Source: Mariniphaga sediminis
GTDB taxonomy: Bacteria > Bacteroidota > Bacteroidia > Bacteroidales > Prolixibacteraceae
Assembly: GCF_003573545.1 (NCBI RefSeq)
Contig: NZ_QWET01000007.1
Coordinates: 186,001-250,000 of the forward strand
Length of the DNA stretch: 64,000 nt
Reading direction: 5' to 3'
Shown here in pieces: positions 1-64,000 of the stretch (position 1 is its first letter; each line of letters opens with the position of its first letter). Under the pieces are notes generated by a model. The model made no database searches and was not told the DNA's origin. It worked only from the letters and a program-made list of their open reading frames with translations. A program made the translations under genes and the position numbers.

Positions 1-585
1 GTGGGTAACAAGCAATATGGTGGTGTACGGCAGTACATTCCACTAAAAGTGAACGCAGCGGGTGTAATGCCCATTATTTTTGCCCAGGCAATTATGATGG
101 TTCCTATTACCATTGTTGGCGTTGCAAACTCTGAAAACCTTAGTGGTGTTGCGGCTGCTTTATCTAACATCACTGGTTTTTGGTATAATTTTGTGCAGTT
201 CACGTTGGTAGTAGCCTTTACTTATTTTTATACGGCTATTACCGTCAATCCTACACAAATGGCAGAAGATATGAAGAAGAACGGTGGTTTTATACCCGGA
301 GTAAAACCCGGGAAAAAGACTGTTGAATTTCTTGATACAATTATGTCGCGGATAACACTTCCCGGTTCAATTTTCCTGGGAATTATTACTATTCTGCCGG
401 CATTTGCCATGCTTATGGGTATCAATCAGTCGTTCGCCTATTTTTACGGTGGAACCTCATTGCTTATCCTTGTCGGGGTTGTACTCGATACGCTGCAACA
501 GATTGAAAGCCACCTGTTGATGCGCCATTATGATGGTCTGACTAAATCGGGCCGTATTAAGGGCCGTGCCGGTGGAGGAATTTAA
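1..585 (+). CDS. secY: Preprotein translocase subunit SecY, C-terminal part (5' end outside window)
   Basis: This is the last 194 residues of the SecYEG channel subunit, which moves unfolded proteins across and into the inner membrane. The reading frame is open from base 1, so the gene starts before the window. Visible are hydrophobic helices, the NPTQMAEDMKKNGGFIPG segment (the conserved cytoplasmic loop of SecY), and the RGGG-like basic C-terminus ending GRIKGRAGGGI. It is the first of a run of translation genes in the order known from ribosomal operons. In many relatives map follows secY; here it does not, and a 155-bp gap with a promoter-like box leads to infA. Confidence 0.97.
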   Translation: MGNKQYGGVRQYIPLKVNAAGVMPIIFAQAIMMVPITIVGVANSENLSGVAAALSNITGFWYNFVQFTLVVAFTYFYTAITVNPTQMAEDMKKNGGFIPGVKPGKKTVEFLDTIMSRITLPGSIFLGIITILPAFAMLMGINQSFAYFYGGTSLLILVGVVLDTLQQIESHLLMRHYDGLTKSGRIKGRAGGGI

Positions 586-653
586 CGTAAACTGTTGTTG
601 TTCTTCTTTTTTAGGAGATGAAGTTGTAATTATGTAATGTGAAAAGCTTCTGT

Positions 654-661
654 TATCTTTG
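654..661 (+). promoter_or_regulatory. Bacteroidota -7 box in front of infA
   Basis: TATCTTTG matches the phylum's TAnnTTTG -7 element and lies 80 bp before infA, in the secY-infA gap. A TTG lies upstream at 611-630 but with spacing longer than usual, so only the -7 part is convincing. It suggests infA-rpmJ-rpsM-rpsK-rpsD-rpoA-rplQ can be transcribed apart from secY. Confidence 0.5.
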
Positions 662-740
662 CAATTTTAATTTAATAAGAAGTACAACAGAATTTTACAA
701 CAATAAAAGAGGATAAAATTTTTAAAGAGGTTAATTTTTT

Positions 741-962
741 ATGGCAAAACAGCCTTCGATTGAACAAGACGGAACAATTATAGAAGCATTGTCGAATGCA
801 ATGTTTCGTGTTGAACTGGAAAACGGTCACGTTATTACGGCTCATATTTCCGGGAAAATGCGAATGCACTACATTAAAATTTTGCCGGGAGATAAAGTAA
901 AAGTAGAAATGTCTCCTTATGATTTAACCAAAGGCAGGATTACGTTTCGGTACAAAAACTAA
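741..962 (+). CDS. infA: Translation initiation factor IF-1
   Basis: A 73-residue single OB-fold protein that binds the 30S A site during initiation with IF-2 and IF-3. The start [17 protein letters not shown] and the segments [20 protein letters not shown] and RITFRYK are the family signature, and length is normal. It is followed 11 bp later by rpmJ and heads the S13-S11-S4-RpoA-L17 run. Confidence 0.97.
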
Positions 963-973
963 AGAACAAAAAA

Positions 974-1090
974 ATGAAAACGCGAGTTTCAGTAAAAAAG
1001 CGCAGTGCAGAATGTAAAATCGTTCGCCGGAAAGGGCGCTTGTATGTGATTAATAAAAAGAACCCGAAGTTTAAACAACGTCAGGGTTAA
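974..1090 (+). CDS. rpmJ: 50S ribosomal protein L36, zinc-free form
   Basis: A 38-residue protein from ATG 974 to TAA 1090, beginning [15 protein letters not shown] and ending KFKQRQG, the universal L36 tail. The zinc-ribbon form carries three Cys and one His; here only the Cys at residue 14 remains (Ser11, Asn27, Phe33 replace the others), so it is the zinc-independent type common in Bacteroidota. It lies between infA and rpsM as in other bacteria. Confidence 0.95.
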
Positions 1091-1117
1091 TTTGAATTTG
1101 TGAAAAATTAATTTTAT

Positions 1118-1495
1118 ATGGCACGTATTGTAGGTGTTGATATTCCTAATAATAAAAGAGGTGAGATTGCCCTCACCTATATTTACGGCATTGGCCGCAG
1201 CAGGGCAAATACCATCCTTAAAGAAGCCGAAGTTGATCCGGAAATCAAAGTGCAAGACTGGACAGATGATCAGTTTGGTGCTATCCGGAAAGTAATCAAT
1301 GACCAGTTTAAAGTGGAAGGTGAACTTCGGTCGGAAGTGCAGATGAACATTAAGAGGCTTATGGATATTGGTTGTTACCGTGGCATACGCCACCGTATTG
1401 GTTTGCCGGTAAGAGGGCAAAGTACCAAGAATAATGCCCGCACCCGCAAAGGAAAGCGTAAGACTGTTGCGAACAAAAAAATGGCCACTAAATAA
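1118..1495 (+). CDS. rpsM: 30S ribosomal protein S13
   Basis: A 125-residue 30S head protein that contacts the P-site tRNA and the 50S subunit. [20 protein letters not shown], the helix-hairpin-helix YGIGRSRAN, and the basic tail [17 protein letters not shown] are diagnostic. Length is normal and it sits between rpmJ and rpsK in the conserved order. Confidence 0.97.
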
Positions 1496-1507
1496 GGTAT
1501 TTGAGTT

Positions 1508-1897
1508 ATGGCAAAAAAGACAGGATCAAGTAAAAAGAGAGTGGTGGTGGTGGAAGCCAATGGTATGGCTCACGTGCACTCGTCTTTCAATAACATTATT
1601 ATTACGCTGACCAACATGAACGGCGAAGTCATTTCATGGTCTTCGGCTGGGAAAAAAGGTTTCCGTGGTTCCAAAAAGAACACACCTTATGCAGCTCAGG
1701 TAGCTTCAGAAGAGTGTGCCAAAACTGCGTATGACCTTGGATTAAGGAAAGTGAAAGTGTTTGTAAAAGGGCCGGGTAATGGTCGTGAATCGGCTATCAG
1801 GTCGCTTGCCACTGTGGGGCTTCAGGTAACTGAAATTGTTGACGTGACCCCATTGCCACACAATGGTTGCAGGCCACCTAAAAGACGACGTGTTTAA
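1508..1897 (+). CDS. rpsK: 30S ribosomal protein S11
   Basis: A 129-residue platform protein of the 30S subunit near the mRNA exit. The conserved core [31 protein letters not shown] and [14 protein letters not shown] and the tail [13 protein letters not shown] are present. It follows rpsM by 12 bp and precedes rpsD by 18 bp in one transcription unit. Confidence 0.97.
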
Positions 1898-1915
1898 TTT
1901 TAAAACGAAAAGGTA

Positions 1916-2524
1916 ATGGCGAGATACAGAGGACCAAAATCTAAAATTGCCCGTAAATTCGGTGAACCTATTTTCGGCCCCGATAAAGTTTTTGAACATA
2001 AAAATTATCCTCCGGGAATGCACGGGATGTCAGCCCGAAGGAGAAAAGTTTCAGAATACGGGCTTCAGCTTAAAGAAAAGCAAAAGGCTAAATATACTTA
2101 TGGCGTTCTGGAAAGACAATTCAGAAAGCTGTTTGAAAAAGCGAATTCAGCACCTGGTATTACCGGCGAAATTCTGCTTCAGTTACTCGAGTCGAGGCTC
2201 GACAATGTAGTTTATCGTCTGGGAATTGCCAAAACAAGGGATGCTGCCCGTCAGTTTGTTTCGCACAAACACATTGTTGTAAACGGAAAGGTAGTAAACA
2301 TTCCTTCATTTTTGGTTAAACCCGGAGACATCGTTGGTGTCAGGGAAAAATCAAAAGCTATGGAAGAAATTACCGACTCATTACATTCACGCCGGAGTAC
2401 TCGCTATGAGTGGCTGGAATGGGACCAGGACCAAATGGCCGGAAAGTTCCTGAACATTCCCGAGCGTGAAGAAATACCTGAAAACATCAAAGAACAACTT
2501 ATCGTAGAGTTGTATTCAAAATAA
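1916..2524 (+). CDS. rpsD: 30S ribosomal protein S4, zinc-free form
   Basis: A 202-residue 16S rRNA-binding assembly protein. The N-terminus [17 protein letters not shown] lacks the Cys cluster of zinc-binding S4, so this is the C-minus form. The S4 RNA-binding domain spans about residues 92-155 ([31 protein letters not shown]). It lies between rpsK and rpoA as expected. Confidence 0.97.
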
Positions 2525-2542
2525 ATTTTACTTAAGGTTATT

Positions 2543-3535
2543 ATGGCAATATTAGCATTCCAAAAGCCCGACAAGGTGATAATGATAGAGTCCGATGACA
2601 AATTCGGTAAATTCGAGTTTCGTCCGTTGGAACCTGGTTACGGTATTACAATTGGTAATGCCTTGCGTCGTATCCTGTTATCATCGCTCGAGGGATATGC
2701 GATCTCCACTGTGAAAATAGAAGGAGTCGAACATGAATTTTCTACGATTAAAGGAGTTATTGAAGATGTAACAGACATTATCCTTAATCTTAAGCAGGTT
2801 CGGTTTAAAAACGAGGTGGAAGATTTCGAAAGTGAAAAGGTGACGGTAACCATTTCGGGACAGGAAGAATTTACCGCCGGCGACATCAACAAGTTTATGA
2901 CCGGTTTCAGGGTTCTGAATCCAGACCTTGTTGTTTGCCGTATGGAACCCGATGTAAAGCTTCAAATGGAACTCACCATCGGAAAAGGACGTGGCTATGT
3001 TCCTGCTGTGGAAAACAAGCCTGTTGAAACCGAATTTGGGTTAATTCCTATCGATTCAATCTATACCCCTATTAAAAAGGTGAAATATGGGGTTGAGAAC
3101 TTCAGGGTGGAACAAAAAACCGACTACGAAAAATTGGTTCTGGAAATTACTACCGATGGCTCCATTCTTCCGAAAGACGCTTTGAAAGAAGCTGCCAAAA
3201 TCCTTATTTATCATTTGATGTTGTTCTCCGATGAGAAAATTACCATTGATTCGGATGAAAAGTTTGCAAATGAAGAATTCGACGAAGAAGTGTTGCACAT
3301 GCGTCAGCTACTCAAAACCAAACTGGTCGATCTCGACCTTTCGGTAAGGGCGCTGAACTGTCTCAAGGCAGCCGATGTGGATTCACTGGGCGATTTGGTA
3401 ACATACAACCGGAACGATTTGCTGAAGTTCAGGAATTTTGGTAAAAAATCGCTCACAGAACTGGATGATCTTCTCGATAACATGGGGTTGAGCTTTGGAA
3501 TGGACATTAGTAAGTATAAACTGGACAAGGAGTAA
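2543..3535 (+). CDS. rpoA: DNA-directed RNA polymerase subunit alpha
   Basis: A 330-residue RNA polymerase subunit that dimerises to nucleate core assembly; its C-terminal domain contacts activators and upstream DNA. The N-terminal assembly domain has [24 protein letters not shown]. The C-terminal helical domain (about 255-325) carries [22 protein letters not shown] and [11 protein letters not shown]. Normal length; 5 bp before rplQ. Confidence 0.98.
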
Positions 3536-3540
3536 AGGCA

Positions 3541-4197
3541 ATGAGACACAATAAGAAATTCAATCATTTAGGACGGACCAGTTCGCATCGTAAAGCTATG
3601 CTGGCTAATATGGCCAGCTCGCTTATTGAGAGCAAACGCATTAGCACTACTTTGGCTAAGGCGAAGGCGTTGCGTACTTATGTGGAACCGTTAATTACCA
3701 AAGCTAAAGACGATACTACGCATTCGCGCAGGGTTGTTTTCAGCCATCTTCAGAATAAAAATGCTGTTTCGGAACTATTCCGTGATGTGGCTGTGAAAGT
3801 GGCAGACCGTCCCGGAGGGTACACCCGTATTTTGCGTACCGGTAACCGCCTGGGAGATAATGCCGAAATGTGCATTATTGAATTGGTGGATTACAATGAA
3901 GCTATGCTGACTTCAACTGAAGAAGCTGCTAAGCCAAAACGTCGTCGTTCACGTCGGGGTGGTAAAAAAGAGGAGGCACCTGCTGCTGAAGCTGCAAAGC
4001 AGGCAAAACCAGTTGCTGAAAAAGAATCAGCTACTGCAGAAGCGGAAGAAGTAAAAGCAGTAGAGGATGTTCAGCCGGTAGAAGAAACCGAAGAAAAGGC
4101 AGAAGCCGAAGTAAAATCGGAAGCGTCTGCTGAAGCTGAGGCCGAAGAGAAACCAGCTGATGAGGCTTCTGAAGAAGACAAAAAGAAAGAAGAATAG
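3541..4197 (+). CDS. rplQ: 50S ribosomal protein L17 with long acidic Ala/Glu/Lys tail
   Basis: A 50S protein near the exit tunnel. Residues 1 to about 122 are the normal L17 core ([42 protein letters not shown]). After a basic [10 protein letters not shown] stretch comes a low-complexity tail of about 85 residues rich in Ala, Glu and Lys, giving 218 residues instead of about 120 in E. coli. Bacteroidota L17 is often extended, but the length of this tail is noteworthy. It ends the operon just before a terminator. Confidence 0.96.
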
Positions 4198-4215
4198 GAA
4201 TTTATTCGATATTTC

Positions 4216-4250
4216 AAAAAAAAACCGATCGGTAACGACCGGTTTTTTTT
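4216..4250 (+). terminator. Rho-independent terminator after rplQ
   Basis: The stem AAAACCGATCG (4221-4231) pairs with CGACCGGTTTT (4236-4246) with one mismatch around a GTAA loop. It is followed by a run of T. It closes the ribosomal operon 18 bp after the rplQ stop. Confidence 0.9.
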
Positions 4251-4351
4251 GTGCCTGTATTTTTTTATACTGCCATTTCCGCATTATATTTTCGTTGGTT
4301 TGTTTTTTGATGCATACATATTTTACCTAATTTTGAATAGGAAGGAAAATT

Positions 4352-6559
4352 ATGACAGAACAAGAAATTAAAAACAGATATGCGGAAATTTGTAATAACC
4401 TTGCAGCGCGGAGGCTAAAACCGGCATTTGACCTGCTTGGAAAACTCATTTCTGAAAACGGCCTTGGTGTTTACAACGATGAGTATCATAACCTGGAAGA
4501 AACCTACCACTTTATGCTAAAATATACGGTTGAGGGTATCCAGGATCCTGAACGGCAAAAGGTTTACCGAAAATTGATTGTTTCGGTTTTTGAGCTGACC
4601 GACCTCGTAAACGAAGCGTTGCGTATGAGGTTTTCTCCTTCGGTAGAGTATGAAAAAAAGCGGATTTTTAAAGATACTTTTATCCCTGATTTTTCGAATT
4701 ATCTGGCCGAACTCGAAAACTTTTACATGCTGGATGAGGCGCCGTCGGATGAAGTAGCTTCTCTGGAGGCAGCCCAAAATCATCAGCAAAAAGTACGCAG
4801 GTTATTTTATCACGTATGGTTTCGCGACAAATTGACATCAGAGGAGGAAGAGGCATTGCGCACCTTTTTAATGAGTCCGGTAGTGCTTGTTGCCTACAAG
4901 TCATTTATGGTTACTGCCTTAACCCTTAGTCTTCAACGATTCTTCGACAAAAAAAAGTTTACCCTGCTGTTCGATGCATACGATTTGGAAGAGGCTGAAA
5001 CAGGCCAGCGTGCATTGGTCGGACTACTCATCAATTTTTATAAATATGATGAGCGTATGCCTTTTTATCCTGCGGTTACAGGCAGATTGAAAATATTGAA
5101 TGAAAATCCGGAATTCAAACGCAATCTCGAACGGATTATCGTACAATTCATTCGTAGCAAGGAGACAGAAAAATTGCAACAGCGGATTCGGGATGAAATT
5201 CTTCCGGAAATGATAAAGATAAGCCCGAATTTAAAAGATAAAATTAACCTTGACAGTTTGATGGAAGAAGGTCTTTCCGAAGATCGAAACCCGGATTGGG
5301 AAGAGATTTTTAAAGATTCTCCGGAGTTAATGGATAAGATGGAAGAATTTTCGGAACTGCAAATGGAAGGTGCCGATGTATTTATGGGATCTTTTGCCAT
5401 GCTGAAATCGTTTCCGTTTTATGCTGAAATGGGGAATTGGTTTATGCCGTTTTTTCCTGAAAACCCTGAAATTTCCAGTGCATTGGATGTAACCGATGAA
5501 ATAAACATTCAACTGATGGAAGCTATTCGCCGGGCTCCAATTCTATGTAATTCCGATAAATATTCTTTCTGTTTCAGCATTCAAAGTCTGCCCAATGAGA
5601 ACCGCGAGTTTATGACACAGGGTATTAAAGCTGAAATGGATCAGTTGAAGGAACTGGAGCATGACGAAGAGCTGACGCAGCCGGGACGCATGGCAGAATT
5701 TATTTCCAATCAGTACATTCAGGATCTGTACCGCTTTTATAAACTGTTTCCGCGAAGGGGGGATTTCGAGGATATTTTTAACTGGCGGTTTGATTTTTAT
5801 AATAAAATTGCTTTGGGTGACATACTGAAAGAAGATCCGAAGGTTTTGAAAAATATAGCCGAATACTATTTTGCCAAAAATCACTTCCAGGAAGCATCCG
5901 AGATTTTTGAACATCTTCTGGAACAAAAGAAAACCGGCGAACTATACCAAAAAACCGCTTTTTGTTATCAAAAAACAGGCGACTTTGAAAAAGCATTGGA
6001 GGGCTATCTAAAGGCTGATTTGTACGATATTAATAAGATTTGGAATCTCAAAAAAATAGCCTTGTGCTACCGAAACCTGAAGCAGCCGGCCAAAGCACTG
6101 GAATATTACCAGGCTGCCGAAAAAATGGATCCTGAGAGCCTCAATAACCTGCTCAATATCGGACATTGCTTTCTGGAGCTGGATGAGTTTGACGAAGCAC
6201 TTAAATGTTATTTCAAAGTGGAATACCTGGCTCCCGGAAATAAAAAGGTGTGGCGCCCCATTGCGTGGTGTTCCTTTTTAACGGGTAAAAAAGAGCAGGC
6301 TGAAAAATATTTCCTGAAGTTGGTTGGGGATGCACCCAACAAACACGACTTTATGAATATGGGGCACGTACAATGGAGCCTTGGCAGCCGGAAAGAAGCG
6401 CTTGATTATTACCAAAAATCTATTTCAAAAGACGGGTTTTCCGAAACGGAATTTTTGGAAGTTTTTGAAGAAGATTTATTTCATCTTCTTGACCAGGGAG
6501 TAGATAAAGATGATGTTCCGATTATGCTTGACCAGTTGAGGTATTTTTTGGAGGAGTAA
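4352..6559 (+). CDS. Tetratricopeptide-repeat protein, function unknown
   Basis: A 735-residue cytoplasmic-looking protein without signal peptide or membrane helices. Residues about 505-700 form at least five tetratricopeptide repeats (for example GDFEKALEGYLKADLYD, KQPAKALEYYQAAEKMDP, DEFDEALKCYFKVEYLAP), a protein-protein interaction scaffold. The first 500 residues are helical and acidic, with no domain I recognise. It stands alone between the ribosomal operon and a convergent esterase gene. Similar TPR proteins occur widely in Bacteroidales; no function can be assigned. Confidence 0.85.
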   Translation: MTEQEIKNRYAEICNNLAARRLKPAFDLLGKLISENGLGVYNDEYHNLEETYHFMLKYTVEGIQDPERQKVYRKLIVSVFELTDLVNEALRMRFSPSVEYEKKRIFKDTFIPDFSNYLAELENFYMLDEAPSDEVASLEAAQNHQQKVRRLFYHVWFRDKLTSEEEEALRTFLMSPVVLVAYKSFMVTALTLSLQRFFDKKKFTLLFDAYDLEEAETGQRALVGLLINFYKYDERMPFYPAVTGRLKILNENPEFKRNLERIIVQFIRSKETEKLQQRIRDEILPEMIKISPNLKDKINLDSLMEEGLSEDRNPDWEEIFKDSPELMDKMEEFSELQMEGADVFMGSFAMLKSFPFYAEMGNWFMPFFPENPEISSALDVTDEINIQLMEAIRRAPILCNSDKYSFCFSIQSLPNENREFMTQGIKAEMDQLKELEHDEELTQPGRMAEFISNQYIQDLYRFYKLFPRRGDFEDIFNWRFDFYNKIALGDILKEDPKVLKNIAEYYFAKNHFQEASEIFEHLLEQKKTGELYQKTAFCYQKTGDFEKALEGYLKADLYDINKIWNLKKIALCYRNLKQPAKALEYYQAAEKMDPESLNNLLNIGHCFLELDEFDEALKCYFKVEYLAPGNKKVWRPIAWCSFLTGKKEQAEKYFLKLVGDAPNKHDFMNMGHVQWSLGSRKEALDYYQKSISKDGFSETEFLEVFEEDLFHLLDQGVDKDDVPIMLDQLRYFLEE

Positions 6560-6627
6560 TTTGAGGGATCGGATAAAATAAGCCAGTAATAATTGTGAAA
6601 ATGTATTTGGACAAGTAAAAAGAACAA

Positions 6628-8151
6628 CTACTTTTTTTGTGTTTTTTCCTTTATCTGGCTTAACACAGTTCTTTCGTTGTAGCCATTGCAATGCCCTTGC
6701 ATTGGTTCAAAAATAATGGTGACATCCGATTCCGGATTTTTCATTTTTTGCAACATTTCATCAAATGCACGCAAGGCGGGGTTCAGGTAAAAGTTATCCA
6801 TGTCGCCCATCCATATCCAGATTTTACCCTGAATTTTAGGGCCGATTGTTTCCCAGTTGTTTTCTACATATTGCTTCAAGTCGTATTTCCGCCAATGTTC
6901 AGCTACCTCGTTGTCTATTTCCCCGGTTTGTGGATGAAACAACGGTTTGGGAAGACCTCCTTTCCCTTTTGGACTGAACAGGGCTGTAAATGCACTGAAT
7001 TGTCCGCCTGAAGTATTGTAAGCATTGTTCCATCCCAATACATTTTCAAAATGGATAAAATCTTTTTGTGAAACAGTTGGCTCTCCAGACGTCTTCCGGA
7101 CAATAGGACGCAGGTAACCATATTCATTTACATAGGCGTTTTCATCGTTGTAAATATTTATCAACTGAAAGTTTTCAAAGTCCACCGGGTCGGGACTGTA
7201 AGAAAAGCATCCTCCAAAAAAATCGGGATAAAACAGTTGCAGCGCCAGTGAAACCCATCCGCCGGTGCTGCAGCCGTCCAGAAAACGTGATTCCGGGGTT
7301 CCCATTCCCCTGAAACGGTTCTCAATATAGGGAATCAGTTCCTCAATCAGGGCTGTTCCATAAGGACCGCTGTTGTCTGAATCAAGTTGGTAACAATCTC
7401 CAAAAGGCCCGTTGCCATCCAGGAAAACATTGATAATTTGAAGCGCGTCATCTGATTCCCACCAATCCATAAAGTTTTTATCCCACTTTACAAACTGATT
7501 GGCCCGGGTATAGCGTCCTCCGTAACCCGCAATATTGTACCGTACCGGAAATTTCCTGTCCGGCTCTTCGAAAAAACGGGAAGGGAGTAAAACAGCAGCT
7601 TTCATACGCACCTCTTTTTTCCACCATTTGGAAAGCACCCGGCTCTTAAAATCCACTTCGTGCAAAAGAGGATGTTCTTCCAGTTTTTCTGATTCAGTCC
7701 TAAATTTCAGCGGAAGATCCAACTGGTAGTTTTCAGAAAGATTTATCCGTACCGACTCACTGTATAAATTTCCCGGATCGTCGATGCCGGCTCCGTGTAG
7801 ATTTTGATCCCATAAAACCTGTACTGTATATCTTCCTTCCGGTAACTGCCCGAGAGAAACTTCTACCGATTTTGTGAGTTCGGACGACGCATCGAAGGTG
7901 AAAATTTTATCGGCCTCCCATTTTTTTATCGTAGCCGCAAAAATTTTATTTCCTTTTGAGGGCCAGGTATTTTTTCGGGGTTGATCCATGGAACTTTCGC
8001 TCACAAAAAGAAAAATACGCCCGGTGGAATGAAAGTCTTCTTTTACTTCTTCCGAAATCCATGTTTTTACAGAAAGTGAATGAGTTTGAGCTCCAACCAG
8101 GGAAAGAGTGGCGGATAGTATGGCGAGGAAAATAAACAGCAGTCTCTTCAT
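6628..8151 (-). CDS. Exported alpha/beta-hydrolase, putative esterase family
   Basis: A 507-residue secreted hydrolase. MKRLLFIFLAILSATLSLVGA is a signal peptide. An N-terminal domain of about 150 residues precedes an esterase-D-like (putative esterase) domain at about 165-480. The nucleophile motif is DGCSTGGW (G-x-S-x-G, Ser near 293); an Asp in GDMDNFYL and a His in MQGHCNGY are likely charge-relay residues. The substrate is unknown; the family includes feruloyl and acetylxylan esterases. It is monocistronic, with a TACATTTG box at 8205-8212 upstream on the minus strand. Confidence 0.85.
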   Translation of the reverse strand: MKRLLFIFLAILSATLSLVGAQTHSLSVKTWISEEVKEDFHSTGRIFLFVSESSMDQPRKNTWPSKGNKIFAATIKKWEADKIFTFDASSELTKSVEVSLGQLPEGRYTVQVLWDQNLHGAGIDDPGNLYSESVRINLSENYQLDLPLKFRTESEKLEEHPLLHEVDFKSRVLSKWWKKEVRMKAAVLLPSRFFEEPDRKFPVRYNIAGYGGRYTRANQFVKWDKNFMDWWESDDALQIINVFLDGNGPFGDCYQLDSDNSGPYGTALIEELIPYIENRFRGMGTPESRFLDGCSTGGWVSLALQLFYPDFFGGCFSYSPDPVDFENFQLINIYNDENAYVNEYGYLRPIVRKTSGEPTVSQKDFIHFENVLGWNNAYNTSGGQFSAFTALFSPKGKGGLPKPLFHPQTGEIDNEVAEHWRKYDLKQYVENNWETIGPKIQGKIWIWMGDMDNFYLNPALRAFDEMLQKMKNPESDVTIIFEPMQGHCNGYNERTVLSQIKEKTQKK

Positions 8152-8204
8152 ATTTTCTTTTTCTGATAGATTTTAAAAGTAATAATAATCTGCATTTCTT
8201 TTGT

Positions 8205-8212
8205 CAAATGTA
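8205..8212 (-). promoter_or_regulatory. Bacteroidota -7 box for the esterase gene
   Basis: On the minus strand the bases read TACATTTG, matching TAnnTTTG, about 54 bp before the esterase ATG. No clear TTG -33 element is at the usual distance, so this is tentative. Confidence 0.35.
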
Positions 8213-8275
8213 TGAAAAGTCTGTTAATCCTGACAGTAAACTGAATTTCCTCAAAAATGGAACAGGGAATAGTTT

Positions 8276-8283
8276 TATCTTTG
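8276..8283 (+). promoter_or_regulatory. Bacteroidota -7 box for fumarase
   Basis: TATCTTTG fits the TAnnTTTG element and ends 27 bp before the fumarase ATG, giving a short leader. A good -33 TTG is not visible. Confidence 0.5.
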
Positions 8284-8310
8284 CCGTAAAGAAAATTTAA
8301 ATCAACAGAA

Positions 8311-9915
8311 ATGACAGATTTTAAATACCAAAAGCCCTTTCCTATTTTGAAAGATGATACTCCTTACCGGTTACTTACCAAAGATTATGTTTCCGTTACA
8401 GAATGTGACGGACGTACAATTTTGAAGGTAGCTCCTGAAGGACTTGAGTTGCTTGCCCGCGAGGCATTTACAGATGTTTCTTTTTATTTGCGTGCAACCC
8501 ATTTGAAAAAACTGGCCGATATTCTGCAAGATCCGGAAGCTACCGATAATGACCGGTTTGTGGCTCACACGATGTTGTTGAACCAGGTAGTTTCTGCCGA
8601 AGGTGAATTGCCTACCTGTCAGGATACCGGGACTGCCATTGTAGTAGGGAAAAAAGGGGAAAATGTATTTACCGGCGTGAATGATGCCAAACACTTGTCG
8701 CAGGGAATTTATAATACGTACGACGAGAAAAATCTGAGGTACTCACAGGTGGTCCCGTTTTCCATGTTTACGGAAAAAAATACCGGAACCAACCTGCCGG
8801 CTCAGATCGATATTTATGCGGAGGAAGGGAACAGCTATGAGTTTCTATTCATTACCAAAGGCGGTGGATCCGGTAATAAAACTTTTTTGTACCAGCAAAC
8901 CAAATCGTTGTTGACAGAGGAAAACCTGACTAAATTTGTTCAGGAAAAGATTTATGATTTAGGTACTTCTGCCTGTCCGCCTTATCACCTGGCGCTGGTT
9001 ATTGGCGGTACTTCTGCGGAAGCTACTCTGGCAGCAGTGAAAAAAGCCTCAGCTGGTTATTACGATAATTTGCCTACTGAAGGCAATGAAGGAGGACAGG
9101 CATTCCGTGATTTGGAATGGGAAAAGAAAGTAGAGGAAATTTGCCGGAAGAGTGGTATTGGCGCTCAGTTTGGCGGGAAATATTTTGTACATGATGTGCG
9201 CGTAATTCGTTTGCCCCGGCATGCCGCTTCGTGCCCTGTTGGTTTGGGGGTGAGTTGCAGCGCCGACCGAAATATTAAAGCTAAAATTACTTCTGACGGG
9301 ATTTTCCTTGAAGAGCTGGAGAAAAATCCGGCCCGATTCCTTCCCAAAGAAGCGCCGCACCTGCAGCCAGCAGTAGATATTGATCTTGACCAGCCGATGG
9401 AAGATATTTTGAAGGAACTTTCAAAATATCCGGTGAAAACCCGTCTGAACCTGAAGGGAACCTTGATCGTTGCACGTGATATTGCCCATGCACAAATCAA
9501 AAAAATGATCGATGATGGTAAACCGATGCCTGACTATTTTAAAAATCACCCCGTGTATTACGCCGGACCTGCTAAAACACCAAAAGGAATGCCTAGCGGG
9601 AGTTTTGGCCCTACCACTGCCGGAAGGATGGATCCTTATGTGGATGAATTTATGCAACACGGTGGTTCGATGGTGATGCTGGCAAAAGGGAATCGTTCGC
9701 AGCAGGTAACCGATGCCTGTGAAAAACATGGTGGTTTTTATCTTGGCTCAATTGGCGGACCGGCGGCTATTCTGGCCCGCAACAGTATTAAATCGGTGGA
9801 AGTAATCGATTTTCCAGAGCTGGGAATGGAAGCAGTGAGAAAGATTAAAGTAGAGAATTTCCCTGCATTTATTATTGTCGATAACAAAGGCAATGATTTT
9901 TTTAAGCAGTTATAA
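8311..9915 (+). CDS. fumA: Class I fumarate hydratase (iron-sulfur, oxygen sensitive)
   Basis: A 534-residue enzyme that interconverts fumarate and malate in the TCA cycle or in anaerobic succinate formation. The three [4Fe-4S] ligands are visible as Cys in [12 protein letters not shown] (about 103), [12 protein letters not shown] (about 223) and [13 protein letters not shown] (about 312). The C-terminal half has the beta domain ([28 protein letters not shown]). Full length as in E. coli FumA/FumB. The class I type fits an anaerobic or microaerobic lifestyle. It has its own promoter. Confidence 0.95.
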
Positions 9916-10026
9916 AAGGAGCCGGGTGCCGGAGTCTCTTAAAACGTGATACGTTGGATCCACACCTCCATTTGAGCAAATTCTATTCTTTTCCAGGCTC
10001 CGCATAGGCAATGGAGCTTTGGGGCA

Positions 10027-10064
10027 TAAAACTTTCAAGGATTTTAAATCCTTGAAAGTTTTTA
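10027..10064. terminator. Bidirectional terminator between fumarase and a membrane-protein gene
   Basis: A perfect long inverted repeat (AAACTTTCAAGGATT pairing with AATCCTTGAAAGTTT) with T-runs on both strands. It overlaps the stop codon of the converging minus-strand gene and so can end both transcripts. It is 110 bp from the fumarase stop. Confidence 0.85.
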
Positions 10065-10919
10065 TTTTATACTTCTGAGCATCATAACCGCACAGGTAAT
10101 AGTTACGAGGTTAATGGCCGGAATAATAAATACTGCCGGAATAATATTGACCCCGTTAATTCCCATTGCAATTATTTTAGCTGAAAGAGAAGTCATCAGA
10201 ATGGACAGGAAAATCACATAGGGAACACCAGTAAGGTATCCCATCGGATTTTTTCTTTTCAGTAACAATCCGGAAATAAATGAGATGGGAAGCAGTAATC
10301 CCAAATCGAAACCTTGCACAATCAGCGTAGTATAATGTTGCAAGTCATTCGGATAAATAGTTCCGTCGAGTAGGGGAGGAACGACCCTTCCCAGCCACAT
10401 CAGGGCAATAGCAACAGCGTTGAAAATCAAAAAGCCTCCTGTAAAATTTGCCGGAGTTTTGGTTGAAAAATATTCGGATACCGTTTCCGGTTTAAAAGAT
10501 GTCAGCAGATTGAATAAGGAGAAAAAACTCAGTGCCAGGAGAGTGACATACACCAGGAATAGTTCGTTATACATCGCCATAGCACTGTAGAAAAGGTAGG
10601 TTACGAAAAAATAACCTGTTGCACCGGCCAGTAAGAAACGGCTTTTTACTGAACCTTTTCTGAAACCCCAAAGGGCAATCAGTAAAAGCGGGATGCCAAT
10701 ACACAAGGTAATTATATCCTGTGCAATTCCCTGAATGGCCAAATCTGCTGACATGTGTTTATAAATTCCTTTTCCGTAGATGGTTACGGTTTTTTGCCGG
10801 ATGGTTTCATAGGTATAGTTCCCTACGCCACCTGAGGAAAAAATTCCTGTAACAGTAGCAACTCCGGATAAAAGAACGATGGTTGTAATGAGGATGGTTA
10901 CGGTTTGTTTTTGTTTCAT
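10062..10919 (-). CDS. Integral membrane protein of unknown function
   Basis: A hydrophobic protein of about 285 residues with roughly eight predicted transmembrane helices. I place the start at ATG 10919 (MKQKQTVTILITTIVLL), because the longer frame only reaches a GTG 36 bp upstream and adds a polar Gln/Asn-rich stretch. The loop between the first two helices is outside-like (TYETIRQKTVTIYGKGIYKHM). I do not recognise the family. It is one of three separate membrane-protein genes in a row on this strand. Confidence 0.7.
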   Translation of the reverse strand: MKQKQTVTILITTIVLLSGVATVTGIFSSGGVGNYTYETIRQKTVTIYGKGIYKHMSADLAIQGIAQDIITLCIGIPLLLIALWGFRKGSVKSRFLLAGATGYFFVTYLFYSAMAMYNELFLVYVTLLALSFFSLFNLLTSFKPETVSEYFSTKTPANFTGGFLIFNAVAIALMWLGRVVPPLLDGTIYPNDLQHYTTLIVQGFDLGLLLPISFISGLLLKRKNPMGYLTGVPYVIFLSILMTSLSAKIIAMGINGVNIIPAVFIIPAINLVTITCAVMMLRSIK

Positions 10920-11072
10920 ATTTCTGGTATAATTATTTTTTTGTTGTTGATTCACAAATTTTTATCCACTCCGCCGGTGCGTTCGCTTCTATTTTTTTTT
11001 GTGAAGTTTTTACAGTTTGGTCAAAATGAATGAAAATGGATTTTTCCATTTTAATCTTTTGGTCAGATTTGT

Positions 11073-11747
11073 TTATTGTATATGTTGCTTGTTGTGCAGA
11101 AGATCATAAGCATATCCTGAAATGTAGGAGACATTGATAAGTAAAAGTGACCCGAAAAGGAACGACCAGCAAACTGTCAGGATTATTTCCGGGTCAGATG
11201 TGCCGGGTACAAATCCGAAAACGGAGATTTCCAGCCCGGTGATAAAAAACAAAGCTGAAAGAATTGTTACCGGAAGCCAGACTTTTGCCAGGTTTCTTTT
11301 CCATTTTTCGGGTAAGTTTTTTTTCCACCAGTTCAGGTCCGATCGGGTATTCGTTGCATAGGCCCATGCAAGGATAAAAAATGGGATATGTCCGATTCCT
11401 CCACCTGTTAGCGTCAGTAGTATAAAAAGCAGGAGAAAAATGGACGGGCCATGTTTTTTGTCAATAAAAAAGATGGTCCAAAAAATTATCAGGATGCCGG
11501 TAACTACGGAGGCCATTCCGGTATACAAAAAGTTAGGTATCAGCGTTACGGCCGGGTCATTGCCGTGAAGCCAAATCCGGTGATCGGGGCCTATCGATTC
11601 TATAAACATTCCGTTTGTGGGAGTATTGCCTTGCAGTATTTCAAAAAAACCATGGTGTATTCCTCCCATGGCCAGTGCAAAGCCCAGTATGATTGTGGTT
11701 ATTCTGCGTGCTTTTGATTTTGTTGTGGTTGTTTTGGTTTGATACAT
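11073..11747 (-). CDS. Integral membrane protein of unknown function
   Basis: A 224-residue protein with a basic Thr/Lys-rich N-terminus (MYQTKTTTTKSKARR) and about six transmembrane helices. It has no recognised catalytic motif. HHGFFEILQGN after the first helix is distinctive, and a short soluble loop (LNWWKKNLPEKWKRN) separates the fourth and fifth helices. A GGAGGAAT-like Shine-Dalgarno sequence precedes the ATG, which supports this start. Confidence 0.7.
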   Translation of the reverse strand: MYQTKTTTTKSKARRITTIILGFALAMGGIHHGFFEILQGNTPTNGMFIESIGPDHRIWLHGNDPAVTLIPNFLYTGMASVVTGILIIFWTIFFIDKKHGPSIFLLLFILLTLTGGGIGHIPFFILAWAYATNTRSDLNWWKKNLPEKWKRNLAKVWLPVTILSALFFITGLEISVFGFVPGTSDPEIILTVCWSFLFGSLLLINVSYISGYAYDLLHNKQHIQ

Positions 11748-11861
11748 TACTAATTCCTCCTTTTATTTAGTAGTTCACCTGCTTATTATATGGTATTAAA
11801 ACTTCAGGTCCGCTAAATGCGAGAATGATAATTTGCCATAGTCCATACTAATTGTTTGCTT

Positions 11862-12590
11862 TTAACTGTTTTCTTTCCCCAACCGAAAAAGCCTTACTCC
11901 AATCAGAACAAACCATACCATGTACAACGGGCCGGCAATCATGATAAAAGCTTCTTTTATTGGCTGATAAAACAGTCCGATAACAATACTTGAAAGGTCG
12001 AAGCCATGCGTCAGTAAACCTATCCAGCCGGTTGTTTTATTGAATATAGTTGTTTTTAGCATAAGAATTGAAAAAATAACGGCACCGGTTTCAATTAGAA
12101 TTCCCCTGATAATTGCCCCGGTATTTATCCACATATCGCTGGCCAGCATTCCTTCACACGCGGCAAGCAGTTGCTGCTTTATTTCGGGAGTTGTTGCCTG
12201 TTGGTATTTATCGTTTATGATTACAATAGAAGCTAAATTTACATCGGAGATGAAAATGGTTACCCCGGCAAGTGTACAAAACAGCGCAATTTGGGCAATC
12301 AGTTCGTAACCTGTTTTGAGCGACTGATACAAACTGAAAAAGAGAAGATAGTAAAATGGGATTACAATAATTGAAATTATGTCGAGCCTTAAAAGAGCTG
12401 CAAATTTATCCTCTTCCAGCATGTTGAAGCACTCTTGAGCCGTTTCCGGATACCCACCTTTCAAAAATACTAAAATCAGAATGGTTGCAAAAGAATAAAT
12501 CAGGAACAGCAATGCCGTAAATCCTCCGGCTTTGTACAGATACCTGCTTGACAGATCAGTCAGGTACATGGCTTGGTTTTTCATTTTCAC
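11862..12590 (-). CDS. Integral membrane protein, possibly DUF4386 family
   Basis: A 242-residue protein with about six transmembrane helices. The pattern of an N-terminal helix followed by an extracytoplasmic loop, a central EMW/DMW-type segment and paired C-terminal helices recalls DUF4386 membrane proteins, but I am not certain. No catalytic residues can be named. It lies downstream (in gene order) of nothing obvious and is separated from its neighbours by 96-115 bp gaps. Confidence 0.65.
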   Translation of the reverse strand: MKMKNQAMYLTDLSSRYLYKAGGFTALLFLIYSFATILILVFLKGGYPETAQECFNMLEEDKFAALLRLDIISIIVIPFYYLLFFSLYQSLKTGYELIAQIALFCTLAGVTIFISDVNLASIVIINDKYQQATTPEIKQQLLAACEGMLASDMWINTGAIIRGILIETGAVIFSILMLKTTIFNKTTGWIGLLTHGFDLSSIVIGLFYQPIKEAFIMIAGPLYMVWFVLIGVRLFRLGKENS

Positions 12591-12675
12591 AGGTTTAAAC
12601 GGTTGTAATTATCCGCGAAAGCACAGCATTTTTGCTTCGCATTAATATACAGATGCTAAAGTTAAGGAAGTCAGC

Positions 12676-12698
12676 CCAAATTTTTGTTAAAAATTTGG
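12676..12698. terminator. Inverted repeat at the end of the amn-holA-rhomboid operon
   Basis: CCAAATTTTT and AAAAATTTGG form a perfect 10-bp stem with a GTT loop covering the rhomboid stop codon. There is no long T-run after it on the minus strand, so termination is likely but not certain. Confidence 0.5.
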
Positions 12699-13298
12699 CA
12701 AAAGTTCGATAAACCGTTTAAACAGTTCGGGGTTCAGTATGATAGGGAAAACAAATCCGAAAACCGCCCCAAGAAAGTGGGCGTCGTGTGCTACATTGTC
12801 CATTTTTCGTTTGCTCATCTGATAGGAATAAATGAGGTAACCCACTCCAAAAACAATACCCGGAATAGGAATGATGGCAAATAGATAGAGTTTTTCCCAG
12901 GGATCGAGAAAAATAAAAGTAAACAGCACTGCCGAAACGGCTCCCGATGCACCCACTGCGTTGTAGTAGTAATCGTTCTGGTGCTTTATCAGGCTCCAGA
13001 CATTGGAAACCAGCATGCCGCCGAGGTAGAGTATCACAAAATAAAACTCTCCTTTATTGCCGAAGAAGTAACTGAAATAATTTTCAACATTTCTTCCGAA
13101 AAAGAACAAAACCAGCATATTTACAATCAGATGTGTCCAACTTACATGCACAAAGGCATGAGAAATCAACCGGTAATACTGTTTTCGGTGAACGATCTGC
13201 GCAGCGTTAAACTGAAGTTTTTCCATCAGCGCCACATTTTGAAATGCCAGAAACGACACTGCCGCCGTTGTTCCTATTATTAACCAGGTTATCATCAA
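12687..13298 (-). CDS. Rhomboid-family intramembrane serine protease
   Basis: A 203-residue, six-helix membrane protease that cleaves transmembrane substrates. Key residues are visible: HLIVN (His56 and Asn60, oxyanion site), the nucleophile in NAVGASGA (Ser118), and the catalytic His174 in HDAHFLGAVFG. Length fits the basic bacterial rhomboid core. Its first codons overlap the end of holA by 4 bp, so the two are translationally coupled. The substrate is unknown. Confidence 0.88.
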   Translation of the reverse strand: MMITWLIIGTTAAVSFLAFQNVALMEKLQFNAAQIVHRKQYYRLISHAFVHVSWTHLIVNMLVLFFFGRNVENYFSYFFGNKGEFYFVILYLGGMLVSNVWSLIKHQNDYYYNAVGASGAVSAVLFTFIFLDPWEKLYLFAIIPIPGIVFGVGYLIYSYQMSKRKMDNVAHDAHFLGAVFGFVFPIILNPELFKRFIELLPNF

Positions 13299-14296
13299 TG
13301 TAAAATTTTATATATCATTTCTTTTTGCAGTTCGGCGGTATCGACCAGTGTAGAAACCCCCAAGCCTTTGCTTTTTAAATCGTATTCGCGCAAGATACCC
13401 ATTATTTCATAAAGTTTGGTCGGGGAGTATTTTTTGGCAGCGGCCATTATTTTTTTGATGTAAAAAGGGTGTCCTCCCATTTTTTGAATAGCGCCTCTTT
13501 CCGATTTGTCTTTTAAAAAGTGATAAGAAAAAATTTTGGAGTAAAAGCTGAACAGGGTAGCTGTTGTTTTCTGGATTGGGTGCTGTTGCGGATTGGAGCC
13601 GAAATAGTTGATGATTTGGTTGGCCTTTAAAACGTTCTTGCTCCCCAAAGCATCCTGTAATTCCAGCAGGTTAAAATCTTTACTGAGACCAATGTTCTTT
13701 TCGATGTGCTCGGGCGTAATACGGTTGGTATCTTTAACTGCAATCACCAGTTTGTTCAGTTCGTTGGAGATTTTGCTGAGTTCGGTGCCCAGCGAGGCAG
13801 TTAAAATCTGACTGGCCTGCGGTATAATGGTGTAATTGTATTGTTTCAGGTAGTTTTCAATCCATGCCGGCACCTGGCTTTCATAAATTTGTTTGGTAGA
13901 AAGGATAACTCCTTTCGATTTAATAGCCTTGTACAATTTGGTGCGGGCATCCAGATTTTTGTATTTATAATTTAAAACGAGGATAGTAGAAGGCATCGGC
14001 TTTTCAGCGTAAAATACCAGGTCTTCAATTCTTTTGAGACTTTGTGCTTCTTTTACAATAATTACCTGCCTGTCGGCCATCATCGGGTACCTGAGCGACG
14101 CTTCTGCAATGGTTTGCGGCTCCGAGTCTTTTCCATAAAAAATGGTCAGGTTAAAGCCTTTTTCTGCTTCAGTCAGCACATTTTTTTCAATATAGTTGGA
14201 AACCTGATCGATAAAATAGGGCTCTTCACCCTGCAGCAGGTAAATAGGGTGATAAACTTGTTTTTTCAGGTTTTGCAGAATGATATCGAATTCCAT
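13295..14296 (-). CDS. holA: DNA polymerase III subunit delta
   Basis: A 333-residue clamp-loader subunit that opens the beta clamp. The N-terminal HPIYLLQGEEPYFIDQVSNYIE and the segments LVLNYKYKNLDARTKLYKAIKSKG and the C-terminal helical domain with HPFYIKKIMAAAKKYS are typical of HolA. It starts 1 bp after the stop of amn and overlaps the rhomboid gene by 4 bp, so all three appear to form one operon. Confidence 0.93.
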   Translation of the reverse strand: MEFDIILQNLKKQVYHPIYLLQGEEPYFIDQVSNYIEKNVLTEAEKGFNLTIFYGKDSEPQTIAEASLRYPMMADRQVIIVKEAQSLKRIEDLVFYAEKPMPSTILVLNYKYKNLDARTKLYKAIKSKGVILSTKQIYESQVPAWIENYLKQYNYTIIPQASQILTASLGTELSKISNELNKLVIAVKDTNRITPEHIEKNIGLSKDFNLLELQDALGSKNVLKANQIINYFGSNPQQHPIQKTTATLFSFYSKIFSYHFLKDKSERGAIQKMGGHPFYIKKIMAAAKKYSPTKLYEIMGILREYDLKSKGLGVSTLVDTAELQKEMIYKILH

Positions 14297-14297
14297 G

Positions 14298-15068
14298 TTA
14301 AAACTTTAAGTGTTTTACAGAAAGGCCGTTATTCTTTATTTCGAGCAATGCATCAATGCCTGCCTGTAAATGGATATCCACATACTTGAGGGTTACCAGT
14401 TTATCGCTTTTGCTGGTTTTTACCCCGGCAGAAATCATGGGCTGGTCGGAGACCAACAACAGCGCCCCGGTGGGTATTTTGTTGGCAAATCCCACGGTAA
14501 ACAGTGTGGCCGTTTCCATGTCAATGGCCATTGCGCGGGTTTGGGTCAGGTACTTTTTGAATTTTTCATCATACTCCCATACGCGTCGGTTGGTGGTGTA
14601 AACTACCCCGGTCCAGTAATCGGAGCCACTGTTTCGCAAAACGTGCGAAACGGCACGATGAATGTTGAATGCCGGGAGAGCCGGTACCTCAACCGGAAGG
14701 TAGTCTGCTGACGTTCCTTCGTTGCGGATAGCGGCAATGGGAAGGATAAGGTCGCCCAGCTGATTTTTCTTTTTCAACCCGCCGCATTTACCCAAAAAAA
14801 GGACTCCCTGCGGGTTTATGGCGCTTAGAAGGTCCATTACCGTTGCAGCATTGGGGCTGCCCATTCCAAAGTTGATGATGGTAATTCCTTCAGCAGTGGC
14901 ATTTGGCATATTTTTATCACTTCCGATAATGGGCACCTCAAAACGCAGAGAAAATTTTTCCACATAATCCATGAAATTGGTGAGTAGAATGTACTCCCCG
15001 AAATCTTCCAGCTTTTTGCCCGTATAACGCGGAAGCCAGTTTTCCACAATCTCTTTTTTTGTCTTCAT
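14298..15068 (-). CDS. amn: AMP nucleosidase
   Basis: A 256-residue enzyme that splits AMP to adenine and ribose 5-phosphate, controlling adenylate levels. The phosphorylase-like fold is shown by TIINFGMGSPNAATVMDL, GVLFLGKCGGLKKK, NEGTSADYLP and the C-terminal AMAIDMETATLFTVG. I choose ATG 15068 (MKTKKEIVENWLPRYTG) rather than the longer frame to 15125, because that stretch holds a promoter. This is the short, single-domain form found in Bacteroidota, lacking the N-terminal regulatory domain of E. coli Amn. Confidence 0.9.
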   Translation of the reverse strand: MKTKKEIVENWLPRYTGKKLEDFGEYILLTNFMDYVEKFSLRFEVPIIGSDKNMPNATAEGITIINFGMGSPNAATVMDLLSAINPQGVLFLGKCGGLKKKNQLGDLILPIAAIRNEGTSADYLPVEVPALPAFNIHRAVSHVLRNSGSDYWTGVVYTTNRRVWEYDEKFKKYLTQTRAMAIDMETATLFTVGFANKIPTGALLLVSDQPMISAGVKTSKSDKLVTLKYVDIHLQAGIDALLEIKNNGLSVKHLKF

Positions 15069-15122
15069 GTACTCCAAAATTAATGAAGAATGATTTATTT
15101 TGTTCAAAATAGCAGGTCCGTA

Positions 15123-15153
15123 CAAAAGTACGTTTTTCCGTTTTGCCTGCCAA
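15123..15153 (-). promoter_or_regulatory. Promoter of the amn-holA-rhomboid operon
   Basis: On the minus strand a TTG (15153-15151) is followed after 20 bp by TACTTTTG (15130-15123), a good Bacteroidota promoter. It lies about 55 bp before the chosen amn start, and inside any longer version of amn, which argues for the shorter protein. Confidence 0.6.
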
Positions 15154-15187
15154 TATTTGTTTAAAAGTTAAAAGGAGCAAAGGCTGA

Positions 15188-15628
15188 ATGCAAACGTTAA
15201 ATTTACCGTCTTACGAGTTCAGGATAAAAAAAGAAGAAGGGAAAAGCTATATTTTCGACGGGGTACGAAAGCGCTATGTATTGCTGACGCCCGAAGAGTG
15301 GGTGCGGCAACATTTTATCCGGTACCTGGTACACGAGAAAAAATACCCGGAGTCACTGATGGCAGTGGAGAAACAGATCATTCTGAACGGAAAACAATTT
15401 CGATTCGATCTACTGGTTTACCGACGCAACGGAGAGCCGTTGCTTATTGCCGAATTTAAGGCTCCCGGTGTAAAAATTTCACAGGATACATTCGACCAGG
15501 TGGTGCGTTACAATATGGCTTTGAAAGTAGAACGAGTAGTTGTTTCAAACGGAATGCAACACTTTGTGTGCGAAATTGATTATGAAGTCAATAGCTACAA
15601 GTTCCTTAAAGAGGTGCCTGCCTTTTGA
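15188..15628 (+). CDS. Small protein with HsdR N-terminal-like nuclease domain
   Basis: A 146-residue protein matching only the N-terminal PD-(D/E)xK-type domain of type I restriction R subunits. The motif is FRFDLLVYRRNGEPLLIAEFKAPG: the Asp in FD and the Glu-x-Lys in EFKAP are the likely active site. There is no helicase domain and no hsdM/hsdS nearby, so it is a free-standing protein and not part of a type I system here. Such orphans are common in Bacteroidota. It is divergent from amn. Function unknown. Confidence 0.8.
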   Translation: MQTLNLPSYEFRIKKEEGKSYIFDGVRKRYVLLTPEEWVRQHFIRYLVHEKKYPESLMAVEKQIILNGKQFRFDLLVYRRNGEPLLIAEFKAPGVKISQDTFDQVVRYNMALKVERVVVSNGMQHFVCEIDYEVNSYKFLKEVPAF

Positions 15629-16065
15629 CGCTTTCCATTCCGTTTTGCAAAACGAGATAAACCAGAAGGGAAAAGGACTTGTATTTTCTGAACCCGCCAA
15701 ACACTCAACAGAGAACCCGATGCTTTTCCTATTAGGATATTTAAAATTGAGTATTCTGCATTGGATATTTCCTAATAAAATTTCCAATAATTAACAACCA
15801 ATATCCAATGATCAATAAATAAATTTTTTGTATGTCAGTATATTAATAGTTTGTTTTTCTTCATCGGGTATTTTCTGAAGTCAATCTAAATAATCAATAT
15901 CCAATACTCCACTAAGACGCTGCTGTTCTTCGTATTTGGAAATTGAATATTGAGTATTCTGCATTGGATATTTGTCTCTACGAACAAGCCCAGTAGTCAA
16001 CATTCAACCCGGAAAGTGCCACCGGTTTCATTGAATCAGGATTTTGTAATGCGGGCAAAAGCTAT
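15629..16065. repeat. AT-rich gene-free stretch with direct and inverted repeats
   Basis: A 25-bp direct repeat occurs at 15746-15770 and 15949-15973 (it contains GTATTCTGCATTGGATATT). Related inverted units read AATATCCAAT at 15799-15809 and about 15897-15906. No coding frame is supported. Such ATTGAATATTG/CAATATCCAAT patches are scattered in Bacteroidota genomes. I see no transposase or attachment site. Confidence 0.65.
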
Positions 16066-16644
16066 CTATTTCTGCAAGGCAAATGCCCTTCCTGCTTTAA
16101 ATGCTTCCACATTCTGGTTGACAATCTTTTCCCCTTTTTCCCTGAATATTGTTTCAATTCCTTTTATGATAATGTCATCGTGGATGGCAATAAAGGGAGA
16201 AGCGGCACCCAGCATCACCATATTCGAGGCTTTGGGATTGCCCTTATCGCGTGCCATCTGATCAGCGTCAATTCGGATGATACTAATTTTATGGGCGAGT
16301 TCTTCAAAGGTTTTGTTCAGTTCCGGGTAGTTGGGAATATTTTTGAATTCTGCCGTGTTCGTTACCAAACTACCTTCAGGTGAAAGATAGGGAAGATAAC
16401 GCAGCGCTTCCATTGGCTCTACCGAAAGGATAAGATCGGCGCTTCCCGTTGGGATCAGGTCGGAATAGATGGGATGGTCGGCAATGCGCAAGTGTGAAAC
16501 TACAGCGCCCCCCCGTTGGCTCATGCCATGAGTTTCCGCTTGTTTAAGGTAGTAGTTTTCATTGAGTGCTGCAGCCCCCAGAGAAGCGGCAATGGAAAGG
16601 ATCCCCTGTCCGCCTACGCCTGCCAGTATGATATCAGTCTTCAT
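16066..16644 (-). CDS. iorB: Indolepyruvate:ferredoxin oxidoreductase, beta subunit
   Basis: A 192-residue gamma-type domain of the 2-oxoacid:ferredoxin oxidoreductase family, which with IorA turns aryl pyruvates and CoA into aryl-acetyl-CoA, CO2 and reduced ferredoxin. The N-terminal DIILAGVGGQGILSIA and the QAETHGMSQRGGAVVSHLR segment are characteristic. Its ATG touches the iorA stop codon (16645-16647), so the two are coupled. Confidence 0.92.
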   Translation of the reverse strand: MKTDIILAGVGGQGILSIAASLGAAALNENYYLKQAETHGMSQRGGAVVSHLRIADHPIYSDLIPTGSADLILSVEPMEALRYLPYLSPEGSLVTNTAEFKNIPNYPELNKTFEELAHKISIIRIDADQMARDKGNPKASNMVMLGAASPFIAIHDDIIIKGIETIFREKGEKIVNQNVEAFKAGRAFALQK

Positions 16645-18255
16645 TTATGCCTGTTTTTTTACTTTGTTCAACTTTTTCATTTTTGCTACCCTTTGCACAC
16701 ATTCCCTGCGTCCGATGATAACTGAGACCCCGTTAAAAGCTATCTCTTCCCGGATAATCCGTACAATCTCATCGTGATTTTTTTTCAGCGGAACAAAAAG
16801 CCGAATGTGTTCCGGATTGACTCCCACTCCCTCGCAGATTTTTTCAATACGCCCTTTGGCTGATGAATCCTGGCCGCCGGTCATGGCCACGGTCTCGTTA
16901 TCCACAATCAGGATATTGACGTTTGATTTTTCAATCACACAATCAAGTAACCCTGTAATTCCGGAATGGGTAAACGTAGAATCGCCAATTACGGCAAATA
17001 CCGGTGACAGGCCGGCATCAGCAGCCCCTTTTGCCATAGTAATGGAAGCGCCCATGTCCACACAGGTATTGATGGTGTTATAAGGTGGCAATGCACCCAG
17101 TGTGTAACATCCAATATCGGAGAAAACCCTGCCGTTGCCTATGTCTGCAATCACTTCGTTTAATGCATCGTATGTGTCCTGGTGACCGCATCCAGCGCAA
17201 AGAGAAGGAGGTCGTCCTACCAATGTTTCAGGCATTTCAAGCGGCTTTTCCAATTCTTTGCCCAGCGCTTTGGCCAGGTGGTCGGGGTTCAGCTCACCCC
17301 GGCGTGGCAGGGAGCCGTTTAGTCTTCCGGAAACTTTGGTGCCTTTTCCAAAGAAGTCGGAGAGCATTTCTTCTACTAATGGGTATCCCTCTTCTGCAAC
17401 GAGCAACTCGTCACATTCATTTTCGAGCTGCTGTAACATGTCTTTCGGGACAGGGTAATGGGTTATTTTTACCACCGGGTAAGGGCAGTTACCGTCCGGG
17501 TAATTCTCCATGAGGTAATTGTAAGCAATACCGCAGCAAACAATCCCGAGGCTTTTTTCTTTTCCTTCAAAATAATTGTTGAAAGCTGATTTTTCTGAAA
17601 GTTCTTCCAGCCAGCCCTGCTTGTCGAGCAGGTTTTGGTAGTATTTCCGGCCGTAAGCCGGAAGCAGCATAAATTGCATCAGGTTTTCGGGTAACCGGAG
17701 CAGGTTTTCATCCAGCACAGGTTTAGGCACTACACCAGCCCGTGAGTGGGCCAAACGGGTAGGAATGCGCATCATTACCGGCAATCCTGTTTTTTCTGAG
17801 AAAGCAAACGCTTCGTATGTCATGTCGTATGCTTCCTGCTGGTTGGAGGGCTCAAATACGGGAACCATGGCAAACTTGCCGTAAAACCGTGAGTCTTGTT
17901 CGTTTTGGGACGAATGCTGGGAAGGATCATCAGCTACAGTAATTACCAGCCCCCCATTGATACCTGTAATGGCCATGTTCATAAATACATCTGCAGCCAC
18001 ATTCAGCCCTACATGTTTCATGCATACCATGGCACGTTTTCCGGCATATGACATACCCAATGCTGCTTCAAGGGCTGTTTTTTCGTTCGCTGACCATTCG
18101 CGGTGAATGTTTCGTTCACCAGCCGTCTTGTTATGTTGAATATATTCCGTTATTTCGGTGGACGGAGTTCCGGGGTAAGCATAAACGCCCGAAATTCCTG
18201 CATCTACTGCTGCCTGCCCGATGGCTTCTACTCCTAACAGTAATTTCCTTTCCAT
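16645..18255 (-). CDS. iorA: Indolepyruvate:ferredoxin oxidoreductase, alpha subunit, short form
   Basis: A 536-residue TPP-dependent subunit starting at ATG 18255 (MERKLLLGVEAIGQAAVDAG); the longer frame has no family match before this. It has the pyrimidine-binding domain (YPGTPSTEITEYI, REWSANEKTALEAALG) and the TPP domain (PPSLCAGCGHQDTYDAL, IGDSTFTHSGITGLLDC, NETVAMTGGQ). The usual C-terminal pair of [4Fe-4S] clusters is missing: after RRECVQRVAKMKKLNKVKKQA the protein ends. It must hand electrons to another carrier. Arylpyruvate use fits the paaK/pheA/VOR block near 35-43 kb. Confidence 0.9.
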   Translation of the reverse strand: MERKLLLGVEAIGQAAVDAGISGVYAYPGTPSTEITEYIQHNKTAGERNIHREWSANEKTALEAALGMSYAGKRAMVCMKHVGLNVAADVFMNMAITGINGGLVITVADDPSQHSSQNEQDSRFYGKFAMVPVFEPSNQQEAYDMTYEAFAFSEKTGLPVMMRIPTRLAHSRAGVVPKPVLDENLLRLPENLMQFMLLPAYGRKYYQNLLDKQGWLEELSEKSAFNNYFEGKEKSLGIVCCGIAYNYLMENYPDGNCPYPVVKITHYPVPKDMLQQLENECDELLVAEEGYPLVEEMLSDFFGKGTKVSGRLNGSLPRRGELNPDHLAKALGKELEKPLEMPETLVGRPPSLCAGCGHQDTYDALNEVIADIGNGRVFSDIGCYTLGALPPYNTINTCVDMGASITMAKGAADAGLSPVFAVIGDSTFTHSGITGLLDCVIEKSNVNILIVDNETVAMTGGQDSSAKGRIEKICEGVGVNPEHIRLFVPLKKNHDEIVRIIREEIAFNGVSVIIGRRECVQRVAKMKKLNKVKKQA

Positions 18256-18336
18256 TATAATTTCTGGTTTGTTTGCGTGACAAAATAGGATTTTTATCGG
18301 ACGCAAAAAACAATAAATATCAGGGACGCAAAGAAA

Positions 18337-18747
18337 TTAACTGAAAATTGTAATTACCAGTTTGCGGCTTCCTCCAAAATTCCGGAATTCGCAAAAATAG
18401 ATACCCTGCCAGGTTCCCAGGTTAAGGCGGTGGTTGGTGACCGGAATGGTCACTTCGGCTCCGATAACCGACGATTTCAGGTGGGCTGGCATATCGTCGC
18501 TACCCTCGTAAGTATGTACATATACCGGATCGTCTTCCGGAATCATTTTGTTGATAAACGATTCGAAATCAGTGCGCACCGACGGGTCCGCATTTTCGTT
18601 TATCGTAATTCCTGCCGAAGTATGTTTAACCAGAATATGCAGTAATCCTTTTTCCGGCAATGATGGCAATTGTTTTTCGATGAAAGAGGTTATTAAATGG
18701 TATCCTCTTCCCAGCCGGGGCAGTGTTATTTCAGTTTGTTGAATCAT
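18337..18747 (-). CDS. yjbQ: YjbQ family (UPF0047) protein, secondary thiamine-phosphate synthase-like
   Basis: A 136-residue protein of the UPF0047 family, which can form thiamine phosphate at low rate in E. coli, though its real role is not known. The conserved core LLHILVKHTSAGITINENADP and the C-terminal GTWQGIYFCEFRNFGGSRK are seen. The start is set at ATG 18747 because the Shine-Dalgarno GGAGG lies 6 bp before it, inside the end of rarA; a TTG 12 bp upstream is less likely. It overlaps nothing and is coupled to rarA. Confidence 0.88.
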   Translation of the reverse strand: MIQQTEITLPRLGRGYHLITSFIEKQLPSLPEKGLLHILVKHTSAGITINENADPSVRTDFESFINKMIPEDDPVYVHTYEGSDDMPAHLKSSVIGAEVTIPVTNHRLNLGTWQGIYFCEFRNFGGSRKLVITIFS

Positions 18748-18748
18748 A

Positions 18749-20029
18749 TTAACCTCCAAATCGTTTTCCCCACCACATTTGCAACCGTTCGAGGATTTTC
18801 CCTTCCTGCTGGTTTTTACCAGGCTGGTAAAACCGTTCGTTTTTTATTTCTCCGGGAAGAAAATCCTGCTCCACAAAATTGTTTTGGTAGGAGTGGGCAT
18901 ATTTGTAATCTTTTCCGTAACCGATTTCTTTCATGAGTTTGGTAGGTGCGTTGCGGATGTGCAGGGGAACAGACAGGTTTCCCGTTTTTTGCACCAGCGC
19001 CAAAGCTTCGTTGATGGCCATGTAAGCCGAGTTACTTTTGGGCGAGGTAGCCAGATAAATGGTGCACTCTGAAAGTACAATGCGTGACTCTGGATAGCCA
19101 ATCTGATGCACCGCATCGAATGTGCTTTGGGCCAGAAGCAATGCGTTGGGATTAGCCAGCCCGATGTCTTCGGCGGCGAGGATGAGTAGCCGCCGGGCAA
19201 TAAATTTGACATCTTCACCGCCTTCTATCATGCGGGCCAGCCAGTAAACTGCCGCATCCGGATCGCTGCCGCGCACACTCTTTATAAAGGCTGAGATAAT
19301 GTCATAGTGCATTTCGCCCTGCTTGTCGTACATCGCAAGGTTTTTTTGCAGGCAGGCTGTCACTTTTTCGTCGGTAATCCCGATGGCATTCCCGCTTTCT
19401 GAAAAAACTACCAGTTCCAGCACATTCAACAGCTTGCGGGCATCGCCACCTGAGTAGCGCAACAAGGCTCTTTCTTCTTGTATATCAATTTTTTTCTTTT
19501 TAAGCTCTACGTCTTTTTTGATGGCCGTGTCTACCAGTTTTAAAAGTCCTTCTTTGCTAAGAGGCTCCAAAACATAAACCTGACAGCGGGAGAGCAGGGG
19601 AGAGATAACTTCGAACGACGGGTTTTCGGTGGTGGCGCCAATGAGGGTTATGGTTCCGTTTTCCACGGCGCCCAGTAGCGAGTCTTGCTGCGACTTGCTG
19701 AACCGGTGAATTTCGTCGATAAACAGGATGGGATTGGGACGATTGAAAAATTGCTGTTTTTTTGCTTTTTCAATCACCTCGCGCACATCTTTTACCCCCG
19801 AGTTGATGGCGCTGAGAGTATAGAACGGGCGTTCCAGGGTATTGGCAATGATTTTGGCCAAAGTGGTTTTGCCTACGCCCGGTGGTCCCCAAAGAATCAG
19901 TGAGGAGAGGTTGCCCGATTCAATCATTTTACGCAAAACGGCATTTTTCCCTACCAGGTGCTCCTGCCCGATGTAGTCGTCCAGTACTTTGGGCCTCAGT
20001 CGTTCTGCCAGTGGTTGATTTGCAGCCAT
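18749..20029 (-). CDS. rarA: Replication-associated recombination protein A (AAA+ ATPase)
   Basis: A 426-residue AAA+ protein related to clamp-loader ATPases and eukaryotic WRNIP1, acting at stalled replication forks. Walker A is GPPGVGKTTLAK, Walker B LFIDEIHRFSKSQQD, sensor 1 IGATTENPSFEV. The C-terminal MgsA-type domain (LARMIEGGEDVKFIARRLLILAAEDIGLANPNAL) is complete. Followed by yjbQ and iorAB in the same direction. Confidence 0.95.
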   Translation of the reverse strand: MAANQPLAERLRPKVLDDYIGQEHLVGKNAVLRKMIESGNLSSLILWGPPGVGKTTLAKIIANTLERPFYTLSAINSGVKDVREVIEKAKKQQFFNRPNPILFIDEIHRFSKSQQDSLLGAVENGTITLIGATTENPSFEVISPLLSRCQVYVLEPLSKEGLLKLVDTAIKKDVELKKKKIDIQEERALLRYSGGDARKLLNVLELVVFSESGNAIGITDEKVTACLQKNLAMYDKQGEMHYDIISAFIKSVRGSDPDAAVYWLARMIEGGEDVKFIARRLLILAAEDIGLANPNALLLAQSTFDAVHQIGYPESRIVLSECTIYLATSPKSNSAYMAINEALALVQKTGNLSVPLHIRNAPTKLMKEIGYGKDYKYAHSYQNNFVEQDFLPGEIKNERFYQPGKNQQEGKILERLQMWWGKRFGG

Positions 20030-20077
20030 TTTTCCTTCCTTTTACCTGTTCGTAATCTACATTTTTTTCCGCAGGTT

Positions 20078-20085
20078 CAAAGGTA
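20078..20085 (-). promoter_or_regulatory. Bacteroidota -7 box for rarA
   Basis: The minus strand reads TACCTTTG, 49 bp before the rarA ATG. No convincing TTG at the usual distance, so tentative. Confidence 0.4.
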
Positions 20086-20089
20086 GGAT

Positions 20090-20634
20090 ATTTTTTTGTT
20101 TGGTGCCTGCGTGAAAGGGTACGGCACATTTATCTCTCGGACAATATGAATGGCTTTTAAAGATGCATTAAGCTAAATATCCCGGTTGCTAAAGTTAAGA
20201 GATAAGAAAATATGGTTTATCGAAAGGGAACACAGAACCGGCTGCTGGTTGCCAGCTACTCATAATTTATTGCGCGCTGCTAATTTTTTCCTGCTATTTG
20301 AAAAACATAAATTTTATGCTTAGTTTTAACGCGTTAAAAACCAAAGCACTGATTTTAAGGTGTAATATAATACGGAATAGAAAGGCTTGTCGGAGAGACC
20401 GTTTTCTTTACAAAAGGTCCGGCGGCTAGGGGAGTAAGGTGATATGTAACATTGGTAGATATTAAAATTTACCGGATGATTTGTTTTCCCGTTTTGGATA
20501 ATAATCCGGAAGACGCAGGAGTGATTTTATTTGTGTTTGAAGAGTACTTGTAGCTTTTGAAAGAGATAGTTTAAGTGGAAAATATAATATGGTCAGCCGT
20601 AATGGCATAAAATACATAATTAATTAAAGAAACT
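20090..20634. other. Gene-free stretch with a perfect 16-bp palindrome
   Basis: No supported coding frame, tRNA or known RNA family is seen between the rarA promoter and the methyltransferase. The one clear element is TTTTAACGCGTTAAAA at 20324-20339, a perfect palindrome that could be an operator. The 3' half is AT-rich, like the adjacent gene. Possibly the left edge of a small acquired segment. Confidence 0.45.
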
Positions 20635-21393
20635 ATGGCGAATATAGGAGAAGATACAACAAGAAAACTGATTGAAAGTGGAGAAATCAAGCCGGGAATG
20701 AAAATATTGGACTTAGGTTGTGGAGCCGGAAATGTGTCGTTTCTGCTTTCTGATTACATTGGTGCCGACGGAATTATTGTCGGTATAGATAGCAATGAAA
20801 AGGCTATTGAGCGGGCAAAAGAAAGATCGAAAGAATTGGGACTCTCGAATCTGTATTTTTGTGTGGGTGATATAACACAGGATTTCAAAATGGAGCATTC
20901 CAATTTTGACGCAATTATTGTTCGACGTGTATTAATGTATTTGCCCAACCCCCAAAACACAATCGCAGCGGCCATAAAATATTTAAAACCCAACGGAATA
21001 TTTTTAGCGCAAGAAAACAACATTTCACAGACCCCAATTGGTTTGGAATCGATGCCACAGCACAAAAGAATAAATGACCTCATAAGGGAAACGCTTGAAA
21101 AAGAAAATGTAAATTTCAATATGGGGATTGAGTTAAATACAATCTTGACAAACTCGGGATTGAAAGTAGAAAAATTATGGGCAGAAGCTATAGTAAGTAC
21201 ACCAAATCAGCATACAAACTGGGCTTTTTTGGCTCAGAATATGAAAGAGAGAATGTTATCTCATAATGTAATAAACGATGTTTCCGAATTAGAACTTGAA
21301 ACTTTAGACGCAAGACTGACTAAAGAAAGAATGGAAAACAAGAGAACATTTATTACTGATTTGGTTTTTTATGCCATTGCACGGAAAGCGTAA
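20635..21393 (+). CDS. Class I SAM-dependent methyltransferase, substrate unknown
   Basis: A 252-residue soluble methyltransferase. Motif I is KILDLGCGAGNVSFLL (about 24-40), motif II VGIDSNEKAI, the aspartate motif DITQDFK near 84, and motif IV FDAIIVRRVLMYLPNP. The fold core takes up the first 130 residues; the rest is an alpha-helical cap likely to set specificity. Codon use is visibly more AT-rich than the neighbours, and the gene stands alone in a 1.5-kb gap between minus-strand genes, so recent transfer is possible. Small-molecule substrate more likely than protein or RNA; not certain. Confidence 0.8.
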   Translation: MANIGEDTTRKLIESGEIKPGMKILDLGCGAGNVSFLLSDYIGADGIIVGIDSNEKAIERAKERSKELGLSNLYFCVGDITQDFKMEHSNFDAIIVRRVLMYLPNPQNTIAAAIKYLKPNGIFLAQENNISQTPIGLESMPQHKRINDLIRETLEKENVNFNMGIELNTILTNSGLKVEKLWAEAIVSTPNQHTNWAFLAQNMKERMLSHNVINDVSELELETLDARLTKERMENKRTFITDLVFYAIARKA

Positions 21394-21544
21394 AATTAAA
21401 TGTGGTGCAAGCCTGCTTAAAATTGTAACGGTTTGATGAGCCTGAGTTTTGTAATCACTTGATGTGTGAATTCTTGCAGAAAGTCATTAAAGTCAATGTC
21501 ATACGAAAATGGAACAGATCGATAAATAGCTTATAATAATTAGA

Positions 21545-22261
21545 CTATCCCCGCTTCATTGCTTCTTTCCTCAGTTTTTCCGGCATTTTTTCAATGGCAT
21601 ACCGTAAAGCTGTCCGGGGCATGGTATCTTTTTTACTTACAACATAGTCGAAAATTTCTTTTTGGTGTGCCTGGCTTGCCGACTTAAGCATCCAGCCGTA
21701 GCCTTTCTGTACGAGGTCGTCTGCATCGGTTAGCAGGGCACTGGCAATTTCAAGGATGTCGCTCAGAAATTTTCCTTTTCGTGCCGGAATGATGAGGGTC
21801 ACTGCTGCTCCACGGCGTACCCAGCGGTTTTCTGATTTGGTCCAGGTTTTCAGACTGGAAATATAATCCGGGTACATTTCAATAAATTCACCAATGGTAT
21901 GGTTACATAGTGTATCGCACGAAGCCCAGTTGGTAACGTAACTTTTAAGCCAGTTTTCAAATACCTGAAAATCGGTCGGTTCATAGTTTTTATGCAGGAA
22001 ATAGGACCAGTTGCAAGCAATGAACGATTCTTCGAGGTATCCCGATTTCCAAAGTTCTTCGCAAAGCGCAAAAACTGCTGCTTTGTCTAAATCTTTGATA
22101 CCATTAAACTTCTGTTTTGCCATTTTCCCCACCAGTGCTGTTTTGAAACCGTAAGCACGAACCTCTTCCTTGAAAAAACGTTTGCCCGATTGCTGAATTT
22201 TTTCATCGGCGCCGGCCTGTAACTCTCTTCTAATACTGGTTAAGACGTCATGGTTTGTCAT
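21545..22261 (-). CDS. DNA alkylation repair protein, AlkD-like
   Basis: A 238-residue all-alpha HEAT-like repeat protein of the DNA alkylation repair family, in which AlkD removes bulky or cationic alkylated bases. Seen: DKAAVFALCEELWKSGYLEE, the WxxSCDTLCNHTIGEF-like segment (NWASCDTLCNHTIGEFI) and ENRWVRRGAAVTLI. These match the family's conserved Trp and Asp/Arg pocket region. Monocistronic, convergent to nothing; it precedes the rplT terminator. Confidence 0.82.
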   Translation of the reverse strand: MTNHDVLTSIRRELQAGADEKIQQSGKRFFKEEVRAYGFKTALVGKMAKQKFNGIKDLDKAAVFALCEELWKSGYLEESFIACNWSYFLHKNYEPTDFQVFENWLKSYVTNWASCDTLCNHTIGEFIEMYPDYISSLKTWTKSENRWVRRGAAVTLIIPARKGKFLSDILEIASALLTDADDLVQKGYGWMLKSASQAHQKEIFDYVVSKKDTMPRTALRYAIEKMPEKLRKEAMKRG

Positions 22262-22323
22262 GGTTTTGATTTTTTTATATCCAAAATTTAAGGGAGCTTA
22301 GTACCCTCAGAGAAGAAAAGGAT

Positions 22324-22382
22324 ATGCGGTTAGAAACCGCATCACCCCATAAAAAAACCCGGGATTACCCGGGCTTTATTTC
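22324..22382 (-). terminator. Terminator of the thrS-infC-rpmI-rplT operon, with a second hairpin
   Basis: On the minus strand the stem CCCGGG-TAAT-CCCGGG, extended by A/T pairs, is followed by seven T. A second perfect hairpin, ATGCGGTT-AGA-AACCGCAT (22324-22342), lies just beyond. Together they separate rplT from the AlkD-like gene. Confidence 0.85.
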
Positions 22383-22406
22383 TATTTCACCTAAATGTAC
22401 AATTCG

Positions 22407-22751
22407 TTATTTTACTTTGTCAACGATAGCTTTAAATGCTTCAGGTTGGTTCATGGCCAAATCGGCCAGTACTTTCCTGTTGATTTCGATATCGTTTTTC
22501 TTTAACAGTCCCATAAACTGTGAATACGACAACCCTTCAATACGGGCTGCTGCGTTAATACGCTGGATCCACAATGCACGGAACGATCTTTTTTTGGCTT
22601 TCCTGTCGCGGTATGCATACTGCAATCCCTTTTCGTAGGTATTTTTTGCGACTGTCCAAACATTTTTACGCGCTCCGAAATAACCTTTCGTCCTTTTCAG
22701 AATTTTTTTCCTCCGGGCACGTGATGCTGCATGATTTACACTTCTTGGCAT
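22407..22751 (-). CDS. rplT: 50S ribosomal protein L20
   Basis: A 114-residue 23S rRNA-binding protein needed for early 50S assembly. [36 protein letters not shown] is typical. In many bacteria L20 represses its own operon by binding its mRNA. It follows rpmI, in the conserved infC-rpmI-rplT order. Confidence 0.97.
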
Positions 22752-22857
22752 ACTTTTTACTTTTTTGGTTACCGGCGTCCCGCCTGTCAGTTTTCAGGCA
22801 AATACTTTAAAGCACAGCAACCTGGTTAATAACTCTTTTTACTTTATTAAAAGGATT

Positions 22858-23055
22858 TTACTTCATGTTCAACAAAAGCTTCACGTTACTCTCATTGGTC
22901 TTGTCAATGGTAGTCCAATAAGTGAGATTCCGTTTTCTTTTTGTACTTTTTTTAGTCAAAATGTGGCTTTTGTAGGCATGTTTCCTTTTAATTTTCCCTG
23001 TTCCGGTGAGCCTGAAACGTTTTTTGGCGCCGGAATTCGTTTTCATCTTTGGCAT
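22858..23055 (-). CDS. rpmI: 50S ribosomal protein L35
   Basis: A 65-residue basic protein: [33 protein letters not shown] is the L35 signature. It lies between infC and rplT. The gap to rplT is 106 bp, long enough for the mRNA structure through which L20 often regulates these genes. Confidence 0.96.
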
Positions 23056-23091
23056 AATCCTACTTTGTTAAAATGTTATCAAAGAACTGTA

Positions 23092-23652
23092 TTATTTCTT
23101 TTTAGGTGAAATCATCATTGTCATTCGTTTCCCTTCCAGCTTAGGCATCTGTTCTACGGTGCCTATTTCTTCGAGTTCGGTAGCCAGCCTGAGCAGCAAA
23201 ATTTCTCCCTGCTCTTTAAACAAAATCGATCTTCCTTTAAAAAACACGTAGGCTTTAACCTTTGCTCCGTCTTTCAGGAACTTTTCGGCGTGTCTCATTT
23301 TAAACTCGAAGTCGTGTTCATCGGTTTGCGGTCCGAAGCGGATTTCTTTAACCACTACTTTCACCGCTTTGGCTTTCATCTCTTTTTGTTTCTTTTTTTG
23401 CTGGTAAAGAAACTTGGAGTAGTCTGTTATTTTACACACTGGTGGATCTGCTTTAGGCGAAATTTCCACCAAATCCAATTCCAATTCATCGGCCATTTTT
23501 AACGCCTCTCTTAGTGGATAAACACCCTGATTTTCGATGTTTTCGCCTACCAAACGTACCTGAGGTGAGGTAATATTCCTGTTAATCCTGTGTTGCGGCG
23601 CTGTATCCCTTCTCATGAAAGGACGGCCTCCTCCTCTTCTTTTAATAGCTAT
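23092..23652 (-). CDS. infC: Translation initiation factor IF-3, probably starting at ATA
   Basis: A factor that keeps 30S subunits free and checks the start codon. The N-terminal domain ([19 protein letters not shown]) and the C-terminal domain ([36 protein letters not shown]) are complete. The first ATG is at 23616, but a frame open to an in-frame TAG at 23667-23665 adds [12 protein letters not shown]-like sequence, resembling IF-3 N-termini in the phylum. Before it, AGGAGG (23666-23661) stands 8 bp from ATA 23652. IF-3 genes are known to use AUU/AUA/AUC starts for self-regulation. An AGGAGGAGG also precedes the ATG, so 23616 is not excluded. Confidence 0.9.
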
Positions 23653-23675
23653 AGTAAAATCCTCCTATTATTTAG

Positions 23676-25625
23676 TTAGTTATACAATCCGGATAATTGA
23701 CCTTTCACTTCATCTGCAACAAAACGGGCAAACTCACCGATTTGCTGCAGGCCTATGTCTCCCTCGCCCTGACGGCGTACCGAGACAGTTTCTTCATCCT
23801 TCTCCTTCTCGCCTACAATCAATAAATAAGGTATCCTTTTTAACTCGTTGTCGCGTATCTTTCTGCCAATCTTCTCATTACGATCATCAACGACGGTGCG
23901 AATATCGGAATTATTTAGAATATTTGAAACTTTTTGGGCATATTCATTGTATTTTTCACTGATTGGCAAAACAACGGCCTGTTCCGGAGCCAGCCACAAT
24001 GGGAATTTTCCGGCGGTGTGTTCAATCAGCACAGCAACAAACCTTTCCATCGAGCCGAAGGGCGCACGGTGAATCATTACAGGACGGTGGCGATTGTCGT
24101 CGGCGCCGATGTATTCCAGATTAAATCGTTCCGGCAGGTTGTAATCGACCTGAATGGTTCCGAGCTGCCAGCTGCGACCCAGCGCATCTTTAATCATAAA
24201 ATCGAGTTTGGGACCATAAAAAGCCGCTTCCCCTTTTTCTGTGGTTGTGTTCAATCCTTTTTCTTCACAAGCTTCAATAATGGCCTTTTCAGCCTTGTCC
24301 CAGTTTTCGGCACTTCCAATGTACTTCGCAGGATTTTCCGGATCGCGTAACGAAATCTGCGCCGTATAATCATCAAAACTCAGCGCTTTGAAAATGATAA
24401 AAATAATATCGATTACCTTTTTAAATTCATCTTTTAACTGGTCGGGCCGGCAGAAGATATGCGCATCGTCCTGTGTAAAACCACGCACACGGGTTAGCCC
24501 GTGCAGTTCGCCACTTTGCTCGTAACGATAAACTGTCCCGAATTCGGCCATGCGAAGGGGTAAGTCTTTGTATGAGTGTGGTTTTGCTTTGTAAATTTCA
24601 CAGTGATGCGGGCAATTCATCGGCTTCAATAAATACTCTTCACCCTCAGCGGGTGTTGTAATTGGCTGAAACGAATCTTTCCCGTATTTTTCGTAATGCC
24701 CCGAAGTTTTGTAAAGTTTTACATCGCCAATATGAGGTGTAATCACCTGGTCGTATCCATACATTTTCTGTACCTTTTTCAGAAAATCTTCCAGTTGCAT
24801 TCTCAGCTGGGCACCTTTTGGCAGCCATAAAGGCAGCCCCTGTCCAACTGCTTCTGAAAAAGTAAATAACTCCATCTCTTTGCCAATTTTGCGGTGGTCG
24901 CGTTTTTTGGCTTCTTCCAACATTATGAGGTACTCTTCCAGCATTTTTTGTTTGGGGAAAGTAACCCCGTAAATGCGGGTGAGCATTTTGTTATTTTCAT
25001 TTCCTCTCCAGTAGGCGCCGGCAATGAAGGTTAGTTTAATGGCTTTAATGTATCCTGTATTGGGCAGGTGCGGCCCCCGGCATAAGTCGGTAAAATTGCC
25101 CTGGTTATAAAGGGTAATGGTGCCGTCTTCCAACTCACTAATCAATTCCTGTTTCAGCTCGTCATTTTTCTGCGTGAACATCTCCATCGCATTGCCCTTG
25201 GAAATTTCTTTCCGCACAATGTCATTTTTCTGACGGGCCAGCTCCAGCATTTTTTTCTCTATCTCTTGTAAATCTTTTTCGGCGATCTGCTGTCCGTCAG
25301 GAAGGTCAATATCGTAATAGAAACCGGTATCTACCGTTGGGCCGATACCGAATTTGGTTCCCGGGTAAAAAAACTCGATGGCTTCGGCCATTAAGTGTGC
25401 AGATGAATGCCAGAATGTTTCTTTTCCTTCCCGGTCATCCCAGGTATTCAGTTTAACCGTAGCATCTTTTGTAATTTTCCGTGTTAAATCCCAGGTTTCA
25501 CCATCTACTGTGGCCGATAAAACCTCTTTGGCCAGGCGCGGCGAAATGGACTGTGCTATTTCCAAACTGGTAACCGGATCCGGAAACTCTTTTACACTGC
25601 TATCGGGAAGCGTAATTTTTATCAT
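23676..25625 (-). CDS. thrS: Threonyl-tRNA synthetase
   Basis: A 649-residue class II aminoacyl-tRNA synthetase. Start at ATG 25625 ([18 protein letters not shown], the TGS domain); longer frames run over the promoter. Next come the editing domain ([17 protein letters not shown]; HxxxH type), the catalytic core (motif 2 [35 protein letters not shown], motif 3 [16 protein letters not shown]) and the anticodon-binding domain. Upstream of infC, rpmI and rplT in the usual order. Confidence 0.97.
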
Positions 25626-25652
25626 GTTTTCTATTACTGTTTTTAAGAGGTG

Positions 25653-25660
25653 CAAAGATA
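25653..25660 (-). promoter_or_regulatory. Bacteroidota -7 box for thrS operon
   Basis: The minus strand reads TATCTTTG, 28 bp before the chosen thrS ATG; this sets thrS to start downstream of it. The leader is too short for a T-box. Confidence 0.55.
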
Positions 25661-25885
25661 ATGATTCATTCGATAAACTCATATTCCGGCTATTTCTCTT
25701 GAACTATTTTTTATGATTTATAAAAATTATTATACGAGAATCTTGTTTTGTGCGAAAAAGAAAGATTTTCGTCTATGATTGTTTCGATTTTTAAATTAAG
25801 AGTGCATTTTGATTATAGTTTGTTATATGTTTAAAGTGATATTTGTTTATTTTGCATTCAAAAACCTAAGATTGTAACAGTTTTA

Positions 25886-26218
25886 ATGTTCGAAGACATG
25901 GATTTAAAAAAACCGCAGGATTGTTCTTCAGCCGGGGACATTCGGGATGAAATTGACAAAATTGATAAGCAAATTATTGTATTGTTTTCGGAACGGCATA
26001 AATACATTGAGGAAATAGTTCGGTTTAAGCAGGATGAGGAGAGTATTGAAGCGAGAGACAGAAAGGAACAGGTAATAGAACAACGCAAAGAATGGGCAGA
26101 AAATCACGGGCTTGATGCTGAGGTGTTTAAAGAAATATACACTCTTCTTATCGAATCAAATATTAAGCATGAGTTAAAAATCCTGAAATCAAAAACAACA
26201 AATAACCAACATGTATAA
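25886..26218 (+). CDS. Chorismate mutase-like (AroQ type) protein
   Basis: A 110-residue helical protein. The pattern IRDEIDKIDKQIIVLFSERHKYIEEIVRFKQ is that of AroQ helix 1, including the Arg and the R/K cluster that hold the substrate, and the helix-2/3 region RKEQVIEQRKEWAENHGLD follows. AroQ proteins turn chorismate into prephenate; the related isochorismate-pyruvate lyases share the fold. It overlaps the aldolase gene by 8 bp. Prephenate dehydratase is 11 kb away. Whether this enzyme feeds PheA or a dedicated route with the aldolase is open. Confidence 0.75.
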   Translation: MFEDMDLKKPQDCSSAGDIRDEIDKIDKQIIVLFSERHKYIEEIVRFKQDEESIEARDRKEQVIEQRKEWAENHGLDAEVFKEIYTLLIESNIKHELKILKSKTTNNQHV

Positions 26219-27161
26219 AAAAGAGATTAAAGTGATGGATTGTACGGTCCGCGATGGTGGACTTATGAACAAATGGCAGTTTAGTGATGAATTTGTACGC
26301 GCTGTTTACAAGGGATGTGTGGAAGCGGGAATCGATTACATGGAAATTGGCTATAAAAGCAGCGAGCGTGCATTTTCGAGAGATGAGGTAGGGCCGTGGA
26401 AATTTTGTGACGACCGGGATATACGCAGGATTGTGGGTGACAACAATACCAATCTGAAACTTTCTGCTATGGCTGATATCGGACGTATCGATACGGAAGA
26501 TATTCCTCCCAAAAGTGAAAGCGTAATTGATATGATACGGGTAGCCTGTTATGTACATCAAATAGATAAAGCCATCTTTCTTGCCGAACATTGTATGGAC
26601 AAAGGGTATGAAACAACCATTAATTTAATGGCAGTGTCGAAGGTAAACGAGCCGGAGTTGGATCAGGCTTTAAACGATTTGAGTCAGTCGAAGGTGCCGA
26701 CCGTTTATGTCGTCGATAGTTTTGGTAGTATGTATTGCGAAAGCGTTGAATACCTTGTTAAAAAATATTTGAAAGCGTTGCCCGGAAAAAAAGTGGGGAT
26801 TCATGCGCACAACAACATGCAGCTGGCTATGTCTAATACGGTTACTTCCCTGATACACGGGGCTACCATGCTTGACGCCACTTTGCTCGGTATGGGACGC
26901 GGGGCAGGCAATTGCCCGATTGAAGTTTTGATTGCATTCCTTAAAAACCCGAAATACAGATTGCTTCCGCTTCTCGATGTTATTCAAAACCAGGTAAAAC
27001 CGTGGCAGGATAAAATAGATTGGGGGTACCATGTTCCTTACCTGATTACAGGCGCCCTGAATGAGCATCCCCGCAGCGCTATGAAGTGGATGGACTCAGA
27101 AAAAAAGGACGATTTTGTTGCGTTTATGAAAGAGATGCACGATTACGAATTGCTCGAATAA
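26211..27161 (+). CDS. HMGL-type aldolase domain protein
   Basis: A 316-residue TIM-barrel enzyme of the HMGL/isopropylmalate synthase/4-hydroxy-2-oxovalerate aldolase superfamily. VMDCTVRDGGLMNKW carries the metal-binding Asp and Arg (DxTxRDGG), HAHNNMQLAMSNT the two metal His residues, and GMGRGAGNCPIEV a further substrate loop. It lacks the C-terminal DmpG communication domain. Substrate unknown. It overlaps the chorismate mutase-like gene by 8 bp, so the pair is very likely co-translated. Similar aldolase-domain proteins are annotated in Bacteroidales without a proven reaction. Confidence 0.78.
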   Translation: MYKKEIKVMDCTVRDGGLMNKWQFSDEFVRAVYKGCVEAGIDYMEIGYKSSERAFSRDEVGPWKFCDDRDIRRIVGDNNTNLKLSAMADIGRIDTEDIPPKSESVIDMIRVACYVHQIDKAIFLAEHCMDKGYETTINLMAVSKVNEPELDQALNDLSQSKVPTVYVVDSFGSMYCESVEYLVKKYLKALPGKKVGIHAHNNMQLAMSNTVTSLIHGATMLDATLLGMGRGAGNCPIEVLIAFLKNPKYRLLPLLDVIQNQVKPWQDKIDWGYHVPYLITGALNEHPRSAMKWMDSEKKDDFVAFMKEMHDYELLE

Positions 27162-27192
27162 TAAATTACTACGAACCAAAACTGAAAACGAA

Positions 27193-27969
27193 TTACTCTT
27201 CTTTTTTCGCTTCCTCCCAGATTTTATCCATCTCAGCCAGACTCATTTCGTGCAGGTTTTTTCCTTTCATGAGGGTTTGACTTTCAAGATAATTAAAACG
27301 TTGAATAAATTTCAGGTTGGTGCGCTCAAGGGCCGCCTCAGGATCGATGTCATAAAGCCGGGCAGCATTCACCATGGCAAAAAAAAGGTCGCCGAATTCA
27401 GCTTCCATTTTATCTTCATCTACTTTATTTATCTCATGACTGAGTTCATTTATTTCCTCTTTAACTTTCTCCCAAACCTGTTCGCGTTTTTCCCAGTCGA
27501 AGCCCACTCCGCTGGCCTTTTCCTGAATGCGGTTGGCTTTTACTAATGCGGGCATGGCAGCAGGCACACCTTCCAGCACCCGTTTATTGCCTCCTTTTTC
27601 TTTCAGCTTGAGTGCTTCCCAGTTTTCTTCCACTTTTTTCGACGAACCATCTACATCGGTGTCTCCAAAAACATGGGGGTGGCGGTAAATCAGCTTTTTG
27701 TTAATGCCTTCCAGTACATCTCCCATATCAAATGCTCCATATTCAGATCCGATTTTGGAATAGAAAACAATATGCAACATCAGGTCGCCCAGTTCTTTTT
27801 TTATTTCGTTCAAATCATTTTTGAGAATAGCGTCGCCTAATTCGTATGTTTCTTCAATGGTCAGTTTGCGCAGCGATTCCAGGGTTTGTTCTTTGTCCCA
27901 CGGGCATTTTTCCCGTAGTTCGTCCATTATCTCAAGCAGTTCTTTAAAAGCTTCAATTTTTCGTTCCAT
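27193..27969 (-). CDS. mazG: Nucleoside triphosphate pyrophosphohydrolase MazG
   Basis: A 258-residue house-cleaning enzyme that hydrolyses abnormal NTPs and may act on (p)ppGpp-linked survival. Two MazG domains are visible, each with the ExxE...D metal-binding pattern: EETYELGDAILKNDLNEIKKELGDLMLHIVF, and later EMEAEFGDLFFAMVNAARL-like residues. Converges with the aldolase gene; its promoter probably lies at 28071-28098. Confidence 0.92.
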   Translation of the reverse strand: MERKIEAFKELLEIMDELREKCPWDKEQTLESLRKLTIEETYELGDAILKNDLNEIKKELGDLMLHIVFYSKIGSEYGAFDMGDVLEGINKKLIYRHPHVFGDTDVDGSSKKVEENWEALKLKEKGGNKRVLEGVPAAMPALVKANRIQEKASGVGFDWEKREQVWEKVKEEINELSHEINKVDEDKMEAEFGDLFFAMVNAARLYDIDPEAALERTNLKFIQRFNYLESQTLMKGKNLHEMSLAEMDKIWEEAKKEE

Positions 27970-28070
27970 TGTTTTCCTTTGGATATTTATTTTAAATGAT
28001 TTTTACATCAGATGGCAATTCCCTTTTCCTGAAAAATCAATTCGACGAAATTAATTATTCTTTAGTACTT

Positions 28071-28098
28071 CAAAGCTATTTGTGCGGGCTTATATCAA
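28071..28098 (-). promoter_or_regulatory. Likely mazG promoter
   Basis: On the minus strand a TTG (28098-28096) is followed after 17 bp by TAGCTTTG (28078-28071), fitting the phylum consensus. It would give a leader of about 100 bases before mazG. Confidence 0.5.
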
Positions 28099-28112
28099 TT
28101 GAATTTGATAGT

Positions 28113-28232
28113 GAGCCTTAAATTGTTTTGATTATTTTGGGTTTAAGCAAGGCGAAAAATTGAGGCATAGCCATAGCTACGGCGATATTTTTTAACGAAG
28201 CATAAACTCAAAAGAACGGAAGAATAAGGCTC
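28113..28232. mobile_element. MITE-like element with long imperfect terminal inverted repeats
   Basis: A 120-bp non-coding unit bounded by perfect 8-bp inverted ends (GAGCCTTA at 28113-28120 and TAAGGCTC at 28225-28232). Beyond these, about 36 bases on each side are related in inverted orientation (TTATTTTGGGTTTAAGC near 28131-28147 matches the complement of GCATAAACTCAAAAGAA near 28200-28216). It has no coding frame and no transposase. It sits in the 360-bp gap between mazG and the PepSY gene; nothing else is visible there apart from the mazG promoter. Confidence 0.55.
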
Positions 28233-28332
28233 AAGATCATGTTTAATTGGTATTAGTTGTCAACAGCTACAATTTTCGAATTGAAGTCTGTAGATAGATT
28301 TTTTACTTAAATGGAGTTTGGGCCTTCTTTAT

Positions 28333-29892
28333 TTAATTGGAATGAGAAGGAGGTTTTTCTCCCGGTTTTTTCCTTTTTTTTCGGTGGGCTTTCCACCAAA
28401 TCATAAATCCACTCACCAGTACCATTATCAGGCAGAGTCCGGCCAGCGGAACATAGAGGATGTAGAAGGGCCCGATGAGGTGCTCAAAGATACGGCCCGT
28501 GTGGATTTCCAGTGCTGTATTCCACAAAGACATAGGTGACTGTCGGCGGATTTTTTCCGGCATTTCAGGGAACGGTTTTCCGGACAGGGAAATAGCCCCC
28601 TGGTTATAATCGAACCACCATGCATTTTCCCCGGCTTCCACCAGGCCAGCTACCATATTATCGCCAATAGGACTGCCCATTCCCTGTGGGGCAACATAGG
28701 GTTTCCCCGTAAAAAAATCTGACACGCTGCCGGTCCGTAAATTCCATAGAAACATACTGTTAAAGGAACCTGTCAGGTATTTAAATTCTCCAACCGGTTT
28801 AAGTACATTCAGGCCCATTACACTCACCGGAGGTTGAGGAAAAGCGGGCTGTAAGGGCTTGTTGAAGGTTTCTTCAGCCAAAAAGAAACCTTCGGAAGTA
28901 GAAATAAGGTAGCGGTTTTGGTTTTCATCCCAATGTACCCTGCGAAGCTTGTCAAACCAAGGATTGGGATTGTCAAGGTGTGTACCCGGAATAATTCCCA
29001 CTTTGGTGCCGGCAATGGGAATTAACAGGGGAGGGCGGAGGTGAATGCCTGCCAGGGTGTTGATAATGAGAAAAGCCACAAAAATATAGCCCACTACGTT
29101 GTGCCAGCGTAAATTGGTTTTAAAAGTTCCGGCTAATGATTTTACCTGTTTCCTCTTTTTTTTGCGATGTTTGATAACTTTTGGAAAAAAGAAATGAAGT
29201 AAACCGGTTACAGAAAGCAGGATGGTGACCAGTCCCAGCAAATCGACGACCAGCTTTCCGGGAAGTCCGAGCAGTTCTCCGCTGTGCAGTTCCCAAAGGG
29301 TGTTGAATAAACCTGTTTTGCGTTCGTAACCAACCGGTTCCGGAAGTTGGATGGTTTCAAATGTTTTTCCGTCTACCGTTTTAAGCAAATAGTGGCGGGT
29401 GAGTACCAAAAGCGTATCTTCTTTCAGGCTTACATCTGCAATTCGTTCCTGTTTCACCGGCAGTTTCATCTTTTGCCACTCGTCTGTCTCTACTTTGTTC
29501 CGGCGGTAAAGCCCGAAATGCGTTCCGGCAAACAAAGTGCTGTTGAGCTGAACCACGGAATAAATTTTTCGCCCGTCTATTCCTTGGGGAAAGCCCTGGT
29601 TAAAATCGCTGAAGTTTTCCAGATTTTCGTTTGTCTGCCAAATTCCGATATTCCCAAAAATCAAAAGCGAATTATTTTCCAAAGGGAGCGATCCTCTTAC
29701 CGCAGCCAGGTTCCAGTTTTCATATCTGTAGTTAGAAGGAAGCAGGTTTCTTGGTATGTCGATAGAAGAAAATGTTTGCCGGTGGTTCATTACAATTCCT
29801 GACGCGGCAAATAATATGGCCAGAAAAGCGATAACAATGCCCGGCCACTTGTGCAGCTTCCTGAATATTTTTAATGACTTGCTTCTTTTCAT
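28333..29892 (-). CDS. PepSY-associated transmembrane protein
   Basis: A 519-residue membrane protein of the PepSY_TM family. FRKLHKWPGIVIAFLAILFAASGIVMNHRQ is the typical first helix, and further helices lie near residues 215-235, 265-285 and 480-505, with large periplasmic parts between. The family includes ferric-reductase-like and periplasmic sensor-like proteins; here the loops resemble a repeated beta-type domain rather than haem sites. It lies downstream of the nrf genes and porin on the same strand, after a 199-bp gap, so it may belong to the same set. Confidence 0.75.
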   Translation of the reverse strand: MKRSKSLKIFRKLHKWPGIVIAFLAILFAASGIVMNHRQTFSSIDIPRNLLPSNYRYENWNLAAVRGSLPLENNSLLIFGNIGIWQTNENLENFSDFNQGFPQGIDGRKIYSVVQLNSTLFAGTHFGLYRRNKVETDEWQKMKLPVKQERIADVSLKEDTLLVLTRHYLLKTVDGKTFETIQLPEPVGYERKTGLFNTLWELHSGELLGLPGKLVVDLLGLVTILLSVTGLLHFFFPKVIKHRKKKRKQVKSLAGTFKTNLRWHNVVGYIFVAFLIINTLAGIHLRPPLLIPIAGTKVGIIPGTHLDNPNPWFDKLRRVHWDENQNRYLISTSEGFFLAEETFNKPLQPAFPQPPVSVMGLNVLKPVGEFKYLTGSFNSMFLWNLRTGSVSDFFTGKPYVAPQGMGSPIGDNMVAGLVEAGENAWWFDYNQGAISLSGKPFPEMPEKIRRQSPMSLWNTALEIHTGRIFEHLIGPFYILYVPLAGLCLIMVLVSGFMIWWKAHRKKRKKPGEKPPSHSN

Positions 29893-29943
29893 GTATTTAG
29901 AAGAAAAACAATATGTTATTTAAGATTGTTTTTTTGCTTTGCA

Positions 29944-29964
29944 GCTACCCGCTTTCCGGGTAGC
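29944..29964. other. Perfect 8-bp hairpin between porin and PepSY genes
   Basis: GCTACCCG-CTTTC-CGGGTAGC lies in the 199-bp gap between the porin stop and the PepSY ATG. No T-run follows on the minus strand, so it is not a standard terminator; it could reduce or process the downstream mRNA. The short reading frame over this region looks spurious. Confidence 0.4.
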
Positions 29965-30091
29965 CTGAATCCTGAAACCTTTGGTATGACCAGCGTTTTT
30001 GCGATTTGGCCTGTTGGGTAAAACAAAGGTAAAAGTTACCTGTTGCCTTTTAACAAAGTTTACCGCAAACGAACCGGAAACGTATCCGGTA

Positions 30092-31315
30092 TCACTGAAT
30101 GAAAGTGGGCGTAACCGAAAGCATAATGTATCCCCAGTGCTGGCCGGCCGTATGATCTCCGCCTTTGAGTAATTCCATGCTTTCGCCTGCAAACATAACA
30201 GACCACCCCGCGCTTAGTATGGCGTTAGGCTGAACCTTGTATGAAATGCCCAAATCCAGTTCAGTGCCCAGATAGCTTTTGGCATCAGCCGAGATTTTGC
30301 CTGCCGAGGTAAAGTAGTGCAGGTGCCCGTTAAATCCGAATTTGTCTTTTTTGTAATTGTATTTTACGTAGATGTCATTTAACCCAACGGAGTTGATATG
30401 ATTTCCAACGTAGAAATAATCCATAAACCCATTGAATTTATGGTTGGTTCCGTAAAGTGGATTAAAGGCATAAACCTTGTCGTTTTTATCGTAACTATTT
30501 CCTGAAAGATGCTCCAGTCCTGCGGTAATCCCATTTTTCAGAGAAGCTTCCAGCAGAAAATTCATGGCCCTGATATCATTTCCCGAAACGTGCTCTCCGG
30601 TCTGAATATAAAGATTTGCAGCTAACGATACATCTTCCAGCGAATGCGTAATTCTGCCTCCGAGGGTTTGGCTGTACCGGTTTTCCTGCTCCTGCTCCGA
30701 TACGAAAAACGGAACTCCGTTATTCAGGAACAACAAACTCAATCCTGTTTGTTCCCACTTTTTATTAAACCATAAAAATTGCAGGTCTTTGTAAGCGTCC
30801 GGCCCGTTGTAGAAATTGGTGGTAACGTCTGCATTTTCGTGATGGGCAATTCCCAAATGTAATGTAATTTCATTTTCAATTTTGAATAATGCCACATCAT
30901 GTGATCGTGCCTGTTGCGCCCAGCCCACATTTCCAAAAATGCGGTGGTCGTCATAAATCAGTTCCTGCCGGCCTGCTTTCAGCGAAAAGTTCTTTGCCAG
31001 TTTAACTTCGGCCCATGCTTCGTGCACCGAGGTAGCATAATCTTCGTTGGTAACTAACTGCGGCTGACTTCCCCAGTACCGGACATCTTGTAACACCAGT
31101 TTTGTTGTTAGCCCATCTGTTGCGAAGAGCGCATTTAAACGGGTACGCTGGGTTGTTATGGTTGATAAATCCTGGCCATCATCAGCGAGCGATTTGTATC
31201 CTCTGCTGAATTCGGTACGTGGCCTGAATTCGCCTGACAATGTGAACTGTGCACGAACCTCCGGCTGGAATAAAAGCATTCCTGCCAGAAGGGCTAAAAA
31301 TATATTTCGTCTCAT
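30092..31315 (-). CDS. Outer-membrane porin, alginate-export-like family
   Basis: A 407-residue outer-membrane beta-barrel. MRRNIFLALLAGMLLFQPEVRA is a signal peptide, followed by the RPRTEFSRGYKSL start of the alginate-export-like family and strands alternating aromatic and polar residues (DVRYWGSQP, SLKAGRQELIYDDHRIFGNVGW). It begins 22 bp after nrfA and is probably co-transcribed; such porins next to respiratory reductases likely pass the anion in or out. The substrate is not proven. Confidence 0.78.
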   Translation of the reverse strand: MRRNIFLALLAGMLLFQPEVRAQFTLSGEFRPRTEFSRGYKSLADDGQDLSTITTQRTRLNALFATDGLTTKLVLQDVRYWGSQPQLVTNEDYATSVHEAWAEVKLAKNFSLKAGRQELIYDDHRIFGNVGWAQQARSHDVALFKIENEITLHLGIAHHENADVTTNFYNGPDAYKDLQFLWFNKKWEQTGLSLLFLNNGVPFFVSEQEQENRYSQTLGGRITHSLEDVSLAANLYIQTGEHVSGNDIRAMNFLLEASLKNGITAGLEHLSGNSYDKNDKVYAFNPLYGTNHKFNGFMDYFYVGNHINSVGLNDIYVKYNYKKDKFGFNGHLHYFTSAGKISADAKSYLGTELDLGISYKVQPNAILSAGWSVMFAGESMELLKGGDHTAGQHWGYIMLSVTPTFIQ

Positions 31316-31337
31316 TTCTTTAGAACGTTAAATGAAA

Positions 31338-32855
31338 TTAATTGGTGAGTGAAACATCCCAGGATGCTTCCCGTTTTTCTGCCTCTTTTACCCATTGCGG
31401 AACAACCGTTTCCAGAAATTCCTGTTTTTCCGTATTCAGTTTTTCCATATCAAGGCCTATAAACTTTTGCGCTTTTTCTTTTGTGGAAATATCAGGATAG
31501 GGAACTTCTTCATTGTGGCCAAACTCCGCCAGCAGGCGTGCCAGTTTAATCCGCGCTTCCTGTGCAATGGTAATCCCATTGGCAATGGTACGGCCAATTT
31601 CAACCGGCGAATGGAATGAACCTCCATGACTTGCGGCAGCGTAATCCCACCGCCATTGAGCATGACGAATTCCCTTTAAAATATCCTCCATCTGGCTTTC
31701 AGTTGCCCCCAATTCCCAAACTTTTTTCGCTTCTACGTGCGCTCTGACGAGAAGTTTTTCCAGTTCGTCGCGGTTTTCAATAATCCGATCCTGACGTTCA
31801 TACACATCCTGCACCAGTTTGCCTGCTTCTTCACGGTGGCAGACCTGGCATGAGTTGGCTACATTATTCAGTGGCGACTGCATTTTATGGTCGGTGAATT
31901 TTTGACCGCCTTCGCTCATATAAGGCATGTGGCAATCGGCACAGGCCACACCTCGCTTGGCATGAATGCCTGTCATGTACACCTCATAGCCCGGATGCTG
32001 TGCCTTTAACATTGGGGCCTTGCTCATGGCATGAGTCCAGTCGCTAAATTCCATGTTGTCATAATACTCTTCCATTGCCTCGGCGGTAAAACCGTTATCC
32101 CATGGGAATGTAAGGTATTGGGCGCCTTCCGCAACGTCTTTGTTGAAATAGTATTCCACATGGCATTGAGCGCAAACCAGGCTGCGCATTTCCTGGTAGC
32201 TGGCCTTCGAAACATCCTTGCCCAGCCTGTCAAAAGCTTCGATAAGCGCTGGCCTTGAAATCCGAAGGTTCATGGTTTCCTCGTCGTGGCAGTCGGCACA
32301 TCCAATGGGATTAACAACCTCAGCGCCCAGACGTGCCCAGGTGCCGGTGTAAAATGCTGCAACACCTTCCTGGTTCATCATACGCGGCACATCCGGACTT
32401 TTACAAGTCCAGCATGTTGAAGGCATGGGGCCGTCGTCAGAGGTTTTTGGGCCACCGGTACGCAAAACATTCCGTACATCGTCAATGGCGTAATAATGGC
32501 CTCGCCCCTGGTTGTATTCTTTGGCAAAGCCATAACCTGCCCAAAGAACGACCAGGCGCGGATCTTCTTCCAGCATGTCAATCATTGCATTGCCGTTGTA
32601 TTTACTGCGGAACGAAGTGTCGGCCGTTCCGTAATACGATTGAAACTGGCGGGGATAATTTTGTCCCCAAACTTCATTTCTCGGTTCATATGGCTGAATG
32701 TCGGTCTGTGGTGTACTCACATAAACGGCCTCCATTCTGCGTTCTACAATTGATGAAGCCAGTAGTCCCAAAAGGAATACAACTATAATGGTGGCAAAAA
32801 AGAGCAGCCATGCAAGCCAGGGACGTTTTTCTGTTATTTTTATTTTGTTACTCAT
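31338..32855 (-). CDS. nrfA: Ammonia-forming cytochrome c nitrite reductase
   Basis: A 505-residue pentahaem reductase that makes ammonium from nitrite with six electrons in the periplasm. After an N-terminal membrane anchor (WLAWLLFFATIIVVFLLGLLA) it has five haem sites: the special CWTCK of the active-site haem, then CADCH, CAQCH, CADCH and CQVCH. Length is normal. It overlaps nrfH by 8 bp, the nrfH-nrfA arrangement of the two-subunit complex, where NrfH passes electrons from menaquinol. Confidence 0.96.
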   Translation of the reverse strand: MSNKIKITEKRPWLAWLLFFATIIVVFLLGLLASSIVERRMEAVYVSTPQTDIQPYEPRNEVWGQNYPRQFQSYYGTADTSFRSKYNGNAMIDMLEEDPRLVVLWAGYGFAKEYNQGRGHYYAIDDVRNVLRTGGPKTSDDGPMPSTCWTCKSPDVPRMMNQEGVAAFYTGTWARLGAEVVNPIGCADCHDEETMNLRISRPALIEAFDRLGKDVSKASYQEMRSLVCAQCHVEYYFNKDVAEGAQYLTFPWDNGFTAEAMEEYYDNMEFSDWTHAMSKAPMLKAQHPGYEVYMTGIHAKRGVACADCHMPYMSEGGQKFTDHKMQSPLNNVANSCQVCHREEAGKLVQDVYERQDRIIENRDELEKLLVRAHVEAKKVWELGATESQMEDILKGIRHAQWRWDYAAASHGGSFHSPVEIGRTIANGITIAQEARIKLARLLAEFGHNEEVPYPDISTKEKAQKFIGLDMEKLNTEKQEFLETVVPQWVKEAEKREASWDVSLTN

Positions 32856-33438
32856 TTTTATGGTTTTTAGTTTCTAAATATGTTTTTAACCAATCGGGGA
32901 CGGGGTTTTGAGGCAATGGGACGCGTGCATCGGGGACACTCGAGAGGCTGTTGATTCTCCCGTGAGGAACCTCCCGGTGGCAATCCCAACACTTTCTGTC
33001 TGTCCGGTGATGGTGATGTTCATTGACCGTAGCTTCCATTTTCGGGTCAACCAGAACATCGGAATGGCACCGGATGCAATTTTGGTGCACCGCCTCGGCG
33101 CCTTCTTCTTTTATGAAAATAACCTGGGGTTCTTTTCTTAGTGTGAAAATGGTAGCATGACGCAAACCATCTTTCGCCTTGAAGTAATATTTGTTCAGGA
33201 AATTATTGTGCGGGACATGGCAATCGTTGCAGTTGGTCCACTCCCGGTGCGAACTATGGTTCCATGTAGCATATTGCGGAGCCATGATGTGGCAGTTGGT
33301 ACACGTTTCCGGATTGTCTGAAAGATAAGAATGTGCCTTCGACATGTAGAGGGTGAGTATTACAAGCCCGGCAAAGATTCCTGAGGCTATTGCTACAGGA
33401 AATTTCCATTTTGGCGGCGGAAGCAATTTCTTTAGCAT
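32848..33438 (-). CDS. nrfH: Cytochrome c nitrite reductase small subunit, NapC/NirT family
   Basis: A 196-residue quinol dehydrogenase with one N-terminal helix (VAIASGIFAGLVILTLYM) and four CxxCH sites: CTNCH, CNDCH, CIRCH and CWDCH. It oxidises menaquinol and feeds NrfA. The start of nrfA lies inside its last codons. The palindrome at 33494-33509 is 56 bp before its ATG. Confidence 0.95.
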   Translation of the reverse strand: MLKKLLPPPKWKFPVAIASGIFAGLVILTLYMSKAHSYLSDNPETCTNCHIMAPQYATWNHSSHREWTNCNDCHVPHNNFLNKYYFKAKDGLRHATIFTLRKEPQVIFIKEEGAEAVHQNCIRCHSDVLVDPKMEATVNEHHHHRTDRKCWDCHREVPHGRINSLSSVPDARVPLPQNPVPDWLKTYLETKNHKNE

Positions 33439-33493
33439 AAATTATACATCGGTTAATTAAAAGACAAATATTATCTTTCTCCTACCTAAAATC

Positions 33494-33509
33494 TGTAACG
33501 GATGTTACA
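33494..33509. promoter_or_regulatory. Crp/Fnr-type palindrome upstream of nrfHA
   Basis: TGTAACGGATGTTACA is a perfect palindrome with 6-bp arms and a 4-bp spacer. Its centre lies 63 bp before the nrfH ATG. A weak -7 box (AATATTTG on the minus strand, about 33465-33472) would put the centre near -42, the usual activator position. It is also in the shared gap with the divergent porin gene. It resembles sites of Crp/Fnr-family nitrogen-stress regulators, but the regulator is not known. Confidence 0.6.
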
Positions 33510-33682
33510 ACTTACGTGAAAATTCCAGTCACTAATTTCGTTATTTAAAATGAAAATAAATAACCAAATGATGTTGTGGAGCTATTTTACAGTAAGAAAA
33601 TCTCACCCTTTTTCAGTTAACTTTACGCGCGTCAGATATAATCTGTTCATAATCAAAAAAATAACCAAAAATCAAATTTGCT

Positions 33683-34921
33683 ATGAAACATATTTTTTAT
33701 TTTTTGTTTTTTTGCATTCCTCTTGCTGTTTATCCTCAGGGAGTAACTACATCGAAAAATATTAAGATTGATTTCACCGGTTTTGTCCGGAACGATTTCA
33801 TCGTTGATTCCCGTAAGAATGTGTGTGCCTGCGACCACTTGCTTGAGTTTTATCCTTACAGGCCGGTTTATGATGATAATGGCGAAGATATTTACGCCCA
33901 GGCCAATGCTCATTTTTTAAATACATTTTCGCGGTTTGGTACCCGCTTTTCAGGGTTGGAGATAGGAAATGCAAAGATTTCTGCTTATTTGGAGTTTGAT
34001 TTTACAGGGTTTTCTTCCACTAACGGTGTACGCTTAAGGCATGCTTATACCAGCATTGCCTGGCCAAAAACAACCCTGCTGTTTGGACGGGCGTGGCATC
34101 CTTCCTTTATTGAAAAAGTATATCCTTCGGTTTTAAATGAAAATACCGGTCTTCCCTTTCAGGTATTTAACCGGTCTCCCCAATTGAGACTTACTCATCA
34201 TCTTTCAGATAATCTCGATTTTATTGCCGGGGCGGTTTATCAGTATAACTATGTTAATGACGGACCCGATGGGAAAACTTACAGATACCAACGGGAGGCC
34301 GTTGTCCCCAATCTGCATGCACAATTGCAGTTTTACAATAAAAACTGGGTTGTTGGGGCAGCCATCGACTGGAAGAGTATTTTGCCGAGAACCTCTACTA
34401 TCGGAATTAACGGTACTTTTAAAACCGATGAAAAATTGAGTACCTGGGCTGCTTTGGCTTACCTGAAATATTCGAAAGATATGTTTGAGCTGAAAGCCAA
34501 AACAATGTGGGGGCAAAATGTTAGCGAGAGTCTCCTTCCGGGTGGATATGCAGTAGCCTCACGCGATGAAGAAACCGGCGCCGAAACTTACACCCCGTTG
34601 AATCATATTTATAACTGGATAAATTTTACCTATGGCAAGAAATGGAAAGTAGGATTGTATGCCGGTTATATGAAAAATCTTGGAACGAAAGATGCACCCT
34701 ATTACGAAGGGGCTTTTTATGGAATGGCAACCGATATAGATAAGATTTACAAAGTTTCGCCCCAATTGATTTACTTCTTTAAGAATTTTATGGTTGGATG
34801 GGAAATGAGCTGGACAAGTGCGGCTTACGGGGATATTGATTCGGGTGATTACGGAAAAGTCAAAAACACTGAAACCGTAACAAATTTTAGAAATTTGGTT
34901 TCGGTTGCTTACAATTTTTAA
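33683..34921 (+). CDS. Outer-membrane beta-barrel porin-like protein
   Basis: A 412-residue barrel protein: signal peptide MKHIFYFLFFCIPLAVYPQ, then repeated short amphipathic strands (KIDFTGFVRNDFIVDS, KISAYLEFDFTGFSS) ending in VSVAYNF with the C-terminal Phe typical of outer-membrane proteins. The family is uncertain, though the length and start recall DcaP/FadL-like or general anion porins. Divergent from nrfHA; the shared palindrome suggests joint control. Confidence 0.7.
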   Translation: MKHIFYFLFFCIPLAVYPQGVTTSKNIKIDFTGFVRNDFIVDSRKNVCACDHLLEFYPYRPVYDDNGEDIYAQANAHFLNTFSRFGTRFSGLEIGNAKISAYLEFDFTGFSSTNGVRLRHAYTSIAWPKTTLLFGRAWHPSFIEKVYPSVLNENTGLPFQVFNRSPQLRLTHHLSDNLDFIAGAVYQYNYVNDGPDGKTYRYQREAVVPNLHAQLQFYNKNWVVGAAIDWKSILPRTSTIGINGTFKTDEKLSTWAALAYLKYSKDMFELKAKTMWGQNVSESLLPGGYAVASRDEETGAETYTPLNHIYNWINFTYGKKWKVGLYAGYMKNLGTKDAPYYEGAFYGMATDIDKIYKVSPQLIYFFKNFMVGWEMSWTSAAYGDIDSGDYGKVKNTETVTNFRNLVSVAYNF

Positions 34922-34930
34922 TTTTCCTTT

Positions 34931-34938
34931 TACTTTTG
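34931..34938 (+). promoter_or_regulatory. Bacteroidota -7 box upstream of the first ACT gene
   Basis: TACTTTTG just after the porin stop codon lies 65 bp before the chosen start of the ACT protein, with a TTG 23 bp upstream (34905-34907). It supports the start at 35003. Confidence 0.45.
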
Positions 34939-35002
34939 TTGAAAATTGAAAAATTACCGGAAAATCTTTAGGAAGGGCCGGGAATACCAAAAATCAACAA
35001 TT

Positions 35003-35434
35003 ATGGCTTTTGAAGTTTCTGTTTTTCTCGAGAATAAAATCACCCACTTAGAGGGAATTACAAATATTCTGAAAGCGGAGGGAATTAATATCCGGTCGTT
35101 AATACTGAATAATATATTACATGGCTGGGGCGTGCTTAATCTACTTGTCGATCAACCCGAAAAAGCTTACCAGGTATTGACAGACAAAGGGGACTCCGTG
35201 TCTTTACGCGAAGTAATTGCCCTGGAAATGAAAGATGAAACAGGCGGGTTGGATGAGTTGCTGGTAAAAATTTCGCGGGCAGGCATCCACATCGAGAACG
35301 CGTACACCCGTCTTATTTCCATCGCAAATCTGGCGATTTTGGTACTGGACGTTCCCGATGTGCTGGAGGCAAAAAAATTGCTTCTGCAAAACGGGATTCC
35401 CATTCTGGATGATAAAACGGTTTACGGAAACTGA
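35003..35434 (+). CDS. Tandem ACT-domain protein
   Basis: A 143-residue amino-acid-binding protein of two ACT domains (about 4-68 and 74-140). I choose ATG 35003 (MAFEVSVFLENKITHLEGITN), since a longer frame adds basic sequence before a promoter. Related to the second ACT protein after paaK, whose N-terminus (KQVSVFLENKSGRLNEVAQIL) is clearly similar. ACT domains usually sense amino acids; the two flank paaK and lie next to pheA, so aromatic amino acids are the likely ligands. Confidence 0.83.
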   Translation: MAFEVSVFLENKITHLEGITNILKAEGINIRSLILNNILHGWGVLNLLVDQPEKAYQVLTDKGDSVSLREVIALEMKDETGGLDELLVKISRAGIHIENAYTRLISIANLAILVLDVPDVLEAKKLLLQNGIPILDDKTVYGN

Positions 35435-35493
35435 ATAGTTTTCCCTCTATCACTGTAATTAAAACAAAATAAAAACCATAGCAAAGAAGAAGT

Positions 35494-36792
35494 ATGATTT
35501 GGAACGAGAAGATGGAGTGTGCGTCGCGCGATGAGATGGCTGCTGTTCAGAGCGAAAGGCTCATTCAGACAGTTCAGCGTATTTACCACAACATTCCCAG
35601 CTACCGGGCAAAAATGCAGGAGAAAGGATTGGTACCTGGCGATATCCGGTCGGTGGAAGATTTGAGCAGTCTTCCTTTTACCAATAAAACAGATTTACGC
35701 GATAACTATCCTTTTGGGATGTTTGCCGTGCCCATGAGTGAAATTGTTCGGGTGCATGCCAGTTCGGGCACTACCGGAAAACCTACCGTAGTGGGGTACA
35801 CCCGCAACGATTTACAAATGTGGGCAGAAGTGGTAACACGGGCGCTTTGCATGGCGGGTGTACATAAAAGTGATATTGTGCAGGTGGCCTACGGCTACGG
35901 GCTTTTTACCGGCGGGTTGGGGTTACACTATGGCACAGAAAACCTGGGAGCTACTGTTATTCCCATTTCGGGTGGAAATACCAAAAAACAGATTCAACTG
36001 ATGCAGGATTTTGGAACTTCTGTGATTGCCTGTACTCCTTCGTATGCGCTGTTTCTGTCTGAAGTGATGCAGGAAATGGGCATCGATCCCGATTCGCTGA
36101 AGTTGCGGGTGGGGATTTTTGGCGCTGAACCCTGGAGCGAAAACATGCGACGGGAGATTGAATCCAAATTAAAGTTAAAAGCTATCGATATTTATGGCCT
36201 CAGTGAAGTCGTAGGCCCGGGTGTTTCCTGTGAGTGTGAGCAACAGGCAGGAATGCATGTAAATGAAGACCATTTTATCCCGGAGATTGTCGACCCGAAA
36301 ACATTGGAACCTGTGGCTCCCGGAGAACTGGGTGAGTTGGTGTTTTCAACTGTTACCAAAGAGGGAATTCCCATACTTCGTTACCGGACCCGTGATTTAA
36401 CGCGTCTTATTTACGATAAATGTGACTGTGGAAGAACGCTTGTGCGCATGGAAAAATGTACCGGGCGCTCAGATGATATGCTCATTATCAGAGGGGTGAA
36501 CGTGTTCCCGTCTCAGATAGAAAGTGTGTTGCTGGAAATGAGCGAAACCGAGCCACATTATATGTTGATTGTAGAACGCGAGGGCTCACTTGATATCCTG
36601 AAGCTGTTGGTTGAAGTGCAGGAACAGTTTTTCTCCGACGAAATTCGCGAACTGGAAGCGCTTCGCAAAAAGATTACTGCCAATATACAGGGAACACTGG
36701 GCATTTCGGTTGATGTGAAACTGGTAGAGCCCAAAACCATTGAACGTACGGCGGGTAAGGCAAAAAGGGTTATTGACAATCGAAAAATTTAA
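35494..36792 (+). CDS. paaK: Phenylacetate-CoA ligase
   Basis: A 432-residue AMP-forming ligase that activates phenylacetate (or indole/4-hydroxyphenyl acetate) to the CoA thioester. The phosphate loop [16 protein letters not shown], the [15 protein letters not shown] motif, [10 protein letters not shown] and the C-terminal [11 protein letters not shown] and AGKAKRVID segments are present. In Bacteroidota such ligases next to 2-oxoacid oxidoreductases serve in forming or salvaging aromatic amino acids. Directly upstream of the second ACT protein (5-bp gap). Confidence 0.92.
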
Positions 36793-36797
36793 AAAAA

Positions 36798-37226
36798 ATG
36801 AAGACAAAACAAGTTTCAGTTTTTTTGGAAAACAAGTCGGGCCGGCTGAACGAAGTAGCCCAGATTCTTGGCAACGCAGATATTAATATTTCAGCATTTA
36901 CAGTTGCTGATACTTCTGATTTTGGAGTATTACGGCTGATTGTTTCCGATCCGGAAAAAGCGTGTGAGGTGCTGAAAGAAAATCGGTTTTCGGTACGTAC
37001 AACGGATGTGGTGCTGGTGAACAGCCCAAACCGACCGGGAGCCCTTTCAAGGATGCTGCAAATCCTGAGTGCCGAAGGAGTTTTTATCGAATACCTCTAT
37101 GCTTTTTCAATGGATAACGACACGGCAGTAATAGTTATCAGGCCCACCGACATCGATAAATGTGTGGAAAAGCTCGAAAACCATAAAGATGATTTGCTCG
37201 GCAAAAACGGACACTACCGTCTATAA
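36798..37226 (+). CDS. ACT-domain protein, tandem ACT
   Basis: A 142-residue protein with two ACT domains (about 3-66 and 72-138), starting MKTKQVSVFLENKSGRLNEVAQIL. It overlaps no other gene and follows paaK by 5 bp, so the two are co-transcribed. ACT pairs beside paaK are a known Bacteroidota/Desulfobacterota arrangement; direct binding of Phe/Tyr/Trp is inferred only. Confidence 0.87.
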   Translation: MKTKQVSVFLENKSGRLNEVAQILGNADINISAFTVADTSDFGVLRLIVSDPEKACEVLKENRFSVRTTDVVLVNSPNRPGALSRMLQILSAEGVFIEYLYAFSMDNDTAVIVIRPTDIDKCVEKLENHKDDLLGKNGHYRL

Positions 37227-37281
37227 TATTAAATTTCGGGGCGCGAAAAAAATGATGGCCTGTTCTAAAAGCCAGAATTTG

Positions 37282-37289
37282 TATCTTTG
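37282..37289 (+). promoter_or_regulatory. Bacteroidota -7 box for pheA
   Basis: TATCTTTG lies 20 bp before the pheA ATG, in the 83-bp gap after the second ACT gene, so pheA and the following genes can form a separate unit from paaK. Confidence 0.5.
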
Positions 37290-37309
37290 GGGTTATTTAA
37301 AATGAACAA

Positions 37310-38146
37310 ATGAAGCGGATCGCTGTACAGGGAATCGTCGGGTCTTTTCATGAAGATGCGGCACAGAGATACTTCAATAAGAAAATTGAAGTGGTCGAAT
37401 GTAAATCTTTTACCAGTGTTTGTGAACTGGTAGATACGGATAAAGTGGATTATGCCGTAATGGCTATCGAGAACTCCATAGCCGGTAGTTTGCTGAAAAA
37501 TTACCAGTTAATTCGAGATTACCACTTACGGATTATTGGTGAGATTTACCTGCATATTCAAATGAATCTGATGGCTGTAAAGGGAGTTAAACCTTCTGAT
37601 ATAACCGATATCTATTCTCATCCGGTGGCCTTGCAACAGTGTGTGGAATACCTCGAACAGTATTTTCCGAATGCGAATTTGCACGAGGGATTGGATACGG
37701 CTGCAGCGGCAAAACTTATGTCTGACGAGCAGCTTCCCCATGCGGCTGCCATTGGCAATTTGCGTTCGGCAGAGTTATATAAACTCAATATCCTTGAAAC
37801 CGGCATTGAAACCAACAAAAAAAATTATACCCGGTTTCTTGTTCTTGCCAAACATGGTAACCCAACGGAAAAGGCCAATAAAGCATCTCTTTGTTTTGAA
37901 GTGGGGCATTTTTACGGCTCCCTGGCCCGGGTGCTTAATGTATTTGCCGAAAACGAAATTAACCTGGCAAAGATCCAGTCGGTTCCGGTAATTGGAAAGC
38001 CGAATGAATATACTATTCATGTCGATATTGAATGGGAAAAGCTGGAAAACTATGACCGGGCTTTGCACCAGGCGTTGAAGAGTGTTTCAAGCCTCGCTAT
38101 TTTGGGGGAATATGAGCGAAGCGAAATTTATATGCACGACCAGTAA
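37310..38146 (+). CDS. pheA: Prephenate dehydratase
   Basis: A 278-residue enzyme that makes phenylpyruvate from prephenate. The catalytic TRF motif is seen in NYTRFLVLAK (about 168-170), and the N-terminal GIVGSFHEDAAQRYF and IENSIAGSLLKNYQL are typical. The C-terminal ACT domain (LCFEVGHFYGSLARVLNVFAENEINLAKIQSVP) is the phenylalanine feedback sensor. No mutase domain; the AroQ-like gene at 25886 could provide it. It starts the pheA-flavodoxin-aminotransferase-regulator set. Its ATG lies inside a three-codon frame (ATGAACAAATGA, 37302-37313). Confidence 0.94.
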   Translation: MKRIAVQGIVGSFHEDAAQRYFNKKIEVVECKSFTSVCELVDTDKVDYAVMAIENSIAGSLLKNYQLIRDYHLRIIGEIYLHIQMNLMAVKGVKPSDITDIYSHPVALQQCVEYLEQYFPNANLHEGLDTAAAAKLMSDEQLPHAAAIGNLRSAELYKLNILETGIETNKKNYTRFLVLAKHGNPTEKANKASLCFEVGHFYGSLARVLNVFAENEINLAKIQSVPVIGKPNEYTIHVDIEWEKLENYDRALHQALKSVSSLAILGEYERSEIYMHDQ

Positions 38147-38168
38147 ATAAAAAATAAAACGAAAAGAA

Positions 38169-38693
38169 ATGAGCAAAACCGCAATTTTTTTTGGGCCGTC
38201 TGACGGCGCCGTTCACAGGGTAGCAGTAAAAATTCAACAAACCATCGGCGAAGAAAAAGTGGTTATGGTGCCGGTGAAAGATGCCACTGTTGCTGATTTG
38301 GAAAAATACGACAAAATTATATTTGGTATTTCAACGGTTGGTAAAGAAACCTGGCATGCCACCTATAATAATGTGGACTGGGCAAACTTTCTGCCCGAAA
38401 TCGGAAAAACCCGCTACGAAGGCAAAACGCTCGCCATTTTTGGGTTGGGAGATCATATAACATACTCGGCTACATTTGTTGATCATATTGGTTTACTGGG
38501 GCGCCAACTGATGGAGAACGGAGCGTCTCTTGTAGGTCAGGTGCCGGTTGACGGCTACGAATTTGAGGAGTCGGAGGCATTAGTAGACGGCCAGTTCATG
38601 GGGTTGCCGGTGGATGAGGATTTTGAACCGGAACTGACGGATGAGCGGGTGAAAAACTGGGTGGAACAACTTCGGCCCCATTTTGGGTTTTAA
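38169..38693 (+). CDS. fldA: Flavodoxin with altered FMN phosphate loop
   Basis: A 174-residue long-chain flavodoxin, a small FMN electron carrier. The C-terminal part (YEFEESEALVDGQFMGLPVDEDFEPELTDERVKNWVEQL) and the 90s loop FGLGDHITYSATFVDHIG match. However, the phosphate-binding loop reads FGPSDGAVHRVA instead of the usual FGSTTGNTE pattern (Ser-Asp-Gly-Ala-Val-His at the T/S-x-T-G-x-T place), and the 60s loop (STVGKETWHATYNNVDW) lacks the standard WYY pattern. FMN binding may be weaker or another cofactor used. Placed between pheA and an aminotransferase, it could serve the oxidoreductases here. Confidence 0.82.
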   Translation: MSKTAIFFGPSDGAVHRVAVKIQQTIGEEKVVMVPVKDATVADLEKYDKIIFGISTVGKETWHATYNNVDWANFLPEIGKTRYEGKTLAIFGLGDHITYSATFVDHIGLLGRQLMENGASLVGQVPVDGYEFEESEALVDGQFMGLPVDEDFEPELTDERVKNWVEQLRPHFGF

Positions 38694-38707
38694 CCGGAAA
38701 ATATATC

Positions 38708-40027
38708 ATGGAAAATTCTCCTTTCAGTAAAGAAATAATCGATAAAAAAATTAAGGAACTGCGGATTGCTGATCCGGGAAAAGCTTCAATTCGTGAGATT
38801 GTGGCTCTTGTGAATCTTGTGGAAGAAGAAACCGGGCAAAAATATATTCGCATGGAAATGGGGGTGCCCGGATTACCACCGGCCCAGGTTGGTGTGGATG
38901 CCGAAATAGAGGCGCTCCAACGGGGTGTGGCAGCAATATATCCTATGGTTGATGGAATTAAGCCGTTAAAAGAGGAAGCTGCCCGGTTCATAAAAAACTT
39001 TTTGGATATTGAAGTTTCTCCCAAAAGCTGTATTCCCACAGTTGGTTCCATGCAGGGAACCTACTCCGCGTTTTTGGCTGTCGGAAATGCAGTGAAGGGG
39101 AAGGATACCACCCTTTTTATCGATCCGGGTTTCCCGGTGCAAAAGCAGCAGATGCAAGTACTGGGGCAAAAGTACAAAACCTTCGATGTGTTCCACTTCA
39201 GGGGAGAGAAGCTGAAAGCAAAACTTGAAGAGTACCTTTCCAAAGGAGATATCTGTTCCATTGTATATTCCAATCCGAATAATCCGGCATGGATTTGTCT
39301 TTCGGAAGAAGAGTTGCAAACAATAGGCGATCTGGCAAACCAGTATGACGTAGTTGTGATGGAGGATTTGGCTTATTTTGGTATGGATTTCCGGCAGGAT
39401 TTTTCCAAACCGGGGGAGCCGCCTTTCCAACCCACCGTGGCGCGCTACACTGAAAATTACATTCTTTTCATTTCCAGCTCCAAAATATTTTCTTACGCTG
39501 GTCAGCGTTGCGCCCTGATGATTGTTTCAGACTCACTTTATAAACGTGATTATCCGGACCTGCAGGAACGGTTTGGAGGGACCGATTTTGGAAGCACCAT
39601 TACGTTGAGGCTGATTTATGCCTTATCAACAGGTGCCAGCCATTCGGCACAGTGGGCGCTGGCGGCCATGTTGAAAGCTGCAAACGAAGGCCGTTTCAAT
39701 TTTGTGGAAAGTGTAAAGGAGTACGGTGAAAAGGCAAAAGTTATGAAACGCCTATTTCTCGAAAACGGGTTTGATATCGTGTATAAAGAAGATCTGGATC
39801 AACCTATTGCCAACGGATTTTACTTTACCATATCGTATCCCGGAATGACCGGAAACCAATTGGTCGCTAATCTGTTATATTACGGTGTCAGCGCCATTGC
39901 GCTCGACAATACCGGCAGCGATGAGGAGGGGATTCGTGCCTGTGTTTCATTTGTGAAACGGGAACAATTCGGAGATATGGAAGAGCGGTTAAAATTGTTC
40001 AACGAATATTTTTCGCAAAAGAATTAA
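38708..40027 (+). CDS. PLP-dependent aminotransferase, fold type I
   Basis: A 439-residue class I/II aminotransferase. The PLP Lys lies in ISSSKIFSYAGQR, the Asn/Asp region in YSNPNNPAWICLSEEEL, and the Tyr in MEDLAYFGMDFRQ. The subclass is not clear from sequence; the neighbours pheA and paaK suggest it transaminates phenylpyruvate or arylpyruvates. It starts 14 bp after flavodoxin. Confidence 0.85.
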   Translation: MENSPFSKEIIDKKIKELRIADPGKASIREIVALVNLVEEETGQKYIRMEMGVPGLPPAQVGVDAEIEALQRGVAAIYPMVDGIKPLKEEAARFIKNFLDIEVSPKSCIPTVGSMQGTYSAFLAVGNAVKGKDTTLFIDPGFPVQKQQMQVLGQKYKTFDVFHFRGEKLKAKLEEYLSKGDICSIVYSNPNNPAWICLSEEELQTIGDLANQYDVVVMEDLAYFGMDFRQDFSKPGEPPFQPTVARYTENYILFISSSKIFSYAGQRCALMIVSDSLYKRDYPDLQERFGGTDFGSTITLRLIYALSTGASHSAQWALAAMLKAANEGRFNFVESVKEYGEKAKVMKRLFLENGFDIVYKEDLDQPIANGFYFTISYPGMTGNQLVANLLYYGVSAIALDNTGSDEEGIRACVSFVKREQFGDMEERLKLFNEYFSQKN

Positions 40028-40036
40028 AGCGTTTTG

Positions 40037-40603
40037 ATGGATCAGCAGAAAATCATTTCTCGGTACAATATTACCCTTGAATTGTTGAAGCAGATCGATC
40101 TGAAAAATAAGCCCGCTGTTTTGAAAAAAGGCGAATCGTTTATTGATTACGGTGAAAAAACGCAAAGAATTGGTATTCTTATCAGCGGACTTCTTTATTC
40201 CACTTATATTGCCGACAGCGGCACCGAATGGGTTTCTCGCTTTTTCTTCCCTCCGAACAACTTCATCGTAAGTAATCATCGTAGCTTTTATCTTGGGAAA
40301 AATTCCAGTGAAGCGATTCGGTCTTACGAAGATTCGGAACTTATTTTTATTGAAAAAGAAGAGTTTAAGTATTTACTCGATCACCATCCGAAGTTTGAAC
40401 GTACCGTGCGAATTCTGGCTGAGGAAAGTTACATCCAGGCCATGGAAAGAATTCATTCCTTCCAGTCACTCAATGCCGAGCAACGAATTCGGAAATTTTT
40501 TGAAGAATATCCGGAGTTGGGAAAAAAGCTCCAACGGCAGCATATTGCTTCTTATCTGGGTATTCACAGAAACATTCTTACCCGTTTTCTTTATAAAATT
40601 TAA
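40037..40603 (+). CDS. Crp/Fnr-family transcriptional regulator
   Basis: A 188-residue regulator with a cyclic-nucleotide-binding-like domain (KKGESFIDYGEKTQRIGILISGLLYSTYIADSG) and a C-terminal helix-turn-helix (LQRQHIASYLGIHRNILTRFLYK). I choose ATG 40037; a TTG three bases earlier gives one extra residue. No Cys cluster is seen, so it is not a classic Fnr. It follows the aminotransferase by 9 bp in the same direction and may control the VOR genes 220 bp downstream. Confidence 0.82.
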   Translation: MDQQKIISRYNITLELLKQIDLKNKPAVLKKGESFIDYGEKTQRIGILISGLLYSTYIADSGTEWVSRFFFPPNNFIVSNHRSFYLGKNSSEAIRSYEDSELIFIEKEEFKYLLDHHPKFERTVRILAEESYIQAMERIHSFQSLNAEQRIRKFFEEYPELGKKLQRQHIASYLGIHRNILTRFLYKI

Positions 40604-40607
40604 GAAC

Positions 40608-40621
40608 GCAACATTAGTTGC
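40608..40621. promoter_or_regulatory. Inverted repeat GCAAC-N4-GTTGC after the Crp/Fnr gene
   Basis: GCAACATTAGTTGC is a perfect palindrome 4 bp after the regulator stop and about 200 bp before the ferredoxin gene. With AAC-N4-GTT it shares the core layout of the nrfHA palindrome. It is a candidate operator for the regulator just encoded, though the arms are short. Confidence 0.35.
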
Positions 40622-40820
40622 ATGATTTCCGGGATGTAAAAAATAGTTTTGCTCAACAGATTCAATTTTTAATCTGTACCAAAAAAATACTAACGATTTA
40701 TTATTTTAATATTTCATCATTTTAGAAATTGTAATTGCTTGAAAACTTTATGAAATAACCTGATCTTTATAGTGTTTTTTGGAATAAAAGGTTGTTAATT
40801 TTAGCAGAAAATTAAAAAAT

Positions 40821-41051
40821 ATGGCAAAAGTAAAAGGAGCTGTTGTAGTTGATGTGGAAGTTTGCAAGGGGTGTGATTTATGTGTTCAGACCTGCCCGGA
40901 GGATGTACTGGCATTGCACAGGGAAGTAAACAGCCGGGGATATCATTATTCTTTTATGAAAAATCCTGAATCCTGCACCGGTTGTACCAATTGTGCCGTT
41001 GTTTGCCCCGATACATGCATTACAGTTTACCGGGCAAAAGTAAGGGCTTAG
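40821..41051 (+). CDS. vorD: Ferredoxin-like subunit of 2-oxoacid:acceptor oxidoreductase
   Basis: A 76-residue 2[4Fe-4S] protein, CKGCDLCVQTCPED and CTGCTNCAVVCPDT, making the delta subunit of a four-subunit 2-oxoacid oxidoreductase. It carries electrons away from the TPP subunit. Followed by the alpha, beta and gamma genes in the same direction. Confidence 0.88.
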   Translation: MAKVKGAVVVDVEVCKGCDLCVQTCPEDVLALHREVNSRGYHYSFMKNPESCTGCTNCAVVCPDTCITVYRAKVRA

Positions 41052-41162
41052 AAGAAGTAAGTAGTGATCGGTAAGAGTTGCAGTATCGGTTTTTAATTAA
41101 ATGACCGATGAATAATAACTCGCAGATATCAGCTTTAAGAGTGAAAAATAAAAATAAATAGA

Positions 41163-42263
41163 ATGGGCGAATTAAGGTTAATGAAAGGAAACGAGGTGTT
41201 GGCAGAGGCTGCCATCCGGTGCGGATGCGACGGTTATTTTGGCTATCCCATTACACCTCAGTCCGAAGTGATGGAGACCCTGATGGAACGCCAGCCCTGG
41301 AATGAAACGGGGATGGTGGTTTTGCAGGCGGAGAGTGAGGTTGCGGCCATTAACATGGTTTATGGCGCTGCCGGTTCCGGCAAAAAAGTAATGACCTCCT
41401 CTTCCAGTCCCGGCATCAGCTTAATGTCAGAAGGAATTTCCTACATCGCAGGAGCTGAATTGCCCTGCCTGGTGGTGAATGTGCAGCGTGGAGGGCCTGG
41501 TCTTGGAACAATCCAACCTTCGCAGGCTGACTATTCGCAGGCAGTAAAGGGGGGAGGACATGGCGACTACAAAATGATTGTGCTGGCGCCTTCGTCGGTG
41601 CAGGAGATGAACGATTTTGTAGACCTGGCGTTTGAGTTGGCTTTCAAATACCGCAACCCATCGATGATTCTTGCCGACGGTGCTATCGGACAGATGATGG
41701 AGAAAGTAGAATTATCGGATTACAAGGAGCGATGGTCCGATGAGGAGGTGATTGAAAAATCGGGAAGTTGGGCCACCACTGGTAAACCTTCATCCAGAGA
41801 ACGAAATGTGGTTACCTCCCTGGAGCTGGATTCCCTGAAAATGGAAGAGAACAACAACCGTTTCCAGGAAAAATACCGCAGAATGGAGGCCGAAGAACAA
41901 CGTTACGAAGCCATTCAATGCGATGATGCAGAATATATTTTTGTGGCTTTTGGAACCTCGGCCCGCGTGTGTCAGAAGGCGGTGGAAATTGCCCGCGAAA
42001 AAGGAGTGAAAGTGGGGCTGCTCAGGCCCATTACCCTGTTTCCGTTCCCAAAGACAATCATTGGGGAACTGGCGAAAGATGTAAAAGGATTTTTGTCGGT
42101 TGAAATGAGCGCCGGACAAATGGTAGAAGATGTCAAACAGGCTGTTTTCGATGCCGGTATAATTCGCCCGGTAGCATTTTTCGGTCGGATGGGAGGTATT
42201 ATTCCGACCCCCGGCGAGGTAGTGGAAGCATTGGAACAAAAACTATTGAAGGAGAAAAGATAA
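41163..42263 (+). CDS. vorB: 2-oxoacid:acceptor oxidoreductase, alpha subunit (VorB-type)
   Basis: A 366-residue subunit with the pyruvate-type pyrimidine-binding half (YPITPQSEVMETLME, EVAAINMVYGAAGSGKKVMTSSSSPGISLMSE) and transketolase-C-like domain. It is the alpha/A chain of a 2-oxoisovalerate (VOR), 2-oxoglutarate (KOR) or arylpyruvate oxidoreductase; the sequence does not fix which. It overlaps the TPP subunit by 1 bp (TAATG). Confidence 0.87.
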   Translation: MGELRLMKGNEVLAEAAIRCGCDGYFGYPITPQSEVMETLMERQPWNETGMVVLQAESEVAAINMVYGAAGSGKKVMTSSSSPGISLMSEGISYIAGAELPCLVVNVQRGGPGLGTIQPSQADYSQAVKGGGHGDYKMIVLAPSSVQEMNDFVDLAFELAFKYRNPSMILADGAIGQMMEKVELSDYKERWSDEEVIEKSGSWATTGKPSSRERNVVTSLELDSLKMEENNNRFQEKYRRMEAEEQRYEAIQCDDAEYIFVAFGTSARVCQKAVEIAREKGVKVGLLRPITLFPFPKTIIGELAKDVKGFLSVEMSAGQMVEDVKQAVFDAGIIRPVAFFGRMGGIIPTPGEVVEALEQKLLKEKR

Positions 42264-43051
42264 TGGAAACCAAAGACATTATAAAACCTGAAAATCTGGT
42301 TTACGGCAAATCGGAGTTGTTGATAGATACCATTATGCACTATTGCCCGGGATGTACTCATGGAGTGGTGCATAAATTGATTGCTGAGGCAATTGGTGAA
42401 ATGGGGATTCAGGAAAAAACAATTGGTATTGCTCCGGTGGGATGTTCTGTATTTGCCTATAATTATATTGATATTGACTGGCAGGAAGCGGCCCATGGAA
42501 GAGCGCCGGCAGTGGCAACGGGAGTGGTTCGTCTGAACCCCGATAAGTTTGTATTTACGTACCAGGGAGATGGCGATTTGGCTTCTATCGGTGCTGCTGA
42601 AATTATTCATGCCTGTAACCGGGGCGAAAACATGCTGGTAATTTTTATAAACAACGGGATTTACGGAATGACCGGGGGGCAGATGGCACCCACCACCATC
42701 GAAAACATGGTAACTTCCACCACTCCCTGCGGGCGAGATTCTGAACTGAATGGCTATCCGCTGAAGATGACAGATTTGGTGGCACAGTTGCCCGGGACAT
42801 CTTATGTTACGAGGCAATCGGCACAAACCGCTGCTGCCGTGCGTAAATGCAAAAGGGCACTAAAAAAAGGTATCCAAAACGTACTCGATAAAAAAGGGAC
42901 GTCGTTTGTAGAAGTGATATCCACCTGTAATTCGGGATGGAAAATGACGCCGGTTCAGGCCAATAAATGGATGGAAGAAAACATGTTTCCATACTATCCC
43001 CTGGGTGATTTAAAAGACAGTGAAAAAGGGGAACCCGTTTCAAAAAATTAA
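42263..43051 (+). CDS. vorA: 2-oxoacid:acceptor oxidoreductase, TPP-binding beta subunit
   Basis: A 262-residue TPP subunit. Key parts: HYCPGCTHGVVHKL, ATGVVRLNPDKFVFTYQGDGD and NNGIYGMTGGQMAPTT, with the Asp/Asn for Mg2+ and TPP. The reaction is oxidative decarboxylation of a 2-oxoacid to acyl-CoA with ferredoxin reduction. Overlaps vorB by 1 bp. Confidence 0.88.
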   Translation: METKDIIKPENLVYGKSELLIDTIMHYCPGCTHGVVHKLIAEAIGEMGIQEKTIGIAPVGCSVFAYNYIDIDWQEAAHGRAPAVATGVVRLNPDKFVFTYQGDGDLASIGAAEIIHACNRGENMLVIFINNGIYGMTGGQMAPTTIENMVTSTTPCGRDSELNGYPLKMTDLVAQLPGTSYVTRQSAQTAAAVRKCKRALKKGIQNVLDKKGTSFVEVISTCNSGWKMTPVQANKWMEENMFPYYPLGDLKDSEKGEPVSKN

Positions 43052-43056
43052 AACTA

Positions 43057-43626
43057 ATGATTATGACTGAAGAGATGATAATTGCCGGTTTCGGAGGGCA
43101 GGGGGTGTTGTCCATGGGGAAAATACTTGCCTATTCAGGAATTATGGAAGACAAAGAGGTGACCTGGTTTCCGTCCTACGGGCCTGAAATGCGCGGAGGA
43201 ACAGCCAACGTAACGGTTATTGTGAGCGACAACCGTATTAGTTCGCCCGTTTTGCATGAGTTCGACACCGCTATCATTTTAAACCAGCAGAGTATGGATA
43301 AATTTGAAAAGGCCGTGAAACCGGGCGGTACTTTGCTTTACGATCCGAATGGTATTGTAAAACCACCTGTACGGAAAGATATTAATATTTACAGGATTGA
43401 AGGTACGAAAGCCGCGATAGAAATGGGAAATCCCAAGGTCTTTAACATGGTTGTGCTGGGAAGTTTTCTGAAGGTAAAACCTATTTTGAAGCTCGACAAT
43501 GTAGAAAAAGGTCTCGAGAAATCATTACCTGAACGTTATCATAAACTCATTCCGCTTAACCTGGAAGCCATTCAGAAAGGACAGGAAATTGTGGAAACGG
43601 TGCAGACAGTGGAAGTGGAGGTGTGA
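43057..43626 (+). CDS. vorC: 2-oxoacid:acceptor oxidoreductase, gamma subunit
   Basis: A 189-residue gamma subunit with EMIIAGFGGQGVLSMGK and SYGPEMRGGTANVTVIVS, the family signature, similar to iorB 26 kb away. Last gene of the ferredoxin-alpha-beta-gamma set. The start MIMTEEM has two ATG codons; either may be used. Confidence 0.88.
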   Translation: MIMTEEMIIAGFGGQGVLSMGKILAYSGIMEDKEVTWFPSYGPEMRGGTANVTVIVSDNRISSPVLHEFDTAIILNQQSMDKFEKAVKPGGTLLYDPNGIVKPPVRKDINIYRIEGTKAAIEMGNPKVFNMVVLGSFLKVKPILKLDNVEKGLEKSLPERYHKLIPLNLEAIQKGQEIVETVQTVEVEV

Positions 43627-43888
43627 GTCAACCGGGTTGAACACTTTGTTGGAATTACAGAGGTATCCCCTGCAACATTCCTTACACTGCAATTTTTGTT
43701 GTTTCGGTTACCAGCCTTTACCAGTGAACTGTTCCCGGGGCAGAATACAAGCTTTTTCGCGAGGATAGCTCGTTGGTGAATTCCAAAAGTTCACTTGTTT
43801 TCATCCTCACTCCCTAAATCACATGGTGTGCTTTTCTTTAGGTACATTCAGAAATGATGCTGTTGATTTTTTCTGATTTGGAAAACAA

Positions 43889-44692
43889 TTATAGTTTTTT
43901 GTAAACTTTTACATAATCGACCATAAATGTGTCAGGGGCACAGGCATTTTTAATCCCTTCCAGAGTAGGGGGAATTTCCATGCTTAAGATCATGTATTGG
44001 TCGATGTGTGACAAGCCGTCGCTTAATTCGTGAAACTTTAACCCGTCAATATAGAAAGCATATTTTTCCGGGGTCCATTCAAGGGCAAATGTATGAAACC
44101 CTTCAGATAGTCCTTCCAACTCGCTTTTCAATTGTCCGCAGCTTTGCTGGTTTGGCCCGTACGCCCAATGAATACAATGGGTCATGTGATCGTCACCCAA
44201 ACCCTTGAAATATTCAAAAATATCTATTTCAGCCCCAAACGTTGCCGGATCTTCCCCTTTTGAAATCAGCGGAGACTGCATCCAGAATGCGGACCAGGGA
44301 CCGCTGCCTTTTTGCAGGCGGGCACGGCATTCAAAATACCCGTAAGTGGTGTTAAAGGTCTCGTAAGAACCGATTGCACTACCCATAATACTGTCTTTTT
44401 TTATGTCATACATCAGGTGCAGGTTCCCATTTCCTACGGACACCATGGAAGGATCGTTGTATCCGATACGGCGGGGCCCGGTTCCTCTTATTTTCCATTT
44501 TGTGGTATCCAGTTCCGACCCGTTAAACTGGTCCTCCCAAAACAAAGAATAACCTTCTTTTTCCGGATTAAAAATATCCTGCGAGAGTGCTGTGTTTTTA
44601 GGAGAAGTATTTTCGTCTGATTTTTTTTCTGATATCTGGCATGAAAATAAAGTGGCTGAGGATAGCATCAAGATTGTAAGTAGATGTTTCAT
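43889..44692 (-). CDS. Glycoside hydrolase family 16 lipoprotein
   Basis: A 267-residue GH16 enzyme (laminarinase/beta-1,3-1,4-glucanase/agarase class). The N-terminus MKHLLTILMLSSATLFSCQ is a lipoprotein signal (Cys18). The catalytic motif is AEIDIFEYF, Glu155 (nucleophile), Asp157 and Glu160 (acid/base). GH16 cuts internal beta-glucans or galactans. Last gene of the PUL, with its own -7 box, so its place in the same operon is uncertain; a glucan-type enzyme is odd beside riboside genes. Confidence 0.87.
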   Translation of the reverse strand: MKHLLTILMLSSATLFSCQISEKKSDENTSPKNTALSQDIFNPEKEGYSLFWEDQFNGSELDTTKWKIRGTGPRRIGYNDPSMVSVGNGNLHLMYDIKKDSIMGSAIGSYETFNTTYGYFECRARLQKGSGPWSAFWMQSPLISKGEDPATFGAEIDIFEYFKGLGDDHMTHCIHWAYGPNQQSCGQLKSELEGLSEGFHTFALEWTPEKYAFYIDGLKFHELSDGLSHIDQYMILSMEIPPTLEGIKNACAPDTFMVDYVKVYKKL

Positions 44693-44796
44693 TCGTTTTA
44701 ATTTTTGATTTTAGAGTTTTATGTTTTAGTTGATATTTTTTAGTAGTACAGTTAAATTTTGTATTTAATGCTTTTTTTTAAGTTGTTCTACTCCGA

Positions 44797-44804
44797 CAAA
44801 TATA
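44797..44804 (-). promoter_or_regulatory. Bacteroidota -7 box upstream of GH16
   Basis: TATATTTG on the minus strand, about 105 bp before the GH16 ATG. No TTG at the right distance. It hints at separate transcription from the upstream PUL genes. Confidence 0.35.
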
Positions 44805-44953
44805 TTTGTTTTTATTCTGTTTAGAAAGGTTGATTCTGTCCTTTACAAAATGAATTCTTTTTTCTTTGTAATTCTTAATGACAGCTTTATTAATAGCTGG
44901 TTTTCCCCTGCTATCTTTAACATGATCAATATTATAAATATTTGCAATATTGA

Positions 44954-46564
44954 CTAAAGTTTCAGCGTATGATGGTGTAGGGGAGAGGATTGCTGGATTT
45001 TTGAGTAGATTAGTGCTGAATGAATATTTACCAAATACCCCTCCGGAACATCGGATGCAACCATCTTTATTGTGTTTTTACCTTCTTCCAATTGATAATT
45101 CCAGTAAATATTTGTTTTCTGGATTAACGCTTGAGTGGGCAACGAAACATTTTCGACCAGTTGCCCGTTGACAAAAACATCTAGTTGCAGCTTATAATCG
45201 GGTAAAGTATTGTCGGTTTTTACAGCGTTTCCGCTCAAAACAATCCCTGCTCCTTCGAACTCAATGGTATATTCTTTTTCCTGTTCATCTATTCTTTTTC
45301 CCGCCATTGGCCACTGGTAAGAAATTCTTTCCAGTGGATAAAGGTTTTTAAAGGATTGCTCCAGTTCTAGGGGTTTCACTTTCTGATATACAATTTCCGC
45401 CGTATCCCCCTGAACTTTTCCACCATGTTTTTCTATCATTCCCAATGCATGGCGGTAGCTTAAGTTATAGGCATCGGTCAGCGAAAACGCTGCAAAGCTG
45501 AAATTCCTTTTTTCAACACGGTCGAGCCCCTGCTTCCAGTATTCGGGAATATTGCTGTAGCCCAACATCGTTCCCAAAATACCTGCTGCATTGGAGGGGT
45601 TACAGTCAGAGTCCTGTCCGGCCCGCGTACTTATATCAATTGTTTTTCCATAATCGCCATCTCCGTACAATAAACCCAGCACAATATAAGCTGCATTCAG
45701 GCTTGCATCGATGTTAAACGCATTGAAAACCCCATCGGGACAACCTTTTTCAGACGACCACTTTTTTTGAATTTCAAACCAGTTTTGTTTCCAGTCGCCG
45801 GGATACATTTTGTGCCATTGCACCACATCGGCAATCAACTGATAAAAACGACTTTCCTGCGGAATTGCTTTCAATGCTTCATTAACGACAAACGCCACAT
45901 CATCGGAAATGAAAGCCTGTGTGTACATTCCCGCAACAAACACACCGCCATACCAGCCATCTCCGAAATTCATAATGTGGCCGATACGATCGCAAATTTC
46001 AGAAGAGGCATTCATCATGCCCGGAGACATCAGCCCTGCAAAGTCTGATTCAATCTGAAAATCGATATCGTCGGCATGCGGGTTATTAAAGTAGTGCCCT
46101 GATTCGGGAGGCATAATCCCATTCAGAATATTGTACCGCGCGGCCTGATTGGCGTGCCAGAGCGGATACCGGGCATTCGCAAAGGCTTGGGCATGTAACG
46201 TATCGGATGCATCCAACCCATGCTTTTCGAAGACGGAAACAAAAGTCAGATCCATATACACATCGTCGTAAAGGCCCGGAAATTGATCGTACCAAAATTC
46301 TATCTGGTTTTCATCCCACGGTATAGGTACGTCATCATCAATCATGGTTCCCAGCCACTTGAACTCGGTTGGGCCGCCATAAGTACACCCTATGACCTGA
46401 CCGGCCCAACCGCCCTTTATTTTGTCTTCCAATACTGCTTTGGAAATTGTAATCTTTTGTCCGTCTGCAAATACTGTTGATTCCTTTTGTATAGTTTTGT
46501 CTTTGCACTCGATAAACGTGAAGACTAACAGTACAATGGGGGATAGTAAAACTTTCAAATTCAT
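44954..46564 (-). CDS. ADP-ribosylglycohydrolase-family lipoprotein
   Basis: A 536-residue exported protein; MNLKVLLSPIVLLVFTFIECKD is a lipoprotein signal (Cys20). The ADP-ribosylglycohydrolase fold is seen in GGWAGQVIGCTYGGP, YDDVYMDLTFVSVFEKHG and STRAGQDSDCNPSNAAGILG with the Mg-binding Asp pairs. A C-terminal domain of about 100 residues (beta-rich, FVNGQLVENVSLPTQ) looks like a carbohydrate-binding module. The family removes ADP-ribose or similar N-ribosides. Here, with nucleoside hydrolase and ribokinase, it may release ribose from ribosides outside or in the periplasm. Confidence 0.84.
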   Translation of the reverse strand: MNLKVLLSPIVLLVFTFIECKDKTIQKESTVFADGQKITISKAVLEDKIKGGWAGQVIGCTYGGPTEFKWLGTMIDDDVPIPWDENQIEFWYDQFPGLYDDVYMDLTFVSVFEKHGLDASDTLHAQAFANARYPLWHANQAARYNILNGIMPPESGHYFNNPHADDIDFQIESDFAGLMSPGMMNASSEICDRIGHIMNFGDGWYGGVFVAGMYTQAFISDDVAFVVNEALKAIPQESRFYQLIADVVQWHKMYPGDWKQNWFEIQKKWSSEKGCPDGVFNAFNIDASLNAAYIVLGLLYGDGDYGKTIDISTRAGQDSDCNPSNAAGILGTMLGYSNIPEYWKQGLDRVEKRNFSFAAFSLTDAYNLSYRHALGMIEKHGGKVQGDTAEIVYQKVKPLELEQSFKNLYPLERISYQWPMAGKRIDEQEKEYTIEFEGAGIVLSGNAVKTDNTLPDYKLQLDVFVNGQLVENVSLPTQALIQKTNIYWNYQLEEGKNTIKMVASDVPEGYLVNIHSALIYSKIQQSSPLHHHTLKL

Positions 46565-46651
46565 GATGCGGTCTAATTTGGTTATAAAAGTACAATGAAG
46601 GAATCAAGCCATCAAAAAAATAAATTTCAGTCTATATTTCAGAAAACATTT

Positions 46652-47653
46652 TCATTGTCCGGCATAGATAATTGAAATAATTCCGATGGCAAAAAGAATA
46701 AACATCAGCACAAGCATACCATTGGTTCCTTTGGGTGAATTTTTAAATTCTTTCCATATAAATACTCCCCACAAAGCTGCAACAAGTGTCGCTCCCTGGC
46801 CTAAACCATAAGAAATGGCTGCGCCTGCTTTTCCTGCAGCAATCAGGTTAAGTGAATTCCCAATGCCCCAAATTATTCCACCTAAAATACCTACGAGGTG
46901 TATGGAAAAACCTCCTTTAAAATATGCTTTGTAATGGGTGGGGTTTCCACTTATGGGCTTTCTCATTAATATGGTATTGAAGAGAAAATTGCTCAGGAAA
47001 ATACCGAGGGAAAAGATTACAACTGCTGTGTAAGGAGTCATCATTCCGGCAGCGGGATTCACAAAGTTATCCAGATCCATCGACCGGGCAACAAAACGGT
47101 AAAAAAACGACATTAATACACCTGCCAGCACAGAAATAAGTATTCCTTTGGTACTTACTTTCTGATTTACGGAAGAGGCTCTTTTGTAAGCCAGCGCGTT
47201 AATAATAATAGCGATGGTAATCACTCCAACTCCGAGAAATAAAAACACCGGGTCTCCCTTTTGGGAACCCAGATAGTTGATTACTACTCCGAGAACCAGG
47301 GCTAAACCAATTCCCACGGGAAAAGCGACAGCCATACCAGCAATAGCAATTGCCGTAGATAAAAGAATATTGGCTGCATTAAAAATAACACCTCCGAAAA
47401 AAGCACTGCCAATGTTGCTCCAGTCAGCCTGCCCCAAATCTGCTAAAAATCCTCTTCCGTTTTCGCCCCAACTGCCAAGGGTAAATGCAGAGATGATTGA
47501 AAGCAACAAAACGCCGGTAACATAGTCCCAGTAAAATAGTTCGTATCTCCATGTTTTTCCGGCAAGTTTTTGGGTATTTCCCCATGAGCCCCAGCATAAC
47601 ATGGTAATAAAGCAAAAAACAACCGCTAAAGGATAACTGCTTACAATATACAT
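46652..47653 (-). CDS. GRP-family sugar permease
   Basis: A 333-residue inner-membrane transporter with about ten transmembrane helices, matching the glucose/ribose-porter (GRP) type of the drug/metabolite transporter superfamily. WGSWGNTQKLAGKTWRYELFYWDYVTG and GAAISYGLGQGATLVAALWGVFIWKEF are characteristic. Next to ribokinase and nucleoside hydrolase, ribose is the likely cargo. Confidence 0.82.
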   Translation of the reverse strand: MYIVSSYPLAVVFCFITMLCWGSWGNTQKLAGKTWRYELFYWDYVTGVLLLSIISAFTLGSWGENGRGFLADLGQADWSNIGSAFFGGVIFNAANILLSTAIAIAGMAVAFPVGIGLALVLGVVINYLGSQKGDPVFLFLGVGVITIAIIINALAYKRASSVNQKVSTKGILISVLAGVLMSFFYRFVARSMDLDNFVNPAAGMMTPYTAVVIFSLGIFLSNFLFNTILMRKPISGNPTHYKAYFKGGFSIHLVGILGGIIWGIGNSLNLIAAGKAGAAISYGLGQGATLVAALWGVFIWKEFKNSPKGTNGMLVLMFILFAIGIISIIYAGQ

Positions 47654-47665
47654 GATCGTTTGATT

Positions 47666-48595
47666 TTAGTTGATTTCTTGTTTTCGATGATTTAAAAATT
47701 TCCTTACCTCTTTTTCTGAAGGTATTGAAGGTTGCGCTCCCATCCGTGTTACACAGATAGCTGCGGCGGCAGTTGCAAATTCAAGAGCTTCTTTCATACG
47801 GTGTCCTTTACTCAGCTCGGCAACCATGGCGCCGCAAAAGGTATCGCCGGCCGCCGTTGAATCTATCGTATCAACTTTAAAGGCCGGGATTTTCAACTGT
47901 TCTTCTTTATTTTTAAACATGCTGCCTTCTTTACCAAGAGTTAAAACTACATTCTGTACACCCATTATTAAAAGCTTATTAACAATGGCTTCCTCTCCCA
48001 GCTCTTCCATTTTTTCTCCGGATATAATTTCTGCTTCTGTTTCATTTACAACCAAAACATGCACTGCCTTCAGGATATCATCGTCTAAGTGGCAGGCCGG
48101 AGCAACGTTTAACAATATCTTCTTCCCTTTTTTTACGGCAATCTCACAAATTGTTTTTACCGTTTCATAAGGAATTTCCATTTGTAACACAATAAAATCT
48201 GCATTTGCAATTTTTTCTTCGACAGCAATTATATATTCAGGTGTAAGCTCTTTATTGGCGCCAGGGATTATTACAATGCTGTTTTCTCCTTTTTTATCCA
48301 CCCAAATCATCGCTGTCCCGGTTGGCTCATTGTCGGTAAGCAAGGATAAAGAAACATCCAACCCTTCGTTTTTGTAATACTGAAAAGCATTCTGCCCGTT
48401 AACATCATTGCCGAGGCTGGTAATAAAAGTGACGTCCCCACCTGCTCTGTGAGCAGCCAGTGCCTGGTTTGCCCCTTTTCCGCCCATGGCTTGCTGAAAC
48501 GACACACCTTCAATTGTTTCACCCGCAACAGGGAATTGTTCCATTGTTGCAATTAAATCGGCATTAGAGCTTCCTATAACTAAAATTTTATCCAT
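47666..48595 (-). CDS. rbsK: Ribokinase
   Basis: A 309-residue PfkB-family kinase forming ribose 5-phosphate. GSSNADLIATMEQFPVAGETIEG and GGKGANQALAAHRAGG are the N-terminal signatures; DSTAAGDTFCGAMVAELSKG carries the catalytic Asp. Normal length. It begins 6 bp after nucleoside hydrolase and ends 13 bp before the permease, so these three are co-transcribed. Confidence 0.93.
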   Translation of the reverse strand: MDKILVIGSSNADLIATMEQFPVAGETIEGVSFQQAMGGKGANQALAAHRAGGDVTFITSLGNDVNGQNAFQYYKNEGLDVSLSLLTDNEPTGTAMIWVDKKGENSIVIIPGANKELTPEYIIAVEEKIANADFIVLQMEIPYETVKTICEIAVKKGKKILLNVAPACHLDDDILKAVHVLVVNETEAEIISGEKMEELGEEAIVNKLLIMGVQNVVLTLGKEGSMFKNKEEQLKIPAFKVDTIDSTAAGDTFCGAMVAELSKGHRMKEALEFATAAAAICVTRMGAQPSIPSEKEVRKFLNHRKQEIN

Positions 48596-48601
48596 AACAA
48601 T

Positions 48602-49648
48602 TTATTGATTCTCCTCCCTTTTTCCAGTTACTGTTTGGATTAAAGCATTCAGAGTATATTCTATATTTGATTCATCCACCTTTAAGTACCGATGCATCCC
48701 TTCTTTCGCTGGAACAAATTTACTATGTCCTTCATCATCAATGGTTATTGTACCGTTCGAAGATATACGGAAATAGTTTTTATGTGGCTCAACTGCATAA
48801 AGAACCGAAGTAAGATCCCACGTTTGCCTGTCATAAGGCATTTCTCCGTAAAGTTTATAAGATACACAGAGAGGATGCCTGGAAGAATTGTTAAAATCAT
48901 TTAGGATACTCTGATGCGGATACAGTAATTTATTTCCTACCTCCCATCCGCTGGCAATAATTTTAGTAGGCCACTTTTCAAAAACAGTTTGAGCCGCTGG
49001 CAAATCCTGGACAATATTCCATTCAGGAAAGTCAAACTCATTTCCATACAAGCCTCCCATTACCGACAGAAATTTTACTTTCTTTTTCACCAGTTCTATA
49101 CCAGCCAAATTACTAAATTGGTCTGGTTCGGAATGGAGTAGTCTTTCCAGATTTGTTTCGGGGCCGACGGCAACAATGATAACAGAACTATCCTTTTGGG
49201 AAGATAAAAGTTCACGCATTAAAATATATCCTTTTGGTATACTGTCTTTTATGGATCTTCTTGGCATCAGAATATTTTGCCCGTCAACACTTGTCTCTAA
49301 AGTTTGACGAAGATAACTGCCATCTTCCGGATTAACTCCATCATAAACATATCCAAGAGGAATATCCGGAATGTTATTAAAGTTACAATAGCCATCAACA
49401 TATTCTATTGCAAACGGGTTTGCTTTGCTGAGACTTATTCCGAGTAAGTTTATTTTGCCTTGCTTGTGGTAATTTAACAGCATCTGAAGTGCAAGGACGT
49501 CATCAATATCATTGCCTAAATCAGTGTCGAATATTACCTGTATCGGTTGTTTCTCATGCTTTTCGTTGTTCGAAGGTTGGGCTTTTCTGGCCGGGCTGTT
49601 GCAAGCCGCCATTATAACAACCAATATAAAAATCGTATACCTGTTCAT
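48602..49648 (-). CDS. Nucleoside hydrolase lipoprotein
   Basis: A 348-residue exported hydrolase; MNRYTIFILVVIMAACNS is a lipoprotein signal (Cys16). DTDLGNDIDDVLALQMLL is the calcium-binding Asp cluster (family consensus DTDxGxDD), and a C-terminal YDRQTWDLTSVLYAVEP follows. It would split nucleosides into ribose and base in the periplasm or at the surface. Confidence 0.9.
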   Translation of the reverse strand: MNRYTIFILVVIMAACNSPARKAQPSNNEKHEKQPIQVIFDTDLGNDIDDVLALQMLLNYHKQGKINLLGISLSKANPFAIEYVDGYCNFNNIPDIPLGYVYDGVNPEDGSYLRQTLETSVDGQNILMPRRSIKDSIPKGYILMRELLSSQKDSSVIIVAVGPETNLERLLHSEPDQFSNLAGIELVKKKVKFLSVMGGLYGNEFDFPEWNIVQDLPAAQTVFEKWPTKIIASGWEVGNKLLYPHQSILNDFNNSSRHPLCVSYKLYGEMPYDRQTWDLTSVLYAVEPHKNYFRISSNGTITIDDEGHSKFVPAKEGMHRYLKVDESNIEYTLNALIQTVTGKREENQ

Positions 49649-49653
49649 AATTT

Positions 49654-51285
49654 TTAGTTTGGAATTTTATATTTCAATGTTTTATCATGTTTTGGATCAT
49701 CAAAAATTGTTGTGTCAATCTCAAAATTATCAATTTTGCTGTCCAATCCAAGGTAGCCAATTGGGTGAATGCCTCCATTAAAATAATTAGTATTGGCGAA
49801 CCGGATAGAGGGCAACATCCCAGCGGGATCGAGAACTGAAATAGCTATAATATACTTTCCCGGGGTAATCGGTTGGTCAATTAACAAAGACTCATTTATT
49901 ATATAAACAGGAGGCTCAATCAGGTATTTTTCTTTTTCAATGCTCCAGTTTTCTCCAGGCATCCATTGGGATATTTTAACAGAATCCAGCATTTTACTCC
50001 ATACTTTTTTATGGGTAGACGCATCGAGCAGGCTTATTTCAACTGGCCAATCATAATAAAATGGTGATGAACCTTTGTTTGTCAGTTTAAATTGAATATT
50101 AAAAGGGGTACCTTTTTTAATTTGGCGAGGGTAATCAAATTCAGACAATACAAATCTATATCCCAGAGATTTTTGAATTAAGTCGGCATTCGGAATAAAT
50201 TCCGGATCGTTAAAATTGGCCCATGTTATTCCTCCCAAATGATTGCAATGCAGATTTCGAATCTGTTCAATAATTACCTGGCGTGTTGCCTCATCATTGG
50301 CACAATCTTCGAAACTCCTGAATCCCTGCGATTGTAAATTCCCCCAATTCCAGGTAACTTCTCCGCCTATAGGCTGAGTTTTCCACCGGTCTTCCAATTT
50401 GAGCATTTCATTGTACCCTCGGTCTATTTCCTGCTCTATAGCCCACGAATCCCAATATATGCCAAACTCATAATCTTCAAATTCATAAGCATAACGTACC
50501 ATCACTTTTTTGTTCTTAAAGGCTTTTGAAAAGGCATCGCCTAAAATTTTTTCAATACCAGGAATCCATGTTCGGTTGGCAACATGCTTGGGCTCATCGT
50601 GAGGAGGCCAATATGTGGAGATGTCGGGATCATGATGTTCTCCCCATTCTCCAATAATTCCCATTTCAACATATGCCACACGCGGATCATTATCCCAGGC
50701 TTTCCCCATTTTTTCAATCAAGTTCATAACTCTTTCCGGGAAAGATGGATCAAAATAACCTCCTCTTATAGGTTTAATGGAATCCCCGGGTTCAACCATT
50801 GCACCTACTGAACCTGGAATCTGTTTGTAGGGAGAATCGTATTCAGGTAACATATCATCTGCCCAGTGGGTTCCATTCAAATCATCCGGGTTGTATGGGT
50901 CTTGAGGTTGGCCTCCGTGCCAAGGTTCCAGCCACACAATAAATACTCTTGGAATGACTTTCATATTAATGTCTTCAACACCTTCCCAACGATAATTGCT
51001 GTATTCAATTATTTTATCAACTCCATCGGTAATGCTGTTTTCCACCCTGTCCCATGGCATATACTCTTTTATCATTGTTCCATAAGGGTATGGATATTCG
51101 TTCCGTTTTATATCAACACCAGGGTTGAAATATTCCCTGAATCCCTTCATCGGATTTCGCAAAGCACGATTGTATTCCTCAAATGAAACAGATACATTTT
51201 TATTGGAAACCGATATTTTGTATTGAGCAAATACGATTGAGTTTAAGAAGAATAGAAATACAATAAAAACTAATATTCTTTTCAT
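49654..51285 (-). CDS. DUF4874/DUF4832 protein, exported, paralogue 2
   Basis: A 543-residue exported protein (signal MKRILVFIVFLFFLNSIVFA) with the DUF4874 N-terminal half (NPMKGFREYFNPG) and DUF4832 C-terminal half. It is clearly related along its length to the next gene. IIGEWGEHHDP (Glu near 213/217) and QPIGGEVTWNWG (Glu309) are conserved in both, spaced as the two catalytic Glu in clan-A glycosidases. This suggests an uncharacterised glycosidase; it is only inference. It lies 4 bp from its paralogue in the same PUL. Confidence 0.75.
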   Translation of the reverse strand: MKRILVFIVFLFFLNSIVFAQYKISVSNKNVSVSFEEYNRALRNPMKGFREYFNPGVDIKRNEYPYPYGTMIKEYMPWDRVENSITDGVDKIIEYSNYRWEGVEDINMKVIPRVFIVWLEPWHGGQPQDPYNPDDLNGTHWADDMLPEYDSPYKQIPGSVGAMVEPGDSIKPIRGGYFDPSFPERVMNLIEKMGKAWDNDPRVAYVEMGIIGEWGEHHDPDISTYWPPHDEPKHVANRTWIPGIEKILGDAFSKAFKNKKVMVRYAYEFEDYEFGIYWDSWAIEQEIDRGYNEMLKLEDRWKTQPIGGEVTWNWGNLQSQGFRSFEDCANDEATRQVIIEQIRNLHCNHLGGITWANFNDPEFIPNADLIQKSLGYRFVLSEFDYPRQIKKGTPFNIQFKLTNKGSSPFYYDWPVEISLLDASTHKKVWSKMLDSVKISQWMPGENWSIEKEKYLIEPPVYIINESLLIDQPITPGKYIIAISVLDPAGMLPSIRFANTNYFNGGIHPIGYLGLDSKIDNFEIDTTIFDDPKHDKTLKYKIPN

Positions 51286-51288
51286 TGA

Positions 51289-52917
51289 CTAATTATTAAT
51301 TACATATTTCAATGTTTTGTCGCCGGCTATGTCATCAAATAGCTTAGAGTCTATTTTGAAATTATCGATATCCATATCAATTCCAACATAGCCTATAGGA
51401 TGCCTTCCTCCTTCAAAATAATTTCTTGTCGCAAACCTTATGGAAGGCAGCATCCCGGCAGGGTCCAGAATTGCTATTGAAAGTATATATTTACCTGGCT
51501 CAATATTGGATTCGATATTTAAATTTTTAGTTATTGTATAAGTTTTAGCTTCTTGATCATACGAATTTACAGAGGCTTTCCAATTATCTCCAGGCATCCA
51601 TTCGGTAATATTTACATCATCCAATATGGTTGACCACACTGGTTTTTGCGTATCTATATCAAGAAGAGAAATTTCGACAGGCCAATTATAATAGAACGGA
51701 GAAGAACCAGTGTTCACTATGCTAAAATTAATATCGAATGGAACATCTGATTTTATTTTGGTTGGGTAACTGAATTTTTTCAGGACAAAACGATATCCCA
51801 GTATTTTCTGTATCTGGGAAATATTATCGAGAAATTCTTTATTGGAGAAATCAGCCCAGGTTACTCCTCCCAGATGATTTGTATGCAAAGTGCGAATCTG
51901 GTTTATTATGAGTTGACGTGTCGAACCATTGGCAACACAATCTTCCAGACTACGATAGCCTGCACTGTAAAGGCTCCCCCAATTCCATGTTATTTCACCT
52001 CCCATGGGCTGCGTCTTCCATCTGTTGGGAGAAAATTTTTGGATTGAATTATAACCACGTTCCTCCTCTTCATCAATAGCAAAAGAATCCCAGTAGTTAC
52101 CAAATTCATAATCCTGAAAATCGTATGCATACCGCACCATGACTTTTTTATTCTTAAATGCCTCAGAAAAAGCATCACCCAATACTTTTTCAATACCTGG
52201 AATCCATGTACGGTTATCCACATGATAATCCTGGTGAATGGGTTTCCAGTAGTTTGATATACAGGGATCATGGTGCTCCCCCCACTCTCCGATAATTCCC
52301 ATCTCGATATAAGCCACCCGAGGGTCGTTATCCCATGCTTCCCCCATTTTTTTGACAAGTTCTTTTATCCGGTCAGAGAATGAAGGATCGAAATATCCCC
52401 CCGTACTTGGAGTGTCTTCATCTTCAGAACGCTTCACCGGAGGGAAATCAGAGGGCCAGTGCCAACCATTTAAATCATCGGGATTGTCAGTGTATGTATT
52501 TTTTGCATATCCGCCATTGTATTTTTCCATCCAAACAATATAGGGGCGGGGAATAACTTTCATATTAATGTCTTCAACACCTTCCCAACGATGGTTGCTG
52601 TATGCAATCACCTTTTCAACTCCATCTGACTCTATGTTTTCCATCATATTCCATTGCATATACTCTTTTACTATTGAGCCAAAGGGTAGGGGATATTCAG
52701 TGCGCTTGGTGTCATAACCCGGGCCAAAGTATTCCCGCAACCCCTTCATAGGGTTGCGGAAAGCCTTAGGATATTCATATGGAGAAACATAGACAACTCC
52801 ATCAAATACTTCGGTATCGGTTATATCGGCCATTGGGTTATCATCATCCTTTGAGCATGCTGCCAGTACGACAACAAAAACAAAGCTTCCTGCAATTAAT
52901 TTTAAAAGATGTATCAT
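51289..52917 (-). CDS. DUF4874/DUF4832 lipoprotein, paralogue 1
   Basis: A 542-residue lipoprotein (MIHLLKLIAGSFVFVVVLAACSKDDD; Cys21). Same domain plan as the next gene: NPMKGLREYFGPG, IIGEWGEHHDP, GGEITWNWG and the C-terminal GSSPFYYNWPVEISLLD beta-rich part. The lipid anchor and acidic stretch after Cys suggest export to the cell surface. Two nearly matching copies side by side point to a duplication and probably to different substrates or sides of the membrane. Confidence 0.76.
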   Translation of the reverse strand: MIHLLKLIAGSFVFVVVLAACSKDDDNPMADITDTEVFDGVVYVSPYEYPKAFRNPMKGLREYFGPGYDTKRTEYPLPFGSIVKEYMQWNMMENIESDGVEKVIAYSNHRWEGVEDINMKVIPRPYIVWMEKYNGGYAKNTYTDNPDDLNGWHWPSDFPPVKRSEDEDTPSTGGYFDPSFSDRIKELVKKMGEAWDNDPRVAYIEMGIIGEWGEHHDPCISNYWKPIHQDYHVDNRTWIPGIEKVLGDAFSEAFKNKKVMVRYAYDFQDYEFGNYWDSFAIDEEEERGYNSIQKFSPNRWKTQPMGGEITWNWGSLYSAGYRSLEDCVANGSTRQLIINQIRTLHTNHLGGVTWADFSNKEFLDNISQIQKILGYRFVLKKFSYPTKIKSDVPFDINFSIVNTGSSPFYYNWPVEISLLDIDTQKPVWSTILDDVNITEWMPGDNWKASVNSYDQEAKTYTITKNLNIESNIEPGKYILSIAILDPAGMLPSIRFATRNYFEGGRHPIGYVGIDMDIDNFKIDSKLFDDIAGDKTLKYVINN

Positions 52918-52932
52918 TTTTTATTTGGCAAT

Positions 52933-54381
52933 TTAATATCCCGGGTTTTGATCTCCCTTCATTGCATCATTCGCATCAATAGCAATTTGCGGAATGGGAT
53001 AAACTGTTTTCTGATTCGACCCAATGTTAATCCCATTTCCGGGATAAGCAGTCTGTACCTGTTCATTAAGCTTTCTGAAGCGGATTAAGTCAAAACGACG
53101 GTGCCGTTCACAGCACAGTTCATGTAAGCGTTCTTCTAACAAAACATCCGAAAATTCGGACACAGACAATCCGTCACTTTCTGTTATACTTGCTAAACCG
53201 GCCCGGGTACGTACTTCATTTAAATAGTCATATTTTTTACCAGATGAATCATCCAGGTTATTCAATGCTTCGGAAGCCATTAAAAGTACATCGGCATAAC
53301 GCATATATATATAATTTAAGTCGTCATCTTCAATTTGATTGCCATAATTTGCATCGTAATATTTTTTTGTAGCAGGTGGCGACTGAACAATTCCTTTATA
53401 CTCTGTCCAGAAGAATTCCGTTTTCCTTCTGTCATTATTGTCATACGAATCGTAAAGATATTGAGTTGGTCCAAAACCTCCCCAACCAAAACCTCCGGCT
53501 GTAGGGCCACCTCCGCCCCGTGGTCCCCAGTATGAGGATTGTATACTCCCTTCAAGCCCCCAATATCCAGAATGACTCCACTGAACTTCAAAAATATTCT
53601 CATACTCTTCATTTTTATGCTCAGGGTCAAAAATATCTGCATAGTTTTGATACAAATGAAAATTCCCAATGACCTTATTTAGTGCTTCAAGTGCTTTAGC
53701 AGATTTACCCCATTGCAAATAAACTCTACCTAATAATGCATTGGCAGCATAACTTGTAGCACGACCTTTGTCGTTACTCTCAGTCCATTGTTCAGGAAGA
53801 TTTTCGGCAGCATAGTGCAAGTCCTCTGTAATAAGTTCATAAACTTCATCAACCGATTCACTCCGTGGTTTGGCAATTTCACTTTTATCAACGGAAGCCG
53901 ATGTCCATATTGGTACCCGCCCATACATTCTGGCTAGTTCAAAATAAAATATTCCGCGTAAGAACCTGGCTTGCGCAATCATCGAATTTTTCTGTTCATT
54001 GGAAATAGATGTATTATCCGGCATGTCAACTATTATATTGGCACACTTTACACCCTCGTAGCAAAATACGTAATGATTATATAAAAAGGGATGATTTGCA
54101 GTATAAGTATAGTACATTAATTCAACATATGCTGCCCAACTCAAATCATAAGGTTGAACCTCATCTGTCCCAAATTCACCTAAAACAATCGGGAGTTTTT
54201 CACCAGTAACCTCCTGGAGTTTTGCATAAGCAGCAATTAAAGCAGCATCCCAGTCTTCTGCAGTAGTAAACGAATTTTCTGGAGTTAGCGAACTTTTGGC
54301 CGTTTCGTCCAGGAAATCTTCACAGGACATTGAAGAAACCAGCAGAAAAGTTATACTTATGATATATAATAATTTTTTCAT
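52933..54381 (-). CDS. SusD/RagB-family outer-membrane lipoprotein
   Basis: A 482-residue surface lipoprotein (MKKLLYIISITFLLVSSMSCEDF; Cys20) that forms the lid on SusC and binds the ligand. The FLDETAKSSLTPENSFTTAEDWDAAL start, helical TPR-like core (NNLDDSSGKKYDYLNEVRTRAGL) and LLEERLHELCCERHRRFDLIRF segment are diagnostic. It follows SusC by 29 bp as usual. Confidence 0.92.
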   Translation of the reverse strand: MKKLLYIISITFLLVSSMSCEDFLDETAKSSLTPENSFTTAEDWDAALIAAYAKLQEVTGEKLPIVLGEFGTDEVQPYDLSWAAYVELMYYTYTANHPFLYNHYVFCYEGVKCANIIVDMPDNTSISNEQKNSMIAQARFLRGIFYFELARMYGRVPIWTSASVDKSEIAKPRSESVDEVYELITEDLHYAAENLPEQWTESNDKGRATSYAANALLGRVYLQWGKSAKALEALNKVIGNFHLYQNYADIFDPEHKNEEYENIFEVQWSHSGYWGLEGSIQSSYWGPRGGGGPTAGGFGWGGFGPTQYLYDSYDNNDRRKTEFFWTEYKGIVQSPPATKKYYDANYGNQIEDDDLNYIYMRYADVLLMASEALNNLDDSSGKKYDYLNEVRTRAGLASITESDGLSVSEFSDVLLEERLHELCCERHRRFDLIRFRKLNEQVQTAYPGNGINIGSNQKTVYPIPQIAIDANDAMKGDQNPGY

Positions 54382-54409
54382 AATGTTTTATTTACTTTTT
54401 TGACAACGC

Positions 54410-57343
54410 TTAAAAATTAATTGAAACACCACCAATAAATGCCCTGGCTCCTGGATAGGTGTTGGACTGCTGGGAAGCTTCAACATCATATCCTGAATAT
54501 TTAGTAAAAGTATACAGGTTTTGAACGGAGATAAAGCCACGTATGCTAGTGGCTTTTATATTATCAGTCCACCTGTGAGGAAGAGTGTAACCAAGCTCCA
54601 GGTTTTTTATCCGGATAAAAGTACCATCTTCGAGGTTGGCATTTGTTCCGTCTCCATTGGAGTATGAACTTCCAATTCTTGGGGCAGGATATTTATTGCT
54701 CGGGCGCTCTTCCTTCCAGTAGTTATTATAATAATCAACACTTGAGTTTCCCCAGGTATTATAAGAATTAAAAAAGCGGAGCATTGAGTTGTTTATGTAG
54801 TAACCACCTGCATAATTGATGAAAACAACAAGGTCGAGCCCTTTATATTTGAAAGTGTTTGACATTCCTCCATAATACTTTGGAGTACTTTGTCCGCAAA
54901 ATGTGCGATCATCACTATTTATTTGATTATCCGGAGTCAAATCCTTTATTTTTCTGTCTCCAGGCTGCGCATTATAAATTGCAGCCTCCGAAGATTCATT
55001 CATCTGCCAAATTCCATCAGACTCAAGCAAATAATACTCACCCAGTGAATGACCTATGAAAATACTTTTATTGATATCCGTTTTACCATCATAAAGTTCA
55101 ACTACATTGTTATGGTTATAAGTGAAATTGAAAGAAGTAGTCCATTGGAAATTATATGTATTTACATTGACTGTATTAATCGTTAATTCAATACCACTAT
55201 TATCCAGGATGCCTACGTTTGTAAGCGAAGATTGGTATCCGGATTCGAGAGGCAATATAACAGACCATAGAAGATCAGTAGATCGTTTATAATAATATTC
55301 AATACTACCGGCAATGTGGTTTTTAAAGAATCCATAATCAAGGGCGATATCAACTTGGCTTGATTTTTCCCAGGTTAAATTAGGGTTGCTAATAGAGGTA
55401 TATGTTGCACCGGTATAAAGGTTTCCATTAAGTACATAGTTGTTGTTTTCACCCCCTCTGGAAACAAGTGCCGAGTACCTGTAGTCCCCGATGGACTGAT
55501 TCCCAAGCATTCCCGCGCTTATGCGTAATTTTAGATTATCGATTTTATCAAAATTTTTCATGAAGTCTTCTTCAGTAATTCTCCATGCAGCAGCCAAAGA
55601 AGGAAAATATCCCCAACGGTGCCCCGGAGCGAACTTTGAAGAACCATCGGCACGCATGGTAAACGTAAGTAAATAGCGCTCTTTATAATTATAATTTGCC
55701 CGGATATAAAAAGAAGTTAGGGTAGATGCTGAAGCATAAGAGTTGTTAGGACCATATTCACTTCCTCCGCCAAGATTATAATATTTTGTAATGGGATCGA
55801 TTCCTTTAGCCTGAGCTAAAGAATGTTGGTATTCCGATTTTGATGCTGAAGCTCCTCCCATTACCTTGATTTTATGTACATCAAAACTATTTTCGTAGGT
55901 AATGGTGTTTTCTGTTTGCCAGTAACGATTTTTGCTGTTGGAAATACTTGCAACTCCTTCAGAAGAATAGTGCTGTCCCATGCGCGGATCCTCGTATTCA
56001 TTTGTAACATTGAATCCCATCTGTCCGGCGTTATCTGTCTTTATTTTCAATTTTTCAACAGGCTCAAATTCAATATAAAAGGAGCCGTTCATGTTCGTTC
56101 TTTGGGTTGTGCGGTCCAGAAGATTGACAATTGCAACAGGGTTTGCTTTTGTATTCAGAAACCCGTCAAAGTATTCTCCATCGGTATCGTAGATTGGAGC
56201 CGTAGGCTGAGAAGATATTGCACTATACATGGTTCCATAAAGTTCATCTGATTCTTCGTTTATATTCTTAATCTTAGATTCCATGAAGTTAAAGCGCACT
56301 CCCATATTTATCCAGTCATTCAGTTTGCTGTCGTTATTATAACGTAAGGTTAACCGGTTATACCACGAATTTTTTACAACACCTTCCTGATCATAATAAT
56401 CAAGGCCAAGAAAATGGGTTGATTTCTCATTGCCCCCCGAAACGGTGGCGTTGTAATTTTGAAAACTTCCAGGTTGGGTTACCGCATTTTGCCAGTCGGT
56501 TGTTTCTCCGCGACTGAGTTGCAACAATTCAGCAGTAGTCCAGGTATAATTCTGTCCTGATGTTGTCACAAGATCATAATATTGCTGCGAATTCATTAAA
56601 TCCATCTTGTTCATCATATTGAGTGCTCCTCCCTGAACATTAAAAGAAACCCTTGTTTTACCAGCTGATCCCTTTTTGGTAGTGATAAGAATTACACCAT
56701 TTGATCCGCGGTTTCCATAAATTGATGCTGCTGATGCATCTTTAAGGATTTCGATTGATTCAATATCTCCGGTTGCAACATCTCCAAGTGAAGACGGAAT
56801 ACCATCGACTATTACTAAAGGGGAATTACCAGCATTTACAGAGCCTTTCCCACGTATAACAATGGATGCGTCTGCCCCGGGTTTTGCACTTGGCTGAGTA
56901 ACCTGAACACCCGCTGCCATCCCTTGAAGGGCATTGCCTGCTAGTCCTACTTTAGTGTTTTTAAGGTCATCTGATTTAACGGATGCTATAGAGCCCGTCA
57001 GGTCACTCTTTTTTGAGGTTCCATATCCAATAACTACAACATCCTCAAGGTCATAGTTGTCAGGAATCATGCTCACATTGATTTTTCCCTGTCCGTTGTA
57101 GGTTATCTCCTGTTTAATCATTCCAATAAACGAATATACCAGGATGTCATTTTTAGCAATATTCATTGAATACTGCCCATTTACATCAGTTGTAACCCCT
57201 GTTTGGGTCCCTTTTATAATAACAGTAACACCCACTAATGGATTTGATTCAGAATCCACTACGGTTCCTGAGACTCTGTTTTGAGCAAAAGCAATAGAAA
57301 AGCTTCCCAAAAACATTAATAATACCAGAATATTTCTTTTCAT
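54410..57343 (-). CDS. SusC/RagA-family TonB-linked outer-membrane transporter
   Basis: A 977-residue TonB-dependent receptor. Signal peptide MKRNILVLLMFLGSFSIAFA, carboxypeptidase-like beta-sandwich (RVSGTVVDSESNPLVGVTVIIKG), plug domain (GAADASIVIRGKGS-type, SPLVIVDGIPSSLGDVATGDIESIEILKDASAASIYG), then the 22-strand barrel ending in GVSINF. It imports the ligand with SusD. Length is normal for SusC. Confidence 0.94.
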   Translation of the reverse strand: MKRNILVLLMFLGSFSIAFAQNRVSGTVVDSESNPLVGVTVIIKGTQTGVTTDVNGQYSMNIAKNDILVYSFIGMIKQEITYNGQGKINVSMIPDNYDLEDVVVIGYGTSKKSDLTGSIASVKSDDLKNTKVGLAGNALQGMAAGVQVTQPSAKPGADASIVIRGKGSVNAGNSPLVIVDGIPSSLGDVATGDIESIEILKDASAASIYGNRGSNGVILITTKKGSAGKTRVSFNVQGGALNMMNKMDLMNSQQYYDLVTTSGQNYTWTTAELLQLSRGETTDWQNAVTQPGSFQNYNATVSGGNEKSTHFLGLDYYDQEGVVKNSWYNRLTLRYNNDSKLNDWINMGVRFNFMESKIKNINEESDELYGTMYSAISSQPTAPIYDTDGEYFDGFLNTKANPVAIVNLLDRTTQRTNMNGSFYIEFEPVEKLKIKTDNAGQMGFNVTNEYEDPRMGQHYSSEGVASISNSKNRYWQTENTITYENSFDVHKIKVMGGASASKSEYQHSLAQAKGIDPITKYYNLGGGSEYGPNNSYASASTLTSFYIRANYNYKERYLLTFTMRADGSSKFAPGHRWGYFPSLAAAWRITEEDFMKNFDKIDNLKLRISAGMLGNQSIGDYRYSALVSRGGENNNYVLNGNLYTGATYTSISNPNLTWEKSSQVDIALDYGFFKNHIAGSIEYYYKRSTDLLWSVILPLESGYQSSLTNVGILDNSGIELTINTVNVNTYNFQWTTSFNFTYNHNNVVELYDGKTDINKSIFIGHSLGEYYLLESDGIWQMNESSEAAIYNAQPGDRKIKDLTPDNQINSDDRTFCGQSTPKYYGGMSNTFKYKGLDLVVFINYAGGYYINNSMLRFFNSYNTWGNSSVDYYNNYWKEERPSNKYPAPRIGSSYSNGDGTNANLEDGTFIRIKNLELGYTLPHRWTDNIKATSIRGFISVQNLYTFTKYSGYDVEASQQSNTYPGARAFIGGVSINF

Positions 57344-57367
57344 AATTATTTTTGAACTAGTTTTTTG

Positions 57368-58531
57368 TTAAAATTGACGAATTGGTCTTGCTGCAATTGC
57401 CCAAACATCGCATGGAGCTGCACCTGTAATTAGTGTTTCTGATTCCCAGAAGTTTACATAGTGGTATGCCCATGCCCAGTTAGAGCCGGGAATAACAGAT
57501 GAGGTCCAGTAGTTTTGAGCCGGTACAAATTCGTAGGCATTTGCAAGAGTGGCCCTGTAATTGAATAATTCTGTCATTTCATTGAGGGAGCCGAGGAACC
57601 AATCATTATATATAATTCCATTAATTTCTACAGAATATTGGCCACATAGTTCTGCGACAGTGGGTTCTGCCGAGTTTCCTGCAGCACGCCACAATGCAAT
57701 GCCATCAATCAAAATATCAGTATTGTTTTTTCCTGTAAAAATATCTTCCGATACACCAGATGCATATGGATCCACTTGAATGCTCGGGCCAAATACTTGT
57801 TCATTCACAACATTCTCTTGTGCTGCAATCAAACCATGAACTCCGTTATCTGAAGTATAAAACACAACTCCGCCTCCAATTTGATCGCCTACATTTACCG
57901 GAATGTTAATGGTACCCATATTACAGGTTTTTTTCCCCCGTAGAAGAGTAATATTATTCATTCCGTAGCATCCGTCCGGAACGGTAAAAGATACTCCATC
58001 AGTTGCCATATCTGTTTCTGCAACATAAGAAATTCCTTGTGGATAATAGTCTGACTCAAAAAGTACTTGATCTCCATTCATAAATCCTTCACCAGTTATA
58101 ACAAGATCTTCCCCAGATTCGGCAGATGCAGGGACCGAAAGATTATCAATAGTGAAGACAAAGGCTACAAAAAGGTGTTCGCCAAGAACCGTTGTCAGAT
58201 TATTACGCGTAACTGACACTTCGTACTCACCGCCTGCAATCTCCGGGACAAAAATTTTAATCCCGTAGTTGTCTGCGGACATAACAGGGGCAGTAAAATC
58301 AGCTTCCTCTTCTAAGGATCGGCAAGAAATGGAATCTTCAGAAGAAAAGCCAATACCATTAATATAAACATTCCTGCCAGGAATGGTGCTGCTCTGAGAT
58401 GGCATGCTCACGTACTTTATAACAGGAGAAATTGCATCTCCGATCAGAATGGTTGCCTCATCCTCTTTGCAGCTTGTTGTTATAAGTAAAAGTGTAAAGA
58501 AGATGAAGATTAAGTTAGAAATTCTTTTCAT
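57368..58531 (-). CDS. IPT/TIG-domain lipoprotein with Lcl C-terminal domain
   Basis: A 387-residue surface lipoprotein (MKRISNLIFIFFTLLLITTSCK; Cys21). Two or three IPT/TIG immunoglobulin-like units span about 35-215 (SSTIPGRNVYINGIGFSSEDS, SAESGEDLVITGEGFMNGD). The C-terminal 150 residues (IGGGVVFYTSDNGVHGLIAAQ, YNDWFLGSLNEMTEL, YWTSSVIPGSNWAWAYHYVNF) fit the Lcl/DUF1566 carbohydrate-binding-like domain. First gene of the PUL transcript, in the place where SusE/SusF-type glycan-binding proteins are often found. Confidence 0.83.
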   Translation of the reverse strand: MKRISNLIFIFFTLLLITTSCKEDEATILIGDAISPVIKYVSMPSQSSTIPGRNVYINGIGFSSEDSISCRSLEEEADFTAPVMSADNYGIKIFVPEIAGGEYEVSVTRNNLTTVLGEHLFVAFVFTIDNLSVPASAESGEDLVITGEGFMNGDQVLFESDYYPQGISYVAETDMATDGVSFTVPDGCYGMNNITLLRGKKTCNMGTINIPVNVGDQIGGGVVFYTSDNGVHGLIAAQENVVNEQVFGPSIQVDPYASGVSEDIFTGKNNTDILIDGIALWRAAGNSAEPTVAELCGQYSVEINGIIYNDWFLGSLNEMTELFNYRATLANAYEFVPAQNYWTSSVIPGSNWAWAYHYVNFWESETLITGAAPCDVWAIAARPIRQF

Positions 58532-58910
58532 TATTATTATTGATTAAATGTTGATAAATAGGAATAAAAAATAAAATGTGACGTCATTCGTCTGGCTGAA
58601 TAGTAAGGATGCATATCTAAATGAATTGAAATGAACTTTGTGATAATACTATCTAAATTGTATTAATTGAACAAGGTCATATTTTGGATAACCTTTAATA
58701 GTTCGACCTCTAAAAATTCTTCTTCAATATTTTTGTTCTAAAAATGAACAGTTGTTACCGCCTGCTTTACGAAACAGGAAGGCTTAACAGTAGAAGAAGT
58801 TCTCATGAAAAAAATACCAACGGCTCTCTGATGAGGTGTAACTTGTTATTTTGTATTTTTTTTTTGGTTTTGTTTATTGTCTTGTTTCATTGTAATAGAG
58901 AATTGATTAA
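58532..58910 (-). other. Long untranslated leader of the PUL operon
   Basis: The promoter-operator at 58918-58959 implies an mRNA leader of roughly 380 bases before the IPT gene ATG at 58531. It has a small hairpin TGTTC-TAAAAAT-GAACA near 58734-58750 and a GC-poor sequence without supported genes. No known riboswitch or terminator is recognised. It could house a regulatory RNA. Confidence 0.35.
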
Positions 58911-58917
58911 TATTCTG

Positions 58918-58948
58918 CAAACATAGGAAACAGAAACTATTTGTACAA
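58918..58948 (-). promoter_or_regulatory. PUL promoter (TTG-N20-TATGTTTG)
   Basis: On the minus strand TTG (58948-58946) is followed after 20 bp by TATGTTTG (58925-58918), matching TTG-N19-20-TAnnTTTG. The -33 element lies inside the operator palindrome, so a bound LacI-type repressor would block RNA polymerase. Confidence 0.7.
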
Positions 58949-58959
58949 ACGTTTGCGCA
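58942..58959. promoter_or_regulatory. LacI-type operator 1, at the PUL promoter
   Basis: TGTACAAACGTTTGCGCA is an 18-bp palindrome around a central CG, with CAAACGTTTG perfect, the form used by LacI-family proteins. It covers the -33 element of the PUL promoter. Its reverse complement differs from operator 2 in two positions only. Confidence 0.75.
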
Positions 58960-59231
58960 GAAAAGTGAAAAAATCTTTGTTCTTTTTTGAGATTGCTTTT
59001 GGTGTTGTCTTTTAGTTGTTTGTTTTCTAGTGTTTTGTGTGCGCCGCGTCACTGCAGCTAGCCTAATCATATATCTCAATAATTCAATTTGTCATTATTC
59101 TTTTACTAAAAACTGATTGTAGAATTCTGATATGTCTGTGCAGGCAATTGTAGACTGACTTGTTTGTTTTTTTGTTGTGTTTGTGCTAATACTATTGTGG
59201 GTGAGTGTTTTGTAATATATTTTTCCTTTTG

Positions 59232-59261
59232 TTGAATTTTTAACATAAATGGCTATATTTG
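59232..59261 (+). promoter_or_regulatory. Promoter of the LacI-type regulator gene (TTG-N19-TATATTTG)
   Basis: TTG (59232-59234) is followed after 19 bp by TATATTTG (59254-59261), a consensus Bacteroidota promoter 23 bp before the regulator ATG. It is divergent from the PUL promoter. Confidence 0.75.
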
Positions 59262-59277
59262 CGTAAACGATTGTACA
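59260..59277. promoter_or_regulatory. LacI-type operator 2, at the regulator's own start site
   Basis: TGCGTAAACGATTGTACA matches the reverse complement of operator 1 at 16 of 18 positions and overlaps the end of the -7 element and the likely start of transcription. It predicts self-repression of the regulator. The two operators are 318 bp apart (centre to centre), suitable for looping. Confidence 0.75.
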
Positions 59278-59283
59278 TTTGCT

Positions 59284-60300
59284 ATGGCCACACATAAAGT
59301 AAGTATAACAGACATCGCACAAAAGACTGGACTTTCCACAACAACTGTTTCAAGGGTTTTAAGTGGAAAGGCCGAACAATACCGCATTGGTAAAAAATCG
59401 CAGCAAAAAGTAAAAGAGGCAGCTAAAGAGATGCATTATGTTCCCAATCATTTTGCCGCCAACCTGCGTACCGGAAAAAGCAATACCATTGCACTTATTC
59501 TTCCATCGCTCAGTAACCCATTCTTTGCATCTATTGCGAGCGAAATAAATGCTGAAATCAGGAGGTTTGGCTACATTACTATTATTAGCGACAGCGACGA
59601 AAACCCGGAGATTGAAAAAATGGAGCTGGAGCAATTAAGGGCACGGAATATCGAAGGCCTGGTTATTGCCCCCTGCAGTGACCACTGGGAGCACATTCAG
59701 GAACTATATGAAGAGGGGTTGCCTGTGGTTTGTGTCGATCGTTATTTTGAAGATTTGGATATTCCTTATGTTTCAACTGATAATTACGAAGGGGCTAAAA
59801 TGGCTACCAGGCACTTAGTCGAAAACGGACACAAAGCTATTTCCTGTATACAGGGGGTTCGTTCTTCTACTCCAAACAAGTTGAGGGTAAAAGGTTTTAC
59901 AGAAACAATGAATGATGCGGGGCTACATGATTACAGTGTGGTTGGCGACGATTTTACCGTGCAGAATGGTTACCTTGAAACGAAATTGCTGCTTCAGCAA
60001 GGGAAGCGGCCAACGGCCCTGTTTGCCCTGAGTAATACCATTGCAATGGGGTGTATGAAAGCCTTAAAAGAAGAAAATATCCGTATCCCGGATGACATCT
60101 CGCTGATAACATTTGACGAACACCCGTACCTCGATTATTTGGCGACTCCTCTCTCTTGTGTTGCGCAGCCTGTTAGTGACATCAGTAAAATAGCCATCAA
60201 ATTTCTTTTTGCGAAATTAGACAATGGCGATTTTAAACCCAGTCAGGTGTTGCTTAAACCCAAAATACAAATAAAGGAATCTGTTGGGAAAATGAGATAG
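59284..60300 (+). CDS. LacI-family transcriptional regulator of the PUL
   Basis: A 338-residue repressor. N-terminal helix-turn-helix and hinge (VSITDIAQKTGLSTTTVSRVLSGK; RTGKSNTIALILPSLSNPF) and the sugar-binding periplasmic-protein-like domain to the end (LFALSNTIAMGCMKALKEENIRIPDDISLITFDEHPYLDYLATPLSCVAQPV). Divergent from the PUL, which begins 752 bp away with operator 1. The ligand is probably ribose or a riboside, judged from the neighbours. Its own promoter carries operator 2. Confidence 0.9.
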   Translation: MATHKVSITDIAQKTGLSTTTVSRVLSGKAEQYRIGKKSQQKVKEAAKEMHYVPNHFAANLRTGKSNTIALILPSLSNPFFASIASEINAEIRRFGYITIISDSDENPEIEKMELEQLRARNIEGLVIAPCSDHWEHIQELYEEGLPVVCVDRYFEDLDIPYVSTDNYEGAKMATRHLVENGHKAISCIQGVRSSTPNKLRVKGFTETMNDAGLHDYSVVGDDFTVQNGYLETKLLLQQGKRPTALFALSNTIAMGCMKALKEENIRIPDDISLITFDEHPYLDYLATPLSCVAQPVSDISKIAIKFLFAKLDNGDFKPSQVLLKPKIQIKESVGKMR

Positions 60301-60333
60301 TTGTTTTTCAGAAGCAAACAATCCGGAATGTTA

Positions 60334-60386
60334 TTAAAAGAAAAAGAGCTGCAAAAAACATTTTTTTGCAGCTCTTTTTCTTTTAA
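60334..60386. terminator. Bidirectional terminator between the LacI-type gene and tRNA-Val
   Basis: A perfect 25-bp stem (60334-60358 with 60362-60386) with a 3-base loop, GAGCTGC/GCAGCTC in the middle and A/T-rich ends, so either strand shows a T-rich tail. It can stop both the regulator mRNA and the tRNA transcript. Confidence 0.88.
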
Positions 60387-60387
60387 G

Positions 60388-60462
60388 TGGGAACAACTGG
60401 ATTCGAACCAGTGACCCCCTGCTTGTAAGGCAGGTGCTCTGAACCAGCTGAGCTATGCTCCC
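60388..60462 (-). tRNA. tRNA-Val (anticodon TAC)
   Basis: The minus strand reads GGGAGCATAGCTCAGCTGGT at the 5' end and forms a full cloverleaf: acceptor GGGAGCA/TGTTCCC, D arm AGCTCAGCTGGTTCAGAGC, anticodon stem CCTGC/GCAGG with loop CTTACAA (anticodon TAC), and T arm CTGGTTCGAATCCAG. CCA is not encoded. The promoter TTG-N19-TATATTTG is 43 bp upstream. Confidence 0.96.
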
Positions 60463-60504
60463 TTTATTCTTTTTAGAACGTTTGCCCTTCCCTGAAAGGC
60501 GCTG

Positions 60505-60534
60505 CAAATATAAAACCTATTTTCAGTTTTGCAA
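60505..60534 (-). promoter_or_regulatory. tRNA-Val promoter (TTG-N19-TATATTTG)
   Basis: On the minus strand TTG (60534-60532) is followed after 19 bp by TATATTTG (60512-60505), a perfect Bacteroidota promoter, 43 bp before the tRNA. It lies just after the folC stop. Confidence 0.72.
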
Positions 60535-60541
60535 AAATAAT

Positions 60542-61837
60542 TTATAAAATTTCTGCAACAACAAAAGTACTGCCCCCCACAAAGACGATATCGTTTTTGT
60601 CGGCACGGCTTCTGGCAGAAGCAAAAGCCTTTTCAACCGAGGAAAATGTTGCTCCGTTTAATCCGTATTCGGAAGCCAAAAGGGCCAGTCCTTTTTCGTC
60701 CAGGCCGCGCGGAATATCCGCCCGGGTAAAATAGTATTCAGCATCTGGCGGCAATAAACTTAGGATACGTTTTGTGTCCTTGTCGTTTACCACCCCCAGA
60801 ACGATATGAAGTTTTTTGCAGGGAGTTTGGTTTAACTGGCTGACAACCTCTGTCATTCCTTCTGCATTGTGGGCGGTATCACATACTAAAAGCGGGTTGT
60901 AGCCTAAAATATGCCAGCGGCCCTGAAGCCCCGTCATTTTTTTTGCAATGGCCAGGCCAAGCAGTAAGCTTTCATCCGAAATTTCCCATTCCATCTGCCG
61001 GAGTAGTTCCACTGTTTTCAGCACGGCCGGAAGATTTTTTTGCTGGTACATTCCTTTTAGATCAAGTTTTACCTGAGAAAAAAGTGTTTCCCCGTTTTTT
61101 TCTACCGAGAGTAACTGGTTCCCGTCAGTATCTGTCAGGGCATAAGCGACCGAATATTCCTGGTCGGCATAAAACAAAGGAGCCAGTTTTAGGGCAGCAA
61201 CCTCGTCAAAAACTGGTTTTGTTTCAGTCTGTGAAGTTCCGATTACAACTGGTACACCTGCTTTAATAATGCCGGCCTTTTCCAGGGCAATTTTTTCGGG
61301 CGAATCGCCCAGAATGGCTGTGTGATCCAGCCCGATGTTGGTAATAATGCTTACTTCAGGGGTAATAATATTGGTCGAATCAAGCCTTCCTCCCAATCCA
61401 ACTTCCACAATGGCAATGTCCACCTGACGTCGTGCGAAGTAATCGAAAGCCATTGCTACCGTGAGTTCGAAAAAGGAGGGCTCAATTTTCCACAATTCAT
61501 TGTTAGTTCTGAATGTATCTACCCATTCTACCACCTCGTCTGTCGAAATCATTTCACCGTTTATCCGTATCCGTTCCCTGAAATCTTTCAGGTGTGGCGA
61601 TGTATAAAGACCGGTTTTGTATCCGGCTGCCTGAAAAACGGCTGCCAGCATGTGGGAGACTGAACCTTTTCCGTTGGTGCCGGCCACATGTATGGTCTTA
61701 AAATGCCTGTGCGGGTTTCCGTAATAATTGTCGAGCCTGAGGGTATTGTCCAGGTTGTCTTTGTAAGCGGCAGGTCCGATTCGCTGATACATTGGTAACC
61801 TGGAGAACAAAAAGTCAAGTGTTTCTGTGTAGTCCAC
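60542..61837 (-). CDS. folC: Folylpolyglutamate synthase / dihydrofolate synthase
   Basis: A 431-residue ligase adding Glu to folates. Walker-type ATP loop HVAGTNGKGSVSHML, SPHLKDFRERIRINGEMIS and GLGGRLDSTNIITPEVSIITNIGLDH are diagnostic; the C-terminal domain has VCDTAHNAEGM. Normal length. Divergent from phoH. Confidence 0.95.
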   Translation of the reverse strand: MDYTETLDFLFSRLPMYQRIGPAAYKDNLDNTLRLDNYYGNPHRHFKTIHVAGTNGKGSVSHMLAAVFQAAGYKTGLYTSPHLKDFRERIRINGEMISTDEVVEWVDTFRTNNELWKIEPSFFELTVAMAFDYFARRQVDIAIVEVGLGGRLDSTNIITPEVSIITNIGLDHTAILGDSPEKIALEKAGIIKAGVPVVIGTSQTETKPVFDEVAALKLAPLFYADQEYSVAYALTDTDGNQLLSVEKNGETLFSQVKLDLKGMYQQKNLPAVLKTVELLRQMEWEISDESLLLGLAIAKKMTGLQGRWHILGYNPLLVCDTAHNAEGMTEVVSQLNQTPCKKLHIVLGVVNDKDTKRILSLLPPDAEYYFTRADIPRGLDEKGLALLASEYGLNGATFSSVEKAFASARSRADKNDIVFVGGSTFVVAEIL

Positions 61838-61945
61838 CTAAAGAAAATTAAAATTTATTAACCGCTGCAAGTTTATTAAAAATTGAAATACCCGTGTATA
61901 AATACCATTAATTTATCTACATTTCGGAAATTCAATTTAAAAACG

Positions 61946-63280
61946 ATGTTAAGTAAAACAAGCAAAAGTAAGATTTTCATTCTTGATACGAATGTTATTT
62001 TACACGATCATACCTGTATTTATCAGTTTCAGGATAACGACATTATTCTTCCGATAACCGTACTGGAGGAACTGGATAAATTTAAAAGGGGAAACGACCT
62101 TATTAATTACCAGGCCCGGGAATTTGTAAGGGTGCTCGATGAAATTGTGGGTGACGAATTATTTAACGGGGGTAAGTCGCTGGGGAAAGGAAAAGGGAAA
62201 TTGCGTATTGAAACGGGAAAACCTTTTTCAGAATCATTAAAGACTTCTTTCCGGGAAGATATTCCCGACCATCGTATCCTGGCAATTGCCGAATACATGA
62301 CCCAATCGTATCCGAAGAGAAAAACCATTTTGGTCAGCAAAGACATTAATTTGCGGATGAAGGCCAAATCGTTGGGGATCTCGGCAGAGGATTACAAAAC
62401 CGACCAGGTTACCGATGAAAATGTGTTGTCTAAAACCATTACCACCTTTGATAATTTTGACGATACTTTAATCAGTACAATGTATGAAAATGGTTCGGTT
62501 GGAGTAGAGGAGATAAAACAGGAAGTAAGGCCGGAACCCAATGAATGTTTCATCTTTAAAGGAAACAATTCGAGTGTGCTGGGGCGTTTTGATGCCGCTT
62601 CCAAACGGATGCAGCGGGTAGAAAAAAAGTCAGCTTACGGAATTAAACCGCGCAATGCCGAGCAAACATTCAGCCTGAATGTATTAATGGATCCCACAAT
62701 CCAGTTGGTGGCGCTTACCGGGAAAGCAGGTACGGGAAAAACGTTGCTGGCGTTGGCTGCCGCCATCGAAATGCACAAATCGTTTGACCAGATTTTACTG
62801 GCCCGTCCCATCGTGGCGCTCAGTAACCGCGATTTGGGCTTCCTGCCCGGAGATGCTTCCGAAAAAATTAATCCGTACATGCAGCCGTTGTTTGATAACC
62901 TTTCGGTAATAAAACATGTGTTTAACCCGAGAAGTAAGGAATATCTGCAGATTGAAGAGTTGCAAAAGGAAGAAAAACTGGTAATTACCCCGCTGGCGTA
63001 TATAAGGGGACGCAGTTTATCCAATTCGTTTTTTATCATTGATGAAGCCCAGAATTTAACGCCGCATGAAATTAAAACCATCATTACCCGGGCCGGCGAA
63101 GGGACCAAAATGGTATTTACCGGTGACCTGCAGCAAATAGACTCTCCTTACCTCGATATGAAATCGAATGGCCTGGCCTATATGACCGACCGCATGCGAA
63201 ACCAGGATCTTTTTGCCCACATAAATCTTGTGAAAGGAGAACGCAGTTACCTGGCCGAACTGGCAAGTAACCTGCTTTGA
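61946..63280 (+). CDS. phoH: PhoH-family ATPase with N-terminal PIN domain (PhoH2-like)
   Basis: A 444-residue protein from ATG 61946 (MLSKTSKSKIFILDTNVILHD); the longer frame starts with unrelated residues. PIN nuclease domain about 1-150 (acidic residues in DTNVILHD and ELDKFKRGND). PhoH ATPase about 240-440 with Walker A TGKAGTGKTLL and Walker B FFIIDEAQNLTP. RNA-related function, likely helicase-nuclease, as in YlaK/PhoH2. Confidence 0.92.
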   Translation: MLSKTSKSKIFILDTNVILHDHTCIYQFQDNDIILPITVLEELDKFKRGNDLINYQAREFVRVLDEIVGDELFNGGKSLGKGKGKLRIETGKPFSESLKTSFREDIPDHRILAIAEYMTQSYPKRKTILVSKDINLRMKAKSLGISAEDYKTDQVTDENVLSKTITTFDNFDDTLISTMYENGSVGVEEIKQEVRPEPNECFIFKGNNSSVLGRFDAASKRMQRVEKKSAYGIKPRNAEQTFSLNVLMDPTIQLVALTGKAGTGKTLLALAAAIEMHKSFDQILLARPIVALSNRDLGFLPGDASEKINPYMQPLFDNLSVIKHVFNPRSKEYLQIEELQKEEKLVITPLAYIRGRSLSNSFFIIDEAQNLTPHEIKTIITRAGEGTKMVFTGDLQQIDSPYLDMKSNGLAYMTDRMRNQDLFAHINLVKGERSYLAELASNLL

Positions 63281-63287
63281 GCGCTTT

Positions 63288-63316
63288 TTGACATCAACAG
63301 CTTTTTTCTATTTTTG
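63288..63316 (+). promoter_or_regulatory. Likely mtaB promoter
   Basis: TTG (63288-63290) is followed after 18 bp by TATTTTTG (63309-63316), fitting the phylum consensus, about 130 bp before the mtaB ATG. Confidence 0.5.
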
Positions 63317-63446
63317 CAGTTGATTTGGCCACTGACAGGGATTCGTTACATTTTTTACAAAGAATCAAGTTCGTCTGAGTCGAAATTAACCTGTGCATAA
63401 ACTTTATTAAAACAAATTTGTATAATACAGGTTAAAAAGATTTTAA

Positions 63447-64000
63447 ATGAATTACGAAGGGAAAAAAGCTGCTTTTTATACGTTGGGATGTAAACTCAAT
63501 TTTTCTGAAACTTCCTCTATTGCCGGGACTTTCAAAGAAGTAGGGTTTGAAAGGGTAGGTTTCGAAGAGGAGGCCGATGTTTACGTAATCAATACGTGTT
63601 CTGTTACTAACCAGGGAGATAAAGCCAGCCGGAATATAGTACGGCAGGCGGTGCGGAGAAATCCTAATGCCATGGTGATTGTGGTGGGCTGCTATTCACA
63701 GTTGAAACCGGAAGAGGTGGGCCATATTGAAGGAGTTGATATGGTGTTGGGAACCCAGGAAAAATTTAATATCCCTGCCTACCTCGGCAATCTCGAAAAA
63801 CGCAAGTCCACCGAAATAAAGGTTACCCGGCTGGCCAATATAAAAAGCTACCATAAAGCATTTTCATGGGGCGATCGCACCCGCAGTTTCCTGAAGATTC
63901 AGGATGGTTGCGATTATTACTGCTCGTTTTGTACCATTCCTTATGCCCGTGGGAGAAGCCGGAACGATACCATTGAAAATACAGTGAAAGAGGCTCGCAA
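63447..64000 (+). CDS. mtaB: tRNA (t6A37) methylthiotransferase MtaB, 5' part (runs off window)
   Basis: The first 184 codons of the radical SAM enzyme that adds a methylthio group to t6A37 of tRNAs. The N-terminal UPF0004 domain has three cluster Cys (LGCKLN, NTCSVT, VGCYSQ). The radical SAM site CDYYCSFC follows at about residue 155, with PYARGRSRN. The gene continues beyond base 64000. Confidence 0.94.
   Translation, partial: MNYEGKKAAFYTLGCKLNFSETSSIAGTFKEVGFERVGFEEEADVYVINTCSVTNQGDKASRNIVRQAVRRNPNAMVIVVGCYSQLKPEEVGHIEGVDMVLGTQEKFNIPAYLGNLEKRKSTEIKVTRLANIKSYHKAFSWGDRTRSFLKIQDGCDYYCSFCTIPYARGRSRNDTIENTVKEAR

Follow-up and report, generated by a model that had tools for sequence, protein, structure and literature searches.

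A likely ribose-scavenging PUL of the rus kind carrying two DUF4832 proteins in Mariniphaga sediminis

The closest described system is the ribose PUL rus of Bacteroides thetaiotaomicron (BT2803-2809), in which SusC/SusD, a ribokinase, a nucleoside hydrolase and a DMT-type permease are combined under the regulator RusR, together with a DUF4969 protein and with no DUF4832 in the published listing. The DUF4969 gene we take to be an ADP-ribosylglycohydrolase. A passage in PMC11699363 describes rus as enabling B. thetaiotaomicron to use nucleotides and nucleosides.

Here, we compare rus with a locus of Mariniphaga sediminis, within a stretch of 64,000 nucleotides (contig NZ_QWET01000007.1, positions 186,001 to 250,000) hereafter called the window, and consider it likely that this locus is a ribose-scavenging PUL and a rus variant. 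Both loci contain SusC/SusD, a ribokinase, a nucleoside hydrolase and a DMT-type permease, and with genes for ribose uptake and phosphorylation present, the kinship to rus proposed in a first-pass annotation of the window is supported by gene content. Unlike rus, the window locus adds a DUF4832 pair and an IPT lipoprotein, and its regulator is of the LacI family. Since a RusR-like regulator had no match in the window's genome at E 1e-20 (five of six first-look candidates scored), we regard the locus as a variant and not a strict member; the “RusR-like” family is presumed to be RusR from its place in loci.

Layout and regulation of the locus

Nine genes form a cluster at 44954-58531, on the minus strand only, with intergenic gaps of 24, 28, 15, 3, 5, 6, 12, and 87 bases; the 87-base gap precedes the last gene, encoding the ADP-ribosylglycohydrolase, and the other gaps span 3 to 28 bases. 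Protein families were called from Pfam and NCBIfam profile matches against the model cut-offs, which, with the coordinates, confirmed all genes named in the earlier description of a PUL-like, single-strand locus with short gaps. The features are as follows.

57368..58531, minus strand: IPT/TIG lipoprotein, first gene of the operon (Pfam TIG 32.3 bits, cut-off 20.9; SCKEDE after the signal)
54410..57343, minus strand: SusC-type TonB-dependent outer membrane transporter (TIGR04056 878.5 bits, cut-off 368.25)
52933..54381, minus strand: SusD-type surface lipoprotein (SusD_RagB PF07980 124.1 bits, cut-off 23.1)
51289..52917, minus strand: lipoprotein DUF4832b (AACSKDDD), with a predicted TIM barrel of glycoside-hydrolase type and a C-terminal beta domain
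49654..51285, minus strand: DUF4832a, the other old paralogue; the window copy has a signal peptide but no lipobox (PF16116 56.5 bits, cut-off 29.2)
48602..49648, minus strand: nucleoside-hydrolase-family lipoprotein (IU_nuc_hydro PF01156 78.6 bits, cut-off 34.2)
47666..48595, minus strand: ribokinase (TIGR02152 339.3 bits, cut-off 299.65)
46652..47653, minus strand: inner-membrane permease of the GRP/ureide-permease kind (Ureide_permease PF07168 88.4 bits, cut-off 27)
44954..46564, minus strand: ADP-ribosylglycohydrolase-family exported protein, last gene (ADP_ribosyl_GH PF03747 116.3 bits, cut-off 26.2)
58946..58955, no strand: predicted palindromic LacI-type operator core CAAACGTTTG (full motif TACAAACGTTTGCGC), in the intergenic region shared by the LacI gene and the operon
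59284..60300, plus strand: divergent LacI-family regulator (best NCBIfam model RbsR, 252 bits, below the cut-off of 382)

The first gene, likely a surface glycan-binding protein, had been labeled IPT/Lcl; the IPT/TIG part of that label holds and the Lcl part is a match below its cut-off (Lcl_C E 0.0074, 17 bits against 34.9). The LacI gene and the operator core both went unmentioned in the first-pass annotation. The sequence CAAACGWTTGYGC occurs once in the 5.8-Mb genome, at the 58946 site, and the same operator motif lies beside the LacI gene in most of the LacI-bearing DUF4832 relatives, while a RusR-like regulator replaces LacI in 9 of 30 DUF4832 loci. Promoter and terminator scans of the locus gave results at chance level.

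A GH16 gene at 43889 was rejected as an operon member: it lies 261 bases off, and the sole GH16-like label in the compared loci is a weak one (L077). As PADLOC gave no family for window proteins P0001, P0003, and P0004, and PHROGs none for P0001, the locus was not read as a defence or phage region.

The DUF4832 cassette among relatives

Searching one genome per species for DUF4832 relatives yielded 30 loci. Of the relatives' stretches compared, a first set of 19 comprises every match outside the window in its search, and a later set holds 18 that were hand-picked from 48 distinct match rows, mostly with high scores and on long contigs. Ribokinase, IPT lipoprotein, SusC, SusD, DUF4832, and permease occur together in 21 of the 30 loci and are conserved as a unit; 22 have an IPT relative, placed before SusC, and 25 a nucleoside hydrolase, with one more hidden by an overlap rule in L057. 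Six loci encode DUF4832 and the nucleoside hydrolase as one fusion protein, and a fused DUF4832 form occurs in Bacteroides congonensis (L044). The DUF4832 pair had been thought an unusual addition, and emerges here as a constant part of those relatives' loci that were found carrying DUF4832. The PULs of Sunxiuqinia indica (L046), Bacteroides congonensis (L044), Dysgonomonas sp. (L040), Alistipes, and Chitinophagaceae share the window's cassette in nearly the same order, yet an ADP-ribosylglycohydrolase was not found in them. The branch with this cassette was found in Bacteroidales, Sphingobacteriaceae, and Chitinophagaceae, and judging from gene content it looks like a type of ribose cassette common to many Bacteroidota. 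No ribokinase was seen in L035, and no cassette within up to 10 kb on each side at L055, L056, L058, and L059, so DUF4832 is not everywhere tied to ribose genes. Passages on DUF4832 in two papers do not deal with ribose.

Many relatives add further enzymes: GH97 in 13 of the 30 loci, of the alpha-galactosidase type where checked, GH127 in two (L042 by Pfam and L043 by similarity to L042), and a sulfatase or esterase. Because of these additions, a ribose-bearing glycan or glycoside appears a more likely target than ADP-ribose or plain nucleosides. The earlier view of a locus aimed at ribosides rather than a polysaccharide, with only enzymes for N-ribosides and ribose recognisable, thus loses ground, since the relatives' accessory enzymes lean towards a glycan or glycoside and DUF4832b is itself glycoside-hydrolase-like by its model. 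GH127 is the family of beta-L-arabinofuranosidases, and substrates differ among PfkB kinases and among GRP-type permeases, all of which would suit a PUL for a ribose-free glycan whose kinase and permease serve another pentose or a branched sugar. Such a PUL seems quite improbable, as the kinase scores above the ribokinase equivalog cut-off of TIGR02152, the LacI protein has RbsR as its best model, though below cut-off, and ribokinase and a DMT permease belong to the published rus locus.

Predicted structure of DUF4832b

DUF4832a and DUF4832b represent two old clades in the tree, with support of 100/99 for the clade of DUF4832a, and the window pair scores 65.9 and 56.5 bits against the Pfam DUF4832 model (cut-off 29.2). 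At E 1e-30, DUF4832b found a match in the window's own genome alone among 295 sampled genomes of the class, so its family appears patchy. Ordinary DUF4832 was seen in nine copies in six other genomes (148 sampled), and since the window family aligned with it only over residues 365-530, the Pfam label tells little about the barrel.

The model of DUF4832b (mean pLDDT 89.8) predicts a (beta/alpha)8 TIM barrel like those of GH-A enzymes, plus a C-terminal beta domain. Conservation was read from an alignment of 44 rows, comprising both window proteins and 42 of 46 DUF4832 frames of 450-640 aa; the first copies of L038, L045, and L054 (near-duplicates), a partial L061 frame, longer fused frames, L059, and the fragment L060 were left out. 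E205, at the end of strand 203-205, and E308, within 305-309, are invariant (44/44), and the loop after strand 4 holds E214 in 44 and E211 in 42 rows, as well as Gly at positions 210 and 213 in all 44; residues 212-215 have a pLDDT below 50. Glu205/211/214 and Glu308 are put forward as candidate catalytic residues.

DUF4832b resembles clan GH-A (such as GH5) and GH14-type beta-amylases in its TIM barrel and in conserved Glu at strands 4 and 7 (our own count of DSSP strands), but identity is 6-13% over the aligned part and the C-terminal DUF4832 beta domain is its own. In typical GH-A enzymes an Asn precedes the strand-4 Glu, whereas none stands ahead of E205, E211, or E214 (window sequence YIEMGIIGEWGEH). 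Against solved structures, a single-sequence search returned a chance match only (E 0.98) and a DUF4832 profile search no match up to E 10. The best-ranked fold match is 7upv, a plant beta-amylase-type protein whose title mentions noncatalytic adaptation, so a binding role is possible. From its model, DUF4832b is probably an undescribed glycoside hydrolase with predicted catalysis, and the two DUF4832 proteins probably release ribose from larger molecules.

Riboside enzymes and the likely substrate

The nucleoside-hydrolase-family protein keeps its Asp motif, with D43, D47, D49, D50, and D278 in at least 95% of 29 aligned sequences (frames of 250-420 aa and the nucleoside hydrolase part of three fusions). 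In the same alignment Trp277, likewise present in at least 95%, precedes Asp278 and replaces the His before the C-terminal Asp, at what we take to be the place of the leaving-group His in nucleoside hydrolases. The product annotated as a GRP-type permease is indeed of a permease family, with a RhaT/GlcU match far below the cut-off (49.7 against 319.6). As its best family is Ureide_permease, which holds plant ureide and base transporters, ribose is a putative cargo only.

The ADP-ribosylglycohydrolase is the genome's sole PF03747 match. It had been described as lipid-anchored, and while the family assignment stands, the anchor is unsure because the would-be lipobox reads FIEC, with Glu at -1; the N-terminus is hydrophobic, and 21 of 30 aligned rows fit a loose lipobox pattern. 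Besides the window protein, this alignment includes 29 out of 36 frames; the seven omitted are longer or distant paralogues that score 43-156 bits. As an addition the protein is unusual beside DUF4832 (0 of 30 loci) but in other Bacteroidales it often lies near ribokinase and this permease: L063, L068, and L111 share the subfamily (45-55% identity), the ribokinase and the permease, whereas these and other such loci have no DUF4832, have SusC/SusD absent or only distantly similar, and in many cases carry a RusR-like regulator. E67, D100, D101, D318, and D320 are kept in 30/30 rows and are presumably the substrate Glu and the metal-binding Asp pairs of ARH/DraG. The window motifs YDDV and QDSDCN fall where, we assume, DraG-type enzymes carry Thr ligands; beside the Asp pairs in the alignment, position 99 is Y in 20 rows, F in 5, and Q in 5, and position 321 is C in 29/30. 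A single-sequence search of solved structures gave no match. These active-site changes make ADP-ribose itself a doubtful substrate.

Both proteins bear on nucleoside or nucleotide scavenging, in which the nucleoside hydrolase would cleave nucleosides that arise as RNA or NAD is turned over, the ADP-ribosylglycohydrolase would open ADP-ribosyl conjugates, and DUF4832 would bind or process. This is unlikely, given the Trp and the altered motifs where His and Thr ligands are expected, the GH97, GH127, or sulfatase of relatives, and the finding of no nuclease or phosphatase family among ten proteins scanned with Pfam, although the nucleoside hydrolase family match, its fusions with DUF4832, the Ureide_permease assignment, the noncatalytically adapted fold match and the reported abilities of rus (PMC11699363, in the passage above) speak for it.

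For the preferred ribose-scavenging PUL, we infer catalysis, substrate and inducer, and where in the cell each protein acts, along the following lines. The IPT lipoprotein and SusD would capture a glycan or glycoside that carries ribose; DUF4832b, itself a lipoprotein, would cut it at the surface, and SusC would import the pieces. In the periplasm, ribose would then be freed by DUF4832a, presumed to lie there from its signal peptide, and by the nucleoside-hydrolase-family protein, joined in the window's genome by the ADP-ribosylglycohydrolase-family protein. The permease would carry ribose inside for conversion to ribose-5-phosphate by ribokinase, with the divergent LacI regulator controlling the operon from one operator. 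The DUF4832 branch couples ribose uptake with an unrecognised candidate hydrolase, and in many cases galactosidase-type enzymes or others that act on glycans are added; the comparison suggests that ribose PULs reach beyond nucleoside scavenging. It also makes an uncharacterised protein a specific enzyme candidate, with a few named glutamates and one sugar, and, if right, would name missing enzymes for ribofuranose-containing glycans.

More tentatively, and with considerable doubt, the N-terminal barrel of these DUF4832 proteins may represent a new family of glycoside hydrolases acting on O-linked ribofuranose, and the PUL may be a genuine polysaccharide locus that consumes bacterial surface polysaccharides containing ribofuranose. 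A passage in PMC11231755 gives the Klebsiella O4 repeat as beta-D-Ribf and alpha-D-Galp; O4-like polymers would then be candidates, which would explain the alpha-galactosidase-type GH97 adjoining or fused to the relatives' ribose enzymes. In L063 an alpha-rhamnosidase adjoins the ADP-ribosylglycohydrolase, and would likewise fit Rha/Ribf polymers such as O7.

The operon and its surroundings

All nine genes claimed by the first-pass annotation were found on the minus strand at 44954-58531, and its short gaps measure 3 to 28 bases, except for 87 bases ahead of the last gene. Pfam or NCBIfam cut-offs were exceeded for TIG, SusC, SusD, both DUF4832 paralogues, the nucleoside-hydrolase-family lipoprotein (NH), ribokinase, Ureide_permease and ADP_ribosyl_GH; the Lcl match of the IPT lipoprotein lies under the cut-off. 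In the 5.8-Mb genome, PF03747 matches the window copy only, PF01156 matches two proteins, including the window NH, and the two DUF4832 copies occur at this locus and nowhere else. The following features adjoin the operon:

41163-42263, plus strand, 2-oxoacid:ferredoxin oxidoreductase-type subunit (POR_N)
42263-43051 and 43057-43626, plus strand, frames after the POR_N gene
43889-44692, minus strand, GH16 lipoprotein gene, 261 bases downstream of the operon
59284-60300, LacI-family gene, divergent to the operon
60388-60462, minus strand, tRNA gene just past the LacI gene, placing the cassette near a tRNA

The transport and kinase logic is the same as that of the Bacteroides thetaiotaomicron ribose utilization PUL (rus), as described in the accessible parts of PMC12596196, PMC10434189 and PMC11699363. 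Within the partly accessible literature searched, no paper was found tying DUF4832 to ribose; the primary rus paper, beyond the reach of that search, may already have drawn the DUF4832 branch.

The DUF4832 cassette in relatives

Querying 84,980 genomes (one per species) with the DUF4832 pair, by two short peptide patterns, returned 30 loci, a count that speaks only for pattern matches and not for absence in other genomes. Among the hosts are Bacteroides congonensis, Dysgonomonas sp., Alistipes genomes, Sunxiuqinia indica, Sphingobacterium yanglingense and several Chitinophagaceae. Flanks of up to 10 kb on either side show SusD in 26/30 loci, SusC and the permease in 24 each, NH in 25 (26 counting L057; L-numbers denote stretches from other genomes), IPT in 22, ribokinase in 21, GH97 in 13 and ADP-ribosylglycohydrolase in none. 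Regulators are LacI (11 loci) and RusR-like (9), the latter a family named from its place beside ribose genes. All 21 ribokinase-bearing loci also carry IPT, SusC, SusD, DUF4832 and permease genes. The other nine are of three sorts: contig ends cut L033, L051, L060 and L061; L055, L056, L058 and L059 hold DUF4832 (50-53% identity to the query) outside any such cassette; and no ribokinase was found within up to 10 kb on each side in L035. In a Tannerellaceae genome (L061:1-5000), the DUF4832 genes are broken into several reading frames. The window's DUF4832 family is patchy, since no other carrier was detected at E 1e-30 among 295 sampled genomes of the class.

Maximum-likelihood analysis of 44 DUF4832 sequences, excluding fused frames, resolves two clades (100/99) corresponding to first and second gene position, with the exception of Sunxiuqinia, whose copies both fall within the first-position clade. 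L047 and L058 have a single copy each, and these two belong to different clades. Fusions of DUF4832 to NH occur in L032, L044, L045, L055, L056 and, as a partial frame, L061; another protein (L039:14608-17484) joins NH to GH97. These joined domains argue for a common substrate of DUF4832 and NH and, in relatives, of GH97 as well. The fusions at L055:9983-12574 and L056:8136-10709 lie outside the ribose cassette, that of L055 with a TonB receptor-type gene upstream.

Putative riboside enzymes and candidate substrates

NH keeps the Asp motif, but Trp277 precedes Asp278. ADP-ribosylglycohydrolase retains E67, D100, D101, D318 and D320 in all 30 aligned rows, with Y, F or Q at position 99 and Cys at position 321 in 29/30; its QDSDCN stands opposite DDADSV of a DraG-type chain. 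The substrates of both may be ribosides distinct from nucleosides and ADP-ribose.

At E 1e-30, ADP-ribosylglycohydrolase occurs in 16/149 genomes of the order, counting the window genome. Ribokinase is present in 9/13 stretches scoring at least 580 bits (L062-L074, of which L065 and L066 are short contigs) and in 0/6 lower-scoring ones (L075-L080). Around RusR-like genes, 17 of the 18 stretches retrieved contain ribokinase, 14 the permease and 12 ADP-ribosylglycohydrolase, which is thus a frequent neighbor of ribose genes; among the loci compared, it meets DUF4832 in the window only. The closest relative found for the window copy (66%) is in L062, alongside ribokinase, permease, several NH and Sde182-type NH-like proteins, GH5 and GH47.

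GH97 was checked in L046 and L048; both copies are closest to retaining alpha-galactosidase chains 3a24 and 5e1q, and that of L048 keeps Asp where 5e1q has Gly. Other accessory genes encode GH127 (L042), a GH109-like protein (L034) and a sulfatase with an esterase-type protein (L046). Together with Ribf joined to Galp or Rhap in Klebsiella O4 and O7 polysaccharides, as given in the accessible part of PMC11231755, these enzymes suggest, without proving, ribofuranose-containing polysaccharides or glycosides as the target.

Regulatory motif

The intergenic region between the window's LacI and IPT genes contains TACAAACGTTTGCGC. Counting CAAACGWTTG, its reverse complement or CAATCGATTG in the 11 LacI-bearing relatives gave 8 sites in 5.5 kb near LacI starts, spread over seven loci, and 6 in the remaining 225 kb, one of these (L036) 3 bases beyond the counted stretch and two shortly upstream of IPT genes. 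Seven of the eight LacI-start sites extend into TTGYGC, with the full GCRCAAACGWTTGYGC in two. The motif is absent from L039 and L041, and the sole L035 site lies within the LacI frame. The window genome contains CAAACGWTTGYGC once, at the LacI-IPT intergenic site; as a reversed control pattern also occurs once, its location is special and its count is not.

The nine RusR-type loci yielded one match altogether, within a ribokinase frame of L040. The RusR-like regulator has no Pfam family above cut-off, with weak TPR alone; the family (L048:682-2253 and relatives) is about 520 aa long and adjoins ribokinase in many Bacteroidota loci.
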